Positions 1 to 64,000 of a DNA stretch of 64,000 bases are shown here, piece by piece. The translations under genes and the position numbers were made by a program. The DNA is from Halapricum desulfuricans. Its GTDB lineage: Archaea > Halobacteriota > Halobacteria > Halobacteriales > Haloarculaceae. Each line of letters starts with the position of its first letter. The first letter of the stretch is position 1. The notes beneath the pieces were generated by a model. The model was not told the DNA's origin, did no database searches, and saw nothing but the letters and a program-made list of their open reading frames with translations. The stretch is from the NCBI RefSeq assembly GCF_017094525.1, contig NZ_CP064788.1, positions 1,287,030 to 1,351,029 on the forward strand, read 5' to 3'.

Positions 1-136
1 GCAGCGGGCGGTTTCCGGGAAAATCGCGCCGTTCGGTCCGAGTGACTGCCATCGCGCCGAACGTCCCGTCACGAACGACGGCAAAGTTACACACTATTGA
101 TGTGTTTATCCGGGAGGCGGCCATACGGGAGAGCGT

Positions 137-1027
137 ATGACAGAACACGGCGTCGACGCGCTCGTGACGGCGGACTGGGTCGAAGATCACCTCGAGGAGT
201 TCCAGGCGGACGATCCGGAGTATCGGCTCGTCGAGATCAACAACCCGACGGTCACTGCGGACTCGGAGTACACGCCGTACGAAGACGGGCATATCCCGGG
301 CGCGACCTTCTTCCACTGGGAAGAGGACCTCAGCGATCCGGTGGCGCGGGACATCTTGGACAAGGGGTCTTTCGAGACGCTGAACGGCGAGGCGGGGATC
401 ACCGAGGACTCGACAGTCGTCCTCTACGGCGGCGGGCGGGTCCCGAACTGGTTCGCGCTGTTCGGCTACTGGGAGTACAAGTACTTCGGCCACGAGGACG
501 TTCGCGTCCTCGACGGCGGGAAGACCTACTGGGTCGAGAACGACTACCCGCTGACGACGGGGGTTCCGGAGTTCACACCCCAGGAGTACAACGCGCGGGG
601 GCCGTTCGAGAACATCCGGGCGTACAAGTCCGACGTCGAGCAGGCGATCGACTCCGGCGTGCCGCTGGTCGACGTTCGCTCGCCGGAGGAGTTCACCGGT
701 GAAGTCATCGCCCCCGAAGGACTGCAGGAGACCGCCCAGCGCGGCGGTCACATCCCCGGCGCGAGGAACGTTCCGACGACCTCGGTCCTGAACGACGACG
801 GGACGTTCAAGAGTCCCGACGAGCTGCGGGCCCTGTACGAGGAAGTCGGGATCGGGGAGGATCAGTCGGTCATCACCTACTGCAGAGTCGGCGAACGCTC
901 CTCGATCGAGTGGTACGTCCTGCACGAGCTGCTGGGCTTCGACGACGTCGAGAACTACGACGGCTCCTGGACCGAGTGGGGCAACACCATCCGCGCCCCG
1001 ATCGAGACGGGCGAGAGCAAGCAGTAG
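137..1027 (+). CDS. tssA: Tandem-rhodanese thiosulfate sulfurtransferase
   Basis: A 296-residue protein made of two rhodanese domains, the usual length for thiosulfate/3-mercaptopyruvate sulfurtransferases, which move sulfane sulfur to cyanide or another thiol acceptor in the cytoplasm. The C-terminal domain carries the active-site loop CRVGERSS (about residue 250) with the catalytic cysteine. The N-terminal domain has YGGGRVPNW at the equivalent place, with no cysteine, so it is the usual inactive half. Rhodanese signatures HIPGA (N-half) and GGHIPGARN (C-half) are visible. It starts at ATG 137. It stands alone, followed by an unrelated membrane HTH gene. The family call is firm; the exact sulfur acceptor is not known from sequence. 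Confidence 0.93.
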   Translation: MTEHGVDALVTADWVEDHLEEFQADDPEYRLVEINNPTVTADSEYTPYEDGHIPGATFFHWEEDLSDPVARDILDKGSFETLNGEAGITEDSTVVLYGGGRVPNWFALFGYWEYKYFGHEDVRVLDGGKTYWVENDYPLTTGVPEFTPQEYNARGPFENIRAYKSDVEQAIDSGVPLVDVRSPEEFTGEVIAPEGLQETAQRGGHIPGARNVPTTSVLNDDGTFKSPDELRALYEEVGIGEDQSVITYCRVGERSSIEWYVLHELLGFDDVENYDGSWTEWGNTIRAPIETGESKQ

Positions 1028-1167
1028 TCGTACCGTCGACACCCGACGTTTTCCCGGAGCGGATCGACGGACTCGACGGACCTGATCGACCACGCCGGCC
1101 ATTGTTTCGCCCGATCGGGCCTCGCCAGGCCGACAGCGTTAGAAGTGCCAGTCGTGTAGCACCCATT

Positions 1168-1872
1168 ATGGATCAGCAGACGTCGGACAGGATCGTCGCG
1201 GTCGCAGTCGCGACCGTGCTTGTCGGCGGTGGCGTGCTCACCTGGCAGGCGATCCAGCAACGGCAGACGAGCCACGGGATGATGGGCTCGATGATGGACG
1301 GATCGAGCTCGATGGGCGGCACCGATCCGATCGTCTACGCTGTCGGGACGGTTCTCGCGGTTGCGCTGTTGGTCGGGTTCTACGCGATCGTGCGCAGTGC
1401 GGCCGGCCAAGCGAGCGACGCTTCCGTCGCCGGAACGCGGACGGACGTGACCGGACGACCGTCTGCCGGCATCGGGGAGTCGACGGCGGTCGAAAACGCC
1501 ACAAGCGAGACAGGAGACGCGACACGCGCGCCCGACTCGGAGGGCGAGTCAGACGGGACGGCACAGCAGACGATCGGGGCCCGGTCGGAACAGGACGGCC
1601 CCGACGATGGACCGACGGACGGCGACGGCACACCGACCAGCCGGGTGCTGGAGCTGCTGCCCGACGACGAGCGCCGGATCCTCGAGCCGGTCGTCGAGTC
1701 GCCGGGGATCACCCAGATCGCGCTCCGGGACCGATCGAACTTCTCGAAGAGCAAGGTGAGCCAGACCGTCTCCGAACTCGAAAAGCGCGGCCTGCTCTAC
1801 CGGGAGAAGCAGGGCCGAACCTATCGGGTCTATCCGGGCGACGACCTCGCGGATCGGCACGAGGACTCATAA
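1168..1872 (+). CDS. Membrane-anchored winged-HTH protein with Met-rich loop
   Basis: A 234-residue protein starting at ATG 1168 (MDQQTSDR). An open frame runs further upstream, but that part has no haloarchaeal coding character and overlaps the preceding gene. One hydrophobic segment lies at residues 8-25, then a Met/Gly/Ser-rich loop (HGMMGSMMDGSSSMGG) and a second membrane segment near residues 52-72. A long acidic linker follows, then a C-terminal MarR-like winged helix (about residues 160-230, ending LEKRGLLYREKQGRTYRVYP). Haloarchaea have many such membrane-anchored HTH regulators. The Met-rich loop on the outer side could bind copper or silver, which is my inference. The next two genes encode small His- or Met/Gly-containing envelope proteins, so they may share a function. 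Confidence 0.8.
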   Translation: MDQQTSDRIVAVAVATVLVGGGVLTWQAIQQRQTSHGMMGSMMDGSSSMGGTDPIVYAVGTVLAVALLVGFYAIVRSAAGQASDASVAGTRTDVTGRPSAGIGESTAVENATSETGDATRAPDSEGESDGTAQQTIGARSEQDGPDDGPTDGDGTPTSRVLELLPDDERRILEPVVESPGITQIALRDRSNFSKSKVSQTVSELEKRGLLYREKQGRTYRVYPGDDLADRHEDS

Positions 1873-1950
1873 TGACCGTTGGAAGTCCCTTCCGGATCGA
1901 CCGCATGAAGCCGTGCGGTCGCACCGGGAAATCGGTACAACGGTCACGAT
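1872..1950. repeat. Dispersed ~80-bp palindrome, copy 1 (inverted orientation)
   Basis: An imperfect palindrome that begins at the stop codon of the membrane HTH gene. Outer arms are TGACCGTTG and ACAACGGTCA; inner arms are GACCGCA and TGCGGTC. Its reverse complement matches the copies at 6715-6793 and 12101-12182 over nearly the full length. It may serve as a 3' hairpin or terminator for the upstream gene, or be a short mobile repeat. Confidence 0.75.
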
Positions 1951-2096
1951 CGCGCGAAAACTGCCGCCACGAACGATCCTGCGCCTCAAAAACGCTCTTA
2001 TCGTCGTATAAACGTTCTCAGACGATTTGAGACGTTCGTTTAGACCCACGGGCATAACCAGGGAACTCCCGTAGGAAGGGGTGAGGAGATCACACG

Positions 2097-2570
2097 ATGA
2101 CAGATCGAACCGATCGCTGGCTACTCCTGGTGATCGCACTGATCGGCGTTGCACTGCTCGTTCCGGCTGTCAGTGCACACGGGACGAACCAGAGCGACTG
2201 GACGGACTGGATGCAAACGACCTGGGGCGGCGACGCTCCGGACGACCTCGGCCCCCATGCGCAGGCGCGCGGTCACGGACCACACGGCGGCCACTACGGT
2301 CCGGGCTACGGACCGGCTGATGGCGAATACGCGAACGAGAGCCAGTACGGCCCGCACGTGCATCGCCACGGGCCACACGTACAGGGACAGTATCACGGAG
2401 CCGACGCGAACGGCACGTACTATCCGGGCCCACCGACCGAGAACGACACGTACGACACCGGGAACAGCACGTACTACACGAGTGATCGCCACGCGAACGA
2501 TACCACGTACCGCGGTGCGGGGACAGATGGCGAACGGCGCTACCGCGGCGGTCCGGGGGGATGCCATTGA
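2097..2570 (+). CDS. Small secreted His/Gly/Tyr-rich protein
   Basis: A 157-residue protein starting at ATG 2097, just after a short AT-rich stretch. Residues 1-24 form a Sec-type signal peptide (WLLLVIALIGVALLVPAVSA-H). The mature part is very rich in His, Gly, Tyr and Pro, with repeats such as HGPHGGHYGPGYGP, HVHRHGPHV and four or more N-glycosylation sequons (NGT, NDT, NST, NDT). I do not recognise a family. The histidine spacing suggests divalent metal binding at the cell surface, which is inference. Its 3' end overlaps the start of the SHOCT gene by 10 bases, so the two are probably one transcript. Confidence 0.7.
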   Translation: MTDRTDRWLLLVIALIGVALLVPAVSAHGTNQSDWTDWMQTTWGGDAPDDLGPHAQARGHGPHGGHYGPGYGPADGEYANESQYGPHVHRHGPHVQGQYHGADANGTYYPGPPTENDTYDTGNSTYYTSDRHANDTTYRGAGTDGERRYRGGPGGCH

Positions 2571-2920
2571 CTGATGTCCCTCCCCGCTCGCGGGTCAGTC
2601 GGTGGGTCGGCGTCGCCGTCGGCACCGTCGCGGTACTGACGGCGCTGACGCTCCCGGCCACCGCCCAGCATGGTTCCGGAGCGATGGGCGGCGGTGGCGT
2701 CGGCTGGTTCGGACTCGGGCCGCTGCTGTGGATCGTGGTCGTCGGCGCGATCGTCGCGCTGGTCGCCGGATACGCCCGACCGGACCGCTCGACAGGAGCC
2801 AGGCTCCGCTCCGGACCGGACGACGCGCTCGCTGCTCTCCGCGAACGGTACGCCCGCGGCGAGCTCTCCGACGAGGAGTTCGAACGGCGACGACAGCGTC
2901 TACTCCGCGACGAACAGTGA
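2561..2920 (+). CDS. Membrane protein with C-terminal SHOCT domain
   Basis: A 119-residue protein. It has an N-terminal hydrophobic signal/anchor (residues 17-34), a short Met/Gly loop (HGSGAMGGGG), a second membrane span (about residues 50-67) and a C-terminal SHOCT motif (LRERYARGELSDEEFERR, about residues 92-109). SHOCT is a short helical oligomerisation domain seen at the end of many prokaryotic membrane proteins. The ATG at 2561 lies inside the end of the His-rich gene, which suggests translational coupling. Its biochemical role is unknown; the Met/Gly/His-rich exposed loops in this and the two preceding genes hint at a shared metal-related role. Confidence 0.78.
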   Translation: MPLTDVPPRSRVSRWVGVAVGTVAVLTALTLPATAQHGSGAMGGGGVGWFGLGPLLWIVVVGAIVALVAGYARPDRSTGARLRSGPDDALAALRERYARGELSDEEFERRRQRLLRDEQ

Positions 2921-3049
2921 CGCGTCGACTCGCGAGCACTATCTGATTATCACGGTAATCCCAACGTACCCGAAAGATAGTAGCGATTTAGTGTGCTCGG
3001 CCCGCCTGTGGGAACGAAGAACGATTACCGGGGCAACTCGGATGATACC

Positions 3050-4393
3050 ATGGATCAGGAATACGATATTATCGTCGTCGGCGGGGGCATCAGCGGCGCG
3101 TCGCTGCTGTATACGATCGCGAAGTTCACAGATGTCGAGCGCGTCGCGCTCATAGAGAAGGAGGACGAGATCGCAGCGATCAACTCCCACGTCACGAACA
3201 ACTCCCAGACGCTGCACTTCGGGGACATCGAGACGAACTACACCTTAGAGAAAGCCGAGTCGGTCAAGCGCGGGGCCGAGATGGTCGCGGGCTATCTCGA
3301 GAACCACGACCCCGACGGGGAGATGCATAGCAAGCGCTCGAAGATGGTGCTCGCGGTCGGCGACGACGAGGTCGAGAAGCTCCAGTACCGATACGACGAA
3401 GAGGGGTTCGGCGACCTGTACCCGAAACTCGAGGCGATCGGCCGCGAGCGCATCGCCGAAATCGAGCCGAAGGTCGTCGAGGGGCGCGAGCCGGGGACCG
3501 ACCTGCTCGCGTTGCACACGCCCGACGGCTACACCGTCGATTACGGCGCGATATCGAAGTCGTTCGTCGAACAGGCCCAGGAGGAAGACGGCGTCGACGT
3601 CTACACCGGGACGAAAGTGACCGACATCGACCCGACGATGGACGGGTTCACCGTCGAGACCGACGACGGGACCTACAGTTCCGAGGCCACGGTCGTCGCG
3701 GCCGGATCGCACAGTCTGCAGATCGCCAAGGAGATGGGCTACGGCGAAGACATGGCCCTGCTCCCGGTCGCCGGAAGCTTCTTCCTCGCCGAGGAGGGTC
3801 TGCTGAACGGCAAGGTGTATACCCTCCAGATGAAGCGTCTGCCGTTCGCCGCGGTCCACGGCGACGCCGACGTCCACGATCAGGGGATCACCCGGTTCGG
3901 TCCGACGGCGAAGTTTGTCCCCGGGCTGGAGCGGGGCCGGCTCTCGACGGTCCCGGACTTCCTCGACGTGTTCGGGTTCAGCCCGGCGGCGTTTCTGAGC
4001 TACACGAACATCCTCGCCGATCGGGTGCTGTTCCCGTTCGTGCTCAAGAACCTCTTCTATGACGTGCCGAAGGTCGGCAAGGAGGCGTTCCTGCCGCACG
4101 TCCAGAAGGTCGTCCCGACCGTCGAGGCCGACGACATCGAGCGCGCGAAAGGTTACGGTGGGATCCGTCCACAGATCGTCGACACCAGCGCGAAGTCGCT
4201 TGACATGGGCGAGGCCAAGATCAACGGCCACGGGATCATCTTCAACATCACGCCCTCGCCGGGGGCCTCGACGTGTCTGCAGAACGCGATGAAAGACACG
4301 GACCAGCTCGTTGAGTTCCTCGACGCCGACTACGAGTTCGACCGGGACGGCTTCGAGAGCGAGACGATCGACAACTTCCCGCGAGCGGACTGA
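3050..4393 (+). CDS. mqo: FAD-dependent malate:quinone oxidoreductase-like protein
   Basis: A 447-residue protein. The start is set at ATG 3050 because the Rossmann FAD-binding motif DIIVVGGGISGASL then lies at residues 5-18; the open frame extends 19 codons upstream without such support. The segment NNSQTLHFGDIETNY (about residues 50-64) is characteristic of the Mqo family, membrane-associated flavoproteins that oxidise malate to oxaloacetate and pass electrons to quinone. A second FAD-contact region (ATVVAAGSHS) is near residue 220. Length is slightly short of bacterial Mqo (about 490) but typical of archaeal relatives. A related 2-hydroxyacid oxidase activity is possible. It is monocistronic. 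Confidence 0.82.
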   Translation: MDQEYDIIVVGGGISGASLLYTIAKFTDVERVALIEKEDEIAAINSHVTNNSQTLHFGDIETNYTLEKAESVKRGAEMVAGYLENHDPDGEMHSKRSKMVLAVGDDEVEKLQYRYDEEGFGDLYPKLEAIGRERIAEIEPKVVEGREPGTDLLALHTPDGYTVDYGAISKSFVEQAQEEDGVDVYTGTKVTDIDPTMDGFTVETDDGTYSSEATVVAAGSHSLQIAKEMGYGEDMALLPVAGSFFLAEEGLLNGKVYTLQMKRLPFAAVHGDADVHDQGITRFGPTAKFVPGLERGRLSTVPDFLDVFGFSPAAFLSYTNILADRVLFPFVLKNLFYDVPKVGKEAFLPHVQKVVPTVEADDIERAKGYGGIRPQIVDTSAKSLDMGEAKINGHGIIFNITPSPGASTCLQNAMKDTDQLVEFLDADYEFDRDGFESETIDNFPRAD

Positions 4394-4474
4394 TCAAGCG
4401 AGGCTCGTCAGGGGTGTTCGATCCGCCAGCCGAGACCACACACCTTTTTGCACGCCTGCACGGACAGTAGAGTG

Positions 4475-5467
4475 ATGGGCGAGTGGAGCGACGTCTGCGT
4501 GCTGGTGCCGACGTACAACGAAGCGGCAGCCATCGGTGACGTCGTCGACGGGTTCCGCGAACAGGGGTTCGAACACGTCCTCGTGATGGACGGCGGCTCG
4601 TCCGACAGGACTCGCGAAATCGCTCGCGAACACGGTGCCGAGGTTCGCCAGCAGACCGGTTCGGGCAAGGGACAGGCGGTCAGAGAGGCGATCGCACTGA
4701 TCAAGCAGCCGTACGTGCTGCTCGTCGACGGGGACGCGACCTATCGGCCGGAAGACGCGCCGGCGATTCTCGATCCCCTCCTGGACGGCGATGCCGAACA
4801 CGTCATCGGGAATCGATTCGCGGACATGGAACCGGGCGCGATGTCCCGTCTCAACAGAGTCGGCAACCGACTGATCAACTCGGCGTTCCGGTTCGTCCAC
4901 GGCCGGGACTTCGCCGACATTCTCAGCGGATATCGGGCGTTTACCACCGAATCTGTCAGGCGGTTCGCGCTGACGGCTGACGGGTTCGGTATCGAGACCG
5001 AGATGGCCGTCGAGTGTGTCAAACACGGCGTCCCGACGGAGGTCGTCCCCATAACCTACCAGTCCCGGCCGGACGCGGCCGACACGAACCTCAATCCCTT
5101 CCGTGACGGCGCTGTGATCCTGCTGACACTCTATCGGATGGCGAAGACGAACAATCCGCTGTTCTACTTCGGGAGTATCGGCAGTCTGTCGGTACTCGCC
5201 GGGATCGTTCTCGGTGCTTACGTCGCCGTCGAGTGGTTCACTCGCAACATATCACACGAGGTCATCGCTATCCTTGCGACGCTCGCGATCATCTTCGGCG
5301 TGCAACTGCTGATATTCGGCGTGCTGTCGGACATGATCGTGACGCTCCACCGCGAGCAGCTCCATTTCATCGAACGGGTGGCCAGCGAGGGTCGCCACAC
5401 CGCGATCGAGGGAGACGACGCCGGAGATGGCAATGCAGGTCAGAACGGAACGAGCGAGCGCAGCTGA
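4475..5467 (+). CDS. aglJ: Dolichol-phosphate glycosyltransferase of the N-glycosylation pathway (AglJ)
   Basis: A 330-residue GT2-family enzyme from ATG 4475 (MGEWSD). The N-terminal GT-A fold shows VLVPTYNEAAAIGDV, the nucleotide-binding MDGGSSDRT and the metal-binding VDGDATY (a DxD). HGRDFADILSGYRAF and the signature KTNNPLFYFGS are closely shared with haloarchaeal AglJ, which loads the first hexose onto dolichol phosphate for S-layer N-glycosylation at the inner face of the membrane. Two C-terminal membrane helices (about residues 235-290) anchor it. The window also encodes several secreted proteins dense in NxT/S sequons, which would be substrates. The 3' end overlaps the convergent DUF5789 gene by 28 bases. 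Confidence 0.88.
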   Translation: MGEWSDVCVLVPTYNEAAAIGDVVDGFREQGFEHVLVMDGGSSDRTREIAREHGAEVRQQTGSGKGQAVREAIALIKQPYVLLVDGDATYRPEDAPAILDPLLDGDAEHVIGNRFADMEPGAMSRLNRVGNRLINSAFRFVHGRDFADILSGYRAFTTESVRRFALTADGFGIETEMAVECVKHGVPTEVVPITYQSRPDAADTNLNPFRDGAVILLTLYRMAKTNNPLFYFGSIGSLSVLAGIVLGAYVAVEWFTRNISHEVIAILATLAIIFGVQLLIFGVLSDMIVTLHREQLHFIERVASEGRHTAIEGDDAGDGNAGQNGTSERS

Positions 5468-5766
5468 CTGAGCAGTCCCTTCGGCGAATTTCGGTGATCT
5501 TCGAAGACTGGATACAGTTCGTCGAGCAGTTCCTGTTTGGTCTCGAAACGGTCGCGATCGACCGCTTCGAGGACGTCCGCGAGTTCGACTGTGCGGCCCG
5601 CGGCGTCGTACGGAACCGATCGGTGGCCCAGTTCCGAGGCGACAGTCTCCCGGTCGGTCGGGAACGAAAGGCCGGCGTCCGAGAGCATTCCATCGAGTGC
5701 AACGATCCCGAACTCGACCGACTCCGGTTCGTCCAGATCGTCGTTCGCAGGTGGCCGTACTCCCAT
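5440..5766 (-). CDS. DUF5789 family small protein
   Basis: A 108-residue acidic protein resembling the haloarchaeal DUF5789 family (about 100 residues, unknown function). Recognisable pieces are FPTDRETVASELGHRSVPYDA and a C-terminal helix ending LLSQLRSLVPF. No membrane segment or metal motif is visible. It is convergent with aglJ and overlaps its last 28 bases. Confidence 0.75.
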   Translation of the reverse strand: MGVRPPANDDLDEPESVEFGIVALDGMLSDAGLSFPTDRETVASELGHRSVPYDAAGRTVELADVLEAVDRDRFETKQELLDELYPVFEDHRNSPKGLLSQLRSLVPF

Positions 5767-5810
5767 CAGACGGGTTCACGGTCCCGAGCGTTGAAAAACC
5801 TCCGCCCCGG

Positions 5811-6152
5811 TCACGCGTCGGGATTGGCGAGCCACTCCTCACCCCACGACTCGATGGCGTCGAACACCGGACACAGCGACTCGCCCTTCTTCGTCAGCCG
5901 ATAATAGGAAGCGATGGGCGCGTCCTCTTCGAGCCGTCGCGTGACGAATCCCTGTTCTTGAAGGTCATCGAGCACCCGCGAGAGCGTCCGCGCGCTCGCG
6001 TCTGTCGCCCGCTTGAGTTCGTTGAACCGACGCTCGCCGTTCTGCAGTTCGTGGAGGACGACCAGTCGCCACTCCGAACCGATCTGTTCGATCGTTCTGA
6101 CGACCGGACACGGGCCAGCCTGTTCGTCCGTGGTAGTGAGTTCCGATGACAT
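5811..6152 (-). CDS. HxlR-family winged-helix transcription regulator
   Basis: A 113-residue HxlR-type regulator. It has the conserved N-terminal CPVVRTIEQIGSEWRLVVLHEL, the recognition helix FNELKRATDASARTLSRVLDDL and the wing ending YYRLTKKG. HxlR proteins are dimeric wHTH regulators that often respond to electrophiles or redox stress. It is divergent from the DoxX gene across 142 bp, the usual arrangement in which the regulator controls a neighbouring DoxX or oxidoreductase gene. The single N-terminal cysteine (residue 14) could be a redox sensor, as in some family members; this is inference. Confidence 0.9.
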   Translation of the reverse strand: MSSELTTTDEQAGPCPVVRTIEQIGSEWRLVVLHELQNGERRFNELKRATDASARTLSRVLDDLQEQGFVTRRLEEDAPIASYYRLTKKGESLCPVFDAIESWGEEWLANPDA

Positions 6153-6294
6153 CGACGCTATCTGGTTACGTCTATGTCCGCGAAGCGATATATGGGTTCG
6201 GATACAAACCAGGTATTGTCGTGAAAGTCACGCTGTCGAACCGACTGCGAGTCGTATCGAACACGGAACAACCGCCAGCCGGGGGGAGGGCCTG
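6153..6294. promoter_or_regulatory. Divergent hxlR/doxX control region with inverted repeats
   Basis: A 142-bp intergenic stretch. TATCTGGTT (6159-6167) is inverted as AACCAGGTA (6207-6215), and ATGTCCG (6174-6180) is loosely inverted as CGGATAC (6199-6205). Between them lies a TATA-like GATATATGGG (6187-6196). On the minus strand this TATA is about 35 bases from the hxlR start, fitting a short-leader or leaderless mRNA. The nested half-sites are candidate HxlR operators. A purine-rich stretch (GGGGGGAGGG) just before ATG 6295 could be the doxX ribosome site. Confidence 0.45.
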
Positions 6295-6714
6295 ATGGTC
6301 TTCGAAGCGGCCGGTGCCGGCGAGGCGTTCCTGCTGGCGCGTGTCCTTTTCGGCCTCGTACTGGCGTTCACCGGAGTCAACCACCTGCTCGATCCGGACG
6401 GGATGATCGCCTACAGCCGGGCCAAAGGGATCCCGGCGGCGGAAGTGCTCGTTCCGGCGACCGGCGTCCAGTTGATCGCCGGCGGAATCGGGATCGCGCT
6501 CGGCGCGTTCCCCGTGGTCGCCGCCGGTGCAGTCGCCGTCTTCCTGCTCGTGGCGACGCCGACGATGCACGACTTCTGGGCGGTCCCCGAGGAGCAACAG
6601 CAGAGCGAGATGACGAGCTTTCTGAAGAACACCGCGCTGCTGGGCGGCGCGCTGGCGTTTCTGGCGCTCGGCGGCGTCGAGTGGCCCTACGCGGTCGGCG
6701 TCGGGCTATTCTGA
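6295..6714 (+). CDS. DoxX family membrane protein
   Basis: A 139-residue protein with four hydrophobic helices, as in the DoxX/DoxD-like family. The typical first helix FLLARVLFGLVLAFTGVNHL is followed by a short loop and helices near residues 50-72, 73-90 and 112-130. The start ATG 6295 follows a strong purine tract. DoxX proteins are quinone-linked or redox-stress-associated membrane subunits of mostly unknown reaction. The HxlR gene reads away from it, a common regulatory pair. The stop codon is followed immediately by palindrome copy 2. Confidence 0.85.
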   Translation: MVFEAAGAGEAFLLARVLFGLVLAFTGVNHLLDPDGMIAYSRAKGIPAAEVLVPATGVQLIAGGIGIALGAFPVVAAGAVAVFLLVATPTMHDFWAVPEEQQQSEMTSFLKNTALLGGALAFLALGGVEWPYAVGVGLF

Positions 6715-6793
6715 GAGTGTTGCTGTAACGATTTACCGGTGTGACTGCACGTCGTCGTGCGGTCGACCCGGAACGGACGTGCAGCAACTATCA
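6715..6793. repeat. Dispersed ~80-bp palindrome, copy 2
   Basis: It starts one base after the DoxX stop codon. Outer arms are GTTGCTG and CAGCAAC; the inner part is GACTGCACG against CGTGCGGTC. It is about three-quarters identical to the copies at 1872-1950 and 12101-12182. The outer arm sequence differs on both sides in a matching way, so pairing is kept. Confidence 0.7.
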
Positions 6794-6869
6794 TAAGAGT
6801 GGCGGTCGTCTCCTCGCCCGTCGTGTCGACACAGGGAATATAAACGGATCGGACACCCACTTTCCGAGT

Positions 6870-8606
6870 ATGTTCGGATGGCTGGGTGAGGCGCCAGTCC
6901 TGCAGGGCGGGATCGACGCCGTGCTGGACGCGCCGCCGTGGCCGACGCAACTCCTGCTGGTCGCGGTCGCCGTCCTCTCGGCGCTGGTCTGCTACCGACT
7001 GGCCGGCCCGGTTCGGGCGCGGACGAACCGGCTTCGCTCCCGACTGCTGCTGGGCGTCCCGTGGGGAACTGTCCTGACGACGCTGTTCCTGCTCGTCGTC
7101 TTCCTGTTCGTCCAGGGAGCCTACAGCGGCGACATCTTCGATCCGCGCCAGCCGGTCACCTACGCGTTCGTGGCCTGGTCCTACGAGTACCCACTCGGCG
7201 TGCTCACGGCGTCGTTCAGCCACGGGAGTTTCTCGCATCTGCTCGGCAACCTCGTCGCACTTGCCGTGTTCGGCTCGATAGCCGAGTACGGATATAGCCA
7301 CTTCCCCACGAAACGTGGCGCTCAGGTCGATTACGCGTCTCGAGCGAGTCCATACGTCCGGCCCCTGCTGTTCGTGGGCGCGATCGCACTTGTCGGGATC
7401 GTCACCTCGGCGCTCGTGCCGGGTCCGGTCATCGGGTTCTCGGGCGTCGTCTACGCGCTGGCCGGGTTCGCGCTCGTCGTGCGACCGCTGACGACGGTCG
7501 TCGGTCTGCTGTTGACCGACGTGGTGCGGGCGCTCTACGACGCCTTCACGAGCCCGGTAGCGACCTACTCGCCGAGTGTCCGTCACGTCGACGTCTGGTT
7601 CGCCGACATCGCCGTGACCGGCCATCTCCTCGGCTTTCTGGTCGGCATGTTGCTCGGGGTCGCGCTGTGGCGACGCCGAAACGAGCGCCCGCGGGCGGCC
7701 CGGATCTGGTTCGCTGCCGTGCTGTTCGGGGTCGTCCAGCAACTGTGGCTTGCGTACCTGCCGCTGGGCAACGGCCGGTACGCGCTCTTTCGCGGCGTTG
7801 GAGTCGCCTTCGTCTTCTTGCTGGCGGCGGCCGTCGTCGTCACAGCGACCCGGCCGTCTCGACCCGCTCTCCCGTGGCCGTCGCGGCTCCCGGCACGACT
7901 CGTCGGTGAGGCCCCGTCTCGCGGGCAGACCGCCGCCGCCCTGCTCGTGACGATCGTCCTCACGCTCTCGCTCGTCGGCGTCGTGACGCACCTCCAGACG
8001 GTCGAACCGACCGAACTGCCGAACGATCCCGTGGAGGTCGAGGACTATCAGGTCGGCTATGCCGAGAACGTCACCAACCAGCTGTACTCCGTCGTCGATA
8101 TCCCCGGACTCGAACAGGCGACGTCGGTCAAATCGAGCGGTGTGATCGTTTACAGCGAGCGACGAAACGTCTGGCAGCTCGCGACCTCGAAATCGGGCCT
8201 CGCGTCCCGCGGGTACGCGAGGGTCACGGTCGGCGGCGTCGGCTGGCGCGAGACGGTCGGCGTCACGCGCACGAGCTGGTCGGTCGTCGGCGGCGACGGG
8301 ACCTACCGCGTGCGGTTGCACCCGCCGGGCGGGCCGGCCAGGCTGGCGTTCGCCTCCGGCCCGGCGACCGCCGAGGCGACGATCGCGAACCGATCGATCA
8401 CGCTGCGGTCGGCCGGGACGGACTTCGAGGTCGTGGTGAACACCGACAACGAAACGCTCGGCATCGGAGGCCTGCCCGAGTCGGGTGCGAACACAACCGT
8501 CGGGGACATCCGGTTCGAGCGCGACGGGAACGACCTCTACGCCAGTTACGACGGCACGCGCGTCCGTGTCGCGAACAAGAAGGTGCCGCCGACGCGACGG
8601 GACTAG
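6870..8606 (+). CDS. Rhomboid-family intramembrane serine protease with extra C-terminal domain
   Basis: A 578-residue membrane protein from ATG 6870 (MFGWLGEAP). It contains the rhomboid elements SFSHGSFSHLLGNLVAL, the serine motif GFSGVVYALAG (GxSG) and a later histidine helix beginning HLLGFLVG, so the Ser-His dyad appears intact. About eight hydrophobic helices occupy residues 15-375. Roughly 200 residues follow a last helix (about 353-373) and form a soluble, probably extracytoplasmic domain I do not recognise. Typical rhomboids are 200-300 residues, so the tail is unusual; similar long forms occur in haloarchaea. The 3' end overlaps the convergent methylase gene by 4 bases. Confidence 0.82.
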   Translation: MFGWLGEAPVLQGGIDAVLDAPPWPTQLLLVAVAVLSALVCYRLAGPVRARTNRLRSRLLLGVPWGTVLTTLFLLVVFLFVQGAYSGDIFDPRQPVTYAFVAWSYEYPLGVLTASFSHGSFSHLLGNLVALAVFGSIAEYGYSHFPTKRGAQVDYASRASPYVRPLLFVGAIALVGIVTSALVPGPVIGFSGVVYALAGFALVVRPLTTVVGLLLTDVVRALYDAFTSPVATYSPSVRHVDVWFADIAVTGHLLGFLVGMLLGVALWRRRNERPRAARIWFAAVLFGVVQQLWLAYLPLGNGRYALFRGVGVAFVFLLAAAVVVTATRPSRPALPWPSRLPARLVGEAPSRGQTAAALLVTIVLTLSLVGVVTHLQTVEPTELPNDPVEVEDYQVGYAENVTNQLYSVVDIPGLEQATSVKSSGVIVYSERRNVWQLATSKSGLASRGYARVTVGGVGWRETVGVTRTSWSVVGGDGTYRVRLHPPGGPARLAFASGPATAEATIANRSITLRSAGTDFEVVVNTDNETLGIGGLPESGANTTVGDIRFERDGNDLYASYDGTRVRVANKKVPPTRRD

Positions 8607-9250
8607 TCCCGTCTGGAGCGGCTCTCGGACGACGACCACTCGATTCGGAACGCCTCGGCGTCGATCGTCTCACTGTCCGCCGCGTGGAAGTCGAACTGCC
8701 GGGGGAGGTCGAGTTCGACCGCGAACGCGTGGGTGACCGTCCCGCCGTTATCGGCCGCGAAGGACTCGACGAACTCGCGACTGCCCGCGTTGTGGATCGA
8801 ATAGGAGACGGCGGCGATCCCGGCGGTCGTCTCCAGGAACGCGCGGTCGGCGTGCTCGTTGCCCGCCTGTGCGCCGAAGGGCGGGTTCATCACGATGGTC
8901 GCGTCGTCGATCGACAGCGGCGGGCGTGTGGCGTCGGCACGGATCCACTCGACTGCGCTGGTCGTCCCGACGCGACGTTCGTTGTCCCGGGCGGTCGCCA
9001 GCGGGGCCGGATCGAGGTCCAGCCCGACGACTCGACGCGGCCCGCGCAGCGCAGCCGCCAGCGCGAGCATGCCCGTGCCACAGCCGAGGTCGATTACCGT
9101 CCGGTCCTCGATGTCGCCCTGCAGATCCGCCGTGTGGATCAGGCTCGCTGCGACTTCCGGCGGCGTGCGATACTGCTCCAGGGGCGCTCGCGGGTCGTCG
9201 AACCCGGCGACGACGCCCAGCTGCTGGGCGAGCGCGCTCTTCGTGACCAT
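8603..9250 (-). CDS. METTL5-like RNA adenine-N6 methyltransferase
   Basis: A 215-residue class I SAM methyltransferase. The start is set at ATG 9250 (MVTKSALAQQLG); the frame runs 24 codons upstream without coding character. Motif I is VIDLGCGTGMLALAA (about residue 57) and the catalytic adenine-methylase motif is NPPFGAQ (about residue 120), the form found in METTL5 and its archaeal homologues. Human METTL5 makes m6A in 18S rRNA; the archaeal protein probably modifies the equivalent small-subunit rRNA site. It is convergent with the rhomboid gene. Confidence 0.85.
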   Translation of the reverse strand: MVTKSALAQQLGVVAGFDDPRAPLEQYRTPPEVAASLIHTADLQGDIEDRTVIDLGCGTGMLALAAALRGPRRVVGLDLDPAPLATARDNERRVGTTSAVEWIRADATRPPLSIDDATIVMNPPFGAQAGNEHADRAFLETTAGIAAVSYSIHNAGSREFVESFAADNGGTVTHAFAVELDLPRQFDFHAADSETIDAEAFRIEWSSSESRSRRD

Positions 9251-9588
9251 TACCTGTAATACACTGTGCGCATTGAAAGATCTGTTGTATGTATAGCGGT
9301 AATCGCCCGGAAACCACGGCACCTGCCGGGGCAGAGAATCCCCCGGCTTATACTGCTGGGTATATCAACTAACTAATTATTTTGGCATGTATAAGACGTT
9401 CCATCCCCTGCGGGAGACAAGTGCCGCCCCGATCCAATCCACATATATAAATTGCAAAATAAACTCCCTAAGAAGATTTTAAACAGTAAAAACGTTTTTG
9501 AGCGAGTCAAAACAGCATTGATAGATGTGGCGAACGGAGTAAACGGGATTCCGGCTTTATGGGTATACGGTCCGGGTTACGAGATGAG
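9251..9588. other. AT-rich intergenic region
   Basis: A 338-bp stretch with no convincing gene. It is unusually AT-rich for this genome (9340-9530), with several TATA-like words such as ACATATATAAAT (about 9441-9452) and ATTTTAAAC. It lies upstream of both flanking genes, which are divergent, and probably holds both promoters. Confidence 0.5.
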
Positions 9589-10401
9589 ATGCACGCGAAA
9601 CAGCTTCTGACAGTCGCCGTGGCTGCCGTCTTGGCTCTCTCGGTCGTCGGGCCCGCGGCAGCCGCGGATCTAGACGTGTCAGTCACTCAAGACGGAGACG
9701 ACGTCACTGTCGCAGTGACACAGAACAACAGCAGCGTCGCTGGAGCCGACGTTACTGTCGACGACGGCAACGGGACGTACACGGCGGCCGGAAATTACAC
9801 GACCGACGATGAGGGCCTTGTCGAACTCTCGGCAACCGAGGAGAACGTCACGGTGGCTGTCACCGCCGCCGTAAACAACACTTCGGCGTCGACGACGACT
9901 GAACTGGTCGCCGAATCGATCGTCGAAAACGAGACCGAAAGTGACGAGAACGAGACCGATCGCCCGTTCGATATCGACCTCGGCATCACTGTCGACAACG
10001 GGACGGTGGACTACAGTAACGTCACCGTCGACGACAGTAATCCGTTCGGTCTGTACGTCAGTTCGTTCGTGCACACGGTCACGGACGAGAACGTCTCCAG
10101 CCCGATGGGCCAGACGGTCGCCTCGTTCGTGACGACCTTCAACCCCGGACAGGGGCCGCCAGAACACGCCGGCCCGCCCGAGAACAAGACGCAGGGGCCG
10201 CCAGAACACGCCGGCCCGTCTGAGAACAAGACCCAAGGCCCGCCGGAAAACGTGACCCAAGGCCCGCCCGAGAACAAGACGCAGGGGCCGCCCGAGGACG
10301 TCGGACCGTGGAGTGACAACGACGAGGAGAGCGACGAACAGGACGACGAGGAAAGTGACCGCCGACGCGGTCCGCCGGAACACGCCGGGGGCGGCCGATA
10401 A
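9589..10401 (+). CDS. Secreted glyco-repeat protein
   Basis: A 270-residue secreted protein from ATG 9589 (MHAKQLL). An upstream in-frame ATG at 9559 is less likely because the signal peptide begins at MHAKQLLTVAVAAVLAL and ends after PAAAA. The middle resembles an Ig-like/Big surface domain with many Asn sequons. Residues about 185-240 are a tandem repeat of units like GPPEHAGPPENKTQ, five to six units long, most ending in an NKT or NVT sequon. The tail is acidic, then GPPEHAGGGR. No membrane anchor or sorting motif is visible. Function is unknown; probably a heavily N-glycosylated surface protein. Confidence 0.7.
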   Translation: MHAKQLLTVAVAAVLALSVVGPAAAADLDVSVTQDGDDVTVAVTQNNSSVAGADVTVDDGNGTYTAAGNYTTDDEGLVELSATEENVTVAVTAAVNNTSASTTTELVAESIVENETESDENETDRPFDIDLGITVDNGTVDYSNVTVDDSNPFGLYVSSFVHTVTDENVSSPMGQTVASFVTTFNPGQGPPEHAGPPENKTQGPPEHAGPSENKTQGPPENVTQGPPENKTQGPPEDVGPWSDNDEESDEQDDEESDRRRGPPEHAGGGR

Positions 10402-10404
10402 CAC

Positions 10405-10504
10405 TTAGGGATTAGCGTAGCCGATCAGAGGAACTGTCACTCCGATCGGGAGACCGGATCATCGTTCCCGGGCGAAATCTATGGATTTCTACGCTAATCC
10501 CTAA
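10405..10504. repeat. 100-bp element with perfect 16-bp terminal inverted repeats
   Basis: TTAGGGATTAGCGTAG (10405-10420) is exactly inverted as CTACGCTAATCCCTAA (10489-10504). The 68 bp between have no gene. It begins 4 bases after the stop of the secreted-protein gene. It may be a MITE-like relic of a transposon or a large 3' hairpin. No target duplication is obvious. Confidence 0.65.
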
Positions 10505-10602
10505 CTGTTGGCTGTCCGCTCGTGGGGATCTCCGGTCCCGGGTAACGGAAGCACGAAACATTCGTATCGATCCGTACGGCGTATTTTCACCAACCAGTAA
10601 AC

Positions 10603-10690
10603 TACCCCTCCCTACTCCCTCGGCGTAAACGCCTCGGTCCTTGAGGGAGGGGCTTTGATGTGGACTCCCAGCAATCGCCTATCAAACTGC
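10603..10690 (-). ncRNA. Likely right-end (omega/reRNA) region of tnpB element 1
   Basis: TnpB nucleases use an RNA made from the 3' end of tnpB and the right end of the element, with the guide read from flanking DNA. Here the region just downstream of the tnpB stop folds into a long hairpin (9-bp outer stem 10605-10613/10644-10652, inner GGCGT/ACGCC). The guide would be read from flanking DNA below about 10602. Inferred from family knowledge; transcript ends are not visible. Confidence 0.45.
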
Positions 10691-11929
10691 TTGATAGCCG
10701 TTGCTGTTCAGCGTCCCACCAGTTATACGCACGTCTACTGGTGCGTCTGCGCTCCCCGACGTGGGCGAGGAACGCAGGCTATGTGTCCGCTTGCGCATAT
10801 ACCGCAACCCAATATTCTTCGCGCCATTATAATCCGCATTGACCTCGTAGCCGCATTTCAGGCACTTGAACTGTTCACCATCACGATTATCCTCGTGTGT
10901 AAAGCCACAATCAGTGCGCGAACAGCGTTGACTCGTGTGGTCCGGCTCCACCTGTTCAACCGCGACACCCTGTTCTGGAGCCTTGTACTCAACGTACTCG
11001 ACAAGCCGACGAAACGCCCAGACGTGATGCCACTCAGCATACGGCAACCGTTCTCGAATGTCGGTTAAGTCCTCAAACACGATTACATCACAGTCGTGGG
11101 AAACAGCTTCGTCAACGATTTCGTTGGCGACAGTGTGGATGTACTGTTTCCGCCATGCTCGCTCACGCTTCCCAAGCCGAAGTAACGCATTATGCGCGGC
11201 TTGTGTCCCGCGCTGTTGCATCTCTGCCCGGCGTTTCTCGAACTCGTGAATCCAGTGGTCGTACTCGTCACCACTCCAGAACGTCCCAGTTGACGAAACG
11301 GCAAGACTGTTCACGCCGAGGTCGATACCGAGGACTGTTTGGTGCCCGGTATCGTCCGAAACCTCGATTTCAACAGCCTCGCCATCGTCGTCCACTTTCC
11401 GCGTTGTGATGTGGAAGTAGAACTCGTCACTGGCTTGGTCGTATTGGAGCGTACTTGCCCGAAACTCGTACTCTTCGGACAGGACGTATTCCTCGTAGGG
11501 TGTTGGACTGTCTGCTGGTAGTTCAAACTCGAACTCGACTCGTCCGTTGACTGTGGCGAGTGAAATTTTGTTCCGGTAGAACGTCGCACTGCGTTTGTCA
11601 AACACGATACTCCACGACGTGAACTCTGGCTTGTTCGTCCGTTTACCCTTTTTCCAGCGGTCTACTCCGCTGTCAACAGCGTGGACGGCACGCCGGATGG
11701 CTTCTTGGACGAGGTTCGCGTTAAGGTCTGTTTCGTCTTTGAGTCGGTCGTAGAGCGCATCTCTTGCCTTGCTGTTTGATGTGACGCAGTTTTCGTAATT
11801 GGTGTTGTCCCAACAGTAGTCACTGGCTTGGTTTGCGCAGTAGCGGAATTGGTTGGCGGTTTCGTGGAGGTCGTCGTGGTACTCGTCAGGAACGACGAGT
11901 TTGACTGGTGCGGTGCGTCGGACCTCCAT
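10682..11929 (-). CDS. tnpB: TnpB RNA-guided endonuclease (IS1341 family)
   Basis: A 415-residue TnpB, the transposon relative of Cas12. RuvC-like catalytic pieces are all present: GIDLGVN (Asp, about residue 199), VIVFEDL (Glu, about residue 285) and NADYNGAKNI (Asp, about residue 365). The zinc ribbon CSRTDCG...CLKCG lies just before the last motif. No frameshift is visible, so it is probably active. TnpB cleaves DNA guided by RNA from the element's right end and favours element retention. The start ATG 11929 (MEVRRTAPVKL) is typical of haloarchaeal TnpB. Confidence 0.93.
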   Translation of the reverse strand: MEVRRTAPVKLVVPDEYHDDLHETANQFRYCANQASDYCWDNTNYENCVTSNSKARDALYDRLKDETDLNANLVQEAIRRAVHAVDSGVDRWKKGKRTNKPEFTSWSIVFDKRSATFYRNKISLATVNGRVEFEFELPADSPTPYEEYVLSEEYEFRASTLQYDQASDEFYFHITTRKVDDDGEAVEIEVSDDTGHQTVLGIDLGVNSLAVSSTGTFWSGDEYDHWIHEFEKRRAEMQQRGTQAAHNALLRLGKRERAWRKQYIHTVANEIVDEAVSHDCDVIVFEDLTDIRERLPYAEWHHVWAFRRLVEYVEYKAPEQGVAVEQVEPDHTSQRCSRTDCGFTHEDNRDGEQFKCLKCGYEVNADYNGAKNIGLRYMRKRTHSLRSSPTSGSADAPVDVRITGGTLNSNGYQAV

Positions 11930-12100
11930 ATTTCAGATGTATATCTGTAGGTACTTAATGGTTGGGAGTCAGACTGCTGTAGTAGCGTGGGTTGGTTGTC
12001 TGTGGTGTCGGCTTCCTCTCCGGCCTACTCGCTTGTGCTTCCGACACACGTCGGAAGCCCGTCGCTCCTTGAGGCCGGAGGCTCCGCCTTGAAACTGCTG

Positions 12101-12182
12101 ATAGTGACCGTTGTACCGATTTACCGGTGCGACCGCACGAGGTCGTGCGGCCGATCCGGAAGGGACGTACAACGGTCACTAT
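12101..12182. repeat. Dispersed ~80-bp palindrome, copy 3 (best preserved)
   Basis: Perfect 16-bp outer arms ATAGTGACCGTTGTAC (12101-12116) and GTACAACGGTCACTAT (12167-12182) enclose imperfect middle arms and a perfect 8-bp inner stem CCGCACGA (12133-12140) / TCGTGCGG (12143-12150) with a GG loop. Copies 1 and 2 share sequence and symmetry. It lies between the left end of the tnpB element and the promoter of the next operon. Confidence 0.8.
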
Positions 12183-12243
12183 GACCAGATGGGCGTCGTC
12201 CCTCACGCTGATATTTAAATACGGTCACGGGGGGAGACACGGT

Positions 12244-12291
12244 ATGGATCGTTCCGAAGCAGAAGCAGGGGGAATGGAGCAGGTACTATGA
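12244..12291 (+). CDS. Possible 15-residue leader peptide
   Basis: ATG 12244 opens a 15-codon frame (MDRSEAEAGGMEQVL) whose TGA overlaps the ATG of the next gene (ATGA). A TATA-like ATATTTAAAT sits around 12210-12219, about 30 bases upstream, so a leaderless mRNA could begin at this ATG and couple translation to the following gene. It could instead be the remnant of a longer upstream gene. Confidence 0.4.
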   Translation: MDRSEAEAGGMEQVL

Positions 12292-13304
12292 AGGTGCGGG
12301 GCGTCTCGACAGTCGTCGACGCGACGCTTGCGCTGTTGCTCGTCTCCGCGAGCGTCTTCGTCGCCGCGTCTTTCCTCGCGGATGACCGGCCCGAGACGAA
12401 TCCGGGAGCGTCCGATCACGTCGCCGAAACGGTGTCCGTCTCGACGGCGAATGTGAGTTACTCGCTGGAGCCGATCGTCGGCCACCTCGACGACGTCGAT
12501 TTCCGCGACGAAACGTACGACGAGGGCGTCTTCCGACGACAGCGACACGGATCGGTCGCCGAGTTGATCGCGAGCAGTGCGATGCTCAACGTGACGATCG
12601 AGGGCCGACAGCTGACGAAGGAAGGGGAGATCTACTCCGATGCCGTCGAAGGGGCCTTGATGGAGACGTTGACGGGGACGGGATACAGCGCATACGTCAC
12701 TGCCCGATGGCGGCCGTATGAGGGGGCGTCGATCACGGCCACAGAAACGTACGGATCCCCGCCGCCGGGGGACGCAGACGTGCAACTCGCGACGCTTCGC
12801 GTTCCGAGCGGGGTGGAGCCAGTCGCGGTGGCGGTCGAAGGCGAATACATGGAGAGCTACGCGAACGGGCACGAACAGGCAGCGCGCGTTCTCGCCGAAG
12901 CGATCGTCGAGCGGTATGTCCCGGCGAGCGAGATGCAGGTCGCGCTCGAAGGTCAGTGGTTCAGACGAGATCTGGCCCTTTATAGGTACCTCCGTTTGAA
13001 GGCGATACTGAACGAGTTCGACGACAGTGCCGGCCTGATCGATGGTGACGACGTGTATTATTACCTCGATCCCGACGACGAAGGGACTGTTTTGAGTCGG
13101 AACGGTGCCAACGCGACGAGAGCCAACGCGTATCTCGCCCGTGGGTCGGACGGAGTAGCGGACTTCTCCGGCGGGGCCGACGGCCTGAAACGGATTATCG
13201 GGTCGGATCTGGAAGACCACTACGCCGACGACGAGATGGCATCGTTCGTCGCCGCGTCGTCGATCGAAGACGTGGTTATCACAATACGGGTGTGGGAACA
13301 ATGA
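12288..13304 (+). CDS. Membrane-anchored envelope protein, DUF7284-like
   Basis: A 338-residue protein with a single N-terminal hydrophobic helix (residues 10-28, DATLALLLVSASVFVAASFL) preceded by a short basic start, then a large extracytoplasmic domain. It resembles the haloarchaeal DUF7284 family, usually found beside DUF7286 proteins in clusters with a Tad/type IV pilus-like secretion ATPase. That attribution is from memory. No secretion ATPase is in this window, so the pair may be detached or control a different process. The stop overlaps the next start (ATGA). Confidence 0.65.
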   Translation: MKVRGVSTVVDATLALLLVSASVFVAASFLADDRPETNPGASDHVAETVSVSTANVSYSLEPIVGHLDDVDFRDETYDEGVFRRQRHGSVAELIASSAMLNVTIEGRQLTKEGEIYSDAVEGALMETLTGTGYSAYVTARWRPYEGASITATETYGSPPPGDADVQLATLRVPSGVEPVAVAVEGEYMESYANGHEQAARVLAEAIVERYVPASEMQVALEGQWFRRDLALYRYLRLKAILNEFDDSAGLIDGDDVYYYLDPDDEGTVLSRNGANATRANAYLARGSDGVADFSGGADGLKRIIGSDLEDHYADDEMASFVAASSIEDVVITIRVWEQ

Positions 13305-16300
13305 GGGGGAGACAGCGTTCATCAGTCACGCTAGCGGAGAGCGATCGCGGCCGAGTTCCGTTCGCGCTGATCGGCGTCGTACTGCTCGTGGCGAGTTCCA
13401 CAGCTGTCGTGTCGTTACAGACCAGAGGGGAACCCAGCGCCGACGTCGACGCTGCGAGGGCGTTCGATCGGATCGAGACGACTACGCATTCGATCCTCCG
13501 TGATGCGGCGACGACGGGGCTCAGAGACGCCGCGGCCGCACCGGTGACCGACGCGTCGGGAACGGCGCTGGGTGACGCCATCGACGGGGGGAACTCCGAC
13601 GAGACGTTCCGGAACTACGTCAGACTGCGGATCTACCTGGCTGCGAGGGCGAAACTCTCGCGGACCGAACAGAACCTCGGTGACGGCGTGATCGCGACCG
13701 CCTCGCTCCCGCCGATCGAAGGGGACGCCGACAGCATCGAGACAGGACTCGATCGGGTGAAGATGACAGTCGGCTATTACGACGGCAACCTCGAAACCGG
13801 CGTCGTCAGCGTGACGATCGAGGACGTCAGCCTCACTGTCGAAGACGGGAAGACGCGCGAGACAGTCCGACGGACGTTCGACCTGACTGTTCCCACGACC
13901 GTCTTCGAGATGTACGAGAAGAGCCAGGAATACGAGCGACGGCTCAACGCCGGTTTCTTCGAGCAGTTCGACGCCGAACACGACCTCGGGTACGGCTACG
14001 GAGCGAAGTTCGCGGTCCGGCAGTACCCCGTTTCCTGGGCGAAGACGTACTTCGATCGGTTCGGGCCGAAACGGTGGGATCGTGCCTTCGAGCCGATCCA
14101 CGACAGTCGGTCGACCGAAATCCTGGCTAACCTCGCGGCGTTCGACGTACAGGAGTCGACGTTCGGGACGACCGATCCGGCCGCCGATCGGATCCGTCGC
14201 GAGCGAAAGACGTGCTTCGCGCTGGCGACCGGCTACAAGGTCTACGACGCCATCTCGAAGCAGAAAGCGAACACGAGTACGCTTGCGAACACGTGGGGGT
14301 TGAACCGGTCCAGACTCGAAAACGCCACGAACCGATCGTCGCCGGGTCAGGGCATGCAAATAAACGAGGACACGCTCTGTCGCGCGACGCGATACATGAT
14401 GGGTGGCTCCGAAGGTGAACTCGGGGACCCGCCGAGCATCCGGGACATAACGGAGCGATTCATCAAAAAGCAGACCGGCAAGGTCTCGACTGGCGTCGAG
14501 ATCCCGGTCGATCTCTTCGCCGACGCCGCGTACTACGAGATCCGCTACGGAGAGACAGTGGACAGATTACGGAATCTCGATGACGTCGGCGTCGAGTGGC
14601 CACCCGAGAGCGACGAAGACGCTGAAGCCGACGCCGCGTGGGACGAGGCCAACGAGAATATCGAGCAGTCAGACAGCATCGAGCGCCAGAATATGGGGGA
14701 TATGAGTCTCGATCCCGATACGACGTTCGCCGAGGTGATCGATCACGTCTACGATGTCGAGGTCGATCCCACCGAAAACGTGGCCAGAGACCGGCTTCGC
14801 CCCCGGGCACCGAAACCGTCCGGCGACGGCTGGAACGAACTGACGGACGAACGACGATACGAGGTCGTCGACCCGGGCGCGGTAGACGTCACGATCGAGG
14901 CAGGGCCGAGCAGGAACATCGAGGGAGACACGTGGACAGACCTGCGCGACGTCACCGTCACGATCGAAAACGAACTCAGACACGTCCGGAAGTGGCGGCG
15001 TGTCGAAGGGCGGGGGCAAAATGCCACCGTCGACAGGACGACCACGACAGCCACGCGCGAGGTGACCTTCGAGTCGGACGTCGACATCGATGCGAGACAC
15101 ACTCGACACACGCAGGTCGACGACAACGGCATCGAACACGCATACGAGAGGGGTGGCGATGTCGGTCCGGAGGGCGTGCCGAACTTCGAGCGCGTCCCGC
15201 GACGTGCTCTCGAGAGGGTGTTCGGCGTCGACCTTTCCATGCAGACCGATCTGGAAGCGCAACTGGACGACGAGATCGACACGGAAACTATCGTTTCCAG
15301 AGACGACATGCGGGCGATCACACACGAATCTGCCACTTTCGAGCCTGTCATACTCGACGAAGACGAGAACGAGACGCTCCAGTCGTGGCTCCAGGACGAG
15401 GCGGACGCGATCCGGGAGACGGTCAAAGACGAGGTTCCCCCGACCGAAGCCGGTCCGACCGCCTTCGTCAACGACGACCCGATCCTCGTTGGGATGCGGG
15501 AGAACATCACCGACCGCAAACCGGAGTTGATCTACGGCGACGATCCGGACGAACGGTACGCCGACCCCAAGGCGAAGGTTCGGACTGAAGCCGTCAAGAT
15601 CTATCTGGACAACGTCATCGAGTGGACGAACGAGTTCGACGACGCCGCGACGGATACCAAAAACCAGGCCAAGGACAGCGTGATGGGGCCGCTGGACAGC
15701 GTCGACGGCGAGATCGCGGAGGTAGTCAGATTCGCACAGAAGGCGATCGCTGGCGACGTGGAGCTGTCGGGGGACGCGGACTTCGAGGGGTCGCCGCTGT
15801 ACGACGACGTAGCGTTCACGATCGACGCCTCGCCAACGTATCTGGAAGCGACGACGGTAACCCGAACGGACGTACCGGCCGTTCGCGCGTCCGGGGCCGG
15901 GTTCACTGACCTCGACGACGATATCGAACACGGCCCGTTGGTGGCGAAACACGATAATCTCGTCCTGCCGCGACCGGGGCTGCCACTGGTCCCGTGGCCC
16001 GGCTACTGGTATGCGACGCTGAGCACTTGGAACCTGCAGGTCGACGGCGAGTACGCCCGGTTCGAACTCAGGGCGGACGTCAGCGATCCCGCGACGTCGG
16101 AGCCGATCCGATACATTCGGGACAACCGAGAAGTCGAACTCGAACTTGCCGACGGCCGGATGACTGTCGGTTCGGTCACGCCGATCGACTTCGAGAGCGA
16201 TACGGTCGTCGCGGTCGTCGTGCCCAGTCACATGAAGGTCCCGAGGGGGAAGTTCGGCATCGGTGAGACGCCAGGCAACTACACCGGCTGTGCCGGTCCG

Positions 16301-16357
16301 TATCCGGAGACAGGACCGGAGCCGAGCAAGGGGGACTGCGGCTGGATCAAGGACTGA
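13301..16357 (+). CDS. Large membrane-anchored envelope protein, DUF7286-like
   Basis: A 1,018-residue protein starting at ATG 13301, which overlaps the previous stop as ATGA; another ATG nine bases upstream is less favoured. One N-terminal hydrophobic helix (about residues 20-38, VPFALIGVVLLVASSTAVVSL) follows a basic start; the rest is a long acidic extracytoplasmic region with several coiled stretches and a C-terminal region with cysteines (TGCAGPYPETGPEPSKGDCGW). It resembles the haloarchaeal DUF7286 family of about 1,000 residues, found next to DUF7284. Probably a structural or secretion-linked surface protein; reaction unknown. Confidence 0.65.
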   Translation: MRGRQRSSVTLAESDRGRVPFALIGVVLLVASSTAVVSLQTRGEPSADVDAARAFDRIETTTHSILRDAATTGLRDAAAAPVTDASGTALGDAIDGGNSDETFRNYVRLRIYLAARAKLSRTEQNLGDGVIATASLPPIEGDADSIETGLDRVKMTVGYYDGNLETGVVSVTIEDVSLTVEDGKTRETVRRTFDLTVPTTVFEMYEKSQEYERRLNAGFFEQFDAEHDLGYGYGAKFAVRQYPVSWAKTYFDRFGPKRWDRAFEPIHDSRSTEILANLAAFDVQESTFGTTDPAADRIRRERKTCFALATGYKVYDAISKQKANTSTLANTWGLNRSRLENATNRSSPGQGMQINEDTLCRATRYMMGGSEGELGDPPSIRDITERFIKKQTGKVSTGVEIPVDLFADAAYYEIRYGETVDRLRNLDDVGVEWPPESDEDAEADAAWDEANENIEQSDSIERQNMGDMSLDPDTTFAEVIDHVYDVEVDPTENVARDRLRPRAPKPSGDGWNELTDERRYEVVDPGAVDVTIEAGPSRNIEGDTWTDLRDVTVTIENELRHVRKWRRVEGRGQNATVDRTTTTATREVTFESDVDIDARHTRHTQVDDNGIEHAYERGGDVGPEGVPNFERVPRRALERVFGVDLSMQTDLEAQLDDEIDTETIVSRDDMRAITHESATFEPVILDEDENETLQSWLQDEADAIRETVKDEVPPTEAGPTAFVNDDPILVGMRENITDRKPELIYGDDPDERYADPKAKVRTEAVKIYLDNVIEWTNEFDDAATDTKNQAKDSVMGPLDSVDGEIAEVVRFAQKAIAGDVELSGDADFEGSPLYDDVAFTIDASPTYLEATTVTRTDVPAVRASGAGFTDLDDDIEHGPLVAKHDNLVLPRPGLPLVPWPGYWYATLSTWNLQVDGEYARFELRADVSDPATSEPIRYIRDNREVELELADGRMTVGSVTPIDFESDTVVAVVVPSHMKVPRGKFGIGETPGNYTGCAGPYPETGPEPSKGDCGWIKD

Positions 16358-16464
16358 TCTGCCGATCGGCAGTCGTCACGATGAGCCAGTCGGCGGCCCC
16401 GAGCAGTGCCCGGAGCGACACCCTTATTCAGGCGACTCCACGAGTTACAGGCGATACTGCGGCT

Positions 16465-18129
16465 ATGAGCACTGACAGCAAGGAGCCGGACGACGCGTTC
16501 GAGCGGGCCTGCGCGGACCTGGTCAACCGGATCCTCGAGGGTGACCTCGAACGGGACGGCGTCGAGCAGGCGAAACGCGAGGTCTGTTCGACGCACGGCT
16601 CCCCGAAGGTTCCGAAAAACTCCGAGTTACTCGATCGCGCGCCGGACGGACGGCGCGAAGAACTGGAATCGGTCCTGCAGCGCAAACCCGTCCGGACCGC
16701 CTCCGGGGTCGCGCCGGTCGCGATCATGACCTCGCCCGAGCGCTGTCCCCACGGGAAGTGTCTGTACTGTCCGGGCGGACCGGACTCGGAGTTCTCCAGC
16801 GCCCAGAGCTACACCGGCAACGAACCCGCCGCCGCACGGGGCAAGCAGAACGACTACGACCCATACGGGCAGGTGACGCTACGGCTCAACCAGTTGCGCG
16901 AGATCGGCCATACCGTCGACAAGGTCGAGTTGATCGTCATGGGCGGGACGATGACCGCGCGCAGCCACGACTATCAGGAGTGGTTCGTCAGGCGTGCACT
17001 GGAGGCGATGAACGACTTCGACCCCGAGGCGGAGCCGGAGCCCGCCGAAGGCGTAAGTTTCGCGCAGGATCCCGAGGAATACGAGTTCAACTACCTCGAA
17101 GACGTGATCGAGGAAAACGAGACCGGCAGCGTCCGCAACATCGGGACGACATTCGAGACGAAGCCCGACTGGTGTGGACCCGAGCAGATCAACCGGATGT
17201 TGCGACTCGGCGGGACCAAAGTCGAGGTCGGCGTCCAGACGACCTTCGAACGGATCAACCGCGAGATGCACCGCGGCCACGGCATCCAGGCCAGCATCGA
17301 CGCGACCCGGCGACTCCGTGACGCGGGCTTCAAGGTCGGCTATCACATGATGCCGGGCCAGCCCGGGATGAGCAAGGAGATGGCCGTCGAGGACTTCCGG
17401 CGCATCTTCGAGCACAGCGACTGGCGGCCGGATTACCTCAAGATCTATCCCACGCTCATCGTCGAGGGGACCGCGACCTACGACATGTGGCATCGCGACG
17501 ACTACCAGCCGCTCACGAGCGACGAAGCCGCCGATCTCGTGGCAGAGATCAAAGATCTCATTCCGAAATACACCCGCCTGCAGCGCGTCCAGCGGGACAT
17601 CCCCGCAGACTTTATCGAGGCGGGCGTCCGGAAGTCCAATCTCCGCCAGCTCGCCCGCCAGCGGATGGACGAGAAGGGAACGTCCTGCGATTGCATCCGC
17701 TGTCGTGAAGTCGGGATGAACGACGAAGACCCCGAAGACGTCACGCTCGACACTCTCAGGTACGAGGCCGGGGGCGGCACGGAGCAGTTCATTAGCTACG
17801 AGGACCGGGACCGCGATCTGCTGGTGGGTTTCTGTCGGCTCCGGTTCCCGAACGAACCGACACGGGCGGAACTGGACGATGCGGCGATCGTGCGAGAACT
17901 GCACGTTTACGGGAACACTGTCGGCGTCGGCGACCGTGACGCGACCGGCGACGTGCCCGACTGGCAACACCGGGGCTACGGCCGGAAATTGCTGGGAGAG
18001 GCCGAACGACGCGCCCGCGAGGCCGGCTTCGAGAAGCTGAGCGTCATCAGCGGGATCGGTGCCCGCGAGTACTATCGAGAGAAACTCGGGTACGAACAGG
18101 ACGGTCCGTACGTGAGCAAGCACCTGTAG
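16465..18129 (+). CDS. elp3: tRNA U34 carboxymethyltransferase, archaeal Elp3
   Basis: A 554-residue radical-SAM/acetyltransferase. The start is set at ATG 16465 (MSTDSKEP). The 4Fe-4S motif CPHGKCLYC (CX4CX2C, about residue 93) and the following GGPDSEF are characteristic of Elp3, which makes the cm5U34 wobble modification in tRNA from acetyl-CoA and SAM. A small cysteine set (CDCIRCRE, about residue 410) and a C-terminal GNAT domain (about residues 430-554, with HRGYGRKLL for acetyl-CoA binding) complete the family layout. In archaea Elp3 works alone without Elp1/2/4-6. Length matches the family. Confidence 0.95.
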   Translation: MSTDSKEPDDAFERACADLVNRILEGDLERDGVEQAKREVCSTHGSPKVPKNSELLDRAPDGRREELESVLQRKPVRTASGVAPVAIMTSPERCPHGKCLYCPGGPDSEFSSAQSYTGNEPAAARGKQNDYDPYGQVTLRLNQLREIGHTVDKVELIVMGGTMTARSHDYQEWFVRRALEAMNDFDPEAEPEPAEGVSFAQDPEEYEFNYLEDVIEENETGSVRNIGTTFETKPDWCGPEQINRMLRLGGTKVEVGVQTTFERINREMHRGHGIQASIDATRRLRDAGFKVGYHMMPGQPGMSKEMAVEDFRRIFEHSDWRPDYLKIYPTLIVEGTATYDMWHRDDYQPLTSDEAADLVAEIKDLIPKYTRLQRVQRDIPADFIEAGVRKSNLRQLARQRMDEKGTSCDCIRCREVGMNDEDPEDVTLDTLRYEAGGGTEQFISYEDRDRDLLVGFCRLRFPNEPTRAELDDAAIVRELHVYGNTVGVGDRDATGDVPDWQHRGYGRKLLGEAERRAREAGFEKLSVISGIGAREYYREKLGYEQDGPYVSKHL

Positions 18130-18210
18130 CGGTCTTTGTCTCGTGTCCGGGAATCTCACCACGGTCGGTAGGTATATGTGACACGGTCTCATGTGTCGAA
18201 ACGGATCGCC

Positions 18211-18480
18211 ATGCAACTGTGCCAGCGCTGTCAGACGGTCATCGACGAGTACACTCTGGACAAACAACTCGAACCGTTGCGTGACCTCACGGTCGACGAC
18301 TTCAACGTCTGTGCGGACTGTGTGACGATCGTTGCGGACGCGTGCGTGGAGTGTGGCGGCGCAGTGTACGTCCCGCGGGGCGAATCTACCGTTCCAGATT
18401 ACTGTCCGGCCTGTCGGGCCGAACTGATCGAACGGACCGGATCCGATCCCGGGTGGACGCGGGAAGCGTCCTCGGCCTGA
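18211..18480 (+). CDS. Small zinc-ribbon protein
   Basis: An 89-residue protein from ATG 18211 (MQLCQRCQTV). It has four CxxC pairs: CQRC, CADC, CVEC and CPAC, enough for two zinc sites. Haloarchaea encode many such small zinc proteins, and close relatives are annotated only as domains of unknown function (I think DUF7571). It may bind RNA, DNA or a partner protein; nothing more can be claimed. Confidence 0.75.
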   Translation: MQLCQRCQTVIDEYTLDKQLEPLRDLTVDDFNVCADCVTIVADACVECGGAVYVPRGESTVPDYCPACRAELIERTGSDPGWTREASSA

Positions 18481-18564
18481 TTTTGCCCGGGAGTCCCTCG
18501 TAGCGGACTCCGGTACTCCGTCATAGTCATCATCGACGTAGAGCCGGCGGCATACGAAAGGACG

Positions 18565-19488
18565 TCACGACTCGTTTCGGAGGTGATGGAAGACGTACGT
18601 CTGGGCGTAGCCGGCGTATTCACCGCCCAGCCGCTTTCGGATCGCCCGGGACGTCTCGGCGTAGCTGTCGCGCTCGCAGTCGGGATAGTACTCCTCGATA
18701 GTCGTCCGGATCCAGGTATCCAGCGGCACGGCCTCGAGAAAGTCCAGCGAGAACAGCAGGACGCAGTCGGCGACTTTCTCGCCGACGCCGACGAACTGCG
18801 TCAGGTGTTCGCGGGCGTCCTCGTACGAACGGCCGCGTGCCTCGTCCGGGTGAGCGTCCCCGGCGGCGACCATCTCCGCCGTCCGCTGGACGTACGGGGC
18901 GCGATAGCCCAGACCGAGGTCGCGAAGTTCCGATTCGGTGGCGGCCGCGAGCCGATCCGGCGTCGGGAACACCTGATACGTGCGGCCGTCGGCAGTGACC
19001 GTGTCACCGAACGCCTCGGCCAGCGCGAGCTGCATGTCGTGGATCCGGGAGACGCGCATCTGTGCCGAACAGATGAAGGAGATCAACGTTCCGAACGGGG
19101 GGTCTCGAACCAGTCGCATCCCCCAGTATCGGTCGTAGGCCCGCTCGAGCAGCGAGTCGTCCGGTGTTGCCGCGCGTATCGCCGGCAGGTCGTCCTCGAG
19201 GCGAAGCAGCGATCGGACGACCCAGTCGGCGTCCGTCGTCGACTCCCACTCGAGGGCGCCATCGCGCTGTCGAACGCGAACGACCGTAGGGTCGCCGGTG
19301 TCGAGCCGGACGCGGTCGCCGTCGAGGCGGACGACCGTCTCGTACCAGGCGTCGCCGCCGCTCTGCTCGTCGCTGTCGTACATCCGGCCGTCGGCGCGTC
19401 GCCAGAGGTACGACTGGCCGCTCTCAAGGGTCGCCTGCAGGTCGAGTCCGCCGGGGAGTTCGGACACGTCGATCCGTCCGGTTTTCAT
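18565..19488 (-). CDS. ogg: OGG1-type 8-oxoguanine DNA glycosylase
   Basis: A 307-residue HhH-GPD glycosylase/lyase. The N-terminal beta domain begins LPGGLDLQATLESGQSYLWR. The hairpin-helix-hairpin LTQFVGVGEKVADC has the catalytic lysine in the OGG1 position, and the acid is in VPLDTWIR. LISFICSAQMRVSRI fits the helix before the active site. These enzymes remove 8-oxoguanine or other damaged bases and nick the strand. The closest assignment is OGG1 rather than AlkA because of the lysine. It is convergent with the zinc-ribbon gene. Confidence 0.85.
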   Translation of the reverse strand: MKTGRIDVSELPGGLDLQATLESGQSYLWRRADGRMYDSDEQSGGDAWYETVVRLDGDRVRLDTGDPTVVRVRQRDGALEWESTTDADWVVRSLLRLEDDLPAIRAATPDDSLLERAYDRYWGMRLVRDPPFGTLISFICSAQMRVSRIHDMQLALAEAFGDTVTADGRTYQVFPTPDRLAAATESELRDLGLGYRAPYVQRTAEMVAAGDAHPDEARGRSYEDAREHLTQFVGVGEKVADCVLLFSLDFLEAVPLDTWIRTTIEEYYPDCERDSYAETSRAIRKRLGGEYAGYAQTYVFHHLRNES

Positions 19489-19590
19489 TCGGTCGGGTTC
19501 GGGGCCGCGTCGGCTTTCCCGTTTCGATCGGCCACGGAACGACGATCACTGTGGCTAACCTTCATATCGCTGGCCCAGCAATACCAGTAT

Positions 19591-20115
19591 ATGAACTGTC
19601 GAGTTGTCGTCGAAGCCGCCGTTCCGGTCTACGACGTCGAAACTGCCGACGAGGCGGTTCGAATCGCCATCTCCAAGACCGGTGAGATGCTGAACCCCGA
19701 CCTCAACTACGTCGAGATCAACATGGGCAGCCGGAGCTGCCCCCACTGCGGGGAGGAACTCGAACCCGCGTTCATCGCCGCCGACGAAAGTCTCGTCGCC
19801 CTCGAACTGGAGATGACGGTGTTCAACGTCGAGCGCGACGAACACGCGGCCCGGATCGCCCGCAAGGAGATCGGCCAGCGACTGGAGAACATCCCGCTCG
19901 AAGTCCTCGAAATCGAGGAAATCGAAGAAGAATCCGAGGAGGAAGACGACGACGAAGAACCGTCAGTCGTCGAAGAGAGCGACGCTGACGAGACGGGTGG
20001 TGACGCCGCTGCGGAAAGCGACAACGACGCGGGCGATGACCCGGACAGCGACGAGATCAGCGGGAGCGCGAACGACGACATCTTGCCGGAGTTCGAAGAA
20101 CTGATCGACGAGTGA
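19591..20115 (+). CDS. DUF555 (UPF0212) family protein
   Basis: A 174-residue protein from ATG 19591. The N-terminal ~110 residues match DUF555 (MNCRVVVEAAVPVYDVE..., with CPHCGEEL, a CxxC half zinc site). Archaeal DUF555 proteins are about 110-120 residues and of unknown function. Here a ~65-residue, almost wholly Asp/Glu/Ser tail is added, common in haloarchaea. It is followed by a ribbon-helix-helix gene on the same strand. Confidence 0.85.
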   Translation: MNCRVVVEAAVPVYDVETADEAVRIAISKTGEMLNPDLNYVEINMGSRSCPHCGEELEPAFIAADESLVALELEMTVFNVERDEHAARIARKEIGQRLENIPLEVLEIEEIEEESEEEDDDEEPSVVEESDADETGGDAAAESDNDAGDDPDSDEISGSANDDILPEFEELIDE

Positions 20116-20184
20116 ATCAGTGGAAGGACGCTATGACGTGCGTCTGACGAACCTATTTGGTATCGAACGACACACGTCGTAGTC

Positions 20185-20343
20185 ATGGACGAGACGTTTC
20201 CCGATATGGATACGATTACCATCGAGTTCGACGAGGAGACGCTGCAGGCACTGGACGACGTCGCGTTCACCGACCACCGCGGGAACCGCGACGCGGCGAT
20301 CCGGGAGTGTCTCGACCGGTGGCTGAAATCGCGCGAGGAGTAG
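20185..20343 (+). CDS. Small ribbon-helix-helix (CopG-like) DNA-binding protein
   Basis: A 52-residue protein from ATG 20185. A beta strand (TITIEFDEETLQAL) is followed by two helices with the turn DDVAFTDHRGNRDAAIRECL, the shape of the MetJ/Arc/CopG fold. Such proteins act as dimeric repressors. No adjacent toxin gene is seen, so it is more likely a stand-alone regulator than an antitoxin. Confidence 0.75.
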   Translation: MDETFPDMDTITIEFDEETLQALDDVAFTDHRGNRDAAIRECLDRWLKSREE

Positions 20344-20396
20344 TCCACGGAGAGCGATCGGTCCTGATTCGGATGCTCTGCACGCGCGAGGTGGAC

Positions 20397-21167
20397 CTAC
20401 ACGTGCGACGCGGGTAGCAGGTCGTCGATGTCCTGTCCGGCCAGCCACGAGCAGAGTTCGACGAGCTGGTCGCTGGCCGCTTCGAACAGCCGTTCGCCCT
20501 TCTGTGGGGTCGCGTCGGTCTGATCGCCGAACACGCCGTTGTCGGAGTTGTCGATCGCGTCGTAGAACGTCCGGGAGCCGAACTTGGTGGTTTCGGCGGT
20601 CTCGATGTCCCGAAGTCCGCCGTCTCTGGCGTCTTCGAGGCGCTCGTCGTGGACGAGATCGCCGGCCAGATGCTGGATCAAGGCGGTCTCCTTGGGGCCG
20701 CCGTGGGGCCCGTTTTGCTCGAAGACCTCGTCGACGAGTTCGGGGATGCTCTCGTTCCACATCCACTCGACGGCGAATGCGACCCCGTCTTCGTGGAGGC
20801 GTCGTCCGACTTCCCGGAGGTGTTCGACGTTGCCACCGTGGGCGTTCACGTAGACGATCCGGTCGATCCCGTGATAGGCGAGATTGCGCGAGAAACTCTC
20901 GACGTAGTCTCTGAACGCCGGCGGATCGACCCACATCGTCCCGGGGAACTGGCGGTGGTGGGCGCTGACGCCGACGTTGATCGTCGGGGTACAGAGATAA
21001 CCGGTTCGCGCTGCGGCCTCGCGCGCGAACCCTTCTGCGATCAGGTGATCGGTCCCCTCCGGCAGGTGTGGCCCGTGCTGTTCTGTCGACCCCAGCGGGA
21101 CGATAGCGAGCGATTTGGACTCGAAATACGACGCCAGATCCGGCCACGCGTGCTCGGCGAGGTACAT
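20397..21167 (-). CDS. Creatininase-family metal amidohydrolase
   Basis: A 256-residue protein of the creatininase superfamily. Metal and active-site motifs are GSTEQHGPHLPEGTDH (about residues 26-41), HHRQFPGT (about 70) and VNAHGGN (about 107). Archaeal members include ArfB, which deformylates an early riboflavin/F420 precursor; haloarchaea make F420, so that is a fair guess but not proven. It is convergent with the RHH gene and divergent from the broken lipoprotein gene. Confidence 0.8.
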   Translation of the reverse strand: MYLAEHAWPDLASYFESKSLAIVPLGSTEQHGPHLPEGTDHLIAEGFAREAAARTGYLCTPTINVGVSAHHRQFPGTMWVDPPAFRDYVESFSRNLAYHGIDRIVYVNAHGGNVEHLREVGRRLHEDGVAFAVEWMWNESIPELVDEVFEQNGPHGGPKETALIQHLAGDLVHDERLEDARDGGLRDIETAETTKFGSRTFYDAIDNSDNGVFGDQTDATPQKGERLFEAASDQLVELCSWLAGQDIDDLLPASHV

Positions 21168-21278
21168 ATCCCACCTACGGGCAAGCGATCACTTGAACGT
21201 GCCGAGAGGGGCAAAACGGCCGGGGACGAAAGCGGTCACGTAAGCACGTTGGGGCGGAACGGCGAGTCGATAGATCGA

Positions 21279-21548
21279 TTGCTGTCCCCGAAGACGAGAC
21301 AGATCGTACTCGTCGTCCTGGCGGTCTCGCTTGTCGCACTCGCCGGCTGTACCACCGGCGGCGACACGGCGCCGACCGAGACGACGACTGGCGACGAACT
21401 GACAGACACACCAACTGACGAACCGACAGACACACAGACAGACGAACCGCCCGAGAGCGATATCGACCCCGGCGAACTGGCTGACAGTCACGCCGCCCTG
21501 CTCGAGGACGCCGATTCGGTGACCGCCGGTCAGCGGCTCGTTCAAACT
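21279..21548 (+). pseudogene. Lipoprotein gene, 5' part, interrupted by an IS1341 element
   Basis: Reads as a lipoprotein: hydrophobic signal ending in the lipobox LAGC, then a Thr/Asp/Glu-rich linker with repeated TDEPTDTQTDEP, then the start of a folded domain (ELADSHAALLEDADSV). No ATG is available; TTG 21279 is the likely start. The frame runs into the tnpB element near 21545. The remaining part continues at about 22930. The domain start resembles the haloarchaeal DUF7537 lipoprotein family, an inference from a short match. Confidence 0.65.
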
Positions 21549-22930
21549 AGGTAGCGAGGCGGATTCCCCGCCCCACCGTGGGCGGGGTTGAAGCCGACAC
21601 TCGCTGCCACAAACCACGGACTACTAACTACCTCTACTATCTATTGAAGCTCGTGGCAGACGGCTACCTGAGACGCACCGCAATCACCCGTCCCATCCTC
21701 ACCGACGACCAACAGGACCTGCTCGACGCCACCATCAACGAGTGGAAAGATGCCTGTAACATCAGTAGTCGCATCGGATGGGATGCAGGTGAGACGCGGA
21801 AAACCCACCTCCAAGACCTCGCTTACAATGAGGTCAGAGAGGAGACCCGTCTCGGGAGTCAGCACGCAATTCTCGCCACCCATCAGGCCGCAGCCGCACT
21901 TGATGGTGTCGAAGCAATCGAAGACCTTGATGAACACTACAAAACGTCTCAACCAGAGTTCACCAGTAACACGGTGAAATACGACACCCGGACGATGACG
22001 CTGTTCGATGACGGGTCTGTGTCGCTCTCCACTGTCGATGGCCGGATTCGGTGTGATCTGAATCTCCCCGACGGAGACGACGGGTATCAACACGAATACC
22101 TCACCGATGACGAGTGGGAAGTAACAGAGTCTACGCTGTCAAAGCGTGATGGTGAGTACTACCTCCACCTCGGGTTTCGAAAGGACAAACCCGAGAAACA
22201 GGTTGAACAACAGGGTGACGACGAGGACAGGACAGTTCTCGGCGTTGACCTCGGCATCGTCAACATCGCCACCACCAGTACAGCGTACTTCGCCTCCGGC
22301 AGAGAACTTCGACACCAGCATCGAGAGTTCGAGCGGATTCGCGGCAATCTCCAGCAGACTGGGACACAATCCGCCCATCGGACGATTCAGCAGATGAGCG
22401 GGCGCGAGTCACGGTATCTTCGTGACCAACTCCATCAAGTTGCGAACCAGATTCTCGAAGAAGCACGTACTCACGACTGCGAGTTCATCGCGTTCGAGAA
22501 CCTGAAACACATCAGGGAGCGTGCGCCGCCTGTCAAAGAGTTCCACCAGTGGGCGCACCGGCAGGTCGTTGACCTCGTGGAGTACAAGGCTGACGCGGAA
22601 GGGATTAGCGTCGAGTTTGTAGACCCGAAGAACACGAGTCGGCGGTGTCCTGAGTGTGGTCACACGAGCGACGGGAATCGCGTCAGGCAGGCGGAGTTCG
22701 AGTGTGAGTCGTGCGGTGCAACTCAGAATGCAGATTACGTGGGTGCGAAGAATGTTGGGTGGCGGTACGTCCGTCGCGGCCTACAGTCGTCGCGGCGGAC
22801 GGGCGACAGTCAACTCGCCCTAAAGTCAGGAACGGTGACGCCGAATCGGGGCTTCGTCCCGTCCGACTAACCACGGTCGGTAGAGGCTGAGTTCACTGAC
22901 AAGCCCCGCGCCACCGTGCGCGGGGCAGTT
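21549..22930 (+). mobile_element. IS1341-type (TnpB-only) element 2
   Basis: About 1.38 kb, inserted in a lipoprotein gene. End positions are approximate. Both ends hold hairpins with an identical loop CACCGT: left CCCCGCCC (21566-21573) / GGGCGGGG (21580-21587), right GCCCCGCGC (22903-22911) / GCGCGGGGC (22918-22926). Such subterminal hairpins are what IS200/IS605 TnpA recognises, so the element depends on TnpA in trans. No TnpA gene is within it. Confidence 0.8.
21653..22870 (+). CDS. tnpB: TnpB RNA-guided endonuclease (IS1341 family)
   Basis: A 405-residue TnpB. The start is set at GTG 21653 (VADGYLRRTAITRP), which aligns with the usual start of haloarchaeal TnpB; the frame extends 25 codons upstream into the element's left-end hairpin. 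Catalytic pieces are intact: LGVDLGIVN (Asp), FIAFENL (Glu) and NADYVGAKNV (Asp), with the zinc ribbon CPECG...CESCG before the last. It is only distantly similar to the copy at 10682-11929, so the two elements arrived independently. The guide RNA would come from the region after the stop, 22871-22930 plus flank. Confidence 0.93.
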   Translation: MADGYLRRTAITRPILTDDQQDLLDATINEWKDACNISSRIGWDAGETRKTHLQDLAYNEVREETRLGSQHAILATHQAAAALDGVEAIEDLDEHYKTSQPEFTSNTVKYDTRTMTLFDDGSVSLSTVDGRIRCDLNLPDGDDGYQHEYLTDDEWEVTESTLSKRDGEYYLHLGFRKDKPEKQVEQQGDDEDRTVLGVDLGIVNIATTSTAYFASGRELRHQHREFERIRGNLQQTGTQSAHRTIQQMSGRESRYLRDQLHQVANQILEEARTHDCEFIAFENLKHIRERAPPVKEFHQWAHRQVVDLVEYKADAEGISVEFVDPKNTSRRCPECGHTSDGNRVRQAEFECESCGATQNADYVGAKNVGWRYVRRGLQSSRRTGDSQLALKSGTVTPNRGFVPSD

Positions 22931-23174
22931 GACCAGCAGGTGGTGGACGGAAACACGTCCGTCACTAGCCAGCAGGTGGAGGGATACTACGACTTCGAGG
23001 AATCGACTGGCCTGCAGGCCTCCTCATAGACCCAGCAGAGCCAGCTCGGCGCGCTCACTTCCGGGACTGGACCGGAAGGCAGTGACGTTACGCTTACCTA
23101 CGAATACACGGTAACCGACCTCAACGAGACGACCGTCGAGGGGCCCGGCTGGATCGACAACGTCAACACGACTG
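22931..23174 (+). pseudogene. Lipoprotein gene, 3' part, with an in-frame stop
   Basis: Continues the broken lipoprotein: the frame QQVVDGNTSVTSQQVEGYYD reads on, meets a TAG stop at the tca-TAG-acc junction (about 23027-23029), and continues readable as TQQSQLGALTSG...VTLTYEYTVTDLNETTV up to the inverted-repeat element at 23175. The gene thus carries three lesions: the IS, a nonsense codon and the small element. It is no longer functional. Confidence 0.6.
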
Positions 23175-23254
23175 ATACTGCCGGCTGTAAGTTCGTAAAG
23201 ATATTCGCCACCCCGGGGTGGCGAATTCCTTCAGTTTGTTACAGCCGGCAGTAT
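23175..23254. repeat. 80-bp MITE-like element with nested palindromes
   Basis: Perfect 16-bp ends ATACTGCCGGCTGTAA (23175-23190) and TTACAGCCGGCAGTAT (23239-23254) flank a perfect 24-bp palindrome at 23203-23226 (arms ATTCGCCACCCC/GGGGTGGCGAAT). It interrupts the end of the broken lipoprotein gene. It may be a non-autonomous transposon relic. Confidence 0.65.
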
Positions 23255-23304
23255 GAATAGCCGCCTCCCCGCCGTTTTTCTTTGTTCGGTGCGTCTGAAC
23301 AGCC

Positions 23305-24492
23305 ATGCAAACCGTCGACGCTGCCGGCGTGCGGATCGGTGACGATCAGCCACCGAGAATCATGGGCGTACTCAACGTCAGCCGCGAGTCGCCGTACGAC
23401 CCCAGCGTTTACGACGATCCCGGCGAGGCAGCCGAATACGTCGATCGCGAACTCATCGATCAGGGGGCCGACATCGTCGATGTCGGGCTCGAGTCTGCGA
23501 ACAAACGCTTCGAAGTTCTTTCCGCCGAGGAGGAACTCGACCGGCTCGACGTCGCGATCGATACGATCGAGTCGGTGAGCGGCGATGCCGTCTTTTCGAT
23601 AGAGACCCGTTACCACGAGGTCGCCGAGGAGGCGCTCAATCGCGGGTTCGACATGGTCAACGACATCTGCGGGTTCGCCGACCCGAAGATGGCGGAGGTC
23701 TGTGAGGAGTACGACGTCGCCGTCGCGAAGATGGCCAGTCCGCCGGACCTGGAGCGGCCGGGTGCCGTCGAGGAAACGCCCTGGGCACAGCGGCGCTCGC
23801 CGGAGTGGGCTCGGCAGGCCGAGTACGTCGATCAGGTCTACGAAGCGCTGAAACAAAACGGGCTGACTGACAAGACGATCGTCGATCCGGCCTTCGGCGG
23901 GTGGAGCAAGGCCCAGACGATCGAAGACGACCGGGAGACGTTCCGTCGCCTCCGGGAGTTCCGGGGACTCGGACGGCCGATCCTCGTCTCGATCAACCGG
24001 AAGAACTTCTTGCGGACGATCGCGGACCGGTCGACGGAGGAAGCGTTGCCGGTGAGTCTGGCGGCGACGTCGATGGCGGTCGAGCGCGGCGCACACGTGA
24101 TTCGTACCCACGACGTCGCCGAGACCCGCGACGCCGCCCTCGTCGGCAGTGCCTTCACGCGCGAGCGGATCGACGACGGTGCGATCGATGTCGAGGAACT
24201 CGACGTGACGACCGAGGGCGAGGCACGGCGACACTGCGAGCGCGTCGGTGCCGACGAAACGGCGGCCGCCCGATCGGTCGTCCGGGTGTTCGAACTCGGC
24301 GGGCTCGCGCCGACCCAGCGCGACTGGCTGGACACGCACGCCCCGGCCCACGGCGGCGTCTACGCGCCCGGAGACAGCGATAGCGACCTCCTGATCGGCT
24401 CGCCGGCCGCGCTCCGCGCGCTCGCGACCGACGTCGACGAGGCGAACGTGCTCGGGGAAGCGCTCGCGACGATCGCGGATCGACTCGACTGA
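23305..24492 (+). CDS. folP: Dihydropteroate synthase-family protein
   Basis: A 395-residue TIM-barrel protein. Pterin-binding signatures are IMGVLNVSRESPY (about residues 19-31), GADIVDVGLESANKRF and NDICGFADP. Barrel strand ends include IVDPAFGGWSK and ILVSINRKNF. The last ~120 residues are an extra C-terminal domain found in archaeal DHPS-like proteins. In folate or methanopterin-type pathways this enzyme joins the pterin to its arylamine. The next gene, 2 bases after its stop codon, encodes the pterin pyrophosphokinase MptE, which supports the role. Confidence 0.85.
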   Translation: MQTVDAAGVRIGDDQPPRIMGVLNVSRESPYDPSVYDDPGEAAEYVDRELIDQGADIVDVGLESANKRFEVLSAEEELDRLDVAIDTIESVSGDAVFSIETRYHEVAEEALNRGFDMVNDICGFADPKMAEVCEEYDVAVAKMASPPDLERPGAVEETPWAQRRSPEWARQAEYVDQVYEALKQNGLTDKTIVDPAFGGWSKAQTIEDDRETFRRLREFRGLGRPILVSINRKNFLRTIADRSTEEALPVSLAATSMAVERGAHVIRTHDVAETRDAALVGSAFTRERIDDGAIDVEELDVTTEGEARRHCERVGADETAAARSVVRVFELGGLAPTQRDWLDTHAPAHGGVYAPGDSDSDLLIGSPAALRALATDVDEANVLGEALATIADRLD

Positions 24493-24493
24493 C

Positions 24494-25186
24494 ATGGACT
24501 TCGAAACCTGGGAACCGGTCTACGAGCGGATCCTCGAGGACATGGGCTACGATCGCGGGGCCGACGAGCGTGCCCGTGACGTCTACGCCGGGACGTTGCG
24601 CGCGCTGGAGGGGAACGTCTTCGACGGATCGCTCGATTTCGCCGGCGATCGCGTGGCGATCGCAGGGGCGGGTCCGTCCCTGGAGGACGAACTGGACGTA
24701 GCGCGGCGAGCGGACGCCGTCGTCGCCGCCTCGAGCGCCGGGCGACGACTGCTCGCCAACGAAATCGGCGTCGACTGTCTAGTCACCGATCTCGACGGTG
24801 CGCCCGAGACCGCCGTCCGGTCGACGACCTACGGGACGCTGGTCGCGATCCACGCACACGGCGACAACGTGATCGCCATCCAGGAGCATGTCCCCCGCTG
24901 TCGGCTGTCGGCGGTGCTCCCGACGACGCAGGCGGCCCCGCGATCGCCCGTCAGGAACTTCGGCGGGTTTACCGACGGCGACCGCGCGGCGTTTCTGGCC
25001 GATCACTTCGGGGCGAGCGAGCTCGTCTTCCCCGGGTGGGATCTGGACGACCCGACGGTCGGGCCGACGAAGCGACGGAAACTCCGCTGGGCCGAGCGAC
25101 TGTTACACTGGCTCGAGCGACGCCGCGACGAGCGGTTCGACCTGCTCGAGGGCCGGCGCGACGGGATCGATCCGATCGGCCCGTGA
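24494..25186 (+). CDS. mptE: 6-hydroxymethyl-7,8-dihydropterin pyrophosphokinase (MptE)
   Basis: A 230-residue protein of the DUF115/MptE family, which pyrophosphorylates 6-hydroxymethyl-dihydropterin in archaea, replacing bacterial FolK. The segments VAIAGAGPSLEDEL, DCLVTDLDGAPE (metal-binding acids), IHAHGDN and LPTTQAAP are the family signatures. It starts one base after the folP stop, so the two are one transcript that makes and uses the activated pterin. Confidence 0.9.
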   Translation: MDFETWEPVYERILEDMGYDRGADERARDVYAGTLRALEGNVFDGSLDFAGDRVAIAGAGPSLEDELDVARRADAVVAASSAGRRLLANEIGVDCLVTDLDGAPETAVRSTTYGTLVAIHAHGDNVIAIQEHVPRCRLSAVLPTTQAAPRSPVRNFGGFTDGDRAAFLADHFGASELVFPGWDLDDPTVGPTKRRKLRWAERLLHWLERRRDERFDLLEGRRDGIDPIGP

Positions 25187-25212
25187 CTCGCGCACGTATC
25201 TCTCCGAGATCG

Positions 25213-25596
25213 CTACGTCTCGATCGACGCTTCGTATTCCTCGGCGGAGAGCAACGCCTCGAGTTCCTCGGGGTCGGCGAGTTCGATCTCGACGAGCCAG
25301 CCGTCGCCGTACGGGTCGTCGTTGAGCAGTTCGGGCCGGTCGAGCAGTGTCTCGTTGACCGCCGTCACCTCGCCGGAGACCGGCGCGTACACGTCTGAAA
25401 CGGCCTTGATACTCTCGACGACGGCGAAGTCATCGCCGGCGCTGAGTTCGTCGCCTGTCGACGGCAATTCGACGAAGACGACGTCGCCGAGTTCGTCCTG
25501 TGCGACGTCCGAAATGCCGATTCGCGCGGTGCCGTCGGTCGTATCGATCCACTCGTGGGAGTCGAGATACAGCAACTCGGGGATGTCGTAGCTCAT
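25213..25596 (-). CDS. gcvH: Glycine cleavage system H protein
   Basis: A 127-residue lipoyl carrier protein. The lipoylated lysine lies in [19 protein letters not shown] (about residues 62-80). It shuttles the methylamine group from glycine between the P, T and L proteins. It overlaps the end of gcvT (ATGA), so the two are translated together. No gcvP is in this window. Confidence 0.95.
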
Positions 25597-26672
25597 CTAT
25601 CGAGGAATGGCGTGGTCCTGATACGTGCTTTCTTCGGTTCGCCCCTGACGAGCACGCGAACGACGGTCTCCGGGTCGGCGTACTCGATGTCGACGTACGC
25701 CAGCCCGATCGGTTCGCCCAGCGTCGGACTCATCGTCCCGCTGGTGACGTGTCCGATCGCCTCGCCGTCGGCTGTCGTCACGGTCTGGCCGTGGCGCGGG
25801 ACGCCCCGGTCGATCAGTTGCACGCCCCGGAGTTTCGACGCCGGCCCCTCCGTGGCGACCCCTTCCAGCGCGTCGCGGCCGACGAACTCCGTGTCGAGTT
25901 TGACGACGAACCCGATCCCCGCCTCGTAGGGCGTCCGCGGCTCTTCCTCGGGGTCGAAGTCCTGTCCGGAGAGCAGGAAACCCATCTCCAGACGGAGCGT
26001 GTCGCGCGCGCCGAGCCCGCAGGGCTGGACGTCGAAGGCGTCCCAGACGGTCGAAGCGTCGTCTGCCGGAACCAGCAGTTCGACGCCGTCCTCGCCGGTG
26101 TAGCCCGTGGCCGCGACCAGACAGTCCACGCCGGCGACGTCGGTACGCTCGATCTCGAACCGATCGAGCGCGTAGCGCACGTCGGTCGCCTCCGCGAAGC
26201 GCTCGGGCGCGTCCGGGCCCTGCAGAGCGATCATCGCCCAGTCGGTCGTCGCGTTGTCTATTTCGGCGTCGAGATCGAACTCGGCGCGAATCCATTGACA
26301 CCGTTCGGCCATCGCCCCGTCGTTGCCGGCGTTGGGCACGAACAGGTACGTCTCGCCGTCCGGCAGGCGATAGACGACCGTGTCCTCGAGCATGATCCCC
26401 TCCTCGTCGGTGATCGCGGCGTACTGCGCCTCCCCGGGATCGAGCGCGGTCACGTCGTTGGTCGTGAGCCGTTGCAGGAGACGCCCCGCGTCGGGGCCGG
26501 TGACCTCGATCTGGCCCATGTGCGAGACGTCGAACTTCCCGGCCGACTGGCGAACGGCCCCGTGTTCGGTTCGGATCGAGTCGAACGAGACGGGCATCTC
26601 CCAGCCGCCGAAGTCGGTGAACTCGGCGTCCCGGTCGGCGTGGCGCTGATAGAGCGGCGTCCGGCGCGTCAT
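25593..26672 (-). CDS. gcvT: Glycine cleavage system aminomethyltransferase (T protein)
   Basis: A 359-residue folate-binding T protein from ATG 26672 (a TTG two codons upstream is possible). Diagnostic pieces are [13 protein letters not shown] near the start, [19 protein letters not shown], the folate contact [13 protein letters not shown], and the C-terminal barrel [18 protein letters not shown]. It transfers the one-carbon unit from the H-protein arm to tetrahydrofolate and releases ammonia. It is coupled to gcvH. Confidence 0.95.
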
Positions 26673-26773
26673 ACTCAATCCGGCGGTCGGAGCGATGGTA
26701 ACTCTTTGGACCGTCGAACGGCGGCCGGTCGTTGGACCGCCGAAGGAACGGCAGCACGTCCCCGATTGCCGAA

Positions 26774-28735
26774 CTACTTACCCTCGAACTCGGGATCGCG
26801 GTCCTGCTGGAAGGCGGCCAGCCCCTCCCAGAGGTCGTCGGTCGTAAAGAGGTGACCGAACGCCGACGCCTCGACTTCCAGGCCGGCGTCGGTGTCGTCA
26901 CGGCCCGCGTGCATCGCGCGCTTGGTGAACTTCTGGGCGATCGGCGGGCCGGCGGCGAGTTCGCGGGCCAGTTCCCAGGCCCGGTCCTCGATGGCGTCGT
27001 TCGCGACGACCTCGTTGACGAAGCCGTAGTCGGCCATCGTCGCCGCGTCGTAGTCGTTTCGCGCGGTGAAGATGATCTCCTTGGCTCGGCCCTCGCCGAC
27101 GATCGCACTGAGTCGCTGGGTGCCGCCCCAGCCCGGCAGGAGACCGAGTTCGTGCTCGGGCTGGCCGAACTGCGAGCGCTCGCTGGCGACCCGCAGATCC
27201 GCGCCCGTGGCCAGCTCCATCCCCCCGCCGAGACAGTAGCCGTCGATCGCCGCGACGACCGGCTTTGGACACTCCTCGAACGCGCCGGTGACCTGCTGGC
27301 CGTACCGGGAGATCTCGGTCGCTTCCAGCCCGCTCCCCGGTGCGGCCGAGGCGGCGTCGAAGCCCGCGGAAAACGCTCGATCGCCCGCGCCGGAAACCAG
27401 CAACGCGCGAACGTCGTCGTCCCCCTGTAGCGTCTCGACCGCGTGCTCGATCTCCTCGAGCATCTGGACGGTGATCGAGTTCATCCGGTGTGGTCGGTCG
27501 ATCTCGATGTGGCCGACGCGGTCGTCGACCTCGACGCTGATCTGCTCGTAGGTGCGGCCGCCGGTTGCGTCCTCTTCCTCGGCGTAGAATCCACCGTCCG
27601 CTGCGACCGCTTCGAGCGCGTCGCTGACCTCGTATCGGGGGTGGCCGGTTTCTTCGTGTCGATCTTCGAGCGTCCCGACGAGCGTCTCGATGCCCGCCTC
27701 GTCGGCCAGTTTGCCCGGGCCCTCGGGGAACCCGGTCCCGAGCATCATCGCCTCGTCGATCGCATCGATCGACGCGACGTCGTCGCCGACCAGTTTCGCG
27801 GCCTCGTTTGCCAGCACCGCGAGCAGTCGGCGTTCGATGACGTCGTCGCCGGCCTCGGTCGGGATCTCGACGCTCTCGTCGTGGTCGTACCACCCTTCGC
27901 CGGTCTTCTCGCCGAACTGCTCGGCCTCGACCTTCTGCGAGAGCAACGGGCACGGTTCGTAGGCCTCGCCCAGTTCGGCGTGGAGGTACTCGAGCACGTG
28001 ATAGGCGACGTCGTTGCCGACCCGGTCGGCCAGTTCGAACGTCCCCATCGGCAGGCCGACGCCGTACTTGCTCGTGCTGTCGACAGTTGCGATGTCGGCA
28101 TCGCCCTCGTGAACGGCCCAGCACGCCTCGTTCAGCAGGGGCGTGAGCACGCGGTTGACGACGAACCCGGGGCTGTCCTTCCGGACCCTGACCGGCGTCT
28201 TCTCGAAGGACTCGGCAAGGGCTTCGATCGTCTCGATCGTCTCCTCGCCGGTGTGTGCCCCAGAGATGACCTCGACCAGTTGCATCCGTACGGGCGGGTT
28301 GAAAAAGTGCATCCCGCAGAACTGCGTCGGCCGCTCGGTGACTTCCGAGAGGTCCGTGATCGAGAGCGCCGAGGTGTTCGTCGCGAAGATCGCTCCGTCA
28401 GGCGCGTGCGCTTCGAGGGCCTCGTAGACCTCGGTCTTGATGTCCATGACCTCCGGGACGGCCTCGATGACGACGTCCGCGTCCTCGACAGCGGTCTCCA
28501 TATCGACCAGGGGCATGATCCGCTTCAGCACTGTCTCGGGGTCCTCCTCAAGCCGATCCTTGTCGTCCAGTTTGTGTACCGACCACTCGATGTCCTCGTA
28601 GCCTTCCCGAACGATGTCTTCCTCGATGTCGCGCAACGTGACGTCATATCCCGCCAGCGCCGCGACCTCGGCGATCCCGTGGCCCATGTTGCCCGCACCG
28701 AGCACCGCGACCCGTGTGATGTCCTCGACGTCCAT
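26774..28735 (-). CDS. 3-hydroxyacyl-CoA dehydrogenase / enoyl-CoA hydratase fusion
   Basis: A 653-residue two-domain enzyme from ATG 28735 (MDVEDITRV); a GTG eight codons upstream is an alternative. The N-terminal half is HCDH: NAD motif VAVLGAGNMGHGIAEV, the catalytic histidine region CGMHFFNPPVRMQLVEVI, and VNRVLTPLLNEA. The C-terminal ~260 residues are a crotonase (HIEIDRPHRMNSI, then GAGDRAFSAGFD and an oxyanion segment GGGMELATGADLRVA). Fused HCDH-ECH proteins with the dehydrogenase first occur in archaea and carry out two consecutive beta-oxidation steps. It is monocistronic here. Confidence 0.9.
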   Translation of the reverse strand: MDVEDITRVAVLGAGNMGHGIAEVAALAGYDVTLRDIEEDIVREGYEDIEWSVHKLDDKDRLEEDPETVLKRIMPLVDMETAVEDADVVIEAVPEVMDIKTEVYEALEAHAPDGAIFATNTSALSITDLSEVTERPTQFCGMHFFNPPVRMQLVEVISGAHTGEETIETIEALAESFEKTPVRVRKDSPGFVVNRVLTPLLNEACWAVHEGDADIATVDSTSKYGVGLPMGTFELADRVGNDVAYHVLEYLHAELGEAYEPCPLLSQKVEAEQFGEKTGEGWYDHDESVEIPTEAGDDVIERRLLAVLANEAAKLVGDDVASIDAIDEAMMLGTGFPEGPGKLADEAGIETLVGTLEDRHEETGHPRYEVSDALEAVAADGGFYAEEEDATGGRTYEQISVEVDDRVGHIEIDRPHRMNSITVQMLEEIEHAVETLQGDDDVRALLVSGAGDRAFSAGFDAASAAPGSGLEATEISRYGQQVTGAFEECPKPVVAAIDGYCLGGGMELATGADLRVASERSQFGQPEHELGLLPGWGGTQRLSAIVGEGRAKEIIFTARNDYDAATMADYGFVNEVVANDAIEDRAWELARELAAGPPIAQKFTKRAMHAGRDDTDAGLEVEASAFGHLFTTDDLWEGLAAFQQDRDPEFEGK

Positions 28736-28927
28736 ATCGTTCGCCACCAATCGTGGCACAGAAATGAAGGTTTCCTTCCCGGAAAATCATTATCGTCTGA
28801 GGAGATCAGAAACCGTTTGCACGTTTTCGAACGTGGCTTTGACGGAAACACAGGATGGCACTGGAGCTGGCTCGATCACACCGTCGACGAACCCGCCGCG
28901 GAGGGACAGCCCGCTTCGGGACGCATT

Positions 28928-28944
28928 CCACATACTTTATGTGG
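28928..28944 (+). promoter_or_regulatory. Palindromic TATA-like site upstream of the histidine kinase
   Basis: CCACATA-CTT-TATGTGG, a 7-bp inverted repeat overlapping a TATA-like word, 59 bases before ATG 29003. It could be a promoter with an overlapping operator. Only symmetry and position support this. Confidence 0.35.
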
Positions 28945-29002
28945 GAGCTTCAAGCAGATAGTAGGTGCCACGGGGAAACAGGGCACACCCGTCGGAGCAC
29001 TC

Positions 29003-30877
29003 ATGACATCCGGCCGAGATTCCGGTTCGAACGGGTCGACATCGGGGGGGAGTTCGGGCACGTCGGGTCGTGGCTCGGATTCGCCCCGGCTCTACCGGAC
29101 GGTCTATCGTCGAGTGGTACCCGAGTTCGTCCGTCGTCATCTCGGGGCGAAGTTCCTCGTCGCGCTGTTGCTCGTCGCCGTTCTCATCAGTGTCATCGGA
29201 TTCGCCACGTACGTCGAGATCCAGGGGACGATACAGGAAGAGGCGACGGACGAACTCGAAACGACCGGCCAGTTGCGCGCACAGAGCGTCAGTCAGTGGG
29301 TGGCCGGCACGCGGGCACAGACAGCACTGGTCGCGGATCCACAGCTGGCTCCGAACGAGACGGCGCTCGACGCGTCTCTCTCGGCGGCGAAAGCCGGCAG
29401 CGAGAGCGCGATAATCGACGTCCACTACGTCGATACGGACCGAAACACCGTCGTCGCGAGTACGAACGACGAATACGGGGGGCGAGGGCTGGACGACGTC
29501 GGGTCGAACTGGATCGACCCCCTCGCTCGACTGGGCGACGATCCGGACGCGGTCACGTTTTCGAGACAGTCCTACACCGTCGGCGGTGATCGGGCGATCG
29601 CGCTGGTCGGGCGGGTAACCGAGCACAGTGCCGTCGTCGTCGTCAGTCGGTTCGTACCGACGTTCGACGACAGCGACATCCGGACGACGCTGGTGACTGC
29701 CGAGGGGAATCGGGTCGCCACGACCGACGCTGCGCGGGAGTTCGAGCGGACCGACGCGTTCACCGCAGCCGTCCAAGCGGGAACAAGCCGAACTGTCGAG
29801 GCCGGCGGGGAGGTACGCACGTACGTGCCAGTCGAGGGCACCGACTGGATCGCGGTCTCGACCGCTCCGAAAGCCGACCTCTACAGCGTCAGTGCGACCG
29901 CCGGGCGAAACGTCTTGCTGCTGGCGGTGACGGCGCTCGTCTCGCTTGCGGCCGTCGGCTTCGTTCTCGGCCGGAGCACGGTCGTCCCGCTCGTGCGACT
30001 CAGAGAACACATTCAGGAGATCGAATCCGGGTCGCTCGATGTCGATCTGGAGACGGCTCGCGAGGACGAGATCGGCAGGCTGTTCACGGCGTTCGACAAC
30101 ATGCGCGACGCGCTCGAGGTGCAGTTCCGGGACGCCCGGCAGGCGAGACACGAGGCCGAAAGCTCGCGTCAGGAGATGGAGCGCCAGAACCGGCGACTCG
30201 ATCAGTTCGCCTCGACGTTGAGCCATGACCTCCGGAACCCGCTGGCGGTCGCGCGTGGCCACGTCGAACTCCTGCGGACCAAACTCGACGACTCCCAGGG
30301 GGAACTGCTCGAACACGTCGAGAAAATCGACGGGGCCCACGACCGAATCGACTCGATCATCGACGACGTGCTCACCCTGACCCGCAAGGGCGAGTCCGTC
30401 GAGGAGACCGAGCGGTTCGAGCTCGAAGACGCCGCCAGCGAGGCCTGGAGCAATATCGACAACAAGGACGCGACGCTTCGCGTCGAGGACAGCATCGCCA
30501 TCGAGGGCGATCGGAGCCGGTTGCTGCGGGCGCTGGAGAACCTCTTTCGGAACTCGATCGATCACGTCGGCCCCGAGGTGACCGTGACGGTCGGGCTGAC
30601 CGAAGACGGCTTCTACGTCGAGGACGACGGACCGGGCATCCCCGACGAGGAAATGGACGCAATCTTCGAGTACGGTCACACCAACAGCGAGGACGGCACC
30701 GGCATCGGCCTGTCGATCGTCAGGACGATCGCCGAGGCGCACGGCTGGTCGGTCTGGGTCGACGGGACGTCGGGTCGCGGCGCCCGGTTCGTCTTCTCCG
30801 ACGTGTTCGCCACCGAGGAACGCCTGTTCGAGGAGTCGGCGTTCACCTGGGAACACGCCCGGGCTGACGACGACTAG
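29003..30877 (+). CDS. Membrane sensor histidine kinase with extracellular and HAMP domains
   Basis: A 624-residue sensor kinase. After a Ser/Gly-rich start, membrane helix 1 (about residues 47-69) leads to an extracellular domain of dCACHE type (about residues 75-295), then helix 2 (about 306-328), a HAMP linker (VVPLVRLREHIQEIESG), a coiled coil, the HisKA phosphoacceptor STLSHDLRNPLAVARGH and a HATPase domain (N-box LFRNSIDH, G1 EDDGPGIP, G2 GTGIGLSI). All catalytic motifs are intact. No response regulator is adjacent. The ATG 29003 start fits the signal-anchor. Confidence 0.9.
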   Translation: MTSGRDSGSNGSTSGGSSGTSGRGSDSPRLYRTVYRRVVPEFVRRHLGAKFLVALLLVAVLISVIGFATYVEIQGTIQEEATDELETTGQLRAQSVSQWVAGTRAQTALVADPQLAPNETALDASLSAAKAGSESAIIDVHYVDTDRNTVVASTNDEYGGRGLDDVGSNWIDPLARLGDDPDAVTFSRQSYTVGGDRAIALVGRVTEHSAVVVVSRFVPTFDDSDIRTTLVTAEGNRVATTDAAREFERTDAFTAAVQAGTSRTVEAGGEVRTYVPVEGTDWIAVSTAPKADLYSVSATAGRNVLLLAVTALVSLAAVGFVLGRSTVVPLVRLREHIQEIESGSLDVDLETAREDEIGRLFTAFDNMRDALEVQFRDARQARHEAESSRQEMERQNRRLDQFASTLSHDLRNPLAVARGHVELLRTKLDDSQGELLEHVEKIDGAHDRIDSIIDDVLTLTRKGESVEETERFELEDAASEAWSNIDNKDATLRVEDSIAIEGDRSRLLRALENLFRNSIDHVGPEVTVTVGLTEDGFYVEDDGPGIPDEEMDAIFEYGHTNSEDGTGIGLSIVRTIAEAHGWSVWVDGTSGRGARFVFSDVFATEERLFEESAFTWEHARADDD

Positions 30878-30898
30878 CACGACGGTGCGGGGACGCGG

Positions 30899-31567
30899 CT
30901 ACGGCTGACAGCACGAGGCCAGGACGGTTTTCAGGCCGGTCTCGAGCGCGTCGCGTTCGACGACCGCGTTCGCGTCGGGGTGGGGCTCGGAACCCTCGTC
31001 GTGGAGAACCTGCACGGCATCGAGACCGGCGGCTGCGGCTCCAGCGACGTCGCGCTCGGGGTCGTCACCGACGTAGATCGCCCGCTCCGGGTCGACGCCG
31101 AGACGGTCCGTGATCGCCTCGAACGCGGCCGGATCGGGTTTTCGCGTCTCGAGTTCGCCGGTGACGAGCGTCGCGTCGAAACGCTCCGTCCAGCCGAGCC
31201 GGTCGAGCTTGCTCCGCTGGGCCAGCGACGGACCGTCGGTGAGGACGCCAACGCGATACCCCGGTCCGTCGGTGAGGTCTTCGAGAAGGGTCTCGACGCC
31301 GTCGACGGGTTCGAGCGCGTCGTTGACAGCCTCGCGATAGGCGCGGGCGACTGCGTCCGGCGACGGGTCGCCGTCGGTCAGCAACCGTTCGAAAATCGGT
31401 GTGCGCGTCTCGCCGGCCACGACCTGTCCGTGGGCGTCGAGATACTCCGAGCGAGAGACCGGTGGCGCGTCGGTCGTCTCGATCGCTTCGGCGAGCAGCG
31501 TCCGGCGGTCACGGTTCGGGACCGCGAGCGTCCCATCGAGGTCGAACACGACCGCGCGTGAGGTCAT
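30899..31567 (-). CDS. HAD-superfamily phosphatase
   Basis: A 222-residue HAD hydrolase. Motif I is FDLDGTL with both aspartates (residues 9-15), motif II is VLTDG, motif III is RKPDPAAFE, and motif IV is YVGDDPERDV. The helical cap lies between residues 15 and 95, as in phosphoglycolate phosphatase or haloacid dehalogenase-like members. Substrate cannot be read from the sequence. Confidence 0.9.
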   Translation of the reverse strand: MTSRAVVFDLDGTLAVPNRDRRTLLAEAIETTDAPPVSRSEYLDAHGQVVAGETRTPIFERLLTDGDPSPDAVARAYREAVNDALEPVDGVETLLEDLTDGPGYRVGVLTDGPSLAQRSKLDRLGWTERFDATLVTGELETRKPDPAAFEAITDRLGVDPERAIYVGDDPERDVAGAAAAGLDAVQVLHDEGSEPHPDANAVVERDALETGLKTVLASCCQP

Positions 31568-31618
31568 CAGCGTATGCCACGATCTGATCGGATTTGACGC
31601 TAACGGTCGGTGACCGAC

Positions 31619-32359
31619 TCACCGCCGCGCGTCGTCCCAGTCGATCCAGTCCTGCTCCCAGCCGGGCCGGGACTCGGCGTGTTTGCGAGCGAACTCCCGA
31701 TCCTCGCGGTGGGTCCGGTTGCGCTCGACCTCGTGGGGCGACTCGCCGTCGACCAGCATGGGCTGGAAGGCGACGGTCCCGTGTCGCTCGATCTCGCCGT
31801 CCCTGGAGACGACCGACAGCGTCTGCGTGCCGGCCCCTAGCGGCGCGACGAGCCGACCGTCGGACGTCAACTGTTCGAGCAACGCCCGCGGCGGCTCGAC
31901 GACGCCCGCCTCCAGCAGGATACAGTCGTAGGGGGCGTAGGCGGCCAGTCCCTCGGCCCCGTCGCGGCGATCGACGAGCACCTCGCTGTAGCCCGCCGTC
32001 GAGAGGTTCGATCGCGCCTCGTAGACCAGCTGTCGGTTGATGTCGATCGCGTGGGTGTCGGTCGCGCCGACGACCTCGGCGATCACGGCGACGGTGTAGC
32101 CGACGCCCGCGCCGACGACCAGCGCGCGCTCGTCGGGTCTCGGAGCGAGCACGTCCAGCAGACGCGCGGCAGTGCTCGGCGCGAGCACGCGCGTTCCGTG
32201 GCGTTCGAACGTTCGATCCGCGTAGGCGGCCTCCTCCTCGACGAACGCCTCGCGTTCGACCGACCGCATCGCCAGCGACACCTGCTCATCACCGAGACAG
32301 CCCTTGCTCTCGTGTTCGAGGCTGTCGACCATGTCCTCGCGCAGTACCGCGGGATCCAT
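31619..32359 (-). CDS. pcm: Protein-L-isoaspartate O-methyltransferase family protein
   Basis: A 246-residue SAM methyltransferase of the Pcm family, which repairs isoaspartyl residues in aged proteins. Family pieces are [31 protein letters not shown], the SAM motif [18 protein letters not shown] and [10 protein letters not shown]. The SAM motif varies slightly (GAGVG instead of GTGSG), as in a second haloarchaeal Pcm group. It is divergent from SRP19. Confidence 0.85.
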
Positions 32360-32479
32360 ACCCGGCCTTTCGGCCGCGTCGTAATGAATGACGCGTTAGA
32401 CGAGGGTGACTCGGCCGGTGGACCGACAGCGCTCGTCCGACCAGTAAGGCGTTTACGTCCGGCCCGCTCACCCGGACAC

Positions 32480-32758
32480 ATGGTCGAGAACGTCATCTGG
32501 CCCGCGACCCTCGACGCGGAGTTGACCCGCAGCGAGGGGCGACGGGTCCCGGAGGATCTGGCCGTCCCGAACCCGACAGTCGAGGAAATCGCCAAGGCTG
32601 TCCAGCAGGTGGGCTACGACGCCCGGATCGAGCGCGAGAAGACCTATCCACGCGAGTACGAACCGCGCGGGCGGGTCGTGGTCACGAACGCCGACGACGC
32701 AACGAAAAGCGACCTGCTGGGCGCTGTCGCGGCCTACATGCAGGTCCTGCGCGAATAA
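32480..32758 (+). CDS. srp19: Signal recognition particle protein SRP19
   Basis: A 92-residue protein from ATG 32480. It has the SRP19 start [20 protein letters not shown] and the conserved [17 protein letters not shown]. It binds the SRP RNA S domain and helps SRP54 to assemble. Its stop overlaps the gar1 start (TAATG). Confidence 0.95.
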
Positions 32759-32991
32759 TGCAGCGCGCCGGAACCGTCACGGATATCGCTCAAAACGTCG
32801 CAATCGTGCGCTGTCCCGACGACGACCACCCGGAAATCGGGGCGAGACTGCTAGACGAGAACCTCGATACGGTCGGCCGGGTCGTCGACGTCTTCGGCCC
32901 CGTCGAGCGACCGTTCCTGGCGGTCTCGCCTGACGACGGCGTACGGCCGGCGTCGCTTCTGGGGGCCGTCCTCTACTATCGCGATTCGTGA
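32758..32991 (+). CDS. gar1: H/ACA ribonucleoprotein protein Gar1
   Basis: A 77-residue beta-barrel protein with the Gar1 pieces IGARLLDENLDTVGRVVDVFGPV and PFLAVS. It works with Cbf5, Nop10 and L7Ae in RNA-guided pseudouridylation. It is translated from an ATG overlapping the SRP19 stop; the SRP19-Gar1 pair is common in haloarchaea. Confidence 0.93.
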   Translation: MQRAGTVTDIAQNVAIVRCPDDDHPEIGARLLDENLDTVGRVVDVFGPVERPFLAVSPDDGVRPASLLGAVLYYRDS

Positions 32992-33052
32992 CCGGATCGG
33001 GCGTCGACCGCGACTCGCAGGTGTTATTCGGCTCGCTGTCGGACGGCCGTGT

Positions 33053-34099
33053 ATGGACCAACGGACGCGAGCGATCGTCGCCGCGCTCGGGATCGCCGGT
33101 ATCTTCCTGCTGGTACAGCTGGGCGCGCTCGCGCTCGTCGAACCGTTCGAACAGGCCGGCTTACAGGCGACCGAAAACCCCCAGAACGCGACCAATAGCC
33201 TCGTCTATATCGCCGCGTTGCTGGCGATGACCGGACTCATGCTGCTGGCGTTCAGGTACGATCTGGAGGTCGTGATTCGCGGACTGGTCGTGCTGGTCGG
33301 TGGCTATATCGGATTCGTGGTCCTTGCGTCGATCGTGCCCGCGTCGGTCGCGCCCGTTGCCGGCGCGAGCGCGATCGCCTGGGTGGCCGCCGGCGCGATC
33401 GTCCTCGGGTTGCTCATCTACCCCGAGTGGTACGTCATTGACGCCGCCGGGATCGTGATGGGTGCCGGCGCGGCGGGGCTGTTCGGGATTTCCTTCGGTA
33501 TCCTCCCGGCACTCGTGTTGCTCGCCGCGCTGGCGGTCTACGACGCGATCAGCGTCTACGGGACCGAACACATGCTCACGCTCGCGGAGGGCGTGATGGA
33601 CCTTCGAGTTCCGGTCGTCCTCGTGGTCCCGCTGTCGCTGTCGTACTCGTTTCTGGACGCCGACGCGCCCGACAGCGTCGCTGAAACGGACGGGTCGGGG
33701 AGCGACACGCCGGGCGGTGAGCAGGGAGCTGACGACAGTCACGATGGGGAAAACAGTGACGAGACGTCGGACAACGAGAGGACTCCTCTCGACAGGGAGG
33801 CGCTGTTCATCGGACTCGGCGACGCCGTAATCCCGACCGTGCTGGTCGCGAGTGCGGCCGCGTTCGCGCCCGAATCTGTCCCGACCGTCGCTGCCGGCGG
33901 ACTCTCGGTCCCGGTGACGGCCATCGGCGCGATGATCGGGACGGTCCTCGGTCTCGCCGTCTTGCTCCGGATGGTGCTTCGCGGGCGTGCACACGCCGGG
34001 CTCCCCCTGCTCAACGGCGGCGCGATCGCCGGCTACCTCATAGCCGCGGTTGCGAGCGGGTTCTCGCTCGCGCAAGCGGTCGGGCTCGCCGGCGTCTAG
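33053..34099 (+). CDS. Presenilin-family intramembrane aspartyl protease
   Basis: A 348-residue protein with about nine membrane helices. The catalytic motifs are LAVYDAISVYGTEHM (YD) and LFIGLGDAVIP (GxGD), followed by the PAL-like loop GLPLLNGGAI. A 50-residue acidic loop lies between helices 6 and 7, between the two aspartates. This matches archaeal presenilin homologues (PSH), which cleave within membrane helices. It follows gar1 by about 60 bp on the same strand. Confidence 0.9.
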   Translation: MDQRTRAIVAALGIAGIFLLVQLGALALVEPFEQAGLQATENPQNATNSLVYIAALLAMTGLMLLAFRYDLEVVIRGLVVLVGGYIGFVVLASIVPASVAPVAGASAIAWVAAGAIVLGLLIYPEWYVIDAAGIVMGAGAAGLFGISFGILPALVLLAALAVYDAISVYGTEHMLTLAEGVMDLRVPVVLVVPLSLSYSFLDADAPDSVAETDGSGSDTPGGEQGADDSHDGENSDETSDNERTPLDREALFIGLGDAVIPTVLVASAAAFAPESVPTVAAGGLSVPVTAIGAMIGTVLGLAVLLRMVLRGRAHAGLPLLNGGAIAGYLIAAVASGFSLAQAVGLAGV

Positions 34100-34174
34100 C
34101 TCACGGCGGCTTAACCGAGTGAACTGTCGGCACTGATCAGAACGTTTTTCGACGTTCCAGCCCACGACGCAGAC

Positions 34175-34936
34175 ATGGACGGTATTCTCGACCACACGAT
34201 GGTCCGGGTCGAAGACCTCGAGGAATCGATCGACTGGTACACCGAGCATCTGGACTGGGAAGTGAAACGAAAGAGCGAACATTCGTCGTTCACCCTCGCC
34301 TTTCTCGGTCCCGAGGACATGCACGAGGACGGCGCGGTGCTGGAGTTGACATACAACCACGACGATCGCACCTACGACTTCGGGGACGCCTGGGGCCACA
34401 TCGCGGTGCGCGTCGAGGACGTCTACGACGCCTACGAGCAGTTGATGGACGAGGGCGTCGAGGACTACCGCGATCCCGATTCCTGTGGCGGCCAGTACGC
34501 GTTCGTCAAGAGCCCGACCGGCCACGAGATCGAGATCGTCGAGCGCGATTACGGCGCGAAATGGTCCATCGATCACACGATGATCCGCGTCGAGGACGTC
34601 GACCAGTCCATCGGCTGGTACGTCCGCAAGCTGGGGTACGAGATGTTCCGCCGTAGCGAACACGACGACTTCTCGCTGTACTTCCTCAAGCCCGACGACG
34701 CACCGGAGGAGGCGATGTCGATGGAACTGACCTACAACCACGACGGTCGCTCCTACGAGTTCGGCGACGCGTGGGGGCACGTGGCCGTCCGCGCCGACGA
34801 GTCCGATCTCGAGGAATACTGGGCGATGCTGATGGACCGCCACGCCGAGGACTACCGCGATCCGGCATCCTGTGACTACAACTACGCGTTCACCAAAGAC
34901 CCCGACGGCCACGAGATCGAGGTCGTCAGGAGATAG
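34175..34936 (+). CDS. Two-domain VOC (glyoxalase-like) protein
   Basis: A 253-residue protein made of two VOC modules. HTMVRVEDLEESIDWY and FGDAWGHIAVRVED mark module 1; HTMIRVEDVDQSIGWY and FGDAWGHVAVRADE mark module 2. Each has the His and Glu metal ligands of glyoxalase I (second-His GHI/GHV; Glu in VLELTYNHD/MELTYNHD and HEIE). It probably detoxifies methylglyoxal or acts on a related small molecule; the co-substrate in haloarchaea is not known from sequence. Confidence 0.85.
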   Translation: MDGILDHTMVRVEDLEESIDWYTEHLDWEVKRKSEHSSFTLAFLGPEDMHEDGAVLELTYNHDDRTYDFGDAWGHIAVRVEDVYDAYEQLMDEGVEDYRDPDSCGGQYAFVKSPTGHEIEIVERDYGAKWSIDHTMIRVEDVDQSIGWYVRKLGYEMFRRSEHDDFSLYFLKPDDAPEEAMSMELTYNHDGRSYEFGDAWGHVAVRADESDLEEYWAMLMDRHAEDYRDPASCDYNYAFTKDPDGHEIEVVRR

Positions 34937-34989
34937 CAACCCGAGCGTCCAGCCGACAGTATAAGTTCCCTGGTGCAGACAGTACAGGT

Positions 34990-35955
34990 ATGATACTCAC
35001 ACTGACGCCGAACCCGGCGGTCGATCAAACGATCGAGATGGACGAGCCCCTGGAGCCCGACACCGTCCAGACGTCCGTCGGCGCGAAGTTCGACGCGGGA
35101 GGCAACGGAATCAACGTCTCGCAGTTCGTCCGCGCGCTGGGAGGCGAGACAACGGCAACGGGGATCACCGGCGGGTTCACGGGCTATTTCATCGAACAGT
35201 CGCTCTCGGAGTTTGACATCCCGACTGACTTCTGTCAGATCGAATCCCAGCCGACCCGGATCAGTACGACGATTCTCGCGCCTGCACGCGAGGGTGTTCA
35301 GACGTCTCGCATGGACGATGAGGACGACCTGCCACGGTCCGAGTACCGACTGCTACAGACAGGCCCAGAGGTCACCGAACACATCGTCGATCTGCTGGTC
35401 GAGACTGTTCGCGAACACGATCCGGAGATCCTCAACATCGGCGGGAGCCTGCCACCGGGCATGGACGCCGCGGCGGTCGACCGTATCGCCGCCGCCGGCG
35501 ACTGGGAGACCGCCGTCGACATCCATGGCGATGTACTCACTGACCTCGAAGAGACCTACGAGTACTGCCGGCCCAACCGCGAGGAACTGGAAGCGGCGAC
35601 TGGCATCACCGTCGAGACGATTACCGACTGCGAACAGGCGGCGAAACAGCTCCACGAGATGGGGTTCGAGCGCGTCATCGCCTCGATGGGTAGCGAGGGA
35701 GCGGTCATGGTCACGCCCGAGCAGACGCTGTACTCCTCGGCGGTCGACGTCGAGGTCGTCGACACCGTCGGTGCCGGTGACGCGCTGTTCGCGGCGATCC
35801 TGTGGGCGTACGAACAGGGCTGGAGCGACGAGAAGGCGCTCCGTGCGGGCGTCGCGACCGCCTGGAAGCTCGTGACCGTCACCGGCTCCAGCGTCCGGGA
35901 TCTCAACCCTCAGGACCGGATCGACGAGGTCCGCGTCTGGGAAATGGATGGCTGA
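34990..35955 (+). CDS. pfkB: PfkB-family sugar kinase, probably 1-phosphofructokinase
   Basis: A 321-residue PfkB kinase. Its start TLTPNPAVDQTIEMD and the GGNGINVSQ sugar-binding motif are those of 1-phosphofructokinase/tagatose-6-phosphate kinase members. The ATP site and catalytic base are VDTVGAGDALFAAIL (Asp at about residue 262). Haloarchaea use a ketohexokinase and 1-phosphofructokinase for fructose, so FruK is the likely role. No other fructose gene is in the window. It is the last gene before the defence island. Confidence 0.85.
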   Translation: MILTLTPNPAVDQTIEMDEPLEPDTVQTSVGAKFDAGGNGINVSQFVRALGGETTATGITGGFTGYFIEQSLSEFDIPTDFCQIESQPTRISTTILAPAREGVQTSRMDDEDDLPRSEYRLLQTGPEVTEHIVDLLVETVREHDPEILNIGGSLPPGMDAAAVDRIAAAGDWETAVDIHGDVLTDLEETYEYCRPNREELEAATGITVETITDCEQAAKQLHEMGFERVIASMGSEGAVMVTPEQTLYSSAVDVEVVDTVGAGDALFAAILWAYEQGWSDEKALRAGVATAWKLVTVTGSSVRDLNPQDRIDEVRVWEMDG

Positions 35956-36258
35956 TCGGTGAATGCCTGCTCTGGATGGGCCGTTTGCCGTCAGGCAGTC
36001 ACGCCGGTGAACCGTTACTGTCGTTATCGCTATGCAAGACGTTATCGCAGTCGTGACAGACGCACGTTCCGACGTCAGTCTCGTAGCCCCAGTGGTGGTA
36101 GCCGAGATGGTATCTTCTTACCTTATTAATAGCATAATTCAGATAGGGGAACAATGAGTGCGACAATTGAGAGCGCCTCCGGTCCGATCCGTCCGAATAT
36201 CAGGAAAACAACTGGAATTAACAGAGCTATCGCACTCGAACAATCTCCGAAAAGCCCC
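35956..36258. other. Left boundary of the defence island; possible 51-codon Cys-rich gene
   Basis: 303 bp. The right half is AT-rich (36110-36250). On the minus strand a frame of 51 codons from TTG 36154 to the stop at 35999 encodes a peptide with CVCHDC and a His/Tyr-rich segment RRYHLGYHHWGY. It lacks an ATG and may be a gene fragment. No copy of the tRNA 3' end is found here. Confidence 0.35.
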
Positions 36259-39174
36259 TTATACTGGAAACGTAAGGCAAATGTTCGCAACTTCAGGTGC
36301 GTGTGATATCACCCGGGCTTTCCGCTCTAACTCTTTACGCCGCTCATCAATTCGACGTTCCAGTTTGTTCAGTCGCTCTTCTTGACCGCGGATAGCGATC
36401 TCCATATCGGATCCCGCTTCGGCTTTCCGTTCGTACTCCTCGAGGAATTGTTCGATCCGCTGGCGTTCTGATTCGGCATATTCCTCGAGGTCATCCAGTT
36501 CCTGTTGCGTTTCTGCCCGCCGCTGTTCGTGTAATTCGTCCCGAAGTGACGCGACTCGCTGGCTGATGTATTGATCGGCCACTGCCCGGAGCTGATCCTG
36601 GTTCTGAACGAGCGAATGCACCGTCCCAGAATTGGGTGTGCCTTTGACACTGTTGCCCTGAACAACGCGTTTCCCCAGCCGCTGGTGGGGATCCTGATGA
36701 CTGTTGTCTACAAACACCGGAACCATCTCCTCGCGAACGACATCGCCTGTGCCGTCCTCAAATCGAATTCGGTAATTGTACGCAATGCCAGGCGTCTCGA
36801 CGAACGGGAGGAGTTTGAGCCCGACATCTCCGTGCTCGCTATCCAACACTTGCCGCATTAGTCGCTGCACGACTTCGTCGTCGGGAGAGAGATAATCGAT
36901 ATCGTCGTGATCGATCGCAAAGTCCCGGCTGAAGGTAAACGGCCCGTATTCCCCGTCGGTTTTGTAATCGAGTTGGTCCGGGAGTTCAGCCTCGAAGAGG
37001 TTGCTACCGACTTTCTCGATGCGGCCACCGAGCGCTTTGACACTCTGTTCGACGAATTCCCGGATATCAGCTTCTGTACCATAGACGTCTTCCGACTCGT
37101 CCATGACCTCCTGAATCTTCTCCCGGCTCTCCTGATCAAAGGTTGTCGTGTCGATCAAACTGCGCTCGTACCACTCCTCGAGAGTCTGCTGACGGTCGTC
37201 GATGAGATCCGCTAACTCTTCTTTGGTCGCGCTTGGCGGCTCCTCGTTCTGGATAGACTCCATGATGAGAGAATCGACGTTGATGTCGTCGAGCATACCC
37301 AGGACGTCAGCTGTACTTCCGAGTTTGTCCCGGATATTTTCGACTCTCTCCTGGAGCATTTCGAAGATCTCTCCCTCGCGGGTGTCCTCAAAAGAGAAGT
37401 TCCAGACCGTGACTTCCTTGTCCTGCCCGTATCGGTGAATCCGGCCGATGCGCTGTTCGAGCCGGTTCGGGTTCCACGGGAGTTCATAGTTCACCATGAT
37501 ATGGCAACTATGCTGGAGGTCGATCCCTTCGCTTGCTGCATCCGTCGCAAAGAGCAGCCGTGACTGCCCGTGGTTGAACTCTTCCTCGATGCGGGCCCGA
37601 TCGTCCTTATCGACGTCCCCGTGAATCACGAGGATTTCGTCAGCCCACGGTTCGTCTTCGACCAACTCGAGCAGGTAATCGAGCGTGTCCCGGTATTCAG
37701 TGAACAGCAAGAGCTTCTCGTCGGGCTGTTCTTCGAGAAGCTGCTGTATGTAGCGGCGTACTTTTTGGGCTTTCGAGTCAACCGAGATACCGTCGGCAAG
37801 AGAGACAAGGTCACGAAGGGTTTCGATTTCTTCCTCGAGTTGCGCATCGCTTTCAGTAACGGTCAGCCCGGCGATCTCCGTTTCAGCTTGCTGCTTGTCG
37901 TCTTCATCGAGATCCTCTCCGTCGAGATACGCCGAAGCTGCTTCGGACAAGTCAGTGCTCGTCGATTGTTCTTCGACGAGATCACGCAATCGACGCTTCA
38001 GTGTCGCTTCGATCGCACCAATGCTGCTGACCAGGCGCTTCTGCATGAGCGCCATTGCGAACCCGACGGCCGGCTCGTTCAGTTGTTCCGATCGATTGTA
38101 GACGTTCTTGACGTAGTCGGTAACAGCCCGGTAGAACTGCCGTTCCTCGTGTGTCATCTCAACCGGAACAGTATTCACCTCTCGGTCGGGGAAGATCCGG
38201 TCGCCGTTCTCGTCGTAGATCATTTGCTTTCCACGACGAATCATCACGCGATCGACGACGTCCTTGGAGAGTTCCTGGTTTTCGGCGACAAGGAACGGGT
38301 CGATATACTCGACAAGCGAGCGGAACGCTTCGCCTTTCCCGTCGTGTGGCGTCGCGCTCAACAGCAGGAGCGAATCGGAATTCCCCGCGACCCGCTCGAC
38401 CATCTTGGCTCGTTTGGCCGGTGAATCGCCACGCTTTGCGGCCTTGTGAGCCTCATCAACGACTACGACGTCCCAGAAAGCGTCATCGAGTGCGTTCTGA
38501 AATTCGTCCTGGCGGAGGAACGCCATACTGCCGATCAACCGCTGGTTATCTTGTCCCCAGATGTTGGTCTCCTCACCGAGACGGCGACGCTCGCCTTCGA
38601 CCCACTTCCGGTCAGCCAGCGTGAGGTCAATGTCGAAAAAGCGGTCCATATCTCGGATCCACTTCTTCTGAAGATGCGCGGGGACGATGAACAGCACCCG
38701 GTCTGCGCGGTTTCTGGCAGCGAGTTCCTTGAGGATGAGACCCGCTTCGATCGTCTTTCCGAGGCCAACGTCGTCTGCGATGAGCACGCGCTGGCGCAGC
38801 TTCTGCATCACCCAGTTGACCGCGTCAAGCTGATAGGGCTCTAATCGAACCAGCGAGTTCGAAATACTCAGTAGCTGACCCTGTTCGTGGGCAATCTGGA
38901 GACGGAGCGCTTGCGAGCGAAGATCGAACCACTCGGCAGACACAGCGTCGTGATCGGGATGGAGTTGATCGGTCGTGTCAGGTTCGAGTTTGCTGAGTTG
39001 GTCACGTTGCAGTTCGATCTCGACATCGTCGATACAGACCGTTTTCACGCCGTCGTCCTCGACATACACTCGCAGATACTCCAGGTCGCCAACAGAGTAC
39101 GTCTTGATCACTTCGGCAGCGTCGTCGTTCAGTCGGATCGAGTCACCCGGTTCGAGATCGTGTCTGAGACTCAT
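36259..39174 (-). CDS. brxHII: BREX helicase BrxHII
   Basis: A 971-residue SNF2-type helicase. Motifs: Q-like YQLDAVNWVMQKL, Walker A ADDVGLGKTIEAGL (about residue 130), DEAH box VVVDEAHKAAKRG (about 235), SAT-like LLSATPHDGKG, ATDAASEGIDLQ and the motif VI IGRIHRYGQ (about 570). A C-terminal coiled region (residues 870-960) follows. This matches BrxHII of BREX type 3/5 or the related DISARM DrmD. The start overlaps the pglZ stop (ATGA), and it is the last gene of the cluster. Context favours BREX over DISARM because pglX, pglZ, brxB and brxC are all adjacent. Confidence 0.87.
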   Translation of the reverse strand: MSLRHDLEPGDSIRLNDDAAEVIKTYSVGDLEYLRVYVEDDGVKTVCIDDVEIELQRDQLSKLEPDTTDQLHPDHDAVSAEWFDLRSQALRLQIAHEQGQLLSISNSLVRLEPYQLDAVNWVMQKLRQRVLIADDVGLGKTIEAGLILKELAARNRADRVLFIVPAHLQKKWIRDMDRFFDIDLTLADRKWVEGERRRLGEETNIWGQDNQRLIGSMAFLRQDEFQNALDDAFWDVVVVDEAHKAAKRGDSPAKRAKMVERVAGNSDSLLLLSATPHDGKGEAFRSLVEYIDPFLVAENQELSKDVVDRVMIRRGKQMIYDENGDRIFPDREVNTVPVEMTHEERQFYRAVTDYVKNVYNRSEQLNEPAVGFAMALMQKRLVSSIGAIEATLKRRLRDLVEEQSTSTDLSEAASAYLDGEDLDEDDKQQAETEIAGLTVTESDAQLEEEIETLRDLVSLADGISVDSKAQKVRRYIQQLLEEQPDEKLLLFTEYRDTLDYLLELVEDEPWADEILVIHGDVDKDDRARIEEEFNHGQSRLLFATDAASEGIDLQHSCHIMVNYELPWNPNRLEQRIGRIHRYGQDKEVTVWNFSFEDTREGEIFEMLQERVENIRDKLGSTADVLGMLDDINVDSLIMESIQNEEPPSATKEELADLIDDRQQTLEEWYERSLIDTTTFDQESREKIQEVMDESEDVYGTEADIREFVEQSVKALGGRIEKVGSNLFEAELPDQLDYKTDGEYGPFTFSRDFAIDHDDIDYLSPDDEVVQRLMRQVLDSEHGDVGLKLLPFVETPGIAYNYRIRFEDGTGDVVREEMVPVFVDNSHQDPHQRLGKRVVQGNSVKGTPNSGTVHSLVQNQDQLRAVADQYISQRVASLRDELHEQRRAETQQELDDLEEYAESERQRIEQFLEEYERKAEAGSDMEIAIRGQEERLNKLERRIDERRKELERKARVISHAPEVANICLTFPV

Positions 39175-41339
39175 TCTTGCGTGATCGTGACGAAATTCAG
39201 GACGAACTCCTGGGGGAGAACACCGCCGTGGTAGAAGCGAGCGTCCGGGAGCCCCTGATTTCGGAACCGCTGGATCGGGTCAGCGAGCGCACTGATCTTC
39301 GTCTCCCCATCGAGATAGCCGAGGTGAGCGTTCTCGTCGAGAAGCACACCGGGCGCGTCTTCGTCGATATCTTCCCCTGCCACCCATCGCCGCGTCACCT
39401 GCTCAGCCTCCGAAGGTGGATAGATGTCGTCGATATCGACGCTTCGCGGGAGCGAGACGAACCCGTGGTCAGCCAGGATGTACGCTCGGTCCCACTCCCC
39501 CTGATCGAGCTTCTCGCAGATGATCCGGGAGATCTTCTCGATGCGGTTTTGGAACAGGCCTTCGAAGTCGGTGAGTTCCCCCTCACCGGTCTTGTCGAGG
39601 TCGTTCCAGTAGTATGCGACGCGGGTCTCGCCCCATCCCGTCTCTTCGCTCTCGCTTTGCATGATGTAGCTCCACCCGTCGTCTTTCAGCAGTTGCTCCC
39701 GTCGGTAATTGGTGATTGTGTGTCCGTTGCGTCGGGGGACCAGCTCGCCGTCGTCAAGCTCGACGTTGAAACTGAACTTGCTGCCCGGGGTGAGTGCTGC
39801 CTTTCCGAAGTCGGTGTCGGAGGGGAACGCCCCGACCCAGGTATTCTCGTCAACTTCGAGACTCGGGAGGTCGCGGCGAATGGAGTCGGCCAGTTCGTGG
39901 GCGAGATCGAACCGTAGCGCATCGACGATGAACAGCACGACGCTCTGCCCACTCTGGAGGTGTTCCTTCTCTTCAGCGAAGAACTGGTGGGCGTGGTTCT
40001 GATCGACGAACGGTGAGCCGTCTTCGATCTGATCGACGACGAGATCGCCCAGGTCGCTGAGATACTCGAGATACCGCGACTCCACGAGCGACGTGCGCAT
40101 GTCAGCAAGCGTCGCCGTCGCGGGGTGTTCCTCCGGCAGGCCGGTCTCCGGCTCCCCCGAAACGACGAGGTTGAACACCGCGTTGTCAATCTGCCAGGTT
40201 CCGTTCTCGACGTCACCGTAGAGGGCAACGACGTCGTCGGTGTCGCCCCGCTGTTCCCAGGTATCGAGTTCGTTCGCCAGGTTGGCCACCTCGAGGGCCT
40301 GTTTCCAGACGTGGGTCCAGGCGACGTCACCGTAGGTCTGTTCGAGGCGCTGGTGGCGTCGGGTGGCGCGACTCGCGCAGGTCTCGTAGTCGCCAGCCCT
40401 GAAGGACTGCGTCCAGTCGTCCCAGAGTTCGTGTTCCAGGGACGCATCGACCGGGCAGTCGGCGAGTTCCCACGGGTCGTCGTGCGTGCGCAGGACATCG
40501 TGCCAGAAGCGAGCGTCCGGATCGAGATAGATCTGCGCCAGCTCCCGGGGGCGTTCGGCCTTACTCAGCACGGACTGGAGATTGGGCCTGGAGATGCCGA
40601 GGTCGGAACTCGATTCAGGCTGGTATGCTGGATCGAGACGTGACTTCTCGAGACCTTCGTCGACGAGCCACTCCGCGACTGCCCAGCGACGCGTCCGTTC
40701 GACGAGCGTGTGCTCGTCGGTGACGCCCTCGACGGCTGCAACCCCTTCGTCCACGAGGAGATCGCGGATCTCGGCGAGTTTGTCGCTCTCGTCGGTTTCG
40801 TCGAGGAGGTTCCCGACACCGTATTCCAGGACGAACGCAACGGGATCGTCGTGGCCGCCGAGAACGATCTGCGTCTGGAGGCTCCGGAGGGTTGGCAAAC
40901 CGCCCTCGCCGTTGAGAGCCTCGAAGAGGATGTCGGCGACCTGTTCACGTTCGCCTCCCTCGGTGTCGCCGTAGGCTGTCCGGATCGAGGCGGCCTGGAG
41001 GCGGTCGTTCTCGAAACAGCGGGCCGCGAGTTTGCCGATGTGTGCCTCGACGACACCGCCGGTGTTCTCGACGTCGCGGAACCAATCGACGTCGTCGGTC
41101 CGGGCCTGGGGGACGTACCAGACTGTCGTCTCGCGTGGGGCCTCACCACGGAGTTCGAGCGGGGACCGTTCGGCAGCCTGGAAATCATAGCCGAGGTCGC
41201 GGCTGACAGGTTCGACGATTTCCCGGAGGTCGCCGCCGTCGTCCCACCAGAGGACGATCGGGTCGTCGTCGGGTGCCTCTTCGATGGCATTCTCGATGGC
41301 GTCGCGGGCCGCCTGGTGAAGAGTCTTTGTCGCGGGCAT
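39171..41339 (-). CDS. pglZ: BREX alkaline-phosphatase-fold protein PglZ
   Basis: A 722-residue PglZ. The C-terminal phosphatase-superfamily core shows the metal-binding VVLFIVDALRFD (about residue 470), AYILADHGFV (about 623) and a late FYHGGVLPQEF. The N-terminal ~430 residues are the variable BREX part. PglZ is required for BREX methylation and restriction with PglX; its enzymatic role is not fully settled. It begins 2 bases after the pglX stop and ends overlapping brxHII. Confidence 0.9.
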   Translation of the reverse strand: MPATKTLHQAARDAIENAIEEAPDDDPIVLWWDDGGDLREIVEPVSRDLGYDFQAAERSPLELRGEAPRETTVWYVPQARTDDVDWFRDVENTGGVVEAHIGKLAARCFENDRLQAASIRTAYGDTEGGEREQVADILFEALNGEGGLPTLRSLQTQIVLGGHDDPVAFVLEYGVGNLLDETDESDKLAEIRDLLVDEGVAAVEGVTDEHTLVERTRRWAVAEWLVDEGLEKSRLDPAYQPESSSDLGISRPNLQSVLSKAERPRELAQIYLDPDARFWHDVLRTHDDPWELADCPVDASLEHELWDDWTQSFRAGDYETCASRATRRHQRLEQTYGDVAWTHVWKQALEVANLANELDTWEQRGDTDDVVALYGDVENGTWQIDNAVFNLVVSGEPETGLPEEHPATATLADMRTSLVESRYLEYLSDLGDLVVDQIEDGSPFVDQNHAHQFFAEEKEHLQSGQSVVLFIVDALRFDLAHELADSIRRDLPSLEVDENTWVGAFPSDTDFGKAALTPGSKFSFNVELDDGELVPRRNGHTITNYRREQLLKDDGWSYIMQSESEETGWGETRVAYYWNDLDKTGEGELTDFEGLFQNRIEKISRIICEKLDQGEWDRAYILADHGFVSLPRSVDIDDIYPPSEAEQVTRRWVAGEDIDEDAPGVLLDENAHLGYLDGETKISALADPIQRFRNQGLPDARFYHGGVLPQEFVLNFVTITQE

Positions 41340-41341
41340 GG

Positions 41342-42706
41342 TTACAAGACCTGATCATCGACAGTTTCCGGAACAATCTCGGCGTCGGCCAGCGGCGTGA
41401 CATTGATCTCGACGCCGTGTTTGTGGTTGGGCTGGTAGCCCGCGGTCGTGATTTCCGACAAGGCGCGGTCAGCCCAGTCAGATGGAATATCACTCGCCAT
41501 CGCCTCGGATACCTCTTTGATATCGTCTGCAAGATCCTGATAGTCATCGACGCCACTCGCCAGCTCGGAGATCAGTTGTTGGCGACGGGACACACCGTTT
41601 TCGCCGAGGCTCGTTTGATCCGGCTCCTCGAAGTTGTCGAAGTAGTAGGTCATGAACAGGATGCCGTTGCTGGCGTAGTGACTCGAGCCGACCAGATCCT
41701 CGTAGTACTCGAAGAGGTCGTACAGGTGGGCCTCGACTGGCTCGGAGCCATCATTCGCGTAGGCCTCGAAGGCGCTTTCGAGATCCTCGAGGGCGTCGAT
41801 CCACTCCTCGCGGTTCTCCTCAACCGTCTCGTAGAACGACGGACTGAACAGATCCTCCATGTCTACGTCCTCAAGAGCAGCGAGTTGATCCAGTGTCTCG
41901 AGTCGCTCGGCCGTCTGCGCTCTGAAGTTGGCCACTAGCTCGGCGGCCTCCGCGGCACGCTCCTGATTCTCCGCGGGCCACTCGCGGGGGTCGGGTTGGG
42001 CGAGTTCGGCCAGTCGATCTTCGAAGACGGCGATCTGCTCCAGCCCACTCTCACAGCGAGCGTACTCCGCAGCGGCTTCGGACTGCTCGGACGCCGACAG
42101 CGAGTCGTCGCTCCGGCGGCGGTTGGCCGCACTCCGGCGTTCTCGGAGCAGGGCCTTCCGCGGTTCCAGATAACGGTTCTGGAGGCGGTCGAAGACGTTC
42201 GCATCGAGTTGGTGGTAGTCCACCAGGCAGGCGAAGCCCTCCCCCTCAGGATCGGAGACGAGTCGCTCGGTGGTGAACCGCCAGAGGATCGGCGTGCGGT
42301 CGAACTTCGAGACGTGGTACTCGAAGAGGTCGTCTTCGAGCCACTGCCGGAGGTTCGGATACGCTTCTTCGTCCGCGGTCTGATTGCCGAGGACTTGATC
42401 GACCTCGGCGAGGCGGGCGTCAGCGTACTCGCCCCAGATGCGTTCGAACTCGGCTTCGAGATGGGTGAGGAGGTTGGCTTCACCTTCGACGTCGGAGATC
42501 GGGACGATGCCGTCGTCGGCTTCGTTGGCGGTCCGGAGTGTAAGATGGAGGAGGAGGTCTTTCACCATTCCTGGGAAGTTATCAGGACGGTCGGACACGT
42601 CATTGGGGTTTGATACTTTGCGGTCATCTGGTTGTTCAACAGTCCTGAGCCATATTTCCTGCTTAATCGCTTTACGTGTCTCTTCCCCAATACCCAGCGT
42701 TTCTGA
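41342..42706 (-). pseudogene. pglX: pglX, 3' part, cut off by the ISH3 element
   Basis: The C-terminal ~454 codons of pglX. The frame is open from the edge of the target duplication (42706) through SETLGIGEETRKAIKQEI and into the GC-rich tail. A GTG at 42598 could restart translation (418 residues, beginning SDRPDNFPGMVKDLLL). The end, YQPNHKHGVEINVTPLAD, is the sort of ending seen in PglX proteins, which is why I join it to the methylase at 44088-46925 rather than calling it a separate protein. Read on its own it would look like a hypothetical protein. Confidence 0.85.
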
Positions 42707-42711
42707 AACCT

Positions 42712-44087
42712 CAGTCGATCACATCGACAGCCGCATAATCCCGTTCAGTAAGCGCTGAATCTGTTTGGTCTGTGCTTGGACTGTCTCGAAGTAGGACGAA
42801 CGGTGAGTCTCGGTGATGAGGAGTCGCTGTCGGCGGCGGACCGCCGCCGACGCGACAGTGTCGCCACTCACGATCGCTGTCCAGACCAGTGGACAGCTAC
42901 CGGAAGAACCGGTCGTCGAGTGACTGGTTCGCTGGAACAGCCCTGCGCACACCGAGCGCTGTCCAAGCGGCCCGCAGCACCATCTCACAGAACTCCGTGA
43001 ACGGCCAGTTCCAGAGGCGGCGCCCCCCGCGGCGGGGCGCCGCCACGTACTTCCAGTGGAGATACCGCCAGCTGTTCTGGAGCAGCAGACTCACGACAAA
43101 CATCACCAGCCGTAGTCCAGCGTCCTGAGAACTGGTGAACGCGAGGCTCTGTCTGGCTAAGCGGTAGCTGGACTCGATGCCGAAGCGCTTGCTGTAGTGT
43201 TCTCGCGCATCCCGTGGCGTGTCGATAAACGGCGCGTCAGCGGCGTAGCCGTGACGCGCCACCCCGTGTTCGTCGTATCGTCCCTGTTGGTAGACGCAGT
43301 CGATGAACACGGGGAAGGTCACTTCGCCGGCGAGATTGTGTTCGATCTCGCGGCTCCAGCCTGTGCTGAGCTCATGTTGAATCGTCTCGCCCCACTCGAC
43401 GATCGGCATCACGTAGGCGTAGTTGTGCGCGTACAGCAGTCCGAGACAGGTGCTGTTGTAGAAACCGCGATCGAGGTAGACGGCCTTGACGCCGAGGTCA
43501 AGGCCGTCGAGGAGTTCGAGAAACTCAGTGAGGACATCGCTGGTGGTGTCGCCAGCGACAAGCTGGCGCACCGCCAGCGTGTACCGCTTGTTACGTACCC
43601 GCGCGTAGAGCGTCGCATACGCGTGAAACGTCGTTGTTCCCCGTTTCGCCTCCGAGAAGTACAGCGCTTCTGTCTCGTCTTCGTCACCGTAGTAGGGATC
43701 GAGGTGGAGGTCGGCGACGACCTCCACCGGTCGATCCGGCAGTGTCTCAAGCGCATCTCGTTGCAAGAGCGTGTCTCCAACCGCCTCAACAATATCAAGG
43801 TCGAACTGGTCTGTGAGATGTCCCCGAACGGTGTTAGCGTGCGGTGAGTCAGCGGTCGATTCACAGACGTGATTGATCGAGGTCCCGCCGGCGCTGGCGC
43901 CGGCGAGGACCTCGTATAGTTTCTCCGTGGTGACTTCGACGTTCTCGCCGAGATCTATTGCCAGTTCCTCATCAAGACTGTTGACGACAAAATTAAGCAG
44001 GTGCTCTTCCTCTATCTCGCTGTCTGCTTCGGTAGGCTTCACACCATACCCAAGCAGACACTTCCTCTAATCCGATGTGATCGACTG
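42712..44087 (-). mobile_element. ISH3-family insertion sequence inside pglX
   Basis: A 1,376-bp element. Terminal inverted repeats: CAGTCGATCACATCG at 42712-42726, and its reverse complement at 44073-44087. The 5-bp target duplication AACCT is present at 42707-42711 and 44088-44092. Size, repeat length and duplication fit the ISH3 family. The element carries one intact transposase, and its last bases supply the new stop codon (44067-44069) for the pglX 5' part. Confidence 0.93.
42897..44042 (-). CDS. ISH3-family DDE transposase
   Basis: A 381-residue transposase starting at GTG 44042 (MKPTEADSEIEEEHLL). Candidate catalytic acids are in VVADLHLDPYYG (Asp), VYLDRGFY (Asp) and RFGIESSYRLARQ (Glu), in the spacing of ISH3/IS4-like enzymes. 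Length is typical (about 380-390). No stop or frameshift is visible, so the element may still be mobile. Confidence 0.9.
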   Translation of the reverse strand: MKPTEADSEIEEEHLLNFVVNSLDEELAIDLGENVEVTTEKLYEVLAGASAGGTSINHVCESTADSPHANTVRGHLTDQFDLDIVEAVGDTLLQRDALETLPDRPVEVVADLHLDPYYGDEDETEALYFSEAKRGTTTFHAYATLYARVRNKRYTLAVRQLVAGDTTSDVLTEFLELLDGLDLGVKAVYLDRGFYNSTCLGLLYAHNYAYVMPIVEWGETIQHELSTGWSREIEHNLAGEVTFPVFIDCVYQQGRYDEHGVARHGYAADAPFIDTPRDAREHYSKRFGIESSYRLARQSLAFTSSQDAGLRLVMFVVSLLLQNSWRYLHWKYVAAPRRGGRRLWNWPFTEFCEMVLRAAWTALGVRRAVPANQSLDDRFFR

Positions 44088-46925
44088 AACCTCTCGATCT
44101 ATCTCTTCTGCAAGCTTTTCGATTTCTTTTCGCTGAGTGAGATCGGATTTCTGCGCTTTTCGTGCGAGTTCTAGAAGAGAACTTTCGGCATCTCCAGTAT
44201 TAAATAGCTCTTCAGGAGTTTCGGTGATTGATTCTATATGATCATGGTTAGAGTGGAAAAAGCCAGAAGCGGCGGAATTTGGGAGTAATTCCGGCCCAAT
44301 ATAAAATGGACTCCTGAAGTCATGGACGCGTTGTTCGATAAAAAGTGTATGCTGCTCCCGTGATTTTTTCCTGATAGATTCACTATCTTCAAGCTCCCTA
44401 AACCAGGGAAGCATACCGATATAACCAGACTCCCACTTCCGTCCCGGTGTCAAGGAGAGTGCCAGGCTGTGGAATAAATCTGAATTTAATGCCCCAAGTA
44501 GGACCCATGCAGAGACCCCTTCTTCAGGGAATAGCATATTGCTTGCATGCCCGAAATAACCTCCACTTGGATAGTAGCCAAATCGACGTCCAGTCCTTTT
44601 GATATATGCCCAAGTAAGTCCCTCCCTCGTCTGATAATCCATATTACGGAGGACAGCACTTGAAGAACGGGCGACTTGTGCACCATTTTCACTCCAATTA
44701 ATTACCTCATCCACTTGTGGACGTATCCAAACATCTCCACCTGCGTTGGTGAACGGCTTAAATTGCTTATCAGCAATCTCCCACTGCTTGCGGATAAACC
44801 GATCATTATTTCCTGTTTGTAAACCGACCTTTACATCTCCAATGCCTTCCCCTTCTATCCCAGGAACTGTTGGATCAATTTTTAGATTTGTATCGTGTAA
44901 CTTTCGAATTTCTGGTGGGAGTGAATAGCATATAGAAGAACCTGGGACAGAATGAAATTCGGACATTTCAACCTCAAAATATCGTTGTATATCGTCGTCA
45001 GACACCCCGAAGGCTGATTGAAGATATTTTGTCTCTTTATTCGATTTTTCTACATCGTGCAAGCGAATAAATGTGCCAATTTCTTGTTGTTTTGAGCTTT
45101 TACGGACTACTGTTCCTACGGTGGCAACAGTCGCATTATCTAGGATTCCATATCCGAATTCAGAAAGGAAGTCAAATGATCCTCTCTTTCCGATAAAATC
45201 GGCTCGGAATGGTTCAAATGTTTGACTAAAGAGGAACGAACGTGGGACCAGCATACCAACACGCCCTGCATCCTTTGTAAGATAATCACCAACTTCAAAG
45301 AAGTTAATATAATATTGGGGACTATACTTATAATTAGACTTAACGTATTCCCGTACTTCTTCTGGCATCCTCCCCCGCGACCCGTACGGCGGATTCATCA
45401 ACGCCACATCATAGTCTTGCGTCAAAACCACCAGCAGGTGCAGGAAACTCCGGAGGTTCTGCTCGCCAAATGAGTCCGACGTCTGCTCTTCGACGGCCCG
45501 TTGCAGGGCCTTCAAAAAGGAATGCAACGACTGATGGGCAGCCTCGTGATAGTCGGTGAGTTCAGATTGCGTTTTACTCGAATCGAACGCCTCCTCGAGG
45601 GTTCCCTGCACGTCGAGGAGACTCCCCAGGGCCTCGGTCGTCTGGAACGTCTCGATGATCTCATCGAGGGCGTCCCGAAGGTCGGTTCCCTCGCCAGTGA
45701 TGTCGTCGAGCACCGCCTTCGCCTCCTCGATCTCTGCGACGCGGTTGTCCGCAGTGACGATCCCGACGTTGGGCATCTGGAAGTCGTCTGCGCCCTCCGC
45801 TTCGGCACGACCGCGGGCCTTCAGATAGAGGTTGAACGCCGCGAGTTGGGCTGCCCGGAGGTCGATGTCCACCCCGTAGAGGTTGTTCTCGAGGATCTTC
45901 GCCGGGACGTCCTCCCGGGGAACGTCGGGGCGTTCGGTCCACCAGATACGCTCGAGGATGTCGAACGCGTACAGTAGGAAGTGCCCGCTGCCACACGCCG
46001 GGTCGATGATCCGGAGCTCGGACGGATCGTCGAACTCGGGGGCCGCCTGGTCCTCGTCGTCGGGGATGAGGTACGTGGCGATGCTGGGGACGTCCGGGGC
46101 GGCCTCGGGCGTCGTGGCTCGTTCCTTGCGCTCGTCGATAGAGAGCGCCTCGGGTTCCGGAACGGTGTCTTCCTTGCCCGTGGCTTCAAGATAGAGCTTC
46201 CCCAGGGAGTTGTCGGTGAGCATCCGGACGACCCAGTGGGGCGTATAGAACTGGTTCGCCGGGCCGACGTCTCCCGGCTCGAGCGTGTTCTTGGCATCAA
46301 GGGCCTCAACGACGGGCCGGTTGTAGTATTCATAGACCCACCCGAGCACGTCGTCAGCCCGCCAGACTTCATCGGGAACCTCATCCAGCATTCCAGCCAG
46401 GTCTTCGTAAGTATCGACGTCCGGATCGACGAGACTGTACGGCGTGTCGGTATCGAACAAGATCTCGATGTCCTTTCCCAGTTCCTCGCACTTGTTCTGG
46501 TAAGCCGTCAGAATCGCCTCGTCCTCCAGCAGAAATTCCTCGTGGACGAGCGTCTCGGCAGCAGGCGTCAGGCCGTTCTCTTTGAAGACGGTGGCCTCCT
46601 CGTCGATGAAGTCCCGGACTTCCATCGTCCGGAGCGCAGCGAGTCGATTGACGATCGTGTAGCCGACGCCCGTGACGTACTCCGCGAACGCTTCGTCCCA
46701 GGTGTGGCCATCGACCGCTTCGAGTTGAATGGCCTCGACGAGTTCCTGGATGTCCTCGTCCAGTGCTTCAGGCTCGTCCGGTTCCTCGTCGAGCCCCTTC
46801 TGGGTGAGCTGGAACTCGACGTTCTGCTCGACGCGCTCGCGCATGTCCGCGACGACATCCTCGAGGTGTTCGCGCTCTGCTTTGTCCAGTTGCGCCTTCC
46901 GTTGGGAGAGAGAATCGCTTGCCAT
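44067..46925 (-). CDS. pglX: pglX, 5' part: BREX adenine-specific DNA methylase, truncated by an IS
   Basis: 952 codons as it stands, of which the last six (QSITSD) come from the ISH3 end; native sequence ends at position 44088. SAM motif I is DPACGSGHFLLYAFDIL (about residue 306) and the catalytic motif is LMNPPYGSRGRM (about 508), so the methylase core is complete. From about residue 520 the DNA becomes AT-rich and the protein enters the target-recognition part. Without the IS the gene would encode 1,400 residues. BREX PglX methylates a non-palindromic adenine site to mark self DNA. A methylase lacking its C-terminal third is probably inactive, which is inference. A TATA-like site (about 46960) precedes ATG 46925. 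Confidence 0.88.
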   Translation of the reverse strand: MASDSLSQRKAQLDKAEREHLEDVVADMRERVEQNVEFQLTQKGLDEEPDEPEALDEDIQELVEAIQLEAVDGHTWDEAFAEYVTGVGYTIVNRLAALRTMEVRDFIDEEATVFKENGLTPAAETLVHEEFLLEDEAILTAYQNKCEELGKDIEILFDTDTPYSLVDPDVDTYEDLAGMLDEVPDEVWRADDVLGWVYEYYNRPVVEALDAKNTLEPGDVGPANQFYTPHWVVRMLTDNSLGKLYLEATGKEDTVPEPEALSIDERKERATTPEAAPDVPSIATYLIPDDEDQAAPEFDDPSELRIIDPACGSGHFLLYAFDILERIWWTERPDVPREDVPAKILENNLYGVDIDLRAAQLAAFNLYLKARGRAEAEGADDFQMPNVGIVTADNRVAEIEEAKAVLDDITGEGTDLRDALDEIIETFQTTEALGSLLDVQGTLEEAFDSSKTQSELTDYHEAAHQSLHSFLKALQRAVEEQTSDSFGEQNLRSFLHLLVVLTQDYDVALMNPPYGSRGRMPEEVREYVKSNYKYSPQYYINFFEVGDYLTKDAGRVGMLVPRSFLFSQTFEPFRADFIGKRGSFDFLSEFGYGILDNATVATVGTVVRKSSKQQEIGTFIRLHDVEKSNKETKYLQSAFGVSDDDIQRYFEVEMSEFHSVPGSSICYSLPPEIRKLHDTNLKIDPTVPGIEGEGIGDVKVGLQTGNNDRFIRKQWEIADKQFKPFTNAGGDVWIRPQVDEVINWSENGAQVARSSSAVLRNMDYQTREGLTWAYIKRTGRRFGYYPSGGYFGHASNMLFPEEGVSAWVLLGALNSDLFHSLALSLTPGRKWESGYIGMLPWFRELEDSESIRKKSREQHTLFIEQRVHDFRSPFYIGPELLPNSAASGFFHSNHDHIESITETPEELFNTGDAESSLLELARKAQKSDLTQRKEIEKLAEEIDREVQSITSD

Positions 46926-47226
46926 AGGAGGTCCGTATGCCCTATCCGAATCAGACGAGACCCTTATAGGTTGGCGAAGATATCGGCCTGGCGATCGCGC
47001 TAGTTATACTGGATCTCACCCACCAGCAGATCGGGATCAACCCAAGAGTTTGTATGTCTAATATGATGGATTGTAGATCGATTAAAATCGACGTGCGAGA
47101 TAGAGAGGGTGGTCACTCACTCAGTAGACCTTTGTTGTAGAACCCTCCTCTGTAGCATTAAATATCGAGCGGACGAATGAGGATGAAGTTATTTGTGAGG
47201 GGGGAATCTAGGACGAGATAGGAGAC
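46926..47226. other. Divergent intergenic region between pglX and the HTH/dGTPase pair
   Basis: 301 bp, AT-rich in the right half. It holds a probable pglX promoter on the minus strand (CCTATAAGG near 46960) and the promoter of the small HTH gene on the plus strand. A purine-rich AGGAGAC precedes ATG 47227. I see no gene. Confidence 0.45.
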
Positions 47227-47445
47227 ATGGAAAGCTCTAATCTTGATCCGCAAGTCCAACGTAAGGTTCTCCAGATATTGTCGTCGAAAGGGCCAATGAG
47301 CCATGAACAATTGGCTCAGGAACTGGGGTACGACTGGGACGAAATGCAAAAGGTCATTCGTGAAATGCGGAACCAAGATCTTGTTACGATAACTATTGAT
47401 CGCCGATACGAAGCTGAGTCTGCTCCTTCTTCAGCGCCTGCGTAA
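47227..47445 (+). CDS. Small winged-HTH protein
   Basis: A 72-residue protein. A helix-turn-helix is visible: VQRKVLQILSSKGPMSHEQLAQELGYDWDEM followed by a recognition helix and wing (IREMRNQDLVTITIDRRY). It is too small for a sensor domain. It lies 12 bases before the dGTPase gene in the same direction and probably controls it. The region is AT-rich against the genome background, pointing to acquisition. Confidence 0.7.
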   Translation: MESSNLDPQVQRKVLQILSSKGPMSHEQLAQELGYDWDEMQKVIREMRNQDLVTITIDRRYEAESAPSSAPA

Positions 47446-47457
47446 TTCTCGCATCAC

Positions 47458-48801
47458 ATGTCCCAGAATCCGCCTCGAACAAAGAGGGTGGAGAAGTCTC
47501 CGAAACGAGACCAGAGGGAGCCCTTTCAACGTGACCGTGACCGAATTTTGTATACGCAAGCATTTCGACGACTGTCTGGTATAACGCAAGTGGCTCGAGC
47601 TGAAGAGTCCTATACGTACCATGATAGACTGAGTCATTCGTTGAAAGTCGCCCAAATCGGACGACGGATAGCAGAATATCTCCCCGATAAATCAGCGTCC
47701 GAGATCCGACATGGTCTCGAGGTTGACGAAGATGTCACAGAAACGGCTGCACTGGCACACGATATAGGTCACCCTCCATTCGGCCACATTGCAGAGAAAG
47801 AACTTGATCGACAGGTACGGGACAGGGGGGTTGAGGAAGGTTTTGAGGGGAACGCCCAGTCCTTTCGCATTGTCACCAATATCGCGCCGCATAACGACTG
47901 CGATCGAGGACTAAATCTCACTCTGGCCTCCCTGAATGCGATATTAAAATATCCCTGGATGCGTGGCGACGAAGGCATGGGTGAGAACCGATGGGGGCAA
48001 AACGAACATGAAAAATGGGGTGTCTATGAAAGCGAACGTCCCGAATTTGAAGAGGCACGTGCCTTGGAACCCGTGGATAAACGGCAAAGCGCTGAAGCAG
48101 CCATCATGGACTGGGCTGATGACTTAGCCTACGCAGTACATGATATGGAGGACTTCTATCGGTCCGGAATCCTACCATTAGAACAGCTCCTTTCTGAAGG
48201 TACTCCAGAACGACAGAATTTCCTAACAGATGTAGAGGATGAATTAGGAATTCCAGTGCCAGAAGGGGAAGATATTCTTGATTGGCTACGTAATCAAGGC
48301 GGTCGTACTCTCCTCTCACCATTCAAAGGAACGAGAGAGGAAAGACGTACCCTCGATTATGTCTCCTCCACACTCATCCAGAGGTACATTGGGAAAGAAA
48401 AAGGTGGGGTATATCTTCAAGATCATGATCCCAGTGAGCCATACCTCCAAATAGATGATGAACTCATGAATGAAGTCTCTCTATTAAAACATATGACTGT
48501 ATATTATGTTATTGAAGATACGGCTCTGAGAGCACAACAACGGGGGCAGCGAGAGGTTATTAGAAACCTTTTTGATATCCTCTTTAATGCAGTCGATCCT
48601 ACAGATGGGGAAGACACGGATATCGTTCCAAACCCCTTCCGTGAGGTTGCTAAAGATCTATCCCCGTCAGCCAGTAACAAGCGAATTTGTCGAATCGTAA
48701 CTGATACCATCACAAATATGACTGAAAAGCAGGCCATACAACTACATGGGCGTTTGACTGGTAGGTCACCGGGGTCTCTTCAAGAGCGCATCCTGTATTA
48801 G
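47458..48801 (+). CDS. dgt: Deoxyguanosinetriphosphate triphosphohydrolase (dGTPase)
   Basis: A 447-residue HD-domain enzyme. Metal-binding and family motifs: YTYHDRLSHSLKVAQIGRRI, ALAHDIGHPPFGHIAE (HD pair, about residue 100) and EGNAQSFRIVTNI. These define the Dgt/SAMHD1-like dNTP triphosphohydrolases, which split dNTPs into nucleoside and triphosphate. Bacterial dGTPases are a known anti-phage defence that starves viruses of dNTPs. It lies inside the BREX cluster on the opposite strand, behind a small HTH gene, and is more AT-rich than the BREX genes on either side. All catalytic residues I can identify are present. Confidence 0.9.
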   Translation: MSQNPPRTKRVEKSPKRDQREPFQRDRDRILYTQAFRRLSGITQVARAEESYTYHDRLSHSLKVAQIGRRIAEYLPDKSASEIRHGLEVDEDVTETAALAHDIGHPPFGHIAEKELDRQVRDRGVEEGFEGNAQSFRIVTNIAPHNDCDRGLNLTLASLNAILKYPWMRGDEGMGENRWGQNEHEKWGVYESERPEFEEARALEPVDKRQSAEAAIMDWADDLAYAVHDMEDFYRSGILPLEQLLSEGTPERQNFLTDVEDELGIPVPEGEDILDWLRNQGGRTLLSPFKGTREERRTLDYVSSTLIQRYIGKEKGGVYLQDHDPSEPYLQIDDELMNEVSLLKHMTVYYVIEDTALRAQQRGQREVIRNLFDILFNAVDPTDGEDTDIVPNPFREVAKDLSPSASNKRICRIVTDTITNMTEKQAIQLHGRLTGRSPGSLQERILY

Positions 48802-48917
48802 TTTCTTAGTTCTGTGGAAGTCACGTGTTCAGACATCGTGTAGTGTGACCCCATCAGCTGTCGCTACGTTGCTCGGAGCGAATCCTCCTCACCTTGCTTG
48901 AGAAGCGTCGTTGCCGG

Positions 48918-49088
48918 TCACACTCCGTGCATTTGTAGTTTGACGTCTTTGGTCGTCTCTTTGAGGTCCCGAAGCGACATCGCCCCGCCACCGACGAGAT
49001 ACGCCTTGACGCTCGTTTCGAGTTGCTCCGCGATCGTCTGGAGTTCGGTCTCGATGTAGTGCCGACCGAATCTGGAACGCTCACTCAT
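48918..49088 (-). pseudogene. Truncated nucleotidyltransferase (DUF6036-like) remnant
   Basis: A 56-codon frame from ATG 49088, overlapping the regulator's stop (ATGA). It reads SRFGRHYIETELQTIAEQ, then the nucleotidyltransferase-like YLVGGGAMSLRDLKETTKDV, and stops six codons later. In full proteins of this type the second aspartate motif reads KDVDL; here it is KDVKL followed by a stop, so the active site and most of the fold are missing. The regulator/nucleotidyltransferase pairing looks like an AbiE-type toxin-antitoxin module, now broken. Confidence 0.6.
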
Positions 49089-50035
49089 AGGGTGATGTCA
49101 TACTCTGCGGCTGTCCGCTTGAACTCTTCCCATTCGGGGAGCTGATCAGTGGTCACCTCGCCGTCCGTCTCCAGATACTCGAGGAGTTCATCGACGACAG
49201 CACGCACGTCGAGTGCCGCTTCGGGCTGATAGTGAGCAGCGCGGTCCTGCAACGCCGAGGGCTCGACAGCCTGTTTTTCCATCAACAGCAGACAGTAGGT
49301 TCGGTATCGAGGTCCATCATCGACCAGCAAGGTGTGACAGATCAGATCTGCTGGCGTGACGTCGGCAAGCCGATCCGAACGGATGTACTGCCGTTGTTCT
49401 CGGGTGAGAAGCGGGACGTCGAACGCTTCGAAGCGCGCTGGGCCAGTCAGATGGAATCCATCGGCCTCGATGTCACCATCGCACGTGAAGAGGTACTCGT
49501 CGTGTGTTTCCCAGTGAATGCTGATCTTCCCGGTATGGCGCTGGGCTTCACGACGATGTCGGTGGTGATACAACCCGCGGGCTATCGACGACAGTGTCCG
49601 AAATGGGTCGTTGAGTTGGTACTGGGATGTGGATTTGCCGACGATACCAACCTGCTGGAGATCATCCAACCGGCGATACACCGTCGCCCGACTAACCGTA
49701 CTGTGTTCGGCGATCTCAGTCGCTGTCCGACTGTGGTCGAGATAGTAGAGGATTTGGAGTCCGGAGCCAGCGATCAGCTGGGGAAAGTCCACGTGACTAT
49801 ACTCTGTGAGGAGCGCTTCGAGTTCTTCGACCGGTTCAATATCAGTCGGGACGACGACCTTTCGTCGTCCCTGCGTTTCAGTTCGGACGCACCCCCATGC
49901 TTTCAGCTCGGAAATAACGCGCGACGTATGCCCGGGGCTCCAATCGAGCGAGTCAGCAAGCGACGTAACCGACAGTTCCGAGTCGGCTGTCCCTAAGAGA
50001 TATGAGAGAAGTTGAAGCTGACTCTTCGACATCAT
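49085..50035 (-). CDS. Two-HTH transcriptional regulator in the BREX locus
   Basis: A 316-residue protein with two winged helices. HTH 1 is residues 1-65 (LADSLDWSPGHTSRVISELKAWG), HTH 2 is residues 90-150 (IAEHSTVSRATVYRRLDDLQQVGIV). A ~165-residue C-terminal domain follows without a recognised motif. It lies on the same strand 160 bp downstream of brxC copy 2, has its own TATA and palindromic operator, and overlaps the nucleotidyltransferase remnant. It could be the antitoxin/repressor half of an AbiE-like pair, or a BREX regulator analogous to BrxR. It is not a BREX core gene. Confidence 0.75.
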   Translation of the reverse strand: MMSKSQLQLLSYLLGTADSELSVTSLADSLDWSPGHTSRVISELKAWGCVRTETQGRRKVVVPTDIEPVEELEALLTEYSHVDFPQLIAGSGLQILYYLDHSRTATEIAEHSTVSRATVYRRLDDLQQVGIVGKSTSQYQLNDPFRTLSSIARGLYHHRHRREAQRHTGKISIHWETHDEYLFTCDGDIEADGFHLTGPARFEAFDVPLLTREQRQYIRSDRLADVTPADLICHTLLVDDGPRYRTYCLLLMEKQAVEPSALQDRAAHYQPEAALDVRAVVDELLEYLETDGEVTTDQLPEWEEFKRTAAEYDITL

Positions 50036-50038
50036 ATA

Positions 50039-50086
50039 GTCTCATTTCACGCAAAGGAATTATAAATAGCTTTCGTGATTTGAGAC
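50039..50086 (-). promoter_or_regulatory. Palindromic operator flanking the regulator's TATA box
   Basis: GTCTCATTTCACG (50039-50051) is inverted as CGTGATTTGAGAC (50074-50086); only the central ATT/ATT triplets break the symmetry. A TATA element (minus-strand CTATTTATAATTC) sits between. The regulator starts at 50035, so transcripts would be leaderless or nearly so. The arrangement suggests autorepression by a dimer. Confidence 0.55.
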
Positions 50087-50195
50087 AGCCAGTCGGATAT
50101 CTTACTGGTGGCATTATAGAACGAAGTGATTTCTATCATTCCTGGGGTGGAAGGATCTGAGGATGATCTCGCGCAGGGGAAACAGGATTACTGTG

Positions 50196-53100
50196 CTATT
50201 CTTCCTCGATCAGGACAACGCTCCCCGACTCCAACGTATCGAGACGCTCTTGCACATCTCGAATCCGATCCAGTACAGTTTTCGACTCCGACAGGAGTTC
50301 GTTCACGCGCTCTTCGCTCGGCCGCTCGTCGGAATCGACGACATCGGTGACTTCGTCGGTCACATCTGTGTTCGGTAATTCGTGTCGTAGTTCTTCGGCA
50401 ACAGACTGGAGTTCCGCCCAGGCATCGTCATCTGCATCCGGCGGTTTCGGATCTTCAGCCTGCTCGATGAGTTGTCGCACCCGCTGTTTCGTTGGCGGTC
50501 GAGAAGACGACAGTGCGGTCTCGACGGTTTCCGTTGTCGGTGAGTCCGGATGCTCGTCTCGAAGCTGCCTTCCAGCTTCCTGCAACTGCGACCAGAGACT
50601 GTCACCGTCAGTAGCGGCGAACAGTTCTCGGGCGCGCTCGTAGGCCGCTGCCTGTTGATCGACCGTCGTGTCAATCAATGTCGCTTCCGTCACCTGTTCT
50701 TCTTCCCACGCCATCTCGAACACCGCTTCGAGATCATCGAAGACGAGTTCATCGAACTCCCCCGTCGCCACGTCGAGAATGCTCCGAACCGACGCTTCGT
50801 TCGACCGAAGCCAGTCCGTGAGAGCATCACAGACCTCACTCGGGGCAGAAGCGGAGATTGCCTCGCCAGTAATGCGACGGTATTGCGTCGAGAGTTCGTC
50901 CACGCGGTGGGTTTCGGCGTCTTGGATTCGAGACTCAACGGTCGCAACGCTGGGGACAGTGCCACTCTCGGCCGTTGTTTCCATACGGGCGGTGATCGAG
51001 GCGCTCGGGTACAGTGCCTCCATCGTCCCCAGTTCGTCGGCAAACTGCTCCCACAGCGTTGCCCCCTCGTCCACGATGCCGAAGAGTTTCCGGGCATTTG
51101 CGAACGTTTCAGCCTCTTCAAGCGTCTTCTCGAGATCACCGTCAGTATCGAGATCAGCTGTAGAGAGATCCTCACCAGCAAGGGCGGGATCGATCGTCTC
51201 TTCGAACGCATCGAGTGTCACGTCGAACTCCCGGGAGACGCCCTTCAGAGTTCGCTTCACCGTCGCACTGTTCTGGGAGACCCACGCACCGAGTTCTGCC
51301 AACCATTCGTCTGGCCCATCCCCGGCTGGCTCCTCGTCGAGAACGGCAGTGACGATATCCTTCACCGTCTGTTGGTCGAATATCTCGACGTCGAACCGAA
51401 CCTGTAACGACGTCAGCCCTCCTTTCGTGCGAACCTGTCGGCCGATCGCAGCCGGATCAGTCACGTATTCGGTGTCCCGTTTGAGGGCGACTGGTTTGTT
51501 CGACGTAGCGAGTGTGATGAGTAGGGCTGCAATCGACTTGCGGGGCGTTCCGCGGTAATCGCCGTTCGCCGTCCGCGTTTGCTGGAGTACCGTCTCGACG
51601 TCTACTGCCTTCTGCGATTCGTATTTCTCGATGAAATCGTGACACCAGCCCGTGTCAGCTATCTCTCTGTTATTCGTGTCAACGCCGAGCAGTGCGGCAT
51701 CTGCATCCGAAAGGGGCCACTCGCCACTGCCGCGGAAGAACTGGGCCATCGCCTTCGCGTCGTCTACCTCCACGAGCGGCTGTGTCAACGTCTTTCGGGA
51801 CGCACCGAAGACCGACTCGATCTGATCTTCGACGACTTGTTCCAGAACGCTGGAACGTGCACCACGCTGGCCGTGGACGGTATAGACGGTTGCGTCATCG
51901 AGGATCGTAGCGATGGACGACTCGATTTCACGCCGATCGGCCCGATGTTCGCGCTCGAGTTCCTCGTGAGATTCGGTCTCCGTGTCGAGCACTTTCTCCA
52001 TCCCGATGAAATTCCGTATCCGATCGACCAGCGTCTCCGGCACGTCGATCGTAATCAGAATGTGCTCACCGGCGTCGTGGTGGTCGTTCGCGTCTTGCCA
52101 GATCTCGACTTGCTCGGTCACCGTCTCGGAATCCTCAGCGAGGACGCGAACATTCAGGGAGTCGTATTCGTGCATAGACGTCCGGCCGACGGGCTCGAGA
52201 ATGGAGTACGCGTATCGGAGCGGAACGAGACGCTGGTCCCCGATATCGACCTCGTGACGGGTCCCGTCGCTGTGGAAGAAGTCGTCGTTCTCCCGTAATC
52301 GCGTTTCCAGCCATGCTGACAGCTGATGGGGCGAGATCTCGCCAGCTTTGTCCTGAGCGCGGCTGAGAATGCTCTCTTGCTCTTCGGAGACGATCGTGTA
52401 GACCTCGTCTCCCTGATCAGTCGTTTCGGTGAGGACCTTCTGCTTCTTCACGAGCGTCTCCAGACCGGATTGCGTTTCTTCGACGACGTCATCGAGAGAC
52501 GTCGATACGTCGTCGATCATTAACCGGGCGAGGTTTTCCGGAGTCGATGGGACGCCACCAGCCTGGTTCAGCAGATAGAGCGCTTTCGAGAGACGTACCT
52601 CCCAGACGTCTTCGCCACCGTCAAACGTCGGAATCAGCGTATTGTCGATCATCTCCTGAACCCACAACGGCACGTAGGTCGTCTCTTCGACTAGGAGATC
52701 GAACAGGACGTCCCACGGGACGATCCGACCGGCTTCCTTCGACGACCAGCTGAACTTGGTGAACAGCGACCGGACCAGCACGAGCAGTGCCCGGCCCTGA
52801 ATGTAGTCTCTATCGGTGGTCCGACCCTGGGTGATGAGCGTCTGCATCACCGATCGGAGCAGTGTGAGATCGTATTCCCGGAACGGGTATGACTCGACGG
52901 GATCAGGATCGGCACTGGCGACCGAAGCGTACGTCTCAAGTGAGAGATCCGGCATCGACTGCAAGAGCGACGTGACAGTGTCCTCGCCGTCAGGCGTCGA
53001 TTTCTGGAGCCAACGCTTTCGAACGATGATTTCCGTGTCCGCGCCTTCGAGGCGAACTTGCTGATGGGTCCAGTGATCCGCCGGTGGCTCACCGATGAGT

Positions 53101-54032
53101 TGCTGGCGCGTATCCGGAAGCGAGTACTGCCCCGTCGTGACGACGACCGGATTCGGTCCACGTTGCAGCGCCTCCATCGTTTCTTCGAACTCCCGGTATC
53201 TGTGACTGCTGTCACCGACGAACAGCGCGACCTCGTCGAGGCCGAGCAACAGTTCCGTTCGTGTACTGCCGTCGTTGAGTGCATTAGTCGCCGTCTCGAC
53301 ACGGGAAACGAGTTCGTCGGCGTCGAATGACTCCGGTTCGACATCGTCTTCTGCGGCCTCGATAGAGGCCTTCACTCCCTCTCGGGTGTCCAGTTCCGTC
53401 CCGGTCGTTTCGGCCATTGCCGGCAACGCCTCGTACAGCCAACTGCGGAGGGACGCACGCTCGTTGTGCACGTCTTCGAACGTCTTCCCCTGATGCTCGA
53501 ACTCTTGGAGCGCGTCCCAGACACCGTCGTACTCCATATCGAGCGTCCACGCCCATTCAAGCAACCAGTTCGGGTCGGTTCGATATCCCAATTCACGACC
53601 GATAGCCTCGAAGATCATGAACGGCAACGGCGGCTCTTTCGAGGCATCCCGGTCGAGCAAATTGAGGAAAACCGGCTTCAAACGATCGACGTGAGAGTCC
53701 CTGATGGCGCGTTGGAGTTCGTCGAAGCCCGGCCACTGGTCGGCGAGTTGATCCCCGAGATATGCGAATTCCGAGTCGTCGTCGGCGAGGAAGCCGACGA
53801 GTTTCAGAAGGTGTGTCTTCCCCGATCCAAACGTTGCATGCATGTAGAGGAAGCGTTCGGCTTCGCTCGGATGGGTTTCGACGACGTCGCCGAGCTCCTC
53901 AAGAACCCGTTTCGCACTGTCGGTTTCATAGAACTCTCTGACGTCAGTCTCGGCTCGTTCACGGGCGTTGACCTTCTGTACCTCTTCGAGTGGTCGCGTC
54001 GGATCGCTATGAAAGAGATCACTGATTGTCAT
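50196..54032 (-). CDS. brxC: BREX large ATPase BrxC/PglY, copy 2
   Basis: A 1,278-residue P-loop protein. Walker A is HATFGSGKTHLLKL (about residue 70) and Walker B is LLLGLDEVALFVGD (about 265). A long helical C-terminal region follows, rich in Gln/Glu and with repeated helices between residues 1000 and 1200. The start overlaps the brxB stop (ATGA). It is clearly paralogous in layout to the other large ATPase of this cluster, but the two are very different in sequence. Two BrxC/PglY ATPases in one locus is a property of the haloarchaeal type 5 arrangement, as I recall it. Confidence 0.85.
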   Translation of the reverse strand: MTISDLFHSDPTRPLEEVQKVNARERAETDVREFYETDSAKRVLEELGDVVETHPSEAERFLYMHATFGSGKTHLLKLVGFLADDDSEFAYLGDQLADQWPGFDELQRAIRDSHVDRLKPVFLNLLDRDASKEPPLPFMIFEAIGRELGYRTDPNWLLEWAWTLDMEYDGVWDALQEFEHQGKTFEDVHNERASLRSWLYEALPAMAETTGTELDTREGVKASIEAAEDDVEPESFDADELVSRVETATNALNDGSTRTELLLGLDEVALFVGDSSHRYREFEETMEALQRGPNPVVVTTGQYSLPDTRQQLIGEPPADHWTHQQVRLEGADTEIIVRKRWLQKSTPDGEDTVTSLLQSMPDLSLETYASVASADPDPVESYPFREYDLTLLRSVMQTLITQGRTTDRDYIQGRALLVLVRSLFTKFSWSSKEAGRIVPWDVLFDLLVEETTYVPLWVQEMIDNTLIPTFDGGEDVWEVRLSKALYLLNQAGGVPSTPENLARLMIDDVSTSLDDVVEETQSGLETLVKKQKVLTETTDQGDEVYTIVSEEQESILSRAQDKAGEISPHQLSAWLETRLRENDDFFHSDGTRHEVDIGDQRLVPLRYAYSILEPVGRTSMHEYDSLNVRVLAEDSETVTEQVEIWQDANDHHDAGEHILITIDVPETLVDRIRNFIGMEKVLDTETESHEELEREHRADRREIESSIATILDDATVYTVHGQRGARSSVLEQVVEDQIESVFGASRKTLTQPLVEVDDAKAMAQFFRGSGEWPLSDADAALLGVDTNNREIADTGWCHDFIEKYESQKAVDVETVLQQTRTANGDYRGTPRKSIAALLITLATSNKPVALKRDTEYVTDPAAIGRQVRTKGGLTSLQVRFDVEIFDQQTVKDIVTAVLDEEPAGDGPDEWLAELGAWVSQNSATVKRTLKGVSREFDVTLDAFEETIDPALAGEDLSTADLDTDGDLEKTLEEAETFANARKLFGIVDEGATLWEQFADELGTMEALYPSASITARMETTAESGTVPSVATVESRIQDAETHRVDELSTQYRRITGEAISASAPSEVCDALTDWLRSNEASVRSILDVATGEFDELVFDDLEAVFEMAWEEEQVTEATLIDTTVDQQAAAYERARELFAATDGDSLWSQLQEAGRQLRDEHPDSPTTETVETALSSSRPPTKQRVRQLIEQAEDPKPPDADDDAWAELQSVAEELRHELPNTDVTDEVTDVVDSDERPSEERVNELLSESKTVLDRIRDVQERLDTLESGSVVLIEEE

Positions 54033-54655
54033 CGTTGGAGATGCACCTCCCGGATCGGACTATTGATCTGATGGGCTGGGTAGTAGTGTCGTGACGGGCC
54101 GCCGAAGAAGCTCAATTTCCCGCCGACAACGTCACCCGGGAAGGGAATACCGATGGTGGACTTGACGTTTCGCCGGTCGAGTTCGTCGAGGAGTTCTGAC
54201 GCACGACTGAAGGGGTACAGGCTTCCGAGGTTAAGCAGGAGCAGTACGTGACTCTGTGTCTTCACCTTCTCTTCGGCGACCGCCTCTTCGAGTATTTGTT
54301 GGACGAGTTCCGCGGCAAGGCGGTCTTGCATCGTCTCCTCGATGCGTTCTCCGGCGGAGACCTCATCCTCGAACTCGGAAAGCGGTTCACCGAGATCGAC
54401 GAGAAGTTTGTACACGTCAGTCTTGGGGAGCAATTCGTCGAGCCAGATCGGTTGGACGGTCACGCCGTCGGGAATCGCTGGTGCTTCGGCCGGAGTGGTT
54501 GCCCAGGCTTCCAGACGCTTTGCTGTCCGGTGTTCGACTGCGGGATCGACAGCGGCAATGACGAACGGGTTCCGAATCCCACGCTGACCACGGGCGAAGG
54601 TACACAGCTTCTCCTTGAACGAGCGATACGGTGACGCACTCGTCGTTTCGCTCAT
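54029..54655 (-). CDS. brxB: BREX protein BrxB
   Basis: A 208-residue DUF1788-family protein. The N-terminus SFKEKLCTFARGQRGIRNPFVIAAV, the middle LLLLNLGSLYPFSRASELLDEL and the C-terminal FPGDVVGGKLSFFGG and HYYPAHQI match the BrxB pattern. Function is unsettled; BrxB is required in type 1 BREX. It overlaps the brxC genes on both sides as ATGA, so all three are translated as a unit. Confidence 0.85.
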   Translation of the reverse strand: MSETTSASPYRSFKEKLCTFARGQRGIRNPFVIAAVDPAVEHRTAKRLEAWATTPAEAPAIPDGVTVQPIWLDELLPKTDVYKLLVDLGEPLSEFEDEVSAGERIEETMQDRLAAELVQQILEEAVAEEKVKTQSHVLLLLNLGSLYPFSRASELLDELDRRNVKSTIGIPFPGDVVGGKLSFFGGPSRHYYPAHQINSPIREVHLQR

Positions 54656-57600
54656 CGAATGATCACCCCCTCATCGACGTCACTGATATCGAGTTCACCG
54701 TCTTCTACGAGACGTTGGAGACGTTGGTTCAGTTTCTGACGGTCGTCGGGAACGATCCCGATCCGATCGACATCTGACGGCCCACGAGTCTCGACTATCG
54801 AAGAAAGGGTGTCGAGTCGGGTCGCTAACTCCTGGGGATCCGGTTCGACGGCCATTTCGAGCGATTCCAGATCCGAGATCGTATCAGCAGCGTCGATGAA
54901 CCCTTCTGCGCCGCCATCACCACCGAGCGTCGTGATCGCGGAATCGATCGACTGGTACCACTGCTTGCACTGGCGCATCGGTGTGATATACGTTTCTTCG
55001 AAGGCTCTATGGACGCCAGCCGGGAGATCGGTCGCCGGTACAATCCACAGATGGTCGTCGATCCGCTCGATCAGATCGGTCAGTTGCTTCTCGTCCGTGA
55101 ACGACGCCCACGCCCGTTCGAGTTCGGGAAGCGGATCTGGAACGAATTGCTCGGAGAACGTACTCCAACCATCCGTCGTCCACCAGTCACCATCATAGGT
55201 CACAATTGCACTCCTGCGTTCTTCGAGCGCTTGTTGTGCCTGCTCGTCGATCCAGTCAAATTCCCGCTCTCCGATCACCAGCAGCGCATCGAGACGGTGA
55301 AGGGTAGACAGTCGGCGATTCCATACGTCGGTTACCTCGGCAAGCCACTCATCCGTGGCGTTCGTCTGCTCGATCACGTCCTCGATCCCATCTCCTTGGG
55401 ACTTCACTGTCGTTAGGCGATCTTCCGTTGCCGCGATGCGATCGTCTAAATTCGTAGCGAACGCTTCCAGCAACTCTGTGACGACCGCCGTTTGCACGTC
55501 GGTATCGGCAACTAGAGTTACGTCTTCGCGGAGGCCACTGAGCTTCGCGTTAATTCGCTGATTGGCTTCCTGAAGGTGAATCAGTCCGTCAGCGACGGTT
55601 TCGGTCGTCTCCTTGAAACCGCCATCCTCCAGAAGTTTCCCGAGCGGTTTGCGTGGGAGGAGTTTGAGCATCGTCGTCGCTACATTGTCGAGATCGAGTA
55701 CGGCCTCATCTTCGAGGGTGTTCCCGTTTTCGTCGATCGGAAGTAGCCGTCCGTTTCGGCAGAACCCCCAGATGATCGCACAGAGAGCAGGCCGGGCGTC
55801 ATCGTAGAACGGTTTCTCTTCGACGACACCGTCGAGAACAGTGGTCATCTTGAGTCCACTCTCCCGATCCTTCAGCTGTCGCCCAACGAGAGCCATCACG
55901 TTTCGCTGGATCGTCTGCTGGCCTTCGCTCGTTTCGTCATTCGATGTAGGCACTTGAATTTTTTGCGCCCACGTCGGGAGCGGCTCCGTACTATCGAGCT
56001 CGCGTAATTCTTGGAGTCGCTCCTCGTTGACCTGGAGCATCATCGGGTGGAAATCGTCGGGGTACGAGATATCGACGGCCGTCTGAACTGCGCTCGACAG
56101 AGATTCGATATCAGATCGGTCCTTGACCGTGAACGAGCCGCGTCCCATTGCACTCTCCAGTTTGCTCCGGACAGCGTTCGCACGCTGTTCGAGATCCTGG
56201 TTGACTGCTGGCGGGGCATCGTGACTAGCGATCGCATCGCGGAGGGCCCACCACTCGATCAAACTGTTGCGCAAGTCCTCGATTCCGTCTGTGTCGATGT
56301 CCCAGTAGAGTGTCTCCTCGTCCATTCTCTCTTCAGTAGCATTCGGACGAAGTCCCTGGATCGTCACATCGACATCAAGTCCACCGTCCGTCTCGAGACT
56401 CGTTTCGAGACCGATATCGTCAACGCGGAAATGATACGAGACCGGGTATTCATCACCGGACTCACCATATGGCACAGACTCCGGGAGAGAGAGGTCTTGG
56501 GTGATCCGCTCCCAGAGGTGTTCATCGAGGGTCGAAAGAATGTCGTCCCAATCTGGGTTCGCTTCGTTTTGCTCTGTCTCCTCGTAGATGGTGCGTTCTT
56601 CTTGCGTTGCGAATCGATAGCGGGGACCGCTCTCTTCCTGAGCCGGTCGTATGAATTTCTCGAGTCGATCGAGGGATTCCTCGACACGGTTAGTCGTGCT
56701 GATCCAGGACTGCCCGTTGAGATCAGACATGACCGCGACGGCAAGGTTCCCTTCGTTTTGCGGAACGATATCCGGCACGTGTTTTAACAGCAACACTGCC
56801 TTTGCAACGCGGAGGTCGAACTCGCGCACGTCGCTATCACTATCGTTGACTGCATCGACGATACCCGTCGTTTCGTCTGTTCCCTCCAAGACGCGCATAT
56901 CCTGTGGAAGGATCTCCCGAAGCTCGGGCTTGATCAGCTCGAAGAAGTCTACGATCGAGATGAGGTGATCCGCTTCGGACTCATCCACCCATCGCTCGAG
57001 CAATCCATGCATCAGCGCGAGGATGGCCCGTGCCGTCCCAGAGAAAATCGATTTTGCAGGATCATTTGCCTCACGACGCAGATTGAACAGGATTTCCAGG
57101 AAGAGCGGCGCGTGATAGGGAAGGAACGGATAGTACTTGACGAGTTCTTCGTCATCGATCTCGTCAAGAGGGGGCTTGGTATTCCGTTTGATCTCATTGT
57201 AGACCAGCGACTCGGTCGGTTTTACATCGGCGTCGTCGAGGATTCGACGAACCGCGTCGGACCCCTGCTCTGACTTCTGGAAGAGTCGGCGTTTGGCGAT
57301 CTCACCGACGTGTTTGCTTGGGAGTTGGTATCGGTGAGGGAATCGATCCTTGACGATGCTGAAATCAGCGCCATGTGCCGCAAACTGTGGCTGAACGTCT
57401 TCGATTTTTGCCTGTGCGGTTGCGACTAACTGGATATCGCCGTCCCCGATTTCGTCGACGTTCTCTGCAAGCGTCTGAAGTTCGGTCAGTCGCTCGAAAT
57501 CCGTCCCGATGAAGAGACTCACTTCGTCAAGTAATAATACCAGCTTCACGGGTTCGCCGAGCGCTTCTTCGCGCTCCTGCCGAAGCGCTTCGAGTCTGCT

Positions 57601-58398
57601 GACGACTTCTGCTGGATCAATATCCGACGGCTGGAGATCAGTGTAGCCATCCCGAGTCCCAGTGACTTCTTCAAATAAGGCAGGCAATACGACGTCGGAC
57701 AGCGCACTGTACTGTTGGATATCGTTCCAGAGATCGTCTTCGTCCCAATCATACAGCGGAGCGTCAGATGTTACTCCATTGACAACCCTGGCTGCCCGCT
57801 CCTGTCGATTCGACCAGTCTTCGGTCGTTCGATACCAGTCCTCGAAATATGCGACATCGAGCTGCGAAGACAATCCCGTCGAGACGTCGTCTGATACTCC
57901 TGTCAGTATCGGGTTCTGGTGAGCGTGTCGAAGAACGATCTCACTGAAACTGCGTTGTTTCTGGCCCTGATATTTCAGGAGGTTCATCGAGACAGGGATA
58001 ACGTGATACGCGGAGTGAACTCGCTCCCATTGGTCACGAAGATCAGCAAGAGCATCCCCCGGCACCCCTTCAGTGGTGAGATCATTCCAGATATCCTCGT
58101 ATCGGGTTTCAAGCCAGTTCGTATCAAGCAGCCCGTCAAGGACAGTAAGGAGGTGGCTCTTCCCACTCCCGTAGTATCCATAGAGCCAGTAATTCGAGCC
58201 GGTTCGCATATCCTCGGACTCACCGAGCAACCGGTCGATGAAGTCCTCCAAGAAGCGTCGGGAGTCCGCAGTTACGTGATACGATTTGATTGCCTGTCGC
58301 CGATGTTGATGGTCGCCCGGGGTTTGCTCTTCGCGGTCAATTCGGACAGACTCCTCGAAGTCCTCCGGGAGGTCCTCGAACCAGTTCGCGGTATCCAT
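54652..58398 (-). CDS. brxC: BREX large ATPase BrxC/PglY, copy 1
   Basis: A 1,248-residue P-loop protein. The start is ATG 58398, overlapping the brxA-like stop; a GTG one codon upstream is also possible. Walker A is YGYYGSGKSHLLTVL (about residue 76) and Walker B is LVLLLDEVSLFIG (about 290). It belongs to the DUF6079/PglY-BrxC group of large BREX ATPases. The C-terminal third is a long helical region, ending in a short domain (LNQRLQRLVEDGELDI). It forms a four-gene coupled unit with brxA-like, brxB and brxC copy 2. Confidence 0.85.
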   Translation of the reverse strand: MDTANWFEDLPEDFEESVRIDREEQTPGDHQHRRQAIKSYHVTADSRRFLEDFIDRLLGESEDMRTGSNYWLYGYYGSGKSHLLTVLDGLLDTNWLETRYEDIWNDLTTEGVPGDALADLRDQWERVHSAYHVIPVSMNLLKYQGQKQRSFSEIVLRHAHQNPILTGVSDDVSTGLSSQLDVAYFEDWYRTTEDWSNRQERAARVVNGVTSDAPLYDWDEDDLWNDIQQYSALSDVVLPALFEEVTGTRDGYTDLQPSDIDPAEVVSRLEALRQEREEALGEPVKLVLLLDEVSLFIGTDFERLTELQTLAENVDEIGDGDIQLVATAQAKIEDVQPQFAAHGADFSIVKDRFPHRYQLPSKHVGEIAKRRLFQKSEQGSDAVRRILDDADVKPTESLVYNEIKRNTKPPLDEIDDEELVKYYPFLPYHAPLFLEILFNLRREANDPAKSIFSGTARAILALMHGLLERWVDESEADHLISIVDFFELIKPELREILPQDMRVLEGTDETTGIVDAVNDSDSDVREFDLRVAKAVLLLKHVPDIVPQNEGNLAVAVMSDLNGQSWISTTNRVEESLDRLEKFIRPAQEESGPRYRFATQEERTIYEETEQNEANPDWDDILSTLDEHLWERITQDLSLPESVPYGESGDEYPVSYHFRVDDIGLETSLETDGGLDVDVTIQGLRPNATEERMDEETLYWDIDTDGIEDLRNSLIEWWALRDAIASHDAPPAVNQDLEQRANAVRSKLESAMGRGSFTVKDRSDIESLSSAVQTAVDISYPDDFHPMMLQVNEERLQELRELDSTEPLPTWAQKIQVPTSNDETSEGQQTIQRNVMALVGRQLKDRESGLKMTTVLDGVVEEKPFYDDARPALCAIIWGFCRNGRLLPIDENGNTLEDEAVLDLDNVATTMLKLLPRKPLGKLLEDGGFKETTETVADGLIHLQEANQRINAKLSGLREDVTLVADTDVQTAVVTELLEAFATNLDDRIAATEDRLTTVKSQGDGIEDVIEQTNATDEWLAEVTDVWNRRLSTLHRLDALLVIGEREFDWIDEQAQQALEERRSAIVTYDGDWWTTDGWSTFSEQFVPDPLPELERAWASFTDEKQLTDLIERIDDHLWIVPATDLPAGVHRAFEETYITPMRQCKQWYQSIDSAITTLGGDGGAEGFIDAADTISDLESLEMAVEPDPQELATRLDTLSSIVETRGPSDVDRIGIVPDDRQKLNQRLQRLVEDGELDISDVDEGVIIR

Positions 58399-59162
58399 CA
58401 CGTTGACTCACCTCCGGTAACCCATCCGTACGTCTCACTGGTTGGCCGAAGTTGGAGACCGCCAGGCAACTCGACAAACTCCCATGCATCCGTCCGTGCC
58501 GCTCTGTCGTATAGTTCGTCCCAGCGATCGCTCGGCTGGAACAGATAGAGCAGTCCGATCGGCGACTCAAACCAGTCGTCATCGCCTTCTTCGTAGGCAT
58601 ACCCCATCGAGACAAGAAGAGGAATTGCACCGAGAGAGGGTGGTTGCTGAGCGACCGTCTGTTGCTCCTCGAGAACGCCGATATCTCGCATTACGGATCT
58701 AAACCCTTCATACCAGCGTTCGAGGGTAGAGTCGGCGTAATCCAGTGGGGTACCATCAGCGTACTCGAATTGATCGAGAATCGATGCGAGTGTTTCATTC
58801 GAGAAGTCAAGCGGGTTCTGCTGATTCGTTGAGAGACGTTGCGCGTACTGATGGACAACGTAGCGAACGAGTGGATCGTCAGCGACGAGATACAGATAGA
58901 GGACTTGGGCTTTGTCCCGCGTTGTGCCACACGAAGCTAACACTGCCGGGAGAACACTCGGATTCGGGAGGCTCGAAGGCGCATTTTTGAACCGTGAAGT
59001 AAGCACTCGAAAGATCTTCTGTGAACTCCCCCGAGTACTGCGATCCGAACGACGTTCGCCGAACCAGACCTCCTTTACCTCGTTCCAGTTTTCATGGGCT
59101 TGATACAGCTGTGCGATCTCTTGGGCCCGATCAACGAGAAGACCACACATTGTCAGATCCAT
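58398..59162 (-). CDS. brxA: BREX protein BrxA-like (DUF1819-like)
   Basis: A 254-residue protein. The start is set at ATG 59162 (MDLTMCGLLVD), because a textbook AAGGAGG ribosome site sits five bases upstream (59168-59174); the frame extends 25 codons further without one. Family-like pieces are STRGSSQKIFRVLTSRFKN, QVLYLYLVADDPLVRYVVHQ and STLERWYEGFRSVMRDIGVL, which follow the BrxA/DUF1819 pattern. BrxA is a small DNA-binding BREX protein. This is the first gene of the cluster; similarity is judged by eye, so a distant type-specific homologue is possible. Confidence 0.7.
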   Translation of the reverse strand: MDLTMCGLLVDRAQEIAQLYQAHENWNEVKEVWFGERRSDRSTRGSSQKIFRVLTSRFKNAPSSLPNPSVLPAVLASCGTTRDKAQVLYLYLVADDPLVRYVVHQYAQRLSTNQQNPLDFSNETLASILDQFEYADGTPLDYADSTLERWYEGFRSVMRDIGVLEEQQTVAQQPPSLGAIPLLVSMGYAYEEGDDDWFESPIGLLYLFQPSDRWDELYDRAARTDAWEFVELPGGLQLRPTSETYGWVTGGEST

Positions 59163-59167
59163 CGTAA

Positions 59168-59174
59168 CCTCCTT
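59168..59174 (-). promoter_or_regulatory. Ribosome-binding site of the BREX operon's first gene
   Basis: AAGGAGG on the minus strand, five bases before ATG 59162. Strong Shine-Dalgarno sites are uncommon in haloarchaea, where most genes are leaderless, so this decides the brxA-like start and implies an mRNA with a leader. Confidence 0.7.
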
Positions 59175-59315
59175 AGAAGAGAACCGGTGGGAAAGAGAAG
59201 GAAGGTGGATCTGTCCGCCATCTGGGAGCGTGCTCATGCGATAGTGGAATCAACCTATCCACTTTACTATTTGTGGTGGAGAACGGGTCGTGTTCAGATT
59301 AGCTGATTCCGGGCC

Positions 59316-59562
59316 CGTTCGCTCCTCGCAGAACGGGCGTGGCGGGATTCGAACCACGGTCGGACGTGCTCGCTTCGTTGCGCGCGACCACTCTGATTCG
59401 AATCCGCGCCATGCCGGCTCGCTCACTACCTTCGCTGCACGGGCGTGGCGGGATTCGAACCGGACCGAGACTCGCTTCGCTCGTCTCGTAGGGTTCGAAC
59501 TCCGGGGCCCGTTCGCTCGTCGCGTTCGCTCCTCGCAGAACGGGCGTGGCGGGATTCGAACC
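59316..59562. repeat. Tandem copies of the tRNA-Arg 3' end (attachment-site scars)
   Basis: A 22-bp word (CGGGCGTGGCGGGATTCGAA + CC) occurs at 59334-59355, 59440-59461 and 59541-59562; the last is inside the intact tRNA. The first and last copies extend to a 40-bp direct repeat (59316-59355 and 59523-59562). These are the tRNA 3' half, the classic target of tRNA-specific integrases. Two partial copies beside the gene suggest repeated integration and excision. Confidence 0.75.
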
Positions 59563-59613
59563 CGCGATCGAGAGGTTAGGAACCTCTCGCCCTGTCCGCT
59601 AGGCCACACGCCC
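59541..59613 (-). tRNA. tRNA-Arg(CCU)
   Basis: 73 nt, minus strand. Acceptor stem GGGCGTG (59613-59607) pairs with CACGCCC (59548-59542), discriminator G. The anticodon arm AGAGG-TTCCTAA-CCTCT gives anticodon CCU, and the T arm has GCGGG-TTCGAAT-CCCGC. No intron and no encoded CCA are seen. Its 3' end points into the BREX island. Confidence 0.95.
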
Positions 59614-59696
59614 GCACTCAGAGGTCAACTTCGGGACGAAAAAATGCTTGCGCTTGCCCCCGAGCCTTTATCCACGACACGTCCTGAACACAGGGT

Positions 59697-60770
59697 ATGG
59701 CAGACGAAACCACGAGACGGGGATTTCTCGGCTCGCTGGCAGCGGGCGCAGGGATCACACTCGCCGGGTGTGCGACCGCCCCTGCAAGCGAGGCGGACGA
59801 TCTCCCGGGTGACGTCACAGATCTCGAACCGCTGGAGACTCCTGACGATCGCGGCGACCCGTCCCGGTTCACCGACGTCTACCGGGCAGTCAGGGACTCG
59901 GTCGCACAGATCCGCGTCCGGACAGGCACGGGCGTCGCCAGTGGTACCGGCTGGGTCTACGATACCGACGGCAGGCTGGTGACCAACGAACACGTCGTCA
60001 GAGACGCGACGGACGTGTTCGTCCGGTTTCGAACGGGCGACTGGCGAGAGGCCGATGTCCACGCCGAAGACATCTACAGCGACCTCGCGGTGCTGGTTCC
60101 CGAAGCGGTGCCGGACTCGGCGGCTGCGCTCCCGCTCAGGACACAGGACCCACCGATCGGCGAGGAGGTCATGGCGATCGGCAACCCCTTCGGATTTTCC
60201 GGGTCGGTCTCCTCGGGAATCGTCAGCGGCCTGAACCGCTCGCTCCCCGCCGCGGGCGGTAGCGGGTTCTCGATCCCGGACGCGATCCAGACCGACGCCC
60301 CGGTCAATCCCGGGAACAGTGGCGGCCCACTGGTGGATCTCCGGGGATCGGTCGTCGGCGTGATCAACTCCGGCGGTGGTGACAACATCGGGTTCGCCAT
60401 CTCGGGGGCGCTCGCCGCGCGAGTCGTCCCCGCGCTGATCGAGACCGGCGAGTACAACCACTCGTATATGGGCATCACACTCAGACCGGTTACGCCAGCA
60501 ATCGCCGAGAGAGCAAACCTCGAGGCGGCGGAGGGCGTCTATGTCGCCAGTGCGATCGAGGGCGGGCCAGCAGACGGTGTCCTCGAAGAAGGCGACGTCA
60601 TCAAACGTATGGGTGGCCAGCCGATCCCGACCGAACAGACGCTCTCGACGTTTCTCGCGCTCCGGACGAGCCCGGGCGACACGATCGAGATCGAAGTCGT
60701 CCGCGACGGCCGTCGCGAGACGGTCGCGCTCACGCTGGGCGAGCGTCCGGAGCCACAATTGCTGGGGTGA
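59697..60770 (+). CDS. Tat-exported HtrA/DegP-like serine protease
   Basis: A 357-residue protein. The start has a Tat signal (TRRGFLGSLAAGAG) and a lipobox (ITLAGCA), so it is probably a Tat-exported lipoprotein. The trypsin-like triad is His in TNEHVV, Asp in YSDLAVL and Ser in NPGNSGGPL. A C-terminal PDZ domain follows (about residues 255-345: MGITLRPV, GPADGVLEEGDVI). It degrades or checks exported proteins outside the membrane. Length matches one-PDZ HtrA enzymes. Confidence 0.93.
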   Translation: MADETTRRGFLGSLAAGAGITLAGCATAPASEADDLPGDVTDLEPLETPDDRGDPSRFTDVYRAVRDSVAQIRVRTGTGVASGTGWVYDTDGRLVTNEHVVRDATDVFVRFRTGDWREADVHAEDIYSDLAVLVPEAVPDSAAALPLRTQDPPIGEEVMAIGNPFGFSGSVSSGIVSGLNRSLPAAGGSGFSIPDAIQTDAPVNPGNSGGPLVDLRGSVVGVINSGGGDNIGFAISGALAARVVPALIETGEYNHSYMGITLRPVTPAIAERANLEAAEGVYVASAIEGGPADGVLEEGDVIKRMGGQPIPTEQTLSTFLALRTSPGDTIEIEVVRDGRRETVALTLGERPEPQLLG

Positions 60771-60837
60771 TCGACGCCGAACGGCGCGTTACGGCGGTAG
60801 CGAGGCGAAATCCCACCGTCCTCGCAGCTGATCCGCG

Positions 60838-62181
60838 TCAATCCGCGCGTTCCGGCTGTGACGTCCTTATCGCGGCGCGCGTAGTCGATACGGTTCGTCT
60901 GAGTAGCCCCCGGACACTCTCGCGTCGGCGGAAAAGGAGACCGACACCGAGGACGACGTACACGGCGGTATAGACATAAAGGATGGCCATACTCACCTCG
61001 GTTGCGGCCGGTTCAGCGAACGTCTGGACGACAGCGAACTCGGCGACCACCTGCGTCACGAACAGCCCGAGCAGCGCTATCGCCTCACGGGTGCTGACCT
61101 CGAAGTTGGTCAGGATAGCGATAGCGAAAAAGCTCTGGGCGGCGGTGATCCAGATCTCCACGGTCTGCTTCGAGTCGAACGGGAGCGTCCCGACCTGTCC
61201 CGCGGAGAGCGAATAGACGACTGCGAGCGTGCCGATAAGGAGCGTCCACTGGTTGATCTTCGAGGAGATGAGCGCGTTGAACCCTGCGGTCGTCCGCGCC
61301 TTGTTCACGAGATACGCGACGACGATCAACTCTGGACTTTCCGAAGCAAGGGGTGCGAGCCACTGAATCATGAAGAACTTGGGAACGCCGTACTGGAGGC
61401 CGACGTGTTCGAGTCCTTCCGCGAATGGGTGGACCGCGGTGAAGATAATCGCACCCGAGAACGCGAACCCGAAGAGGACCACGAGCACCCGTGGGACCTT
61501 CGGGTACTGCTGGAAGTACGCGGGGACGCCGACGTGCTGCTCGGCCTCGTCAATGTCGCCTCGGACGATAATGAGGAGATAGAGGACATAAATCCCGACG
61601 AGCACGAGCGAATCGACTGGTCCGATCCCGCCGCTGAGCGGAACCAGGAACGCGACTACTGTCGCAGCCAACAAGAAGACAATTTCCAGGGAGATACCGC
61701 GATCGAGTGTGACCACGTCTGCGAGCGTGCCCGGCCGACGTTCGACCGCCGGATCGGACGATCGTACCGCGCGGTAGATACTGAACAGGGCGATGCCCGA
61801 CCACCCGAGGCCGATGAGAATACGGTTCGCGCCCGTCATGTTTGCGACGGCGAGGTTAGCCGCCTCGCTCGACCCGCCGCCGGCCTGCCAGGCGTACAGC
61901 GCGTCAACGGCGTACTCCGGGGCGACGGCGAGAACCGCCAGAACTGCGATAGCGAAGGCTCTCGGGACGTCTTTCTCGGCTGTCTCGGCGGCCCACGCGA
62001 GCAGGAACGCGGCTCCGAGAATGGCCCCCCCACCGACGATGACAGCCAGTCCTGCAGCGATGTTCTCGCCCGGATGGACCGTACCATAGCCACCGTGGGA
62101 GAGAAAGGTCCCGATCCAGGGTACTGTCAGCAACACCGTCGCGGTGACCGCAATGAGTGGGTGACGCAATCGGGATGACAT
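60838..62181 (-). CDS. Cation/calcium exchanger (CaCA family) membrane protein
   Basis: A 447-residue protein with about 11-12 membrane helices. The two alpha-repeat ion-binding motifs are visible: VAPEYAVDALYA (about residue 88) and LASESPELIVVAYLV (about 280), each with the acidic residue in a P/E pattern typical of Na+/Ca2+ exchangers. A loop with charged residues lies between the repeats. It should exchange Ca2+ or another divalent ion for Na+ or H+; ion choice is not decidable here. Confidence 0.83.
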   Translation of the reverse strand: MSSRLRHPLIAVTATVLLTVPWIGTFLSHGGYGTVHPGENIAAGLAVIVGGGAILGAAFLLAWAAETAEKDVPRAFAIAVLAVLAVAPEYAVDALYAWQAGGGSSEAANLAVANMTGANRILIGLGWSGIALFSIYRAVRSSDPAVERRPGTLADVVTLDRGISLEIVFLLAATVVAFLVPLSGGIGPVDSLVLVGIYVLYLLIIVRGDIDEAEQHVGVPAYFQQYPKVPRVLVVLFGFAFSGAIIFTAVHPFAEGLEHVGLQYGVPKFFMIQWLAPLASESPELIVVAYLVNKARTTAGFNALISSKINQWTLLIGTLAVVYSLSAGQVGTLPFDSKQTVEIWITAAQSFFAIAILTNFEVSTREAIALLGLFVTQVVAEFAVVQTFAEPAATEVSMAILYVYTAVYVVLGVGLLFRRRESVRGLLRRTVSTTRAAIRTSQPERAD

Positions 62182-62266
62182 TGAGTTGTGCGTCAGCAGA
62201 ACGCCTCGACGTAAAAATTACAAGATATCACCGTACCCCCCGAAATCTGGTTATATAGCCCTTGAA

Positions 62267-62290
62267 TCGCCAGAATGCTGCTTCTGGCGA
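62267..62290. terminator. Hairpin downstream of the DUF1508 gene
   Basis: TCGCCAGAA-TGCTGC-TTCTGGCGA: a perfect 9-bp stem with a 6-base loop, between the DUF1508 gene's end and the exchanger's start. Both genes are on the minus strand. It may end the DUF1508 transcript; no T-run follows. Confidence 0.35.
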
Positions 62291-62392
62291 CTGTTCGAAG
62301 AGGCGCGGCTCTGAGGCTCTCAGCTCCGGAGACTCGGCGGTATCGACGAGAGAAGCGGTACGTGTCGCGTCAGGACGATGCGTGGGCTACTA

Positions 62393-62587
62393 TCACTCGT
62401 CCGTCACAAACTGAACATCCGCATCGGCTGCACTTCGTTTCACACTGTCGATGCCGCGCTGCACGCCTTGTTTCGATTGATACCCTTCGCCGCTGTCGGC
62501 GATGATGTTCCCGTTGCTGGCGACGAGGCGCCATCGCCACTCGCCAGCGTTGTCGCGGAAGACCTCGAATGTGGCCGTGCGAGACAT
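62393..62587 (-). CDS. HVO_2922-type DUF1508 small protein
   Basis: A 64-residue protein with one DUF1508 repeat: FEVFRDNAGEWRWRLVASNGN then IIADSGEGYQSKQGVQRGIDSV. This is the YegP-like fold, dimeric in a solved haloarchaeal example as I recall. Function unknown; often one repeat in haloarchaea, two in bacteria. Confidence 0.9.
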   Translation of the reverse strand: MSRTATFEVFRDNAGEWRWRLVASNGNIIADSGEGYQSKQGVQRGIDSVKRSAADADVQFVTDE

Positions 62588-62798
62588 ATACTACACACTG
62601 GTGGAAGAGAGTCTTAAAACAACGGACTGGGTCCCGACATTGCGTCTCCCGATCTTTTGGGGCGTTCGCCGTGCTCGGTCGCACAGGCCCGACCGAGAGC
62701 GTCCCTCGTGCCGGACGCTCGCTCGCCCGCGTTAATCGCTTGCCGTCTCACGACTCATGCCGCTCGTCCGCTCGGCGCGTTGCCGACCGACGTGCTGA

Positions 62799-63335
62799 TC
62801 ACTCGCTGACGACCAGCGTGTCGTCTTCGAGGTAGTGGTCGAGGTGGTGGGCGTCTTCTTCCACTTCGACGAGGATCTGCCGGAGGACCTCGGCGGTCGC
62901 GTGGTCACCGAGGTTGGTCGCGAGGTCGACGTGATCGCGGAGACTCTCGATGATCTCGCCGTAGATCTCCAGGTCGTTCTCCAGGGACGTCCGGATGTCG
63001 TAGACGTCCTCGCCCTCGGGTTCGACCGGCGCGTGTTCTTCGAGGCTCTTCCCGCTCGCGATCGGCGTGCCACCGATAGCCTGCAGTCGTTCGGCGAGTT
63101 CGTCGGCAGCCTCTTCGGCACGTCCGGCGGCCTCGCCGAGGTACTCGTGTACGTCGTGGAACTCCGCGCCCTCGACGTTCCAGTGGTGCTTCTTGAGCTG
63201 GTGATACAGGACGTACGTCGAAGCGAGGTCGGTGTTCAGCGCCTCGACGATCTGCTCGGCTTTCCCCTGCTCGAGACGAAGCCGGTTCTCCTCGACGGTG
63301 CCTGCCTGCTGGCGGATCTCCCTCTGAGTGCTCAT
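62799..63335 (-). CDS. dpsA: DNA-starvation/ferritin-like protein DpsA
   Basis: A 178-residue Dps-type ferritin from ATG 63335 (MSTQREIRQQ). The ferroxidase-site residues lie in LYHQLKKHHWNVEGAEFHDVHEYLGE and the second helix AADELAERLQAIGG, and the last helix carries EDAHHLDHYLED. Halobacterial DpsA stores iron and protects against peroxide; it forms a 12-mer shell. It follows a gap of about 210 bp from the DUF1508 gene. Confidence 0.95.
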   Translation of the reverse strand: MSTQREIRQQAGTVEENRLRLEQGKAEQIVEALNTDLASTYVLYHQLKKHHWNVEGAEFHDVHEYLGEAAGRAEEAADELAERLQAIGGTPIASGKSLEEHAPVEPEGEDVYDIRTSLENDLEIYGEIIESLRDHVDLATNLGDHATAEVLRQILVEVEEDAHHLDHYLEDDTLVVSE

Positions 63336-63506
63336 TGCAATCACCGATACGAACGCGATCCCCATATAGTTTCTCAATCCGGAAATGTATTTCTGAAAAG
63401 CAAAACAAGAGTTCGATATGGCGGAAACATTTGCGGCAGTCTGTGACGATCCGGGCGTCGTCATTGTCGTCACAGTGTAACTGTCATTGCCTGACGATCG
63501 ATCAGC

Positions 63507-63620
63507 TACGAACCGATCGGCAAGGTCTCGACGCCGTTCGACAGCGCCGAAGGAATGCCGATCCAGCCGCCGGTGGCCGACGACGACAGCCGCGAGTACG
63601 CCGACGATCGGTTCGTCTAG
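63507..63620 (+). pseudogene. Fragment of trmO (tRNA methyltransferase O)
   Basis: A 37-codon frame, YEPIGKVSTPFDSAEGMPIQP..., ending in TAG at 63618-63620. The start matches the conserved N-terminus of TrmO, which methylates t6A37 in tRNA. It has no start codon (the frame is closed by TGA at 63492) and lacks the remaining ~110 codons. It is a decayed remnant or rearrangement scar. Confidence 0.6.
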
Positions 63621-63638
63621 GAAAACAGCGATCCGCAG

Positions 63639-63860
63639 TTATTCGAGGCCGAGGTCCGCGAGCGAGTGAGTATGCTGCCAGGCCCCGGTGACCTCGTCGA
63701 CGTCGAACTCGAGGACGCCGTCAGTCAGGCGGAGTCGAACTGTCTCGTCGCCGATCTCGGCGTCGTGCAGGTGCAATTCGAGGGGCTGATCGAACTCGCT
63801 GACCGCGACCATCAGCTCACCGTTCTGTTCGAGCATCTCTTGGAGATCTTCGGATTCCAT
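63639..63860 (-). CDS. Small conserved-looking haloarchaeal protein
   Basis: A 73-residue acidic protein from ATG 63860 (MESEDLQEMLEQNGELMV); the longer upstream frame is unlikely. It reads as alternating beta strands (LELHLHDAEIGDETVRLRLTD). I do not recognise the family. It ends 18 bases after the trmO fragment on the opposite strand. Confidence 0.65.
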   Translation of the reverse strand: MESEDLQEMLEQNGELMVAVSEFDQPLELHLHDAEIGDETVRLRLTDGVLEFDVDEVTGAWQHTHSLADLGLE

Positions 63861-64000
63861 GGTTCGGATATATGCTTTGTTCGGCCCCGGCAAAAGCGTT
63901 CCTCTCCCATCAGTGTTTTTGGCAGGCCTAAAAAGAGGCAGAACCCGCCCGTTCTGTAACCCCTTTACCTGCGACTCCACTGAGGTCAACTGTATGCAAG

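Follow-up and report, generated by a model that had tools for sequence, protein, structure and literature searches.

In this study we describe the interruption of pglX of Halapricum desulfuricans by a 1,376-bp ISH3 element, located at 42712–44087 of the window (the whole 64,000-nucleotide stretch of DNA that was analysed). Judged by its gene content, the locus is a BREX type 5 system with a complete gene set in which pglX is interrupted, and a comparison of BREX-5 loci revealed that this gene is the preferred target of insertion sequences (ISs). Taken as a whole, these data are best explained by a recent ISH3 knock-out of pglX that would have turned the defence off, within a recurrent bias of ISs towards this gene (probability about 0.8).

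The element lies on the minus strand after codon 946 of pglX, its transposase gene being co-directional with pglX, and was delimited by its inverted ends and target duplication. The 15-bp terminal inverted repeats CAGTCGATCACATCG (low-coordinate end, 42712–42726; high-coordinate end, 44073–44087) are bordered by copies of AACCT (42707–42711 and 44088–44092); a repeat search gives 16 bp rather than 15, since the adjoining bases of this duplication, T and A, pair as well. The intact transposase gene (42897–44042, minus strand) encodes 381 aa and scores 361 bits against NCBIfam model NF033541 (ISH3 transposase, cut-off 225 bits). Both this match and the inverted ends with a short target duplication place the element in the ISH3 family. 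An Rfam search of the element matched no family. The ends and duplications had been proposed in an earlier sequence-only reading and were confirmed directly. The same applies to its claim that removal of the element restores a 1,400-codon frame: the minus strand from 46925 to 41342, less the element and one AACCT, yields 4,203 bases that join at the duplication in one frame with one terminal stop, encoding 1,400 residues (946 + 36 + 418 codons).

The 5' part of pglX (946 codons; 44088–46925, minus strand) matches positions 1–950 of NF033454, the BREX-5 PglX model of 1,404 positions (1540 bits), as well as Pfam Eco57I and N6_Mtase, and encodes the N-terminal domain, the methyltransferase domain with DPACGSGHF and NPPY, and the target-recognition domain. 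The ORF now present (44067–46925) specifies 952 aa, i.e. 946 plus six contributed by the IS end. The 3' part (41342–42706, minus strand) comprises 454 codons of the C-terminal domain and matches NF033454 positions 988–1404 (720 bits) and PADLOC PDLC02518 positions 994–1412; its longest ORF (41342–42598, 418 aa) begins with GTG, 36 codons past the junction. In a PglX family search of the genome the two pieces covered model positions 1–951 and 924–1404, and no second pglX copy was found there. The 418-residue ORF had been taken for the C-terminus of PglX, a view that would fail if homologues always carried it as a separate protein. In each of 57 uninterrupted homologues, ~1,400 residues, including the C-terminal part, are encoded in a single frame. 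Since both pieces and these homologues fit one BREX-5 PglX family, the ORF is indeed the C-terminus of PglX. The ISH3 element is located in the 3' part of a GC-poor, divergent target-recognition stretch (44093–45425, minus strand; residues ~501–944), which runs on to residue ~1000 beyond the element. GC content is 0.40–0.46 in the target-recognition stretch versus 0.57–0.68 in the rest of the gene, and identity to the nearest homologue is 49–74% in the divergent stretch versus 80–99% elsewhere.

The six other BREX genes, all on the minus strand, are full length and without internal stops: brxHII helicase (36259–39174; PADLOC PDLC02504, 6–971/971), pglZ of the BREX-5 type (39171–41339; NF033444, 1074 bits), brxC/pglY copy 2 (50196–54032; PDLC02473, 1–1275/1277), brxB (54029–54655; PDLC02467 and Pfam BrxB), brxC/pglY copy 1 (54652–58401; PDLC02474, 2–1223/1223) and brxA (58398–59237; PDLC02456, 4–275/280). 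The assignment to type 5 is indicated by type-5 PglX (both pieces), type-5 PglZ, brxA, brxB, duplicated brxC/pglY and brxHII. A functional BREX requires an intact PglX, and here the gene is split at codon 946; as had been noted, the ISH3 insertion is the sole visible lesion of the locus.

The genome contains a second, 100% identical copy of the element (G000:C1:1177725-1179100) flanked by AGTCT, and three ISH3-family copies in this genome carry 5-bp duplications (AACCT, AGTCT, AATCT). The identity of the second copy and the lack of any further lesion show, as suggested earlier, that the insertion is recent, and the element in pglX is probably still active. Because its DNA identity to known ISH3-family plasmid copies reaches only ~91–93%, we consider it a distinct member of the family.

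The preference for pglX emerged from a survey of 63 BREX-5 genomes (one per species), in which pglX, pglZ, brxHII and the two brxC genes were compared. Insertion of an IS or MITE into pglX is clear in 7 cases and probable in 5; these counts are approximate as to copy number and include some breaks at contig ends. The other four genes of the same genomes show no such hit. In the clear cases both pglX halves and the inverted ends are present, while in the remainder an IS end or gene lies beside a cut pglX whose other half is missing. Besides the Halapricum locus (ISH3, AACCT), the clear hits are those of G065 (IS5/IS1182-like, duplication ACAGAGTTC), Halorhabdus tiamatea (G078, IS66), Natronosalvus hydrolyticus (G253, duplication ACTGCAAA), Halobellus captivus (G335, duplication ACAAT; its pglX bears a further nonsense codon), Halogeometricum pallidum (G358, ISH3-type, duplication AACAT) and Natrinema pellirubrum (G090, a MITE of ~148 bp). 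The probable hits involve ISH3-type elements (G018, G169, G350), IS4/ISH8 (G082) and IS1595 (G113). With pglX making up 30% of the length examined, the binomial probability is 2e-4 for 7/7 hits in this gene and 5e-7 for 12/12. In Halobacterium salinarum R1, a non-representative strain, it is brxHII, not pglX, that is broken by IS elements.

Several other breaks were rejected or set aside. The internal stops first flagged in brxC of G253 and G348 are terminal stop codons, and control-gene breaks that are not due to ISs reflect an adapter at a contig start (G114), overlapping contig ends (G048) or pieces at opposite termini of a single contig that was treated as circular (G126, G141). In G129, N and a duplicated stretch interrupt the pglX run, which was set aside as an assembly doubt. 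We also set aside pglX of G267, where the contig ends at residues 1020/1023 without a recognisable IS end. The second pglX copy of G016 is broken by a nonsense codon, not by an IS, and the pglX frame shifts and two-piece brxC match of Natrinema thermotolerans are likely sequencing errors.

How might the insertion affect the host? In this locus, whose BREX type 5 gene set is complete, ISH3 has recently transposed into pglX; it would have knocked this gene out, and the other six remain intact. The 952-residue product retains the methyltransferase and target-recognition domains without the conserved last ~454 residues; in the absence of this part, BREX would be expected to carry out neither modification nor restriction, so that defence would be off with no self-attack. 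This loss of function, and its harmlessness, are proposed by analogy with BREX types 1 and 2, from which all functional knowledge in the literature comes, no dissected type 5 system having been found. In E. coli, removal of BrxX/PglX abolishes protection and methylation alike (PMC6326788, Table 1); PglX acts as the specificity subunit in both activities (PMC11341690), and its C-terminal region is required for DNA binding (PMC11341690, PMC11842806). As PglX is needed for modification and restriction and sets the specificity of both, its loss should disarm BREX. The toxicity feared in the sequence-only reading (methylation lost with restriction active) is therefore hardly to be expected. A contrary hint comes from Salmonella, in which a pglX deletion could not be recovered in three contexts (PMC9009780); loss of pglX is thus not always harmless.

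It is improbable that the 952-residue product still methylates together with BrxB, BrxC and PglZ while being unable to restrict. The methyltransferase and target-recognition domains do precede the insertion, which falls close to where a long spacer helix ends (~residue 937 of E. coli BrxX), and some C-terminal PglX mutations in Salmonella block restriction and spare modification (Wozniak 2023, as cited in PMC12707154), so a truncated PglX might keep one activity. However, what is missing corresponds to the conserved terminal portion of the C-terminal domain, including its DNA-contacting residues (E. coli R1145 and K1152; PMC11842806), and the published changes, as cited there, are mutations rather than truncations this large. 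We regard it as very improbable that PglX works as two pieces, with the translated product of the 418-residue ORF complementing the N-terminal one: although both ORFs are open, the C-terminal half is well conserved and the break falls at a helix end, an in-frame TGA within the IS just before the junction would force translation to restart at the GTG at 42598 or later, with the loss of at least 36 codons. Moreover, intact homologues are single-chain, and a scan of the IS with a bacterial consensus (the host being archaeal) found no promoter-like site.

A recent knock-out could also be one state of a switch, with precise excision frequent enough, or polyploid cells carrying both alleles, for BREX-on and BREX-off cells to coexist. 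The exact duplication and the single frame restored upon removal, the intact transposase with its identical second copy, the high frequency of IS events in a haloarchaeon (1–5% for gvp, 0.01% for bop; PMC10134880) and the phase variation of pglX in other systems (PMC9122589, PMC6326788) are all compatible with this. Such a switch nevertheless seems unlikely: the single-contig assembly shows no empty allele, the gvp and bop frequencies concern insertion rather than excision, and several hits in relatives show half of the gene gone or, in G335, the extra nonsense codon, which are marks of one-way decay. A somewhat more serious, though still doubtful, alternative concerns the bias itself, which transposition chemistry alone might produce if the GC-poor target-recognition stretch attracted ISs. 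The stretch hit in Halapricum has a GC content of 0.45 (0.40–0.46 along the target-recognition stretch), and four sites, this one included, have local GC values within the lowest third for their gene, but the sites in G065, G078 and G335 are near the mid-range of their gene, and the hits are scattered between residues ~100 and 1010 and come from at least five IS families. We infer that the bias towards pglX is caused by selection. In haloarchaeal BREX-5, ISs of many families would recurrently inactivate pglX since losing the specificity subunit plausibly disarms both activities together, whereas without one of the other subunits the components left behind may be out of balance or harmful.

The ISH3 transposase gene contains perfect hairpins at 43479–43508 (12-bp arms, 6-base loop), 43016–43044, 43703–43728 and 43886–43905, with another past the gene end (42829–42851). 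A comparison of 14 ISH3 elements showed the in-gene hairpins to be conserved, and three of the four display compensatory changes. In unrelated haloarchaeal ISs, the transposase genes contain ~3 perfect hairpins per kb, versus 0.08/kb in other genes. There is an even chance that such ladders in ISH3, IS4/ISH8, IS5-like and IS66 transposase genes are selected beyond the protein and brake transposase mRNA (ribosome or RNase control). If so, they would represent a control of transposition common to unrelated haloarchaeal IS families; a literature search found no description of shared post-transcriptional control of this kind in haloarchaea. They are also relevant to the puzzle posed by Halobacterium, in which IS transcripts are abundant and transposase is almost undetectable (PMC10134880).

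Our results suggest that pglX is a tolerated off-switch of BREX-5. They lead to a testable rule, namely that mobile elements inactivating haloarchaeal BREX-5 mostly strike the specificity-setting gene, which would explain the persistence of defence islands with one dead gene. Automatic annotation will call such loci BREX systems though they are probably inactive.

In gene content (brxA, two brxC/pglY, brxB, pglX, pglZ, brxHII) the locus resembles BREX type 5 (Goldfarb et al. 2015; models NF033454 and NF033444); it differs in the IS-split pglX and in having a dGTPase-like gene and an HTH gene in the interval from brxC to pglX. Published cases in which pglX is interrupted or phase-variable are covered by a review (PMC9122589) and by work on Antarctic cyanobacteria (PMC9716671, citing Deep Lake haloarchaea). 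Those systems share with ours the loss of intact pglX and retention of the remaining BREX locus, but the agent here is a clean ISH3 insertion with a target duplication and no sign of switching. The interruption of pglX in general is thus known, and what we add is the preference of ISs for pglX across BREX-5 loci. The element itself resembles ISH3B and ISH27-2 of Halobacterium and ISHla1 of Halorubrum in transposase family, length and inverted ends. As in the inactivation of bop and gvp in Halobacterium (PMC10134880), haloarchaeal ISs yield loss-of-function variants of dispensable genes, but in Halapricum the target is a defence gene.

The ISH3 element within pglX is 1,376 bp long, has the inverted ends CAGTCGATCACATCG (42712-42726 and 44073-44087) and is flanked on both sides by AACCT (42707-42711 and 44088-44092), exactly where the sequence-only reading had placed it; the 16th paired base of the ends reported by a repeat search is part of the target duplication, not of the element. 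It encodes a single intact transposase (match to the ISH3 model NF033541) on the minus strand, co-directional with pglX. Once the element and one AACCT are removed, a stop-free frame of 1,400 codons extends from 46925 to 41342, which bears out the predicted restored frame. The BREX-5 PglX model NF033454 is covered at positions 1-950 by the N-terminal piece and at 988-1404 by the C-terminal piece (including the 418-residue ORF, 41342-42598), and the junction lies within a conserved helical stretch. Uninterrupted PglX proteins of ~1,400 residues in a single frame were counted by hand in 57 copies among 391 Halobacteria genomes, which contradicts the idea that the 418-residue protein is always separate from the methylase. 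Judged by these alignments, the ORF is the C-terminus of PglX, as had been claimed.

The surrounding locus is a complete BREX type 5 gene set. Full-length genes were found for brxA (58398-59237), the first brxC (54652-58401), brxB (54029-54655), the second brxC (50196-54032), pglZ (39171-41339) and brxHII (36259-39174), so that pglX is the only one not full length. Between brxC and pglX lie an HTH gene (49085-50035) and, on the opposite strand, a dGTPase-like gene with an HD domain (47458-48801); different genes occupy this slot in other BREX-5 loci. The genome of this haloarchaeon, whose family also includes Haloarcula and Halorhabdus, is a single 2.89-Mb contig, in which no second BREX-5 pglX was found.

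A second ISH3 copy (1177725-1179100 of the contig) is 100% identical and has its own duplication, AGTCT. Taking into account this identity and the intactness of all other genes of the locus, the hit in pglX is recent, as had been proposed from the lack of other lesions, and the element is probably still mobile. A third copy (G000:C1:778110-780630 of the same genome, stretches L003 and L004) is 91% identical, has the duplication AATCT and is itself interrupted, by ~1.1 kb of other DNA that is also hairpin-rich. The four ISH3-type duplications share a first A and a last T (AACCT in the window, AGTCT in L002, AATCT in L003/L004, AACAT in L062/L063), which suggests a weak target preference.

The element (42712-44087) contains five perfect hairpins (arms of 9-12 bp, loops of 1-7) versus 0.06 expected, four of them inside the transposase gene. 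Hairpins likewise occur in the IS5/IS1182-like element of genome G065, IS66 of Halorhabdus tiamatea and ISH8 of G082 (observations drawn from 42712-44087, L148, L149, L042, L043, L077, L078 and L074). In two haloarchaeal plasmid stretches, transposase genes carry 41 hairpins in 14.1 kb versus 4 in 51.2 kb of other genes (~3 versus 0.08 per kb, 37-fold); none were found in bacterial transposase genes of similar GC on Sinorhizobium pNGR234a. Permutations preserving protein and codon usage gave 0.18 hairpins for the four of the ISH3 gene and 0.08-0.33 for the 2-8 of ten other transposase genes, ISH7A being an exception to this excess. In an alignment of 14 ISH3 elements, pairing within the four hairpins of the transposase gene is 98%, against 55% or less when their positions are slid, and three pairs have changed on both sides (13 sequence cells versus 4.9 in shuffles, 0/500 as high). 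As read from the alignment, two of these three double changes require amino-acid changes, e.g. Ala to Val opposite Gly to Asp, and all three may represent few events on the tree. Such hairpin ladders are thus found in transposase genes of unrelated haloarchaeal IS families, and compensatory changes have kept them in ISH3. In Halobacterium salinarum, IS transcripts are abundant but most transposases escape detection, and the control of ISH3 and IS4 transposition is post-transcriptional (PMC10134880). We propose that the hairpins would brake transposase translation or processing; action at the DNA level is a possible alternative.

Within the protein, the insertion follows residue 946, in the 3' part of a GC-poor stretch. 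Residues ~501-1000 are encoded at a GC of 0.40-0.46 (0.57-0.68 in the rest of the gene) and are 49-74% identical to the nearest homologue (80-99% elsewhere); the portion upstream of the element (residues ~501-944) spans 44093-45425. Since residues ~501-1000 match the target-recognition part and spacer, a region also variable in BREX type 1 (PMC11842806), they look like an exchanged specificity cassette. Profile alignment places the site at about residue 937 of E. coli BrxX, inside its C-terminal domain (838-1205; PMC11842806). The homologous region was modelled from residue 560 to the C-terminus of the G318 protein, which is 81% identical (mean pLDDT 65, C-terminal part better). This model, whose significant PDB matches are BrxX/PglX entries only, puts the site close to where a 33-residue helix ends. 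The N-terminal piece therefore retains the methyltransferase and recognition domains without the conserved end of PglX.

The sequence-only reading had feared toxicity from lost methylation with restriction still active, which finds no parallel in E. coli, where BREX lacking BrxX neither methylates nor defends (PMC6326788, Table 1). As PglX sets the specificity of both activities (PMC11341690) and its C-terminal region is required for DNA binding (PMC11341690, PMC11842806), the likeliest phenotype, by extrapolation from BREX types 1 and 2 to type 5, would be modification-minus and restriction-minus, with no toxic mismatch. Salmonella gives two reasons for caution: modification can survive C-terminal PglX mutations (as cited in PMC12707154), and a deletion of pglX proved unrecoverable (PMC9009780).

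Interruption of pglX is recurrent. The sample comprises the 63 genomes that match BREX-5 PglX. Seven of their pglX genes retain both halves and are interrupted by an IS or MITE that has inverted ends: this locus (ISH3), G065 (IS5/IS1182-like, L042), Halorhabdus tiamatea pHTIA (IS66 by RefSeq annotation, L043), Natronosalvus hydrolyticus (two contig ends, L046/L047), Halobellus captivus (two contig ends, with an additional nonsense codon, L048/L049), Halogeometricum pallidum (ISH3-type in a complex region, L062/L063) and Natrinema pellirubrum (MITE of ~148 bp, L044 3373-3520, duplication inexact at one end). The ends of this MITE resemble IS5/IS1182-type elements of G065 and G253. Five more pglX genes are cut directly against an IS end or IS gene, the other half missing: Halobacterium salinarum DSM 3754 (L058), Halorubrum trapanicum DSM 12287 (L059), G350 (L078), G082 (IS4/ISH8, L077) and Halomicrobium katesii (IS1595, L050/L133). 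In Halosimplex aquaticum, which lies outside the sample, an IS1595 gene comes after pglX residues 1-370. By contrast, pglZ (~62 copies), brxHII (57) and both brxC genes (~60 copies each) of the 63 sampled genomes showed no IS. With pglX accounting for 30% of the length examined, the binomial p is 2e-4 for 7/7 and 5e-7 for 12/12, values that are guides only, given that the 76 pglX copies were counted by hand and that the species are not independent but related. Plasmid PHS3 of H. salinarum R1 (L147 20360-25800), not among the sampled genomes, provides a counter-example: an insertion that has ISH8-type ends, includes ISH1 and is flanked by the 10-bp duplication GACCACGAGG disrupts brxHII there, while a different H. 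salinarum plasmid (NZ_CP146626.1) carries the gene uninterrupted.

The haloarchaea G016, G083, G096, G114, G135, G168 and G298 each carry two pglX genes that point the same way and are separated by a few kb; in G016 (Haloarcula argentinensis) the second has a nonsense codon at 780. The non-archaeal halophile Salinivenus lutea (L136) encodes a BREX-5-like PglX ~48% identical, a resemblance that suggests transfer between domains.

Of two readings of why ISs hit pglX, selection and landing preference, we favour selection helped by the other: PglX loss would disarm both activities together, and loss of other subunits would be less tolerated, in line with the slow growth of type 1 pglZ and brxB deletions (PMC9122589). 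The landing preference would be for GC-poor recognition cassettes: at four of the seven insertion sites the local GC falls within the lowest third for the gene concerned, and at the other three it does not. No gene-by-gene IS comparison for BREX-5 was found in the searchable literature. Disruption of pglX as such is already known, both in general and in Antarctic cyanobacteria and, by citation, in Deep Lake haloarchaea (PMC9122589, PMC9716671); the locus described here is a further case.

Follow-up and report, generated by a model that had tools for sequence, protein, structure and literature searches.

What a dGTPase gene and a small winged helix-turn-helix (wHTH) gene are doing inside a type 5 BREX locus, on the strand opposite to the BREX genes, is the question raised by the stretch of DNA analysed here (the window: 64,000 nucleotides, positions 1287030-1351029 of a 2.89-Mb haloarchaeal chromosome), which carries the BREX genes on its minus strand (Table 1). 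An earlier note on this DNA described a complete dGTPase and a 72-aa HTH protein on the plus strand between brxC2 and pglX, a description that the open reading frames and the TIGR01353, PADLOC and Pfam matches bear out, and proposed that the two form a second layer of defence that fires if BREX fails.

Table 1. Features of the BREX-5 locus and of the inserted segment, in window coordinates.
Feature	Position	Strand	Evidence
brxHII	36259-39174	-	BREX-5 profile match
pglZ	39171-41339	-	BREX-5 profile match
ISH3-family insertion element inside pglX	42711-44088		perfect 16-bp inverted ends; ACC at both flanks
ISH3 transposase	42897-44042	-	NF033541, 360.7 bits
pglX, 5' part, interrupted by ISH3	44067-46925	-	NF033454, 1540 bits over profile positions 1-950; resumes at 42710
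Retained DNA 5' of pglX, candidate region for its promoter	46926-47005	-	blastn similarity
Inserted segment, ~1.93 kb	47006-48935		blastn against BREX-5 loci
wHTH gene, 72 aa, ATG start, first gene of the pair	47227-47445	+	Pfam TFIIE_alpha
dGTPase, HD-type dNTP triphosphohydrolase, 447 aa, ATG start	47458-48801	+	TIGR01353, PADLOC
DUF6036 nucleotidyltransferase remnant, first ~51 codons, cut at the insert	48918-49088	-	66% identity over 53 columns to the L092 nucleotidyltransferase
HVO_2833_C-domain HTH protein, paired with the truncated nucleotidyltransferase	49085-50035	-	Pfam HVO_2833_C, 105.5 bits
brxC2	50196-54032	-	PADLOC BrxC, 1960 bits
brxB	54029-54655	-	BREX-5 profile match
brxC1	54652-58401	-	BREX-5 profile match
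brxA	58398-59237	-	BREX-5 profile match

The predicted dGTPase scored 265.4 bits against TIGR01353 (cut-off 152.35), the sole match above that cut-off in the genome, and 310.9 bits over positions 9-444 against the PADLOC dGTPase model PDLC02374. Its best NCBIfam score, 273.7 bits to PRK03007, lies under the cut-off of 385 for that family, and its score against the anti-phage dGTPase family NF041026 (235.7 bits) lies under the cut-off of 400. Residues H60, H101, D102, H110, E113 and D222 are invariant in 20 of 20 homologues and, with the HD metal ligands and the catalytic H and E roles presumably as in E. coli Dgt, the catalytic residues are intact. The AlphaFold2 model (pLDDT 86.4) has dGTPases as its best Foldseek matches, including SpdGTPase (9p8w) and CloA. 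Enzymes of the HD type convert dGTP to deoxyguanosine and triphosphate.

The product of the small gene, which ends 12 nt before the dGTPase, reached 25.3 bits against Pfam TFIIE_alpha (cut-off 22.9), and its AlphaFold2 model (pLDDT 83.8) is an H-H-H-E-E winged helix of standard form. Foldseek placed Z-alpha/Z-beta domains first (E 2e-3, TM 0.7-0.84) with IclR and DtxR directly after, returned no match under E 1e-3 and gave generic winged helices as neighbours; identity as a Z-alpha nucleic-acid domain was kept just as a lead, the fold similarity standing at E 2e-3. No palindromic operator 5' of the gene is conserved across 15 loci, and the best perfect palindrome in the window, TCGATTAAAATCGA (47077-47090), was rejected as a shared operator, being matched by 66 of 200 shuffles and not common to the other loci.

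How the pair came to lie in this locus can be read from its edges. Towards pglX, similarity to other BREX-5 loci ends near 47005; it restarts at about 48936-48946 (blastn). The DNA in between has a GC content of 0.481, against 0.54-0.63 for other BREX genes, in keeping with the earlier remark that the insert is the more AT-rich; 1.1% of the 1.93-kb segments in the 64 kb have a GC content this low, and the 3' half of the pglX fragment is even poorer in GC (0.444). On the brxC2 side the segment abuts a nucleotidyltransferase remnant whose intact relative in locus L092 is a protein of 281 aa matching Pfam DUF6036, and the remainder of which left no trace in 46800-50100. The same HTH-nucleotidyltransferase pair sits at the same place, without a dGTPase, in seven of 46 BREX-5 gaps. 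Because the nucleotidyltransferase gene is cut at the insert and similarity to BREX-5 DNA stops and resumes at the segment's edges, the segment with the wHTH-dGTPase pair replaced most of an older HTH-nucleotidyltransferase passenger. The pair thus lies between brxC2 and pglX as first placed, in the company of an HTH gene and a gene remnant that the earlier description omitted. A transposon-borne cassette was rejected, terminal inverted repeats and a target duplication both not being seen around the insert.

About 80 bp of conserved DNA 5' of pglX is still present beside the insert, with the similarity of loci L075, L084, L092, L101 and L123 extending into 46958-47005 (blastn against BREX-5 loci). 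The statement that the insert interrupts the BREX transcription unit is therefore right as to its position and overstated otherwise, since this DNA is kept and the gap usually bears cargo in the 46 loci. That pglX is broken was also correct. Its ISH3 junction is at 44088/44089 and, because the flanks joined in silico without ISH3 leave the frame open up to codon 1402, the insertion is the sole visible defect of the gene. The break is an event independent of the dGTPase insert.

To place this arrangement among its relatives, 59 stretches upstream of BREX-5-type pglX genes in other haloarchaeal genomes were compared (one filler stretch was left out): brxC2 lies ahead of pglX in the same orientation in 46, the brx genes diverge in eight and no brx gene was seen in five. 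The gap between the two genes spans 23-7,765 bp in the 46 loci, exceeds 1 kb in 34, and usually holds cargo. One representative each of 20 clusters of gap ORFs was scanned, with Pfam for all 20 and PADLOC for ten. The cargo includes a PDC-S11-like gene (nine loci), Kiwa kwaA/kwaB-like genes (seven loci), a SMODS (CD-NTase) gene (two loci), an AAA_15 (OLD-like) ATPase (two loci) and TBP homologues (five ORFs), and the representatives of most remaining clusters had no match in these Pfam and PADLOC scans. Locus L099 (genome G318) has 93% DNA identity at the pglX start, yet its cargo is quite different; therefore cargo is exchanged beside a conserved pglX. The brxC2-pglX gap of BREX-5 is a cargo hotspot, into which the wHTH-dGTPase pair was dropped, cutting off an earlier cargo gene. 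More broadly, in the accessible part of PMC11341690, genes lie between the BREX components in about 7,000 of some 9,000 genomes in which pglZ and pglX are linked, and BrxU and PARIS are among the commonest known systems nested in BREX; PMC12839542, in its accessible part, treats backup nucleases embedded in BREX, and the word dGTPase is absent from its main text.

Neither the dGTPase nor its wHTH was found in any of the 59 stretches (46 with a measurable gap; tblastn at 1e-5). The HD hydrolase that the earlier note had suggested seeking at the same position of other type 5 loci is thus not present in this sample, and an enzyme absent at this place in other BREX-5 loci does not qualify as a component of BREX type 5. 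Across 391 Halobacteria genomes, BREX-5 PglX exceeded its cut-off in 60; a dGTPase is encoded by six of these and by ten of the 331 others, a mildly raised frequency (Fisher p 0.023, uncorrected for kinship). Only in the window genome are the two together, and in the five other dual genomes the two are on separate contigs or hundreds of kb from each other.

The distribution of the enzyme is patchy, with 17 matches above the TIGR01353 cut-off in 16 of the 391 genomes (two in genome G305, where the second copy is split over two ORFs). When 294 genomes of the archaeal phylum were searched at E 1e-30, five matched, the window genome included, all of one order and all already among the 16. Because only 16 of 391 Halobacteria genomes carry a dGTPase, and four other genomes of the window's genus have none, the gene would not appear to be a housekeeping gene in Halobacteria.

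What does recur is the pairing. Sixteen matches lie outside the window genome, and in all 15 that could be judged (L061 is cut by a contig end and was left out of the count) a small wHTH ORF lies directly upstream on the same strand, which is the arrangement of a type II toxin-antitoxin pair in that a small partner is kept beside its effector. These ORFs have 64-97 codons and in most loci end 6-24 nt before the dGTPase; in L057 the small ORF overlaps the called dGTPase start, the true start probably being later, and in L067 the dGTPase start was taken as 9089. In a leave-one-out HMM test with 18 loci (the window, 14 haloarchaeal and three bacterial; L068 was excluded as a near copy of L065), the best of the 118-317 six-frame ORFs was in every locus the upstream one, with E values of at most 2.4e-5 in 16 loci and of 0.24-0.26 in L069 and L070; in the window, the wHTH ORF came out on top of 280 ORFs, with an E value of 1.5e-15. 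Pairwise distances among the wHTH proteins correlate with those among the dGTPases (Mantel r 0.67, n=15, reached in 0 of 5000 permutations). The wHTH gene is under purifying selection in four of four pairs tested (pN 0.28-0.43, pS 0.67-0.77), the window gene against its L055 counterpart giving pN 0.43 and pS 0.75. By this evidence the pair is inherited, and moves, as one unit.

Relatives of the window dGTPase also occur in bacteria, with matches in 8 of 151 genomes drawn from the Chloroflexi (the phylum of L069), 26 of 198 from the phylum of L070 (Acidimicrobiia), 9 of 146 from that of L071 (Nostoc) and 1 of 150 from that of L072 (Gemmatimonadetes), and a wHTH gene precedes most dGTPase relatives in several bacterial phyla. 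On viral contigs, a first scan with the window protein alone found nothing, and an alignment search found 33 dGTPase loci, five of them (L197-L200 and L203) within the wHTH-paired clade described below. The small ORF is present in all five, and phage genes lie near four: terminases (L198), integrases (L199 and L203) and tail genes (L200). A halovirus origin of the pair was considered and rejected, none of the five having been shown to be haloviral.

A larger tree has 66 rows: ten unpaired rows of a first tree were removed for thinning, and 17 of 42 new loci went in. All 29 wHTH-paired dGTPases fall into a single clade of 35 on it (support 100/99), along with four unpaired members, all cyanobacterial, and two that could not be judged. 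The pairing label changes three times on this tree, compared with 21.4 in shuffles, and twice on the first tree of 59 rows; the paired dGTPases thus form a distinct subfamily. Bacterial and viral wHTH proteins were identified chiefly from their size and position, along with weak HMM scores (below 10 bits in all but one). Pairing across domains was also assessed with an HMM from the 15 haloarchaeal wHTH proteins only, three loci being excluded for having too little DNA on the upstream side. An ORF in a suitable position exceeded 2 bits in 12 of the 18 members of the clade and in 1 of 59 others; with 0 bits or more the counts were 13 of 18 and 6 of 59. The Mann-Whitney test gave p 2.7e-5. L237 and L149 are paired on the tree, yet the stricter test missed them.

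The surroundings of the pair also bear on its function. It occurs on a plasmid of Salinigranum rubrum with a Piwi-domain gene ~6 kb away, on one of Salinirubellus salinus with a CBASS cyclase ~2.3 kb away, and on a Natribaculum breve plasmid record that lacks annotation. PADLOC at 1e-20 matched 71 families among 125 ORFs lying no more than 6 kb from the dGTPase at 15 loci. Five of the 15 loci have a clear defence-type neighbour: pAgo (L055), a CBASS cyclase (L065), an IIG/DrmMI-like enzyme (L061), HmaB-like MTases on both sides (L054) and a type II MTase (L062), the last three loci coming from a single-ORF rescan of ten of the 125 ORFs in which six others had no match. At the other ten loci PADLOC gave no attributable defence neighbour within 6 kb. 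Single matches to DpdJ, BrxHI and TGT were also obtained near dGTPase loci, their source locus not being traced. The control comprised 125 of the 160 ORFs on 15 further stretches in 13 of these genomes, nine of the stretches sharing a contig with a dGTPase; in it, PADLOC matched 20 families with one member each, such as helicases and AAA proteins. Because this control comes mostly from large main contigs, and replicon type may contribute, the contrast is support for a defence reading and not proof of it.

Taken together, comparative genomics makes it probable that the wHTH and the dGTPase form one mobile, regulated module that defends by dNTP depletion, whichever way its regulator works. In an uninfected cell the wHTH protein would keep the dGTPase low, as autorepressor of a short operon and/or by binding the enzyme; upon viral infection this block would be lifted, and the freed enzyme would split dGTP into deoxyguanosine and triphosphate and starve viral DNA synthesis. 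Such a module would act independently of BREX, and its place in the locus would reflect the clustering of defence genes and not the role of a dedicated back-up to BREX.

The back-up reading, that the module is kept for acting when BREX is blocked, draws on the position of the pair inside the locus, on the frequent nesting of other defence systems' genes in BREX (PMC11341690, accessible part) and on the mild co-occurrence; we consider it improbable, and not specifically supported, because the dGTPase is in none of the related BREX-5 gaps, and against it stand the presence of the pair within the locus in one of 60 BREX-5 genomes, its unrelated sites elsewhere, the ten of 16 pair genomes without a BREX-5 PglX over the cut-off, and the independence of the ISH3 break. 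Of the nested nucleotide-depletion module first proposed, the nesting and separate orientation therefore stand and an antiviral role is plausible; the special tie to BREX is not supported by the comparison, nor, specifically, is a second layer that fires when BREX fails. A metabolic dGTPase that balances dNTPs or serves under stress beneath an ordinary regulator would belong to the same enzyme family as cellular Dgt, and cell-cycle dGTPases exist (PMC12186491, accessible part); the lack of such a gene in 375 of 391 Halobacteria genomes at the cut-off applied, its occurrence on plasmids and proviral contigs and a position in the tree away from the main group of actinobacterial Dgt enzymes make this unlikely, if somewhat less so than the BREX back-up. 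Chance neighbourhood, or a functionless passenger in decay, could be argued from the split second copy in G305 and the turnover of hotspot cargo, but is the least probable of these explanations, given that the frames are open, the catalytic residues invariant, the small gene under purifying selection and the pairing retained across two domains.

The alternative nearest to a regulated module concerns its control, and we hold it possible but doubtful: the wHTH protein would itself be the switch, a nucleic-acid or nucleotide sensor or an antitoxin that binds the dGTPase and blocks its activity until it senses nucleic acid of a virus or a change in the pool. This would resemble the restraint of CloA by the nucleotidyltransferase of Clover, with a protein as the restraining agent. 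Restraint of the enzyme is to be expected because unrestrained CloA is toxic (PMC12265719, accessible part), and a direct switch would fit a small gene that always comes first, lies 6-24 nt from the dGTPase in most loci and co-diverges with it, as well as the lack of a conserved operator and the nucleic-acid-binding Z-alpha/Z-beta domains among the fold neighbours (E 2e-3, TM 0.7-0.84). The fold matches are at the level expected of any small winged helix, however, none falling below E 1e-3, and wHTH genes 5' of the gene that they regulate are commonplace. For the autorepressor mode, the lack of a shared palindrome speaks weakly against it and the ordinary wHTH fold weakly for it. More speculatively still, the wHTH-dGTPase pair might be an undescribed two-gene antiviral system of archaea, several bacterial phyla and prophages, with the wHTH protein as both direct sensor and off-switch; a literature search, with subscription papers mostly outside its coverage, found no description of such a unit.

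If that were so, it would add a third mode of control for antiviral dNTPases, besides standalone enzymes and Clover's p3diT. How such enzymes are kept off in healthy cells is largely an open question, to which, among the systems compared, only Clover offers an answer, and a minimal conserved partner of 72 aa reduces the question of control to two genes, in archaea as in bacteria. The unit suggests a little-studied kind of virus defence, and the brxC2-pglX gap of haloarchaeal BREX-5 is a place in which to seek new archaeal defence genes.

Among known enzymes, the main group of actinobacterial Dgt proteins (PRK03007) lies outside the clade and shows no wHTH. Standalone anti-phage dGTPases, including SpdGTPase of Shewanella putrefaciens CN-32, were reportedly described by Tal et al. 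in 2022. These enzymes (NF041026) are likewise of the HD type, and SpdGTPase (9p8w) has the same fold (TM 0.71); in contrast, NCBI-labelled anti-phage dGTPases L176, L177 and L178 fall outside the clade of 35, and these three were scored as lacking a wHTH from their annotated upstream genes, whereas here a dedicated wHTH gene precedes the enzyme. According to the accessible part of PMC12265719, phages are restricted by dNTP depletion (citing Tal et al. 2022), and Clover consists of the dGTPase CloA, toxic when unrestrained, and the nucleotidyltransferase CloB, which makes p3diT and restrains CloA. Clover also has two genes, a dGTPase and a dedicated regulator gene, and CloA has a similar fold (9p8v), but its partner is a p3diT-making nucleotidyltransferase, and here the upstream gene is a wHTH gene with no CloB-type nucleotidyltransferase gene in the same operon. 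A Clover with decayed CloB was rejected: the nucleotidyltransferase remnant lies on the opposite strand, and its counterparts in seven loci that lack a dGTPase have an HTH partner of their own. BrxU and PARIS in BREX islands (PMC11341690 and PMC12839542, accessible parts) are likewise separate defence genes among BREX genes; the pair described here differs from them in lying in a haloarchaeal type 5 locus, in the brxC2-pglX gap, and in an effector that would act by nucleotide depletion, where theirs cut DNA or tRNA.

The pglX gene of the window is split by an ISH3-family element with perfect inverted ends of 16 bp (see the table), and because the reading frame is otherwise preserved across both flanks of the insertion, this disruption may be a recent event. 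Among BREX-5 loci of other haloarchaeal genomes, four (L079, L080, L082 and L083) carry one pglX on each side of pglZ, and the two genes differ in their identity to the pglX of the window.

A single plasmid, G305:C2, has two copies of the wHTH-dGTPase region (loci L065 and L068), the second of them with its dGTPase broken into two ORFs. In several viral contigs, a dGTPase that falls outside the clade containing all wHTH-paired enzymes is directly preceded by another, unrelated-looking short ORF. These ORFs have a common motif (..DPVYRTAVSELKTLR..GKWSL..) and perhaps encode a different small partner of the dGTPase.

Locations of features discussed in the text
Feature	Location	Coordinates
ISH3-family element	Window, within pglX	42711-44088
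Short ORF directly upstream of dGTPase	Viral contigs L202, L207, L221, L223	
HTH-DUF6036 pair	brxC2-pglX gap, seven BREX-5 loci: L080, L082, L083, L092, L095, L124, L128	
HTH-DUF6036 pair, window counterpart	Window	48918-50035

The cargo of BREX-5 gaps includes TATA-binding-protein homologues in L115, L099, L101 and L132, which form one cluster of five ORFs whose representative, from L115, matches Pfam TBP with a score of 120.5 bits. Another recurrent cargo of the brxC2-pglX gap is an HTH (HVO_2833_C) gene followed, with a 4-nt overlap, by a DUF6036 nucleotidyltransferase gene, an arrangement that resembles an AbiE-like HTH-NTase toxin-antitoxin pair.
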